From: an uncultured bacterium
GTDB lineage: Bacteria; CALINM01
DNA: 21,707 nucleotides
Direction of reading: 5' to 3'
Assembly: GCA_938045315.1 (NCBI GenBank)
Contig: CALINM010000155.1
Span: 1-21,707 of the forward strand
Shown one piece after another: positions 1 to 21,707 of the stretch (positions are counted from its first letter, which is position 1; the number at the start of each line of letters is the position of its first letter). The notes under the pieces are model-generated. The model saw only the letters and a program-made list of their open reading frames with translations, searched no databases and was not told the origin of the DNA. The translations under genes were made by a program, and so were the position numbers.

Positions 1-1385
1 ATATTAGGTGGAAAATACTCTCTTTTGTAGACGAGATATATTTTTACTCTATTTATTCCCTTTTCTAAGGATTTTTTTATTCCCTCTTCCATTCCAGCTA
101 CATGATAAAAAGGACCAGACTTTGTCATACCACGCACTTGCAATATTGCACCCTCCTTTATAGGTTCTTCAACAATTATATCTACTTCCCTTTCAATGGG
201 CGGCATAAGGGGACCAAATTTTCCAAAGTCGGCGAGGGGATCGGTTGATTGTGATTGGCTATTTACTAAATTATATTCCCCTGTTGACATTTCTTTGAAT
301 CTTTTTAATTCGTTCTTTAAGAAATTTATTTTTTCTAATTTGTCAGTATGACTGCTCTCCTCATATCTTTTTAATTCCAATTCTATGGCATTAATAGTTG
401 CCCTAATTAGATTACTTTTTAATTTTTCCACTTCATCTTTATTTAAATCCAAAGTTTGGGTTACCACATCCCTGATAATAAAATACTTTTCTGAAGATGA
501 AAAGGGATAAAGAGGATTAGTGATTAAAAATGTGTAGGGTAGCTTTGTCTCTATTTCAAGGTCCCTTCCTAAGTCATATTCGATCATAACACCTTCCGGG
601 AAAGAGGCTTTACAATCGTCTGGAATCACTCTTATAAAAGTAATCTCATAATTGGGTACACTACTATCAACTCTGTTCTCAGTTTTTGTAACTTTTGCTT
701 TTATAGTATTTTTATGTGTGCAGCCATTGGTATTGACCCTTATCAAGATTTTATGCTCCTTTACAAGTAGTTCTCTTATTATAATTTCGCCGGGTTCATT
801 TGGTAAAAAGCTATAAGAGCTTTTATTCTCTTTCAATGATGCTTGATTTAACGGTTCCGTGCACGGTACTATGAGTCCATTATGGATTATTTCATAGCAG
901 ATTACCTCTTTTAGGGTTGGTGTAGATTGAGAATCCGTTTCGCGGTGGGTTAATATTGTAAGTTCTATCTTAGTGTTTGATGGTGTAGGAGAAATCCTGG
1001 CAGGATTGACTGAAATCTTTTCTACCTTTATTCTATCCCCTAAAATCACAGAGTTAGTTTGTTTTATTCCCTTTTTATCCCATATCAGGGCGGTAAGTTC
1101 GTAAAATGAGCCACTGCCACCATAAGTGCCAACAAGTATTACTACTGCATCTTTAATGCCATCTGAATTTAAATCCAGAATTTTATATTTAACTAACTCT
1201 ATTTTTTTATAATCATCAGGTGTACTGCCTCTTTCGTACTTACCATTTTTAAGGGTTATTTTTTCATCCAGAAAAGATAAGTAGTAAGTGTAATTTTTTA
1301 ACTCTTTTTTAGTTACGGCAAAAGCCTGTTGTATGGAAAGTAGCAAACATACAAATATGGTGTAAAAAGCAATTTTTTTCAACAT
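1..1385 (-). CDS. Exported protein with FG-GAP-like calcium-loop motif, 3' end outside window
   Basis: An open reading frame of at least 461 codons starts at the ATG ending at 1385 and runs off the left edge with no stop. A near-perfect ribosome binding site (TAGGAGGTGATTAAT) lies directly before the ATG and overlaps the stop of the upstream gene, so the two are co-transcribed. The protein starts MLKKIAFYTI with a signal peptide probably cut after AFA (residue 23). Residues 71-81 read DLNSDGIKDAV, the Dx[ND]xDG loop of FG-GAP/VCBS or EF-hand-like calcium sites, followed by a Gly-rich strand. The rest looks beta-rich with scattered Cys; residues about 330-365 are charged and helical. I recognise no family over the full length. 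An envelope or secreted location is inferred from the signal peptide and neighbours. Confidence 0.85.
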   Translation of the reverse strand, partial: MLKKIAFYTIFVCLLLSIQQAFAVTKKELKNYTYYLSFLDEKITLKNGKYERGSTPDDYKKIELVKYKILDLNSDGIKDAVVILVGTYGGSGSFYELTALIWDKKGIKQTNSVILGDRIKVEKISVNPARISPTPSNTKIELTILTHRETDSQSTPTLKEVICYEIIHNGLIVPCTEPLNQASLKENKSSYSFLPNEPGEIIIRELLVKEHKILIRVNTNGCTHKNTIKAKVTKTENRVDSSVPNYEITFIRVIPDDCKASFPEGVMIEYDLGRDLEIETKLPYTFLITNPLYPFSSSEKYFIIRDVVTQTLDLNKDEVEKLKSNLIRATINAIELELKRYEESSHTDKLEKINFLKNELKRFKEMSTGEYNLVNSQSQSTDPLADFGKFGPLMPPIEREVDIIVEEPIKEGAILQVRGMTKSGPFYHVAGMEEGIKKSLEKGINRVKIYLVYKREYFPPN

Positions 1386-1397
1386 ATTAATCACCTC

Positions 1398-2711
1398 CTA
1401 CACATATTTGTTCGTTACAATAATCTTTGGGTACAATTCATCAGCTTTTTCAGGATCACTACTTACCTGATCAAACAAATTCTCTAATTTACCCAATCCC
1501 TGCCTTATTTCTTCAGCTCTTCTGTTAAACTCCATTGCAGTTTTCCGTAGTTTTTGAGCTTGAAGTAATATGGGATCTTCTTCTCGTTCAAGTTCAGCTT
1601 TCTTAAGATTGAGCTCTTCTTTTTGTTCTTTTAAATTAGTTTCTTTAATTTTCTCTTCAATCTCTGCCTTTTTTTCTTTAATTTCTGTGCGTTTGGATTC
1701 TATCTTATCCAGAGCATTCTTTATCTCTTGCATTTTTTGCTGATTTTCAGTAATTTCAGCCAAATATTTGTTAGATCTCTCCTTTATGTAATGGTAAATC
1801 TTTGCCTGTGAGCTCTCTAAAACAGGGGTAATAGGTGAAGGAACATACACCACTATGGTCTTTTCTGGTTTTAAAGGACAGGGTTTATCAAGATTATCAA
1901 ACTGACAACTTGAGAGCATCCCTGCCATTTCAAAATCTCCAGCAAGGGCAAATTTTAATGCCCTAAGGGAGTATTCAGCTGCGTTTGCAAGTTGCTTTAG
2001 AGTAGAGATGTATTCTCTGAGGTTTTTCTCTTCTAAGAATTTTCTCCCCAGTTTATTGTAGAACCGGGTATTTTCTTTGATAAAGTTTTCTTGTTTTATT
2101 TTTGAGGCTTGTTCAAACTGAGAAAGGTAATCTTCATAAACAAGAGATCCGTGTAGCGCTCTTTTCATTACATCTGCGTGTTGGGGATCAAAGGCTTGAT
2201 TTGTACAGGAGGTAGCTTCATAGTAGTCTTTTCTGGCTGAAAAAACACGAATTCTGTCTTGTTCACACTCCTCTTTTGTATTGTAATTACCTACCAGGTA
2301 TGTCTTTTCGCATATGGGTGGATCGTAAGTTTTTTTGTCTTTGCATTTTGTTATCATTAATAAAGATAAGTCGATGTGCCCTTTAGCCCTCTGTCTTTGC
2401 TGATACTGAGGCACCTCCTTTTGGGAGCTATCAAACCCTACACAAAAGCTTCGGTTGTAAAAAAAACTGTCATTTCTGCCTCCACCAAAGCTTGCTTCAT
2501 AGCGTGCCCTTTCACATTCCTCCTTTGTTTTAAAATTACCAATTCTTGAGGGAGAATTGCAGAGGCGAGGATCATAAGAGGCTGTATTACATAAATCTCT
2601 TTGAAAGCTTGAAATGTCTATCTGCCACTCTGCATATGCTGAATCTAATGAGATAATTAAACTAAACACTGCCAGAGATATTAATTCTTTTAAAGATTTA
2701 TCGTAATTCAT
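1398..2711 (-). CDS. Exported protein with two Cys-rich repeats and a long C-terminal coiled coil
   Basis: 437 residues. The ATG follows a strong ribosome binding site (GGGGAGG) and overlaps the end of the upstream gene by 14 bp, which suggests coupling. A signal peptide ends near SAYA (residue 27). Two copies of a four-cysteine unit follow: C41, C51, C66, C90 and C123, C134, C149, C169. Each contains YDP, then a Cys, G-N-[FY]-[KN]-T-K-E-E-C-E and a closing Cys, so two disulfides per unit are likely in the periplasm. The middle (about 180-290) is helical with another Cys pair (268, 278). Residues about 310-425 are Lys/Glu-rich with heptad character, a probable coiled coil. I do not recognise the family. 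Repeats plus coiled coil suggest a structural or scaffolding envelope protein; that role is inferred. Confidence 0.85.
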   Translation of the reverse strand: MNYDKSLKELISLAVFSLIISLDSAYAEWQIDISSFQRDLCNTASYDPRLCNSPSRIGNFKTKEECERARYEASFGGGRNDSFFYNRSFCVGFDSSQKEVPQYQQRQRAKGHIDLSLLMITKCKDKKTYDPPICEKTYLVGNYNTKEECEQDRIRVFSARKDYYEATSCTNQAFDPQHADVMKRALHGSLVYEDYLSQFEQASKIKQENFIKENTRFYNKLGRKFLEEKNLREYISTLKQLANAAEYSLRALKFALAGDFEMAGMLSSCQFDNLDKPCPLKPEKTIVVYVPSPITPVLESSQAKIYHYIKERSNKYLAEITENQQKMQEIKNALDKIESKRTEIKEKKAEIEEKIKETNLKEQKEELNLKKAELEREEDPILLQAQKLRKTAMEFNRRAEEIRQGLGKLENLFDQVSSDPEKADELYPKIIVTNKYV

Positions 2712-3099
2712 ATAAAACCTCCCCTACTAATCTCTCTTCCTTCGGACCAAAGGCCTTTATGTTATGTTTTAAAAAAACATTTTTTTTAATCCTGACTGGA
2801 GTGTTCAAGATAATTTCTCCTATAACTTTGTATTCAGTATGATCTTCAGGTACATATCCTTCTTTTCTGTAGAAGATTTTATATTTATATTCAAAAGATA
2901 AACCATCAAATTTTACAGGCACAAATTGCCATTCATCGGGTATATAAACAATGGCAATCTTTTTATCAACATAAGGATTTTTTACAACTAAGTTCCCACT
3001 ATTATCAAAACTAAACTCTGTGCTAATGTTAAGATAAGGAGGGTTCACATTTACTTTTGGATTATAATCAAGCATTTTCCATTTTCTTGTGTTATTCAT
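2698..3099 (-). CDS. Small beta-rich orphan protein, possibly the 3' part of a split gene
   Basis: 133 residues with no recognised domain. The body alternates hydrophobic and polar residues (IAIVYIPDEW, FEYKYKIFYR), suggesting a beta-sandwich. Unlike nearly all its neighbours it has no signal peptide, and the ATG at 3099 has no clear ribosome binding site. An internal ATG at codon 9 (MLDYNPKV) is a possible alternative start. The 3' end overlaps the start of the Cys-repeat gene by 14 bp, so this end is well integrated in the operon. The upstream side borders a stop-rich non-coding segment with 11-bp repeats. One reading is that the original gene's start lies beyond that segment (the leader-peptide ORF at 3235-3414) and was separated by an insertion. 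It may instead be an intact small cytoplasmic protein. Confidence 0.6.
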   Translation of the reverse strand: MNNTRKWKMLDYNPKVNVNPPYLNISTEFSFDNSGNLVVKNPYVDKKIAIVYIPDEWQFVPVKFDGLSFEYKYKIFYRKEGYVPEDHTEYKVIGEIILNTPVRIKKNVFLKHNIKAFGPKEERLVGEVLYELR

Positions 3100-3234
3100 C
3101 GTTTAAATGGTAAAAAACACAAAATAGTTTTCACTTGAATTGCACTTAATTATCACTTAATTGGCACTTAATTAGCTTTTTTAAAATTGTCCAAAACCAT
3201 TATTTATCAAGCCCTTAAACACTTTTTAAACACC
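3100..3234. other. Non-coding AT-rich segment with 11-bp repeats
   Basis: On the minus strand this stretch has stops in all frames and no plausible gene. It contains GTGTTTA-type short repeats (3206-3232), then four 11-bp direct repeats (3132-3175), then a T-rich stretch before the next ATG. It is the longest stretch without a gene in the window. It could be a leader, a small-RNA region or the remnant of a small non-coding insertion; the sequence alone does not decide. Confidence 0.5.
3132..3175. repeat. Four 11-bp direct repeats (CACTTAATT core)
   Basis: The core CACTTAATT begins at 3143, 3154 and 3165, with a variant CACTTGAATT at 3132, so the period is exactly 11 bp over four units. On the gene strand each unit reads about AATTAAGTG. 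One unit per helical turn would put all copies on one face of the DNA, as in protein-binding arrays. There are no spacers of CRISPR length. Confidence 0.75.
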
Positions 3235-3414
3235 TCATAAAAATCCCAAACTAAGTGTTAAAATTGGTAATTTTTTGGTAAAACTGGCAAAAAATCTCAA
3301 ACTACCTGAAAAACTATTCCCCTCTTCCCAAAGCTTCTCTGCTGCACTTGTGGCACAGGCGATTTTAAAAGTTATCAAAGCAAAATATAATATTACAATA
3401 AGTCTGATTCTCAT
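3235..3414 (-). pseudogene. Leader-peptide ORF, probable 5' fragment of a broken exported-protein gene
   Basis: An ATG at 3412-3414 with an AAAGGGACAA ribosome binding site starts a 59-codon ORF. A TTG five codons upstream overlaps the previous stop but is less likely. The first 20 or so residues are a good signal peptide (RLIVILYFALITFKIACA), followed by AEKLWEEGN, which resembles the beginning of a TPR-type helix. After that the sequence becomes Ser/Phe/Leu-rich low complexity from a T-rich DNA tract and stops. A strong start and export signal followed by a degenerate tail suggest an exported protein cut short by insertion or rearrangement, with the gene at 2698-3099 as a possible remainder. 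A genuine small exported peptide cannot be excluded. Confidence 0.4.
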
Positions 3415-3425
3415 TTGTCCCTTTA

Positions 3426-3842
3426 TCAAAGGTTAAATATAGCTGTATAAGATGTTATTATCTTGCCTTCTTTTGACTGAACCCTTATATCTACTTTCCA
3501 CCTTCTTTGGTGATCCTTAAAATTTACCATTTTACCGGTTAGCATTACCACTGCATTTTTATTTATAGAAAAGCCCTTTTTTGACATAATTTCTCTAAAT
3601 CTTTTTGCCATTTCCTGCCCTATTTTTAATTGTTTACCTTCAAAGTTAGTAAAATCAACAATCTCTATTTCCTTAATATGGCGATTATTTAGCTCTACTG
3701 AGAGAAAATTAACAATTCTCTCTATCTTGGCCATATTTTCTTTTGTAAACTTAACTTTTTGGTTCCCTTTTTCCCCGGCAACTTTGTGGGGTGCTAAAAT
3801 AAATATCATGAAGATAAATATTAAGAAAACATTTTTTTTCAC
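3426..3842 (-). CDS. Small exported FlgO-like protein
   Basis: 138 residues, starting at GTG with a TAGGTGTTAAT ribosome binding site that overlaps the stop of the upstream transglutaminase gene, 8 bp away. A signal peptide (MKKNVFLIFIFMIFIL) probably ends near KVAG. The mature part runs from an N-terminal helix (VNFLSVELNN) to IEIVDFTNFEGK, then a helix with AKRFREIM and a final set of strands ending SYTAIFNL. This matches the layout of the FlgO/CsgG-type fold, where a strand ending VxDF is followed by a conserved helix. It is shorter than usual, with only one such domain. It may be a paralogue of the product of 5551-6483. An envelope location is likely and the function is unknown. Confidence 0.75.
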   Translation of the reverse strand: MKKNVFLIFIFMIFILAPHKVAGEKGNQKVKFTKENMAKIERIVNFLSVELNNRHIKEIEIVDFTNFEGKQLKIGQEMAKRFREIMSKKGFSINKNAVVMLTGKMVNFKDHQRRWKVDIRVQSKEGKIITSYTAIFNL

Positions 3843-3850
3843 ATTAACAC

Positions 3851-5533
3851 CTACATTAATAAACTAACTTTAAACACAAAATCATAGTTTTGGATATCTT
3901 CCCACTGAAACCCCTTTAGAGTGGATCTTGTATCATCTTCATCACCGTAAGGGTTGCCCGGTATGTAGTACCAATTCATAATAACTTCTCCAGAATGTCT
4001 CAAGACTATCCAGTATTTTCCTCTTTCCAACTCAATGTTTTCCGGGAAATTAAATTCTATCCAGTAATAGCCCGGTTGCTTTTTTAGTTTTTCAACAAAA
4101 ATTGGATTAGATCTATAACCATTCAAACTCGGCTTGCCATCTTGATCCTTTACAAGATCTATGTATACTGTCCCATCTCCACCAAATTTACGCATGGCAA
4201 GTGAGATTTTAGTCAACTTAGCTTTTCTATCAACACTAAATGCCTGTGCAAATACATATTTTGATGTAACATATTCAGCCGTTTCTTTGTCTAAAATTTT
4301 TATACCTTTATCGCCTTCCACTCTGAAAAGTTTCACAAAGTCTGGGAAATCAAGATTACCTATGTCTTTCATCACAGGTTTTGTATCTGCTTCGGGTTTT
4401 TCAGAAGGAACAACTATCAGGGGAGCAGTGTCCTGCTGCTCTGGCTTTATTGGCGGCACAGTAGGTTTTGATGGTGGGTATGGCATGATTTCTTTTGCAA
4501 TCAGATCATTTGAAAAAATATATGACTTTGGGCTTCCCTCGGTACGTTTAGCAACAAGCTTTATTTTATCCTCCAAATACTGCGCATCTATATACTCATT
4601 ATAGACTGGCACATAGGGGCTTGAAAACCACATATCGTTGATATCATCAGAATCGAGACCGTGTGTCTGTTTTATATGTCTGGTAGAAGTAAATTGTTTG
4701 GACTGCTGAGGGTCATAAGATAACCATCCTAAATCGGGAAAGTATATTTCTATCCAAGCATGACCACCTTGTCCTAAACTTTGAACAATGTACTGATTAT
4801 CACCTACAGGGATTTTCAATGGATCTTTCAAACTTATGCCCCCTACGATTCGTGCAGGAATGCCTGCAGCCCTGAGCAAAGCTATTGCTAAATGGGCATA
4901 ATTCTGACAGTTTCCTGATTTTGTATTAAATGTGTAAATTGCATCATACTGTGGTGGATTATAGGTGTATCTGACATTATCTACAACATAGTTCAATATT
5001 TTTGTTACTGCTTCATACTCACTTTTAGCATCTTTAACAAGATTTTTTGAAATATTTTTAATTATCTCAGAATCGCTTTGTACTTTTGGTGTGGGCTTTA
5101 AAAAAACCTTCTCTCCTTCAGGTATTTTTTCTAAGGGATAGGGAGATTTACTCTCCATAGCTTTGATATCTGCCTTCAAATCTACCTGAAAACTTAATTT
5201 AATGTTTATATTCTGTGATACATTACTCCATTTAACAATTTTAAAGTGGTTACCAAAGGCATCCCGCTTGTCTTCCACACTTTCTGGGTCAGGATTATAC
5301 TTAATGTTTAGGCTTACTAATTTTTGAGATACTGAAGGATTAGAAAAATCCGATGGTAAAGCAAACTTAAATTTCATGCTTTTAAGAGGTTTATCTACAT
5401 CGAATGATATGGTTTGATTAACATTAATTTTTCCAGACAGATTCCCATCAAGAACTATCGTTTTACCATGCGTTAAAGGGACAAAAGAAAAAAGTAAAAG
5501 TAATAAATAAAAATTACCCCACCTAGTTATCAT
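3851..5533 (-). CDS. Exported transglutaminase-like cysteine protease-fold protein
   Basis: 560 residues with a signal peptide (YLLLLLFSFVPLTHG). The N-terminal 150 residues are beta-rich. The transglutaminase core spans about 175-290 with an apparently intact triad: C209 in GNCQNYA, H258 in GGHAW and D274 in YDPQQ. Such domains act as proteases, amidases or crosslinkers on peptides. A Pro-rich linker (about 350-390) leads to a C-terminal beta-domain (about 400-560) with motifs such as GYYWIEFNFP and GKYWIVLRH, resembling the jelly-roll modules found at the ends of secreted proteins. It starts 17 bp after the previous stop with only a weak ribosome binding site, so coupling is likely. Periplasmic or surface processing of a partner from this cluster is an inference. 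Confidence 0.87.
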   Translation of the reverse strand: MITRWGNFYLLLLLFSFVPLTHGKTIVLDGNLSGKINVNQTISFDVDKPLKSMKFKFALPSDFSNPSVSQKLVSLNIKYNPDPESVEDKRDAFGNHFKIVKWSNVSQNINIKLSFQVDLKADIKAMESKSPYPLEKIPEGEKVFLKPTPKVQSDSEIIKNISKNLVKDAKSEYEAVTKILNYVVDNVRYTYNPPQYDAIYTFNTKSGNCQNYAHLAIALLRAAGIPARIVGGISLKDPLKIPVGDNQYIVQSLGQGGHAWIEIYFPDLGWLSYDPQQSKQFTSTRHIKQTHGLDSDDINDMWFSSPYVPVYNEYIDAQYLEDKIKLVAKRTEGSPKSYIFSNDLIAKEIMPYPPSKPTVPPIKPEQQDTAPLIVVPSEKPEADTKPVMKDIGNLDFPDFVKLFRVEGDKGIKILDKETAEYVTSKYVFAQAFSVDRKAKLTKISLAMRKFGGDGTVYIDLVKDQDGKPSLNGYRSNPIFVEKLKKQPGYYWIEFNFPENIELERGKYWIVLRHSGEVIMNWYYIPGNPYGDEDDTRSTLKGFQWEDIQNYDFVFKVSLLM

Positions 5534-5550
5534 AAAATTAATCGACTTGC

Positions 5551-6483
5551 TTATCTCTTTAATTCCGTTCTTTTAAATACCGCTTTATAAACCTGATTAC
5601 TTTCATCATGAAGGGCTATGGTAAAATCAACAGTTCTTACAGTGTCTGGGACTTTTATGAAATAAATTACACCATTCTCTGAAACATTTGGTACCAGGTC
5701 TGAATATACATAGTAGTTATTATGTCCTGTTCTTCCACCAAAACTCATCTCCTGAACCATATAATTTACACCATTTTCATCATATAGAGAGCTTGTATTG
5801 CTTAAATAGAACCGCCATGGTTCGCTCTTTTTTGAAGTGATCGTAAAACTACACATTGTGGCTATATCTAATTGTTTACACTGTTTTAACTCAAATCGAA
5901 TGCCATTATGTTCAATAATGTCAAGAAATTCACCTAAAAAGGAGGTTTTTTCGCCGCCTTTTTCAAAATCTTCTCTAAGCAAATCTTTTATTTTCTCATT
6001 AAGTGGTATATCAACTTTTTTTGTTGCTACAACCTTACCAGAATATGTGGAGATAAGATTAACAGAGAGCCTTATATAACTTTTAAAAACACTTATTGTT
6101 CCAGAAACTATACCCCCCACTTTGGCTTTACTGCCTAAATCTTTTATCTCTTTCTGATCATAGGGATGTTTCAATACAAAATCACTTTCACTAATACTTG
6201 ATTTTAACTGGCTTCTGTTAAGAACTTCATAATTATTAGCTTTTTTGGAAATATCACTGGATAGTTCATCAGCTAAAAACTGCCCTAACTTCCCACTAAC
6301 ATCTTTATCATAGATAAAATCAACTACTACTATTCTTTTTCTACTGGCTATTTTATCCATGTTTGTATTTACAAATGAAGCAAGCTCACTAACTTTTTTT
6401 TGATAGGTAAATCCATCACTGGCTAAAAGAAGTAAAATAGACAAAATAAAACTTGCATAGAAGGTTTTTTGCCACTTTTTCAT
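5551..6483 (-). CDS. Exported FlgO-like protein with C-terminal beta domain
   Basis: 310 residues. An N-terminal hydrophobic segment (residues 8-22) is a signal peptide or anchor. Residues about 30-165 have the FlgO/CsgG-like layout: an N-terminal helix (VSELASFVN), RIVVVDF, a helix with LGQFLADELSSDI, VLNRSQL, GSKAKVGGIVSGTI and a closing strand on SGKVVATKKVDIP. In Vibrio, FlgO is an outer-membrane protein associated with the flagellar basal ring; CsgG relatives form secretion pores. Residues about 180-310 are a separate beta-domain (FTITSKKSEPWRFYLSN) not normally found in FlgO. The ATG has a GGGGAG ribosome binding site that can be buried in a predicted hairpin in the 50-bp gap upstream. 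No Cys sits at a lipobox, so this is not a classic lipoprotein. Confidence 0.78.
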   Translation of the reverse strand: MKKWQKTFYASFILSILLLLASDGFTYQKKVSELASFVNTNMDKIASRKRIVVVDFIYDKDVSGKLGQFLADELSSDISKKANNYEVLNRSQLKSSISESDFVLKHPYDQKEIKDLGSKAKVGGIVSGTISVFKSYIRLSVNLISTYSGKVVATKKVDIPLNEKIKDLLREDFEKGGEKTSFLGEFLDIIEHNGIRFELKQCKQLDIATMCSFTITSKKSEPWRFYLSNTSSLYDENGVNYMVQEMSFGGRTGHNNYYVYSDLVPNVSENGVIYFIKVPDTVRTVDFTIALHDESNQVYKAVFKRTELKR

Positions 6484-6488
6484 AAGAG

Positions 6489-6504
6489 CTCCCCTTGAGA
6501 GGAG
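6489..6504 (-). promoter_or_regulatory. Hairpin that would sequester the ribosome binding site of the FlgO-like gene
   Basis: On the gene strand CTCCTC, a four-base loop (TCAA), then GGGGAG can pair over six positions including one G-T. The GGGGAG arm is the ribosome binding site of the gene starting at 6483. The CTCC-rich arm could alternatively pair with GAGAGG in the upstream hairpin at 6508-6528, giving two exclusive folds. This is seen by eye; no folding energy was computed. Confidence 0.4.
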
Positions 6505-6507
6505 ATA

Positions 6508-6535
6508 GGAGAAGCCTTTTGCCTCTCCTTTTTTT
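6508..6535 (+). terminator. Terminator-shaped hairpin plus T-run, oriented for plus-strand transcription
   Basis: On the plus strand an 8-pair stem (GGAGAAGC with GCCTCTCC, one G-T) with a five-base loop is followed directly by seven T. This is the shape of a rho-independent terminator, but for plus-strand transcripts, while all genes here are on the minus strand. The T-run overlaps the stop codon of the LPP20-like gene. For minus-strand mRNA it would be a plain hairpin between two genes. Confidence 0.5.
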
Positions 6536-7445
6536 ATTGCAAAACAAATGCTACTTTTGCTCCCGCAAGGAATCCCGATTTCTGGTTTGCTGAAAATATT
6601 TTTACCGCATCCTCTTCAGATACTTGTAAATCAGAAGGTGAAACCGTTCCTATCGCTTTTACTACTAATGGGTTTTTAACCCCCCTCTTTTCAAGAGCTG
6701 CTTTAGCTTTATCAATACTGTTTGTATATTCACCACAACCTTGCTCCACCAGGACCTTCTGACTCACTTTAGATGGGTCGTAAATTACCTCTCCCTGGGG
6801 AGTAAAAATTCTATTTATAAGAGCAGGTCTAAAATTCTGTTCTGTGGCATCTATTATAAGCCCATCATAATTAGTTTCAAGTTTTACAGGCTTCGTTTTA
6901 AATTCAGGCTCGGGTTTAATTAGATCTCTCTTAATTTTTGGATCACCCATTATTTTTTCATAGATTATGCTGCTAAAGCTTCTTGGACCTGTCATACCTA
7001 ACTTTACAATGACAAGAGCCGTTTCCTCCTTGTCATTATATTCTTTATATACCACCTGAGCACCTTTAACTACACCTGCAACTGCTGTCCTGACAACATC
7101 ATATTGAAGTTCAGCATCCTTTACAAGAGTATCACCAACAACTGCAATACCTTCAAGAAACTCAGCTAATTGTCTGTAAGCCAAAACTGTTGCAGCACGC
7201 TCAGCAGTTAATCTTCTCTGCCCAGGAGATCTTGAATTGGGTTTGGGTAGTCCTTCTGCAGCAACTAATATGTAATCATTAATGAAAGCCTGTTCTGGCG
7301 TAGATGTAATAGTTAAATTATTTTTATTCAGCCATTCATTAGCTGACTGAAACCTCTGATCTAACTGAGCTTGCATGTCTTGCTGTGCAAAAACTAAACT
7401 ACTTAAAGACAAGATAACTAAAATCAACAAAAGTATTTTTTTCAT
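6534..7445 (-). CDS. LPP20 family (FlgP-like) exported protein
   Basis: 303 residues from the ATG at 7445, chosen because GGAGGGTGGT lies immediately before it; an in-frame GTG 12 bases upstream falls before the ribosome binding site. A signal peptide (KKILLLILVILSLSSLVFA) is cut before QQD, with no lipobox Cys. Residues about 65-170 hold the LPP20 signature, including AERAATVLAYRQLAEFLEG. A C-terminal region (about 195-303) reads GLIIDATEQNFRPAL, NPLVVKAIG, and ends GAKVAFVLQ, as in longer LPP20 relatives. LPP20 includes Vibrio and Campylobacter FlgP, an outer-membrane basal-disk component. It sits 17 bp after the SLH gene, so it is co-transcribed. A structural role at the outer membrane is inferred. 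Confidence 0.82.
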   Translation of the reverse strand: MKKILLLILVILSLSSLVFAQQDMQAQLDQRFQSANEWLNKNNLTITSTPEQAFINDYILVAAEGLPKPNSRSPGQRRLTAERAATVLAYRQLAEFLEGIAVVGDTLVKDAELQYDVVRTAVAGVVKGAQVVYKEYNDKEETALVIVKLGMTGPRSFSSIIYEKIMGDPKIKRDLIKPEPEFKTKPVKLETNYDGLIIDATEQNFRPALINRIFTPQGEVIYDPSKVSQKVLVEQGCGEYTNSIDKAKAALEKRGVKNPLVVKAIGTVSPSDLQVSEEDAVKIFSANQKSGFLAGAKVAFVLQ

Positions 7446-7462
7446 ACCACCCTCCACAAATT

Positions 7463-8677
7463 TTAATAAATATTTACTCTTTGTCTTAGCATTCTAATTG
7501 CAAGTAACGCCTCAGCTCCATCAACAGGTGCATTTATTCTAAACTCACCAGAGAGCTCCCCTTCCATAATGCCCCTGGATGTCATATTCATAACAGCATT
7601 GAAGAAAGGGGATGTATTTTTTACATCGGGGAAAGGTGATTTTTCTGTGCCAAAATAAGCAGTGGCCAACTTTTCATCTCCTGTTAATTTAATTAATACA
7701 TCTTCAAGGATAAAAGCCATTTCCCCACGACTTACAAAATCATTAGGTTTGAAAAGATAAGCTTTAGTTGTTTCATCAAACTTTGGTTCTAAACCACGGA
7801 CCTTAAATTTTAAAATTGTCACAATCTCTTGCTTAAAGGGGTGATTCATTATATCTGCAGGTATAAATTCTGGCTTTAAAACATCAATTTGAGATTGAAC
7901 GGGAATCCTTCCACTAAAAAGTTTATCAATTTGTAGTTCGTCAATTAGTAATGCTGAAAGGTCACCACGCGTTATAGAATCTTTTACCGCAATTTTTTTA
8001 CCCACATCGCCAACAGTTATACCAGCCATTGCACGAACAATTTTATCTGTCTTTTTCCACATTTTATCAGCCAGCCCATGCCATTTACCTTCTCTTTTTG
8101 AGTTTAGTACATCAGCAAACTTATCCCTTGCTTTCTGGAATTCTAAGGCTTCTAAATATGCTATGCCCATAAAATAGTCTGCAGCTTCCTTGCCCTTATA
8201 GTAAACAAGTTTTTTTTCATCCACATCAATATTTTTTACATCCTTAAAAGCTTTTTCTACTTTTCTTAACCATTCTTTACCTTTCAAAGCTGTGTATACC
8301 CTCATTCTCGCCAGGTAATAGTCAAACATATCTGCATTATCATCTGCGGTACCCTTTGCTTTTTTCAAAAACTCAAATGCCCTTTCAACCTGCACCTCCC
8401 TTAACTTCAAGTCCTCATAGGTTTTGGCAATTTCCGCTGTAACAATAGCAAGTCCACTTTGAGCCCTGGAAAATTTCTCATCACAGTATATGGCCCTATC
8501 AAATTTCTCCTTAGCTAAAGTAAGTTTGCCTTCTTCAAGGGCTTTCATACCCATTAAATAATGGTGCTCTGAGTTGTCCTCTGGAGAAGTACATCTCTTC
8601 GAAACTGCTGTTGAACAACTTGTTATAAATGTCAAAACTATAATACTTAAAATTCCAAAAAATACCTTTCTCATCAT
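7463..8677 (-). CDS. Lipoprotein with TPR-like helices and C-terminal SLH domains
   Basis: 404 residues. GGAGGTGTT precedes two adjacent ATGs; the first is used. The signal peptide ends in a lipobox, ITSC, with C21. Residues about 38-215 form TPR-like helices (HHYLMGMKALEEGKLTLAKEKFDRAI and similar, shown here only as an example of the A-G-Y/F spacing). From about 225 to 404 there are three S-layer-homology-like units, the last two clearest: FVSRGEMAFILEDVL and FPDVKNTSPFFNAV with MEGELSGEFRIN. SLH units usually bind secondary cell-wall polymers or peptidoglycan, so this may tether the outer membrane or a complex to the wall. It begins a possible new transcription unit: the 79-bp gap upstream carries the 16-bp motif shared with the fecR-like gene. 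Confidence 0.85.
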   Translation of the reverse strand: MMRKVFFGILSIIVLTFITSCSTAVSKRCTSPEDNSEHHYLMGMKALEEGKLTLAKEKFDRAIYCDEKFSRAQSGLAIVTAEIAKTYEDLKLREVQVERAFEFLKKAKGTADDNADMFDYYLARMRVYTALKGKEWLRKVEKAFKDVKNIDVDEKKLVYYKGKEAADYFMGIAYLEALEFQKARDKFADVLNSKREGKWHGLADKMWKKTDKIVRAMAGITVGDVGKKIAVKDSITRGDLSALLIDELQIDKLFSGRIPVQSQIDVLKPEFIPADIMNHPFKQEIVTILKFKVRGLEPKFDETTKAYLFKPNDFVSRGEMAFILEDVLIKLTGDEKLATAYFGTEKSPFPDVKNTSPFFNAVMNMTSRGIMEGELSGEFRINAPVDGAEALLAIRMLRQRVNIY

Positions 8678-8730
8678 AACACCTCCAGCCCTTATCTTAC
8701 TTTCAATTAAATCACAGTTTAAAAATAAGT

Positions 8731-8746
8731 AAAGGTAATTTTCACA
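8731..8746 (-). promoter_or_regulatory. 16-bp shared upstream motif, copy 1
   Basis: The gene-strand sequence TGTGAAAATTACCTTT lies 54-69 bp upstream of the SLH lipoprotein ATG, in the only sizeable gap between the CsgG-like and SLH genes. The identical 16 bp lie 47-62 bp upstream of the fecR-like gene. TGTGA is also the half-site of Crp-family operators, but the second half (TCACA) is absent. A regulatory site is inferred. Confidence 0.5.
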
Positions 8747-8756
8747 TTTTTATAAT

Positions 8757-9959
8757 TTAGTAACCCAATGATTTTATTAACCCTTGACTACCAATTTCTG
8801 TTCTCTCAACAAGTTGTCCTGGCTTTACCCTTTTTATTGAAATCTCCTCTCCATCAACAACAAACCAGCTCTTATCTTCCTGAATCTGATTGGTAGGTCT
8901 CAAAATGACTGGAAGCTTGACTTTATCACATGACTTCTTGCCCGTTAAAGGATCTTCAATTTCCTGAAAGGTATAAACATATAATGTCATATCTTCCCTA
9001 ATACCCTGTTTTCTTCCAATATTTACCAAGGCAACTTTTCCCTTCCCGTCAGGAGTAAGCCTTGTTTGGAGAATGTAACCTTTTATGGTAAATAATTTTG
9101 ATAACTCAGATCTTACTTCATTAATTGCCTTTGAACCAGCTTTTTTAATACCCCCTATAAGGGCATCATAGTTTGGATAAGGAATTTTACCAATAACTTC
9201 CTTTCCCTTCACAATTTTTGAAAAAACAATTTCACCCGTCTCCACATCAATCATTCTTAGAGATATATCTGTTTCTATATTCCAGCCTTCATTAGCTTCA
9301 GCACCTGCGGCAAGAACTGAACCCACAAGTCCCAAATGCTTTGTTAAAGCCTCTTTCGCCCCTTCTAAGGTGACCCATTTTAAATTTACATTGTTGATTG
9401 AACCTGTAATAATGTATTTTACACCAACCAATTTCCCAAAATTAACAAGGGTTTTTTCATCCGCAAGACCGGAAGCCTGAAATTTATGTTCTTCTAAAAC
9501 TTTTTTTAGTTCTGATCTAGTAAAAACCTTTGCACCGCCTAATCTAACTATTTCATCAGTTATACCATCCTCCACACTCTCTGCTAATTTTGCATTTATT
9601 TCTCTTTCAGTTCTCTGTAAGTCTTCAGCATAATTTCTCTTTTCCCTTTCTCCCCATACAGCACCTGCTGCACCTGGTATAACACCCACCGCTGCTCCCC
9701 CAACCTTCGTTTTTTGACTTGCCCCCTGAACACTTGTTTGAATTGTTTTAGCATAATCAAAGGTGCTATTATTTGAAAAATTAACCACAGCAACCCGCGG
9801 TATTGTTGCATCATATAATGCCTTACAAACTGAAGGAATTATCTCTTTGTCGGTATTATCGGGCAAACACATGGTGGGATCAATTCTTGCCACCGTGGGT
9901 GCACAACTAATTAAATAAGCTATCATTAAAAAATAAAAAATGTCTTTTCCCATCCACAT
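8757..9959 (-). CDS. CsgG-family outer-membrane lipoprotein with FlgT-C-like domain
   Basis: 400 residues from the ATG at 9959, preceded by GGAGGTGAAT; an in-frame GTG four codons earlier lies before this site. The signal ends in the lipobox LISC (C19). The CsgG-like domain runs from about 50 to 285: VAVVNFSNNST, EDGITDEIVRLGG, VFTRSELKKVL, LVGVKYIITGSINNV and IDVETGEIVFSKIVKG. CsgG forms the outer-membrane pore that exports curli subunits. Two insertions stand out, around 85-105 (Gly/Ala-rich, VGGAAVGVIPGAAGAVWG) and around 195-220. Residues about 295-390 resemble the FlgT C-terminal beta-domain (GKVALVNIGRKQGI, then VKPGQLVER). No curli subunit gene is visible. A pore or ring role is inferred from family; the substrate is unknown. 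Confidence 0.85.
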   Translation of the reverse strand: MWMGKDIFYFLMIAYLISCAPTVARIDPTMCLPDNTDKEIIPSVCKALYDATIPRVAVVNFSNNSTFDYAKTIQTSVQGASQKTKVGGAAVGVIPGAAGAVWGEREKRNYAEDLQRTEREINAKLAESVEDGITDEIVRLGGAKVFTRSELKKVLEEHKFQASGLADEKTLVNFGKLVGVKYIITGSINNVNLKWVTLEGAKEALTKHLGLVGSVLAAGAEANEGWNIETDISLRMIDVETGEIVFSKIVKGKEVIGKIPYPNYDALIGGIKKAGSKAINEVRSELSKLFTIKGYILQTRLTPDGKGKVALVNIGRKQGIREDMTLYVYTFQEIEDPLTGKKSCDKVKLPVILRPTNQIQEDKSWFVVDGEEISIKRVKPGQLVERTEIGSQGLIKSLGY

Positions 9960-9976
9960 ATTCACCTCCACATATG

Positions 9977-11158
9977 TTAATTTTTTTCAAAGAAATAATT
10001 AAAAATTATAGTATCTGAAGAATATTTTACTAATTCAAAACCCTTCTGAATTAGACTATTAGCAAGATATATGGGATTTTCAGAGTAGGTAACTATAAAT
10101 TCTCCCAATCCCTTTTCTTTAACTTCCATCACCCAGGCAGTATTTTGCAGTTCTTCCTTAACCTGGAAATTTTCTTTTATACTACTCACATTTTCAACTT
10201 TTAAATTCACCCTTCTTGCACTGTTTTTTATGAACTCTCTTAATTTATCTATGATTGTAGGTATAACTTTATCCGCTATACTGTTCATGGCTTTTTCTGT
10301 AGCATCTTCAATGTTAGGAGCAAGCCCTTTTGATTCATCAGTACCAGATGCTAACACTATGATTTTGCCACTATTAGCATCTCTTGATATTATCCTGTAT
10401 TGCAACCTTACAGTGACATTATTAAAGGGCATGGAGATACCATATCCTGCGTCCTGACCTTTTTTTGTTGAGATGGAGTAATCCATTTTACCTATAATAA
10501 GAACATTTGTTAGCAACTTATAAATCATGCTTTTTAAACTCAGATAGTTACCACTTTTAATAGCTTCTTCTATTCTCCTTGCCTCTATTATTTCTGTAGG
10601 AGCCAGATCTATCACTGTAAAACCCTGATTGGTTAGCTCATCAATTAGTTTTTCTGTCAAAATGTTTGTTTCTTCAAACTCTTCTTTTGTTTCCATTTCA
10701 TAATGTTTCTTACCCTTTGTTATAAACTCTCTTTCTGATAATAATTTTGGTTTTTTTACGGGTATAAATACTGAAACTGAATTATTTAATGCTAAACTTG
10801 AAAGAGCTTTTTCAGCCTTTTTCATTTCCACACAGGCATTAATCTTAACCTGATAAATATCACCCTTTCTCTCCTCACCAAGTATTTTATAACTCTCCAC
10901 AACACCCCTTATCTCCTTACTAACCGCATCATCCACAAGGACCATGTTTTGAACTACACTTTGGGCTTTGACCTCTACACCTGCAAGTTCTTCGATGGCA
11001 TTCCACTTTGCCCTTGCTATTGCCTCTGCTTTTGCAGAAATTATATCATTTCTATTGATAATTGCCTCTCCTTCGAAAATACCACACCTAACCTCTCCAT
11101 AAGCATTGTTATAAACAAGTGCGATAAATACAAAGGTCATTAAATATTTCACAAACAT
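9977..11158 (-). CDS. Exported FlgT-like protein
   Basis: 393 residues. AAAGGAG precedes the ATG by six bases. A signal peptide ends near NAYG. Residues 22-115 match the FlgT N-terminal layout: GEAIINRND, AKAEAIARAKWNAIEELAGVEV, then GDIYQVKINACVE. Residues about 125-315 look like the FlgT middle domain (VSVFIPV, LIDELTNQGFTVIDL, NVLIIGKMDYS, GKIIVLASGTDES). The C-terminal 75 residues are a further alpha/beta unit. In Vibrio, FlgT builds the H ring around the flagellar basal body. Here it lies 11 bp after a Crp-type regulator and 17 bp before a CsgG-like gene, without flagellar neighbours. A periplasmic ring or assembly role for another machine is possible; homology was judged by eye from motif layout. 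Confidence 0.78.
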   Translation of the reverse strand: MFVKYLMTFVFIALVYNNAYGEVRCGIFEGEAIINRNDIISAKAEAIARAKWNAIEELAGVEVKAQSVVQNMVLVDDAVSKEIRGVVESYKILGEERKGDIYQVKINACVEMKKAEKALSSLALNNSVSVFIPVKKPKLLSEREFITKGKKHYEMETKEEFEETNILTEKLIDELTNQGFTVIDLAPTEIIEARRIEEAIKSGNYLSLKSMIYKLLTNVLIIGKMDYSISTKKGQDAGYGISMPFNNVTVRLQYRIISRDANSGKIIVLASGTDESKGLAPNIEDATEKAMNSIADKVIPTIIDKLREFIKNSARRVNLKVENVSSIKENFQVKEELQNTAWVMEVKEKGLGEFIVTYSENPIYLANSLIQKGFELVKYSSDTIIFNYFFEKN

Positions 11159-11169
11159 GATTAACTCCT

Positions 11170-11856
11170 TTAAAAACCTTTTTGAATGGTTGATACTAAA
11201 AAGTTTTTTCCTTCTTCTATGACAAGTTTCTCAAACAAAAGTATCTTCATGGCTTTAGAAATAGCTTCCCTTGACGATCCAATTCTTGAGGCTAACTCTT
11301 TTTGTGTATATTTTCTAATGATATAAAATCCATTTTTAATTTCTGCATTCTCACTCTTTGCAATCTCTTGCAATAGCTTTAAAAGCCTTTCACTCACATC
11401 AAGAAAAGCTAAAGAGCTTACAATCGCATCAGTTTTCCTTAACCTTTGAGCTAGAGCACGAAGCATTTCAATGGCAATATTAGGTTCATTTTTAATTAGC
11501 TCTAAAAATTTAGACCTACTTAACACCCCTAACGTTGCATCTTCTTCTACAATGATTGTTGCTGATCTTGTCTCACCATCAAGAAGGCTTAACTCCCCAA
11601 AAAAGTCTCCCTTTTTGAAGCAAGTAATAATAAACTCTTCTCCTTCTTCGTTAAAAAGTGAGGCTTTAAGACAACCCTCAAACACTATATAAAGATCTGA
11701 GCTATAATCAGATTGGTAGAATACTACATCCTCTTTCTTTTTACGTAATATTTTACAATTTTCTGCAAGGAGAGTAAGATGCTTATCTGAGAGATTTTTG
11801 AATATGGATATGGCTTGAAAAATATGTTTACCCTCTTCAAGGAGCGAGTAATTCAC
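11170..11856 (-). CDS. Crp/Fnr family cyclic-nucleotide-binding regulator
   Basis: 228 residues, GTG start after AGAGGTGAT. The cyclic-nucleotide-binding barrel covers residues about 15-130, with the phosphate-binding cassette FFGELSLLDGETRSAT; E88, R97 and S98 match the cAMP-contacting Glu, Arg and Ser of E. coli CRP. The dimer helix follows, then a winged helix-turn-helix at about 165-215 with YTQKELASRIGSSREAISK as the recognition part. Its three Cys are not in the FNR iron-sulfur arrangement, so a nucleotide ligand is more likely than redox sensing. It sits between the cyclase-containing block and the FlgT-like gene, 11 bp before the latter, so it may read the cAMP made by the product of 14196-16298 and regulate this cluster. 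Ligand and targets are inferred. Confidence 0.9.
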   Translation of the reverse strand: MNYSLLEEGKHIFQAISIFKNLSDKHLTLLAENCKILRKKKEDVVFYQSDYSSDLYIVFEGCLKASLFNEEGEEFIITCFKKGDFFGELSLLDGETRSATIIVEEDATLGVLSRSKFLELIKNEPNIAIEMLRALAQRLRKTDAIVSSLAFLDVSERLLKLLQEIAKSENAEIKNGFYIIRKYTQKELASRIGSSREAISKAMKILLFEKLVIEEGKNFLVSTIQKGF

Positions 11857-11916
11857 CTAATCACCTCTATTTTAATTAAACATTTTTTAACATTTATACT
11901 TCATTAGTCAATAAAA

Positions 11917-14181
11917 TTATTTATCAATTTTCTCTAAAATAAATTTTACCTGGTTATCCTCCGGATTCAATTTTAATAATTCTTGAAAAAATTTTATGGC
12001 TTTTTTGTTCTCATTATTTTCATAATAAAGTAGCCCCAGAGCTTTTACTATAGATTGGTCCTTTGGAAATTTTTCATAAGCTTCCTCAAGGTAGTTTAAG
12101 GCAACATTAATTTCCCCCATTTCCTTATAACAAATAGCGATATAGTAGTAAACCTCTGGTGTGGGAAAAGCTTTAAGGGCTTCTTCAAATTTATTTACAG
12201 CCTTTCCATAATTTCTTTGTCTAAAAAAATTGCCTCCCTCAACTATATACTGCGTTGCCCTTTCTCTCCTTTCCTCTTCAGTTAGGCTGAGGTAAGGATT
12301 TGATATAACTTCAACGGGTTTACCCTCTGGAAATCTTTTATTTAGTACCTTATCTGCTATAACATTTATTATTTTCAAATCTCCCTTATTTATTGCACCA
12401 AAGAAGTTTAATGAAATCTTATATGATTCCAGAGACTCAATATTGACTCCATTATTAAAAATATTATTATAAGAAATCTCTCCTGAAAAATGCGATAACT
12501 TTATCCCTAACTCATTTTGAAAAATATCATTTTCTCTAACATTTATTGATGATTTAACTATCTCAATCCCTAATTTATTATTAAAAATCGATGTTTTGCT
12601 TATCTCAAACCTGGTACAGTTATCCACTAAAATACCATTTATTGAATTAGAAATGACTGACTTTTCAATAAAACCCATAGAATCTATAACTTTTAAAGCA
12701 CTTCTGGCGTTTTTTATTTTTAAGCCCCTTAATTCAACATAACCATTTTTTATGGTAATCCCATCCCACATATCGTTATCACTTTCTGGCTTAAACTCAG
12801 TGTAATCAGTACCATCAATTGTTAATTTTCCTTCCACTGTGATAGATGTATTTTGTCCCATCAAAAACACAGACCCACCCTTAATCTCGATAAAAATCCC
12901 CTTTGGTATAATTAGTTCCCCTTTCACCCTATATACACCTTCATAAACTGTGTCTTTATTTAAAATCCCACTGATTATGGGTGGCTCAGATAAAGTCCTT
13001 TGTGCCCTAACATAATCAGACAGTAAAGATTCATTTCCAGCATGATCAATTGCTTTTATCCTATAAAAATAATGTTTACCAGGAATAACTTCTCTATCTT
13101 CAAATTCTTCCACTTCCACAATACCCAGTGATTTATATCCAGAGAGAGGTTGTTCGCTTCTCAATATTTCATAGCCCTTCAGATCAGGTGTATTATCCAG
13201 TGGCGTCCACTTTATCTCAATTCTATCAGGATACCCTTTTGTCTTTATGTTTTTTATGTTGCTCGGGGGCACAGTATCAATAGTTACAAGCCCTGAAACA
13301 TCAATCCATTTATTTTCATAACCTCCCGGTTTTTTAAGATAAACTATAATTGGTGAATTAGTTGTGTTATCACCATCCACAACTATATATTCCCCTGTAT
13401 AAATACCTTTTTTAACCTCTCTCATTAAAATCCCCTTCTTAAAATTACCTATATCAAAACTTGCAATCATACCCGGATCTCCTTCTAACCCAACCCTGAT
13501 TATCTTACCTTTTCCAAAAGGTGAGTCTTTCACATTCGTTATAACCTCTTTGATGTTTGGTAGTTTATAATAAGCAAGGACTGGGGAAGAAGGTATCTTT
13601 TCAGTAATTTTATAACATAGTTCGTTTAGAAGCCTTATAAACTGTATCTCTCTCAGATTCATCGCTGTTGATACTGCTGTCATTACAGCAGAAAGGGGTG
13701 ACATGGGGATATTACCTTCATGATACCTAACAGATTCCTTTATCCTGAATACCTCTTTATCATTTTTTATACTGTACATGCTTACTTCAGCCTCAATCCC
13801 TAACTGAGAATAGGCAACAGCATAAATTTTTTGAAAGTCAGTAATTTTGCCATAGATAACTCCATCGCATCCAATGGCTTCACAAATTTCTTTGGGTGAT
13901 ATGTCTTTATAAGGTTTACCCTTGACCTTTTCTAGTTGATATATTTTTTCATCCACTAGAGGGAGCTCTACATTTGTATAATTTTTACCTGAAAAGTGAT
14001 TGTAAAAAGTTTTTCTTAAGGTGTCTGCAATATTAAAGTCTTCATATTCAAAGGGCAATATGGCAACAACTTTTGGATAGTCCTCTTCTGATATAATCTT
14101 CCTAATATCTTTATTTTTTTCATTTATTGCAGAGGAACAGGAAAGTAAAAAAACCAAAAGAAAATATGCTATTCCTTTCAT
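11917..14181 (-). CDS. Multidomain lipoprotein: GNA1162-like, FN3, beta-helix and TPR
   Basis: 754 residues from the ATG at 14181, chosen because a GAGGGGGG ribosome binding site precedes it and the sequence then starts with a lipoprotein signal (lipobox LLSC, C15). An upstream in-frame start inside the cyclase gene has neither. Residues about 30-210 resemble the GNA1162/DUF799 lipoprotein family (VVAILPFEYED, IGCDGVIYGKITDF). Next come a beta region (about 225-305), a fibronectin type III domain (about 315-400, WTPLDNTPDLKGYEILR), repeated short strands typical of a right-handed beta-helix (about 415-590, NGILVDNCTRFEIS, NKLGIEIVKSSINV), and about three C-terminal TPR units (about 640-750). 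The surface modules suggest binding of polysaccharide or protein. The gene follows the cyclase by 14 bp. This domain combination is unfamiliar to me. Confidence 0.83.
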   Translation of the reverse strand: MKGIAYFLLVFLLSCSSAINEKNKDIRKIISEEDYPKVVAILPFEYEDFNIADTLRKTFYNHFSGKNYTNVELPLVDEKIYQLEKVKGKPYKDISPKEICEAIGCDGVIYGKITDFQKIYAVAYSQLGIEAEVSMYSIKNDKEVFRIKESVRYHEGNIPMSPLSAVMTAVSTAMNLREIQFIRLLNELCYKITEKIPSSPVLAYYKLPNIKEVITNVKDSPFGKGKIIRVGLEGDPGMIASFDIGNFKKGILMREVKKGIYTGEYIVVDGDNTTNSPIIVYLKKPGGYENKWIDVSGLVTIDTVPPSNIKNIKTKGYPDRIEIKWTPLDNTPDLKGYEILRSEQPLSGYKSLGIVEVEEFEDREVIPGKHYFYRIKAIDHAGNESLLSDYVRAQRTLSEPPIISGILNKDTVYEGVYRVKGELIIPKGIFIEIKGGSVFLMGQNTSITVEGKLTIDGTDYTEFKPESDNDMWDGITIKNGYVELRGLKIKNARSALKVIDSMGFIEKSVISNSINGILVDNCTRFEISKTSIFNNKLGIEIVKSSINVRENDIFQNELGIKLSHFSGEISYNNIFNNGVNIESLESYKISLNFFGAINKGDLKIINVIADKVLNKRFPEGKPVEVISNPYLSLTEEERRERATQYIVEGGNFFRQRNYGKAVNKFEEALKAFPTPEVYYYIAICYKEMGEINVALNYLEEAYEKFPKDQSIVKALGLLYYENNENKKAIKFFQELLKLNPEDNQVKFILEKIDK

Positions 14182-14195
14182 ACAACCCCCCTCTT

Positions 14196-16298
14196 TTATT
14201 TTGTTTCTGCAATAAATACCCCATCCCAATCAGTCTTGGGTGGATTAGTTAAAAAAGCTTGACATCTACTCATGAAGACATGGGACGGCCTGTCATTAAA
14301 CTCCTGAAAAAGTATTTGAAATATTTTATTTGCCCTTAAAAAATCCCTTTCTAAATAAAGCTTTAATGCTTCATGAAATTTATTAACTAGTTCATTATTT
14401 AGATTATTTGATAACTCATAAATTGATACTGGCTTTGTTTTCCCCTTAACTTTAATTATATCAAGCTTTCTTAACATAAAAGCATTCTTATCGATTTTTT
14501 CATAGGTAAACTCACTGATTATAATATGTGTTCCATATAACTTATTCATGCCCTCAAGTCTTGATGCTAAATTAACACTATCACCTATAGCAGTATAATC
14601 AAATCTTATATCTGTCCCCATATTTCCAACTATAACTGTACCTGTATTAATGCCAATACCAATATCAATTTCAGGTAACCCTTTCTTCCTAAAATCTTCG
14701 TTTACTAACTTTAGTTCTTCAACCATCATCAAAGCACTCTTACAACATAAATTTGCATGATCTTTTAAATCTAAAGGTGCATTAAATAATGCCATAATAG
14801 CATCACCTATATATTTATCAAGAGTACCACCATTTCTTAATATAATGTTTGTCATGGGAGCTAGATAACTATTAAGGAGATTTACCAAAGCCTCTGGATC
14901 CATACTTTCAGAAAGGGTAGTAAAACCCCTTATGTCCGAAAAAAGGATGGAAACTTCTTTTTTTTGTCCACCTAATTTTAGTATTTCTGGATTTTTTACG
15001 ATCTCATTTACTAATTGAGGTGAAACATAACTTGAAAATGCCTTTTTCAAAAACCTACTATGCCTCTCTTCCACTAAATTTCTGTATGATTCACATAATA
15101 GATATGTTAAGAAAATTGAAAAAAGGGGATAAAAAATCGAAGTATTCAAAGGATATGATCTGAAGATCTGAAGATTTAAATAGTAATAAGATATTGATAA
15201 AACAATAAAAAATAATAGTCCTGTTAGTGTTCTTCTGGTAAAATTCAGTATAAAAGACAATAATATTCCAAAGAGCGCTATGAATATTAAATCTAAGATA
15301 ACTACTCTACCATCTTTTATGAGAATGTGATTTTTTAAAACATTTGATGCCACAGTGGCATGAATAAAAATACCCGGCATAAGGGGATTAACTGGAGTTG
15401 CCCTTAAATCTGAAATACCAACTTCTGTGGCTCCAACAAAAACAATAGAGTTTTTGAAAATCCCACTACTAAGTTTTTCTTTAATTACATCTACTGCAGA
15501 ATAGACTTTAAATTTATCTGTATTGCTATAGTAATTAACAGTCAAACGTCCAAATTCGTCACATGGAATATTTATATTACCTAACAAAATTCTCTTAACT
15601 CCATATATTTCAAACTCTAAAACTATTTCTTGCTCTAAAAAATGCTTAAGTGATGCTAAAAAAAGGGAGGGGTAAATGAACCCATCATAGAACACAAGAG
15701 CATTTAGCTTCCTTAAAATACCATCATTATCGGGGATTATGTTAAAAAAACCTGCCTGGTTAGAAGACTTTTCAATTTCGGGAATGTTTATTTCAACATC
15801 ATTATAAGATTGTAAAGGTATTTCCTTCATGTCCGCAGGGATTTTTATAATTTTAATCCTCTTTGACTCCAGGAGATATTTATTCTTGTTCCCCGCTTCT
15901 TCAGCACCATCTCTGAAAAAATACCCAAGTACAACGTTATTTTTTTTTCCTATTGATTCAGCAAGTTTTCTGTCCGAATCTCTGCTGGAAGTCTCAGAAA
16001 ATACGATATCAAGTGCTAATGTTTTAGCACCATAACTATTTATATTGTCAATAAGTTTAGCAATTATCTTTCTATCCCAGGGCCATCTACCCAGTTCATT
16101 AATACTCTTTTCATCTATTGCTACAATAGAAATACGATTATCCACATCATCAAAACTTCTTGTCCTAAATCTTATATCTCTCAGTTTTAATTCAATAGCA
16201 TCAAAAAAATCTACTTTTTTTAGATATAAAATAGATGATAGTGTGGAAGCTAAAAACCCAAAAATAAGAAAAATAATTAGCTTTTTTACATTTTTCAT
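14196..16298 (-). CDS. CHASE2-domain class III adenylate cyclase
   Basis: 700 residues. An N-terminal membrane helix (about 7-27) is followed by a periplasmic CHASE2 sensor (about 30-320; ISIVAIDEKSINELGRWPWDR), three membrane helices (about 330-410) and a cytoplasmic class III cyclase (about 445-610). The catalytic set is intact: metal-binding D455 (FSDIRGFT) and D499 (GDAIMALF), adenine-selecting K495 and T569 (YTAIGD), and transition-state N576 and R580. The Lys/Thr pair indicates ATP rather than GTP as substrate. The C-terminal tail (FHEALKLYLERDF, PPKTDWDGV) is typical of this family. It starts 6 bp after the fecR-like gene, and such FecR-CHASE2 neighbours occur in other Gram-negatives as far as I recall. 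It should convert an envelope signal into cAMP; the signal is unknown. Confidence 0.95.
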   Translation of the reverse strand: MKNVKKLIIFLIFGFLASTLSSILYLKKVDFFDAIELKLRDIRFRTRSFDDVDNRISIVAIDEKSINELGRWPWDRKIIAKLIDNINSYGAKTLALDIVFSETSSRDSDRKLAESIGKKNNVVLGYFFRDGAEEAGNKNKYLLESKRIKIIKIPADMKEIPLQSYNDVEINIPEIEKSSNQAGFFNIIPDNDGILRKLNALVFYDGFIYPSLFLASLKHFLEQEIVLEFEIYGVKRILLGNINIPCDEFGRLTVNYYSNTDKFKVYSAVDVIKEKLSSGIFKNSIVFVGATEVGISDLRATPVNPLMPGIFIHATVASNVLKNHILIKDGRVVILDLIFIALFGILLSFILNFTRRTLTGLLFFIVLSISYYYLNLQIFRSYPLNTSIFYPLFSIFLTYLLCESYRNLVEERHSRFLKKAFSSYVSPQLVNEIVKNPEILKLGGQKKEVSILFSDIRGFTTLSESMDPEALVNLLNSYLAPMTNIILRNGGTLDKYIGDAIMALFNAPLDLKDHANLCCKSALMMVEELKLVNEDFRKKGLPEIDIGIGINTGTVIVGNMGTDIRFDYTAIGDSVNLASRLEGMNKLYGTHIIISEFTYEKIDKNAFMLRKLDIIKVKGKTKPVSIYELSNNLNNELVNKFHEALKLYLERDFLRANKIFQILFQEFNDRPSHVFMSRCQAFLTNPPKTDWDGVFIAETK

Positions 16299-16304
16299 AA
16301 GATT

Positions 16305-17348
16305 CTATTTTAGTAGTTTCATGATGGTCTCCACATTACCCATATACCGTCCCTCTGGATACTCTTTTATATATTGCAAAAGCCTTTCTTTTGCAGCTTC
16401 AAAAAATTTAAGTTCATATAAAGTCATCGCTGTTAAATACAATGCAGTTTCTCTTTGTGGCACTTTGGGGTATTCTTCGAGAACAAGTAAATACTCAGCA
16501 AGTGCAGCTTCAGGGTTTTTTAAAAACCTTGCATAAACAGCTCCTCTCTCCAATCTTGCATCACTTCTTATTTCTGGATTTTCTGTCAGATCAAGGGCAA
16601 TTTGAAATACATAGAGAGCTTCATCGTATTTACCTGAATCTGCAAGATAATGACCATAATTTATGTTCCATCTCGCGATAATGTGGGGAAGATTATTGGA
16701 TAACTCCCAGTCTTTTGGTGGCTTAGCAGATGTTATCTCTGAAAAATACCTCTTTGCCGTATCAAGAGCAGTATTAGGCTCAACTTTCACTGGATCAGTT
16801 GGTACATATCCCCTCGTATTTTGAACCATGGTATCCATAGTGAGCGGCTTTGCCTGATCCACATTGCCATAGATCTCTGCCATCCCTTCATTACCAAAAA
16901 ACACATTTGCTTCCCCCTTGGCCATCATCATAAATTCAGTACCTTTAATGCCTGCAACTGCTGTGGAACTCTTTATTTTATAATTCACCTTATCCTGTGA
17001 CATCTTAACAATATGGGCCCTCAATTTTCCCTGAGTGACACTAAATACACCCTGTCTGCTTTTTTTACTTATTATAAATTCTGTTATCTCCAGCTCAGTA
17101 TTATTAGCAAGCGTGAGTTTACTACCATCCACAAGAGATAAAATTGCCCAGCCATCATCACCCGTTTTTATCCAGTAACCCTCTTTTAATCTGGCACTCT
17201 TTTTTACTTCACTGTAAGGTATATTTTTCTTATCTCTAATATAAACAGATCCGGATTTATCTGTTAAAATTGCGATATATTCATCCCCAAAGGCCACATA
17301 TGGTAAATAGGGAATTAAGAAGACTAATAAAAATAAAAGTATTCTCAT
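16305..17348 (-). CDS. FecR-domain periplasmic protein with TPR repeats
   Basis: 347 residues from the ATG at 17348, chosen because AGGAGG lies six bases before it; an upstream in-frame ATG at 17378 lies before the ribosome binding site and would mask the signal peptide. The signal peptide (RILLFLLVFLIPYLPYVAFG) is followed by a FecR domain at about 28-155: GSVYIRD, LKEGYWIKTGDDGWAIL, DGSKLTLANNTEL and TAVAGIKGTEF. Residues about 215-345 are TPR-like helices (YGHYLADSGKYDEALYVF). There is no membrane anchor apart from the signal, so it is periplasmic rather than a true sigma-factor regulator. It is the first gene before the CHASE2 cyclase and may supply or modulate its input. Upstream lie the 16-bp shared motif and nested inverted repeats. 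Confidence 0.9.
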   Translation of the reverse strand: MRILLFLLVFLIPYLPYVAFGDEYIAILTDKSGSVYIRDKKNIPYSEVKKSARLKEGYWIKTGDDGWAILSLVDGSKLTLANNTELEITEFIISKKSRQGVFSVTQGKLRAHIVKMSQDKVNYKIKSSTAVAGIKGTEFMMMAKGEANVFFGNEGMAEIYGNVDQAKPLTMDTMVQNTRGYVPTDPVKVEPNTALDTAKRYFSEITSAKPPKDWELSNNLPHIIARWNINYGHYLADSGKYDEALYVFQIALDLTENPEIRSDARLERGAVYARFLKNPEAALAEYLLVLEEYPKVPQRETALYLTAMTLYELKFFEAAKERLLQYIKEYPEGRYMGNVETIMKLLK

Positions 17349-17380
17349 AAATCCTCCTTCTAAATCAATTGATAGCATAA

Positions 17381-17419
17381 ATTTGTGTCATTGAAAAGGT
17401 AATTTTCACAAATGAAAAT
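17381..17419 (-). promoter_or_regulatory. Nested inverted repeats upstream of the fecR-like gene
   Basis: Three overlapping dyads occupy the gap before the fecR-like gene. ATTTGTG at 17381-17387 pairs with CACAAAT at 17407-17413, 19 bp apart. TGAAAA at 17392-17397 mirrors TTTTCA at 17403-17408. ATTTTCA at 17402-17408 pairs with TGAAAAT at 17413-17419 around a four-base loop. No T-run follows on the gene strand, so this is not a typical terminator for the maf gene. An operator is the likeliest reading. Confidence 0.5.
17395..17410 (-). promoter_or_regulatory. 16-bp shared upstream motif, copy 2
   Basis: TGTGAAAATTACCTTT on the gene strand is identical to 8731-8746 and lies 47-62 bp before the fecR-like ATG, a distance similar to the other copy. 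It falls within the nested inverted repeats of this gap. A shared operator or promoter element is inferred. Confidence 0.5.
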
Positions 17420-17420
17420 C

Positions 17421-18023
17421 TTATCTTGGTTTTATTAGATTTAATTTGATTAGATCATTTATAACTTCTGAAAGAGGCAAACCAACCACATTCGTATATG
17501 ATCCTTCTATTTTTTCTATCATGAAAAGACCATATCCCTGTACAGCATAAGCGCCAGCTTTATCTAAAGATTCCTTTGTAGCCACATAATTTTCTATTTC
17601 TTTCATCTTCATCTTTTTAAATTTAACATAGGTTCTAACACTCTTTAAAATTCTAATGTCTCTCGAGGGTATATGAATACAATAGGCGGTAAAAACTGAA
17701 TGCCATTTCCCTTCAAGTTCTTTTAAAATCAATATCGCTTCCTTCTCATCTAAAGGCTTTTCATATATTTTTTTCTTTCTCACCACTATAGTATCTGCTG
17801 AGATAAAAGCGCCTTCTTTTAAATTATTTTTTTCTATTGTCGCTATAAGCTTATTTAAAGCTTTTTTTTCTACATAGTAACGTGGTGATTTAAACTTAAA
17901 CTCTAAGTCCTCCCCTGAAGGTCTGATTATCTGAAAATCGATCCCTATATTTTTAAGGAGCTCAATCCTTCTTGGAGATGAAGAGAGAAGATAAATTGGA
18001 TAATTACAATTCTTATAAATCAT
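17421..18023 (-). CDS. maf: Maf family nucleoside triphosphate pyrophosphatase
   Basis: 200 residues, the usual size. The family motifs are present: SSSPRR at residues 14-19, SADTIV with D77, YEKPLDEKEA, and near the C-terminus DKAGAYAVQGYG followed by VVGLPLSEV. Maf proteins hydrolyse non-standard or regulatory nucleoside triphosphates, such as dTTP/UTP or modified pyrimidines, to monophosphates in the cytoplasm, and have been linked to cell division. The ATG overlaps the TGA of the upstream kinase gene in an ATGA, so translation is probably coupled. It is the last gene of the run beginning with the response regulator. Which Maf subtype it is cannot be decided from what I see. Confidence 0.93.
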   Translation of the reverse strand: MIYKNCNYPIYLLSSSPRRIELLKNIGIDFQIIRPSGEDLEFKFKSPRYYVEKKALNKLIATIEKNNLKEGAFISADTIVVRKKKIYEKPLDEKEAILILKELEGKWHSVFTAYCIHIPSRDIRILKSVRTYVKFKKMKMKEIENYVATKESLDKAGAYAVQGYGLFMIEKIEGSYTNVVGLPLSEVINDLIKLNLIKPR

Positions 18024-19573
18024 AGAAATAACTTTAATGCTGTCAAAATGTCTTCCTTTTTTTGGCTCGTATCTAATTTTAAAAGTCTAAAAGAAGGCAA
18101 CTCGTCTGGTTGTTCCATCTCACAAAGCTGTTTTCTCAATATTTCTTCCCGGGCATCAGATATATCTTTTCCTTCCTTGATTCTCATTTTAATCCTTGCA
18201 AATAATAGATCTTGTGGAGCAACAAAATAAACAAAAAAGGGATTATAGCCCCCCTCTCTACAAACATTTATGATAATTTCTCTTTGCCATTTTTTAAGAA
18301 AGGTAGCATCAAGTAAAATTTTTTTACCATTTTTTATATTTTCTAGCATCATTTCAGCCATTTTATAATAAGTTTTCTTAGTCATGTCCTTACTATATAT
18401 ATTTTTACCATACTCCACATAAATATGTTCATCAGGAGATTTGCCTGAGATTATTTTTCTCACCTCGTCTGAACGAATTATTCTATAAGATTTCGAAAAT
18501 TCCCTTGCTATTGTGCTTTTACCAGAACCTGAAGGTCCAAAAAATATCACTGGATTAAAATGGGTATTATCATCTAAATATGTCTCCGCAAGAGAAAAAT
18601 AGTCACTTGCCCTTTTAATTATTTTTGATTTCTTTACCTCATCATTTAAAGTATCTGAGATGAAACCTTCTACCTTCCCTCTTACAACAGCACGATAAAT
18701 TTTATAAAATTTTATAAATTCTCTATCTATTGCTTCTTTATAGTAATGGGAATAAATATTTAAAACCACTTCTGATAAATCATACCTTCCATTATATTCG
18801 AGATCCATAAGAAGAAAAGAAATGTCATTTAAAACATCATCAATTCTAAATCTCTTGTTAAACTCAATACAGTCAAAAATAATTGGTGGATTGCCAAGAG
18901 AAATATGCTGAGAGTGAAGATCCCCATGTATTTCTTTAACAAAACCACTTCTTCTCCTTTCATAAAATTTTTTCTTATTCATTTTTAGAAAACATCTTGT
19001 ATAATCTACAATCTTATTATACGTTCTTTTTCCAATGGTTTTATTAACATAGGGCTTTATCTGACTAAAGTTCTCTTCACAACTAAATACAGTATTTCTA
19101 TAAATGCTCATCCTTCCAGTATAAGCATCTGCATTTTTGTGAAAAATACTAATATGTTCTGCCACCTTATCTACTTGATTATACAAAATGCGACCATTTT
19201 GAATATTATTAAAAAGTATAGTATTATCATCAATACGTTTCATTTTTATTACATATTCTACTATTTTTGAATTTTCTGCTTTTTTTAATGATAGTCCCTC
19301 TTTGGAACTAAATAGGGGAACAATACCTTCATAAAGGTTTTTTGATAATCTTGAATTAAGTTGAACTTCTTTGTAACAGTAAAACCTTCTTTTATGCAAA
19401 GTTGTAAAATCAAGAAAACCAAAATTCACAGGCTTCTTTATTTTATATACATAATTTCCTGCAATAAAAACGTGCGAAATATGAGTTTCAATATGCTTTA
19501 CACCCTCAACTTTCTCTGGGTAATTTTTGGGATTTAAGAAAAAATCTATAAGGGCTTCATTTTCCCGATTCAT
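18020..19573 (-). CDS. Fused aminoglycoside-phosphotransferase-like and P-loop kinase protein
   Basis: 517 residues, normal for this two-domain family (COG2187 plus COG0645 type). The N-terminal part (about 1-320) is a protein-kinase-like APH fold with the catalytic HGDLH motif (D218) followed by IIFDCIEFN, as in metal-binding segments of the fold. The C-terminal part (about 335-517) is a P-loop kinase with Walker A GPSGSGKST (K352), then RSDEVRK and LLDATFLKKWQRE, resembling gluconate or polynucleotide kinase-type enzymes. The substrate of the fused family is not known to me; drug resistance should not be assumed. The start has AGGATAAAG and overlaps the cyclo-ligase gene by 17 bp; the end overlaps maf in an ATGA. 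Cytoplasmic. Confidence 0.9.
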   Translation of the reverse strand: MNRENEALIDFFLNPKNYPEKVEGVKHIETHISHVFIAGNYVYKIKKPVNFGFLDFTTLHKRRFYCYKEVQLNSRLSKNLYEGIVPLFSSKEGLSLKKAENSKIVEYVIKMKRIDDNTILFNNIQNGRILYNQVDKVAEHISIFHKNADAYTGRMSIYRNTVFSCEENFSQIKPYVNKTIGKRTYNKIVDYTRCFLKMNKKKFYERRRSGFVKEIHGDLHSQHISLGNPPIIFDCIEFNKRFRIDDVLNDISFLLMDLEYNGRYDLSEVVLNIYSHYYKEAIDREFIKFYKIYRAVVRGKVEGFISDTLNDEVKKSKIIKRASDYFSLAETYLDDNTHFNPVIFFGPSGSGKSTIAREFSKSYRIIRSDEVRKIISGKSPDEHIYVEYGKNIYSKDMTKKTYYKMAEMMLENIKNGKKILLDATFLKKWQREIIINVCREGGYNPFFVYFVAPQDLLFARIKMRIKEGKDISDAREEILRKQLCEMEQPDELPSFRLLKLDTSQKKEDILTALKLFL

Positions 19574-20132
19574 TCTTTATCCTAATAATCCTTTTTTCCG
19601 TAACTATTATATCCATTTTTTGGTCGTAGTATCCCATGGGCACTTCTTTTATTATCTGAATTTCAAAGGCTATTGCAATTTTTGGGACACTAACTCTTAA
19701 ATTAGGTAGTAGCCTATCATAAAAACCACCACCATAACCCATTCTTCCCCCTTTTTCATCAAAAGCGCTTCCAGGTATTATTGCACAGTCTATAATATCG
19801 GGATTAACTCTTTCATTTGAAGCAGGGTCTGGTTCTAAAATTCCATAAACACCTTTTTTTAAAGAATCTAAACTTTTAACATAATAGAGTAGTAACTGTT
19901 TATTTTTAGTATCTGTAAGGGGAAGAATTACCCTTTTTCCTTCTTCCATACATCTTTCAATAATTGGTATTGTTCTAACTTCACTTCTGAAATTAACAAA
20001 TAAAAAGATGTTTTTTGCAGTATTAAATTCATTTAGAGTCCATAGATTTTCCATTATGAGCCTGCTTTTTTGATTAAGCTCTTCTTCTGAGAGTAAATCT
20101 CTTTTAGCCAGAACTTTTTTTCTCAATTCCAT
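19557..20132 (-). CDS. 5-formyltetrahydrofolate cyclo-ligase
   Basis: 191 residues from the ATG at 20132, one base after the stop of the response-regulator gene. An in-frame ATG 33 bases upstream would overlap that gene, but family members typically begin near the motif ELRKKVLAKRD, as this start does. The enzyme converts 5-formyltetrahydrofolate and ATP to 5,10-methenyltetrahydrofolate in the cytoplasm. Evidence is the N-terminal KRDLLS region, FVNFRSEVRT, the segment PDIIDCAIIPGSAFDEKGGRMGYGG shown here only in part as PGSAFD, and the signature GYGGGFYDR near residue 135. In some bacteria this gene sits beside the 6S RNA gene; nothing like that is visible here. The downstream kinase gene overlaps it by 17 bp. 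Confidence 0.93.
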   Translation of the reverse strand: MELRKKVLAKRDLLSEEELNQKSRLIMENLWTLNEFNTAKNIFLFVNFRSEVRTIPIIERCMEEGKRVILPLTDTKNKQLLLYYVKSLDSLKKGVYGILEPDPASNERVNPDIIDCAIIPGSAFDEKGGRMGYGGGFYDRLLPNLRVSVPKIAIAFEIQIIKEVPMGYYDQKMDIIVTEKRIIRIKNESGK

Positions 20133-20133
20133 T

Positions 20134-20835
20134 TTATAAGTTTTTAGATGCACTTTGTGCCTCATCTATAAATTTTTTTATAGCCGCTCTGTAATCTTTG
20201 CCTAAATTCAAAAATTCAACCCCAACGCCCGCAGGATATTTTTCATTTTTTCTATTTTTTTCGCTATTTACCCAAACTATTTTCGCCCAAGTTTTTATTA
20301 AAATATTTGTTTTGGGAATCAAAAATTTTAATTCCATGATAGCTTCCTCTTTTAACTGAACATCACCTGATAAAAAAGCACCCCCTTCACTTATATCAAG
20401 CAAAACTCCCTTTTCCATTTTATCTTCAAAACCAAAAAATGCCGGTATGTTAACTTTAATTCTTTCCCTTTTCCTTTTATCCAATTTTAAATGGTCATTT
20501 ACAATAGAAAGTAAATCTTCTTTGTTAAAAGGTTTTTTTAATATCTTTTTCACACCCACACTTTCAGCTATTTTTATTAAGCTATCATCAATAAATGCAG
20601 AAACAAGAACAGTAGAAATATTTAAATCCCGTGTATGTTTGATAAATTCAAGGCCATTCATCACAGGCATTTCATAATCCACAAGAATAAAATCAGGTTT
20701 TATTTCATTCAACTTATCTAAGGCTTCTTTCCCATTGCTGGCAGTATAAATTTCACAATCAATGTTGCTCAAATAATTTTTTTCAAGTTCTAAAAAAAAG
20801 TTAACATCATCTATAAGTAAAATTCTAAAACTCAT
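20134..20835 (-). CDS. Response regulator with PilZ output domain
   Basis: 233 residues. The receiver domain (1-115) has the acidic pair D9 D10, phosphorylation site D53 (ILVDYEMP), a conserved Ser in VLVSAF and Lys in LKKPF. The PilZ domain follows (about 117-225), with an Arg/Lys-rich start (KRKRERIKV) that can supply the RxxxR part and DISEGGAF as the DxSxxG part of the c-di-GMP site. It would link a histidine kinase to a c-di-GMP-sensitive output, often in motility or surface behaviour. No kinase gene is adjacent. No ribosome binding site precedes the ATG, but a -10 hexamer lies 8 bp upstream, so translation may be leaderless. First gene of a run of four. Confidence 0.93.
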   Translation of the reverse strand: MSFRILLIDDVNFFLELEKNYLSNIDCEIYTASNGKEALDKLNEIKPDFILVDYEMPVMNGLEFIKHTRDLNISTVLVSAFIDDSLIKIAESVGVKKILKKPFNKEDLLSIVNDHLKLDKRKRERIKVNIPAFFGFEDKMEKGVLLDISEGGAFLSGDVQLKEEAIMELKFLIPKTNILIKTWAKIVWVNSEKNRKNEKYPAGVGVEFLNLGKDYRAAIKKFIDEAQSASKNL

Positions 20836-20843
20836 GGTTTTTA

Positions 20844-20872
20844 ATTATATTTAATTTCTCGTCTCTAAACAA
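20844..20872 (-). promoter_or_regulatory. Candidate promoter for the response-regulator operon, possibly leaderless
   Basis: On the gene strand TTGTTT (20867-20872) is followed after exactly 17 bp by TATAAT (20844-20849). The ATG begins 8 bp beyond the -10, so transcription would start at or next to the start codon. The -35 matches only three of six consensus bases. Confidence 0.55.
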
Positions 20873-20877
20873 GAAAT
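20854..20877. promoter_or_regulatory. Inverted repeat overlapping the candidate promoter
   Basis: ATTTCT at 20854-20859 mirrors AGAAAT at 20872-20877 around a 12-bp centre, covering the -35 and spacer. It has no T-run on the gene strand, so an operator is more likely than a terminator for the upstream permease gene. Confidence 0.35.
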
Positions 20878-20888
20878 AACGGATAATG

Positions 20889-21701
20889 TTATCTTGATCT
20901 TGCTATTATGCTGAATATAAAAAAACAAAGACTTGTTAATACAATTGTGGCACCGGAGGGAATATTTATAATAAAAGAGATTATGATACCAAATAGAACG
21001 GATAAAAATCCAAATAAACAGGATATCAATATAGCTGATTTAAAGCTTTTTGCAATTTGAAGTGCTGATATGCCTGGCAAAATAAGAAAAGATGACACAA
21101 GTATTATCCCTACTATTTTCATAGATATTACGACAGTAAGTGCCGTTAAAAAAATTATAATTGTATTTATTTTTTTGGTATTTACACCTGTTACCTTTGC
21201 CAATTCTTCATCAAAGGTAATGGATAATATCTGATGATAGTAAAAAAATATTACAGCCATTACAAAAAGGGAGAGGCCTATGGACAGGTACATCTCTTTT
21301 TCTGATATTGTTAGTATATTACCAAAGAGAAAACTGAAAAGATCAACATTAAACCCACCAGCGATGCTTGCGATTATTATTCCCATAGCAATACCCGCTG
21401 ATGATATAACACCAATAGCTGCATCACCAGATAATTTTGTTTTTTCCTTAATCTTTAGTATTCCGTAACTACTAATCAACGTTATAGGTATAGAAACATA
21501 TAGGGGATAAATTTTTAAAAGCAATCCTAATGCAACCCCTGTTAGCGTTACATGTGCAAGCCCATCACCAATTAAAGAAAGTTTTCTTAAAACTAAAAAT
21601 ATCCCCAGGGTGGAACATAAAAATGCCGTGAAAAGTCCTGAAATTATTGCTCTTTGCACAAACCCATATTTTAAAAGCTCTAATATATCAATATTTTCCA
21701 T
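20889..21701 (-). CDS. znuB: ZnuB-type metal ABC transporter permease
   Basis: 270 residues with about eight membrane helices, matching the ABC-3 family of zinc/manganese/iron permeases in length and motifs: LIGDGLAHVTLTGVALG, GDAAIGVISSAGIAMG, DLFSFLFGNIL, FDEELAKVTGV (coupling-helix region) and VGIILVSSFLILPG. It forms the inner-membrane channel of a transporter whose ATPase and solute-binding protein should be upstream, outside the window. The ATG lies six bases from the window edge, so its ribosome binding site and any Zur-type operator cannot be judged. Zinc is the commonest substrate; manganese or iron is also possible. A 53-bp gap with a promoter separates it from the response regulator. 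Confidence 0.92.
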   Translation of the reverse strand: MENIDILELLKYGFVQRAIISGLFTAFLCSTLGIFLVLRKLSLIGDGLAHVTLTGVALGLLLKIYPLYVSIPITLISSYGILKIKEKTKLSGDAAIGVISSAGIAMGIIIASIAGGFNVDLFSFLFGNILTISEKEMYLSIGLSLFVMAVIFFYYHQILSITFDEELAKVTGVNTKKINTIIIFLTALTVVISMKIVGIILVSSFLILPGISALQIAKSFKSAILISCLFGFLSVLFGIIISFIINIPSGATIVLTSLCFFIFSIIARSR

Positions 21702-21707
21702 TTTTAT

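Follow-up and report, generated by a model that had tools for sequence, protein, structure and literature searches.

The window, the whole 21,707-nucleotide stretch analysed here, carries a cluster of genes for exported proteins that all lie on the minus strand. Its conserved unit spans 3426–11158, and linked genes of the Crp, GNA1162-like, CHASE2 and FecR types continue upstream of it as far as about 17378. The features are as follows.

1–3099, minus strand: three lineage-specific exported or coiled-coil open reading frames, not in the conserved unit
3426–3842, minus strand: small FlgO-like exported protein, 138 aa
3851–5533, minus strand: exported transglutaminase-like protein, 560 aa (Transglut_core 6e-29)
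5551–6483, minus strand: FlgO-like exported protein, 310 aa
6534–7457, minus strand: exported protein, 307 aa, by profile and model a FlgP/SHS2-like ring domain containing a hairpin insert, followed by a second domain resembling D2 of Tp0624 (hereafter FlgP-D2)
7463–8677, minus strand: TPR and SLH lipoprotein, 404 aa, constant partner of the FlgP-like gene
8757–9971, minus strand: lipoprotein, 404 aa, CsgG/PelC/FlgT_M-like with a FlgT_C-like barrel, the "second half" of a split FlgT
9977–11158, minus strand: FlgT_N-like exported protein, 393 aa, the "first half" of a split FlgT
11170–11856, minus strand: Crp/FNR-type regulator (cNMP_binding 1.4e-20), 11 bp upstream of 9977–11158
11917–14229, minus strand: associated GNA1162-like/NosD-repeat/TPR lipoprotein, 770 aa, also near SLH genes in other loci
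14196–16298, minus strand: associated CHASE2 adenylate/guanylate cyclase (CHASE2 1.2e-59)
16305–17378, minus strand: associated FecR-TPR exported protein (FecR 3.9e-11)

The CsgG, FlgO, FlgP, FlgT, SLH and transglutaminase families, which the earlier note had called by eye, are borne out by profiles and models, weakly for the second FlgO. The same note listed a Cys-repeat/coiled-coil protein and a large exported protein in the cluster; neither belongs to the module. The genes at 1–3099 are ruled out as cluster members, as they have no homologue in any fetched relative and are separated from the cluster by a gap of 326 bp. On the upstream side, the Crp gene occupies the same place in loci L056, L057, L094, L102, L111, L139 and L146, and its product probably regulates the operon. 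Promoter scans gave no signal above shuffled sequence, and terminator-like sites were only slightly above it. The GNA1162-like gene lies within eight genes of the SLH gene in 20 of the 62 named loci, the CHASE2 cyclase gene turns up close to the cluster in Geobacterales as well as in distant families, and a gene matching the FecR-TPR profile is near 19 of 39 loci in the sampled genomes (G set).

Split FlgT, FlgO and FlgP-type domains

The exported protein at 9977–11158 matches Pfam FlgT_N just under the cut-off (1.3e-5). FlgT_N is matched by 32 of the 35 members of its family, at best with 1e-10, and the family profile aligns to residues 21–138 of a genuine flagellar FlgT (5e-16). The lipoprotein at 8757–9971 comprises a CsgG/PelC/FlgT_M-like domain (residues ~55–295) followed by a FlgT_C-like barrel (~295–393), and matches Pfam CsgG (4.4e-10) and LpoB (1.1e-7) over the cut-off. 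Among its relatives, CsgG is matched in 32/32 and FlgT_C in 5/32, and matches to FlgT_M and the LpoB family also occur. The best PDB matches of its predicted fold are the FlgT structures 8z5n and 3w1e (E 3e-13), ahead of or level with PelC and CsgG. Its first domain has the fold common to CsgG and PelC (Z 11–12), the rings of curli and Pel export; in contrast to these, it adds the FlgT_C-like barrel. The proposed fusion of a CsgG lipoprotein to a FlgT_C-like domain is supported by the FlgT_C matches of relatives and by the two FlgT structures best matched by the model. As modelled, the lipoprotein folds like the rest of FlgT, that is, the part beyond FlgT_N, and its family profile aligns to residues 261–414 of flagellar FlgT (1e-6). 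Because one FlgT in a genuine flgT-flgO-flgP cluster is matched N-terminally by the 9977–11158 family and C-terminally by the 8757–9971 family, the window carries a split FlgT.

The protein at 5551–6483 is a clear FlgO relative (Pfam FlgO 1.6e-8, over the cut-off) and the sole FlgO match in the genome. The second FlgO-like protein of the earlier note, at 3426–3842, is a weaker case: it has no match alone, and FlgO is found in 3 of 12 family members (best 1.6e-4). Its gene comes after the transglutaminase gene in several Nitrospirota loci. No solved structure was matched by the FlgO relatives.

The FlgP-D2 protein (6534–7457) has no Pfam match alone. Its family profile matches solved FlgP rings (6e-16 to 3e-11), FlgP 9hmf (1.8e-17) and Tp0624 of Treponema pallidum (5jir, 2.7e-15), the last match covering the D1–D2 tandem. 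The predicted fold is also FlgP-like, and the C-domain of the model, corresponding to D2, compares with 5jir at Z 15.4 and 2.1 Å over 118 residues. The FlgP/SHS2 domain of the Campylobacter basal disk can be aligned to the window protein through the hairpin insert between the SHS2 helix and the second strand, across which the alignment is ungapped; the insert has been correlated with the formation of rings (Drobnic et al. 2025, PMC12222027). In the model, two extra strands (109–113 and 116–121) occupy the insert region at a pLDDT below 50. Unlike Campylobacter FlgP, the window protein has an extra D2 domain, is exported without a lipobox and needs no flagellum. In Tp0624, an OmpA-type domain is joined to the FlgP-like and D2 unit (PMC5104382), and in G002, a relative from the source family, a gene for an OmpA-like coiled-coil lipoprotein lies beside the FlgP-D2 gene. 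This fusion and this neighbour point to wall anchoring. Whereas the OmpA-like domain of Tp0624 is in the same chain, wall binding in the window cluster would use a separate SLH lipoprotein.

Among the closest known counterparts is the Vibrio H-ring of sodium-driven polar flagella, which has the FlgO, FlgP and FlgT families in common with the window cluster, encoded together. The cluster's own profiles match a genuine flagellar flgT-flgO-flgP cluster (L190), for FlgO weakly. In comparison with the H-ring, the window has FlgT divided between two genes, a D2 domain appended to FlgP and, in addition, an SLH-TPR lipoprotein and a transglutaminase; the cluster also occurs without flagella.

The SLH lipoprotein and its gene linkage

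The lipoprotein at 7463–8677 combines an SLH domain (Pfam SLH 4.8e-17) with TPR repeats behind a lipobox, TSC, read in the sequence. Like OmpM-type tethers, it carries an SLH domain in a protein expected at the outer membrane; it differs from them as a TPR lipoprotein with no match to a beta-barrel family, and in being found in Nitrospirota and Desulfobacterota. OmpM is reported to be absent from Gracilicutes (PMC10628300).

In 57 of the 62 named loci, the SLH and FlgP-D2 genes stand side by side, and four of the remaining five stop at a contig edge. Trichlorobacter thiogenes and Geobacter sp. OR-1 are cultured relatives that carry this core pair. This adjacency spans 19 families, covering nearly every relative whose contig permits the test, often together with FlgT, CsgG, transglutaminase and FlgO genes, and is not due to chance. 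The test for co-occurrence of the two families (Fisher 5e-30) involves some circularity, since neighbours served to build the FlgP profile; evidence free of this bias comes from the single-sequence map. The idea of a shared module is thus sustained at the level of gene content, which is kept across the 19 families despite rearrangements of gene order. In several Geobacterales carriers, FlgT or CsgG genes are not next door, so the genes do not always stay together as a complete set. The transglutaminase, which has an intact triad (C209, H258 and D274, invariant in 12 relatives), belongs to the module as first supposed, its gene recurring within eight genes of the SLH gene in 23 of the 62 named loci.

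Relation to the flagellum and competing readings

We consider that the cluster may well encode a flagellum-independent, outer-membrane-associated ring or scaffold of FlgP-, FlgT- and FlgO-type proteins, a proposal that we hold to be about as likely as not. In its favour are the FlgP homology in sequence and fold, the FlgT homology of two adjacent genes, the FlgO match, the constant pairing with an SLH lipoprotein and the carriers that have neither FlgI nor FlhA; against it weigh the low model confidence in the hairpin region, the carriers without a neighbouring FlgT or CsgG gene, and the joint presence or absence of cluster and flagellum within the source family. By analogy with FlgP of Campylobacter and Vibrio, the ring would consist of the FlgP-D2 protein, with the split FlgT pair and FlgO as its lining or cap. 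The TPR-SLH lipoprotein, lipid-anchored in the outer membrane, would tie this ring to the cell wall through its SLH domain and recruit parts through its TPR; an anchoring role of the SLH domain is plausible, although the genome has no pyruvyl transferase of the type that produces the customary SLH ligand. For the transglutaminase, cross-linking or trimming of envelope proteins is the probable role; Crp would control expression of the cluster, and the assembly as a whole might act as a brace under the outer membrane.

A rather unlikely alternative is that the SLH lipoprotein and its partners form a general outer-membrane-to-wall tether or wall-synthesis aid, holding the outer membrane to peptidoglycan or activating synthases in an LpoB-like manner, with no ring machine. 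Only the SLH/FlgP-D2 pair forms a universal core, the LpoB family matches the CsgG protein (8757–9971), and OmpA-type partners accompany the unit in Tp0624 and G002, all of which fit such a tether. It leaves unexplained why a split FlgT recurs together with FlgO and FlgP ring-type domains. Moreover, the source genome (G000, ~92% complete) has no CsaB-type pyruvyl transferase (PF04230), nor do 23 of the 29 carriers tested, and most carriers would thus lack the usual SLH ligand.

Less probable still is an accessory ring, of the H-ring or basal-disk type, that serves the host's flagellum and is encoded apart from the flagellar genes. The lack of flagellar genes stated in the earlier note holds for the window but not for the genome, in which profile searches find FlgI, a flgF-G-A-H-I-J...K-L locus and FlhA. 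This source genome is therefore flagellated, and the cluster holds the only CsgG, FlgO and LPP20/FlgP-like genes found in it. Within the source family, cluster and flagellum are both present in G000 and G002 and both absent in the congener G001. Against a flagellar accessory, FlgI and FlhA are both lacking in 16 of the 32 carriers, defined among 366 sampled genomes by a full-length SLH-lipoprotein homologue at E<1e-14; these 16 include two 100%-complete genomes that have the gene set (G126 and G172). The module thus does not need a flagellum, as the earlier note had suggested, and the flagellum is ruled out as an obligate partner. FlgI is not significantly enriched in carriers (16/32 versus 123/334 of the others, p 0.18), and no flagellar family is among the 25 commonest of the neighbours scanned in distant carriers. 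The type IV pilus was likewise rejected as a partner, PilQ being over the cut-off in 9/32 carriers and 115/334 others (p 0.56) in a test that is coarse because the profile also matches other secretins.

A CsgG-type secretion pore for the export of a fibre or a surface protein, chaperoned by the other proteins, one half of the earlier "ring or secretion device", is the least probable reading: the CsgG profile is over the cut-off and matched by all relatives, and longer second-hairpin segments are kept in some Nitrospirota relatives, but the window protein folds best like FlgT, its first CsgG hairpin segment is modelled as helices, the segment in place of the second membrane hairpin has 25 residues and looks too short, and there are no curli genes, Pel genes or secreted cargo among the window's Pfam-annotated genes and no recurrent cargo. 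Non-lipidated pre-pore CsgG may also be without membrane strands at the hairpin segments, so a pore would still be compatible with the model. On balance, a wall-anchored outer-membrane ring or scaffold is favoured over a CsgG secretion pore, and what stands of the earlier proposal is the shared module, its independence of the flagellum and a ring suggested by homology.

A possible source of flagellar rings

In the open-licence literature, we found no paper describing the module, and nothing on CsgG combined with LPP20 or SLH or on Geobacter SLH lipoproteins. The literature consulted for comparison treats FlgO, FlgP and FlgT as flagellar add-ons. We tentatively suggest, while thinking it more doubtful than the ring or scaffold itself, that the wall-anchored ring belongs to an undescribed, flagellum-independent envelope machine found across many phyla, in which an SLH lipoprotein attaches a FlgP/FlgT/FlgO-type ring to the wall, and that flagellar H-rings, basal disks and Tp0624 are later offshoots of the same building set. 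FlgO, FlgP and FlgT blocks kept for another job in cells without flagella would then be a testable source of the rings that flagella recruited. Such a machine would also provide a first functional context for the uncharacterised D1–D2 unit of Tp0624 and for SLH lipoproteins in Gracilicutes, the group in which OmpM tethers are reported absent.

Gene content and conservation of the cluster

The envelope cluster most likely builds a flagellum-independent ring or scaffold that sits at the outer membrane and is anchored to the wall, a reading to which we give about an even chance. Every gene in the window lies on the minus strand, and from 17378 down to 3426 the genes are packed tightly, spaced by 5–80 bp or overlapping, in this order:

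From 17378, minus strand: FecR-TPR, CHASE2 cyclase, GNA1162/NosD/TPR lipoprotein and Crp
9977–11158, minus strand: FlgT_N-like
8757–9971, minus strand: CsgG-like lipoprotein
7463–8677, minus strand: TPR+SLH lipoprotein
6534–7457, minus strand: FlgP-like (FlgP-D2)
5551–6483, minus strand: FlgO-like
3851–5533, minus strand: transglutaminase
3426–3842, minus strand: small FlgO-like

The domain calls made by eye in the earlier note are correct for the core genes. A 326-bp gap sets apart three ORFs at 1–3099, for which no counterpart is present in the fetched relatives. At 18020–19573, a gene for a kinase-like protein with a C-terminal AAA_33 domain adjoins a 5-formyl-THF cyclo-ligase gene, a pair also kept in the family relative G002, at least ~11 kb from the envelope cluster.

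A search of 366 genomes with the SLH lipoprotein gives strong matches (E<1e-14) in 32 carriers from 19 families, and in nearly all 32 a single-sequence neighbourhood map places a FlgP-like gene next to the SLH gene, mostly at about 25–33% identity to the window protein. The same members persist, but their order is rearranged from FlgT-CsgG-SLH-FlgP in near relatives to FlgP-SLH-FlgT-CsgG in distant ones. Across 62 named loci (Nitrospirota/Thermodesulfovibrionales, Geobacterales, Desulfuromonadales, Syntrophorhabdales, Nitrospinota and others), the SLH and FlgP-D2 genes are adjacent in 57 and nearby in one, while the other four stop at a contig edge; within eight genes lie FlgT (38 loci), CsgG (30), transglutaminase (23) and GNA (20). 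The transglutaminase triad is invariant among 12 relatives. Since the pair often occurs without FlgT and CsgG in Geobacterales, SLH and FlgP-D2 are the minimal core of the cluster. At locus L191 (G036 C93, 5034–7175), FlgT-like and FlgP-D2-like genes adjoin without the SLH lipoprotein, possibly the module in a two-gene version. Among the recurrent neighbours in distant carriers (L056–L129) are caspase-fold (Peptidase_C14) and TPR proteins.

The FlgP-like protein and the cell wall

As a single sequence, the FlgP-like protein has no Pfam match. A 51-relative profile matches solved FlgP from Campylobacter (9hmf, 6e-16) and from the Vibrio LPHT ring (8z5n, 2.9e-11), and a broader 27-sequence profile matches FlgP (1.8e-17) and Treponema pallidum Tp0624 (5jir, 2.7e-15), the latter spanning domains one and two. 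The predicted structure (mean pLDDT 80.7) is in accord: its C-terminal domain matches Tp0624 (Z 15.4, 2.1 Å, 118 residues) and its N-terminal domain FlgP (Foldseek 1.5e-5, 28% identity). D2 of Tp0624 was described as a new fold with no assigned function, and D1-D2 without D3 was reported from nearly 50 bacterial proteins (PMC5104382). In the FlgP family, ring formation is reported to go along with an insert that separates the SHS2 helix from the second strand (Drobnic et al., PMC12222027); over this region the FlgP-like and FlgP sequences align without gaps, and the model has two extra strands in it, at low confidence. Very large proteins with FlgP-D2-type parts adjoin a normal FlgP-D2 gene at L083:5896–7953 (685 aa) and L084:12689–15259 (856 aa).

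The SLH lipoprotein and an OmpA-type partner, fused in Tp0624 and encoded by an adjacent gene in G002, suggest that the cluster product is anchored to the cell wall. The G002 gene (L023:14836–16053), found only in that relative, encodes an OmpA-like coiled-coil lipoprotein and lies between FlgP-D2 and FlgT. Binding to the usual SLH ligand is doubtful, because the window's genome has no member of the pyruvyl transferase family and, of 29 carriers tested, 23 have none either. A general tether or wall-synthesis aid is the likeliest of the rival readings, though still an unlikely one.

Relation to flagella

The cluster occurs independently of flagella. FlgI is present in 16 of 32 carriers and absent from 16, versus 123 FlgI-positive genomes among the 334 others (p 0.18), and FlhA is likewise missing from every one of the 16 carriers without FlgI. 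These include two genomes rated 100% complete: G126, which has almost the entire gene set, and G172. In distant carriers the scanned neighbouring genes encode housekeeping, TPR and caspase-fold proteins, with no flagellar family among the 25 commonest. Counting against independence, the congener G001 (~92% complete) lacks the cluster, FlgI and FlhA alike. The window's own genome is flagellated, which could not be seen from the window, and a search of this genome (~92% complete) with the Pfam families found no further CsgG, FlgO or LPP20/FlgP-like genes outside the cluster. A remote accessory of the flagellum is an improbable reading. At L192 (G192 C4, 7029–14790), a FlgP-D2 gene lies ~4 kb from genes resembling flgB, flgC and fliF, and the D1-D2 protein may therefore serve the flagellum in some lineages.

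The CsgG-like lipoprotein and FlgT

The CsgG family profile matches the CsgG-like lipoprotein (4.4e-10) and 32 of 32 relatives. Its model (mean pLDDT 79.1) finds FlgT first, in the Vibrio ring (2.7e-13) and as a crystal structure (3.6e-13), with CsgG, PelC, GNA1162 and LpoB behind; VIA-align scores for PelC (Z 11.8), FlgT (11.4) and CsgG (11.0) are ties. A CsgG-type pore is the least probable of the readings. As a positive control for the cluster profiles we used a genuine flagellar locus, L190 (G284 C11, 12089–14666, flgP-flgO-flgT), whose three genes are separated by a few kb from a series of flg genes surrounding FlgI. The FlgP-D2 profile recovers the FlgP of this locus (7.7e-14). Because its FlgT matches the profile of the window's FlgT_N-like gene over residues 21–138 (5e-16) and that of the CsgG-like gene over residues 261–414 (1.1e-6), these neighbours are best read as one FlgT in two pieces.

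Homology, fold, gene linkage and independence from flagella are demonstrated for the cluster, and from them we infer ring assembly, location and function: its FlgP-, FlgT- and FlgO-type proteins would form a ring or scaffold at the outer membrane, anchored to the wall, with no flagellum required. We found no open-access paper treating these protein families in combination. The individual parts are members of known families; what appears to be undescribed is the way they are combined and the fact that they are used where no flagellum exists.
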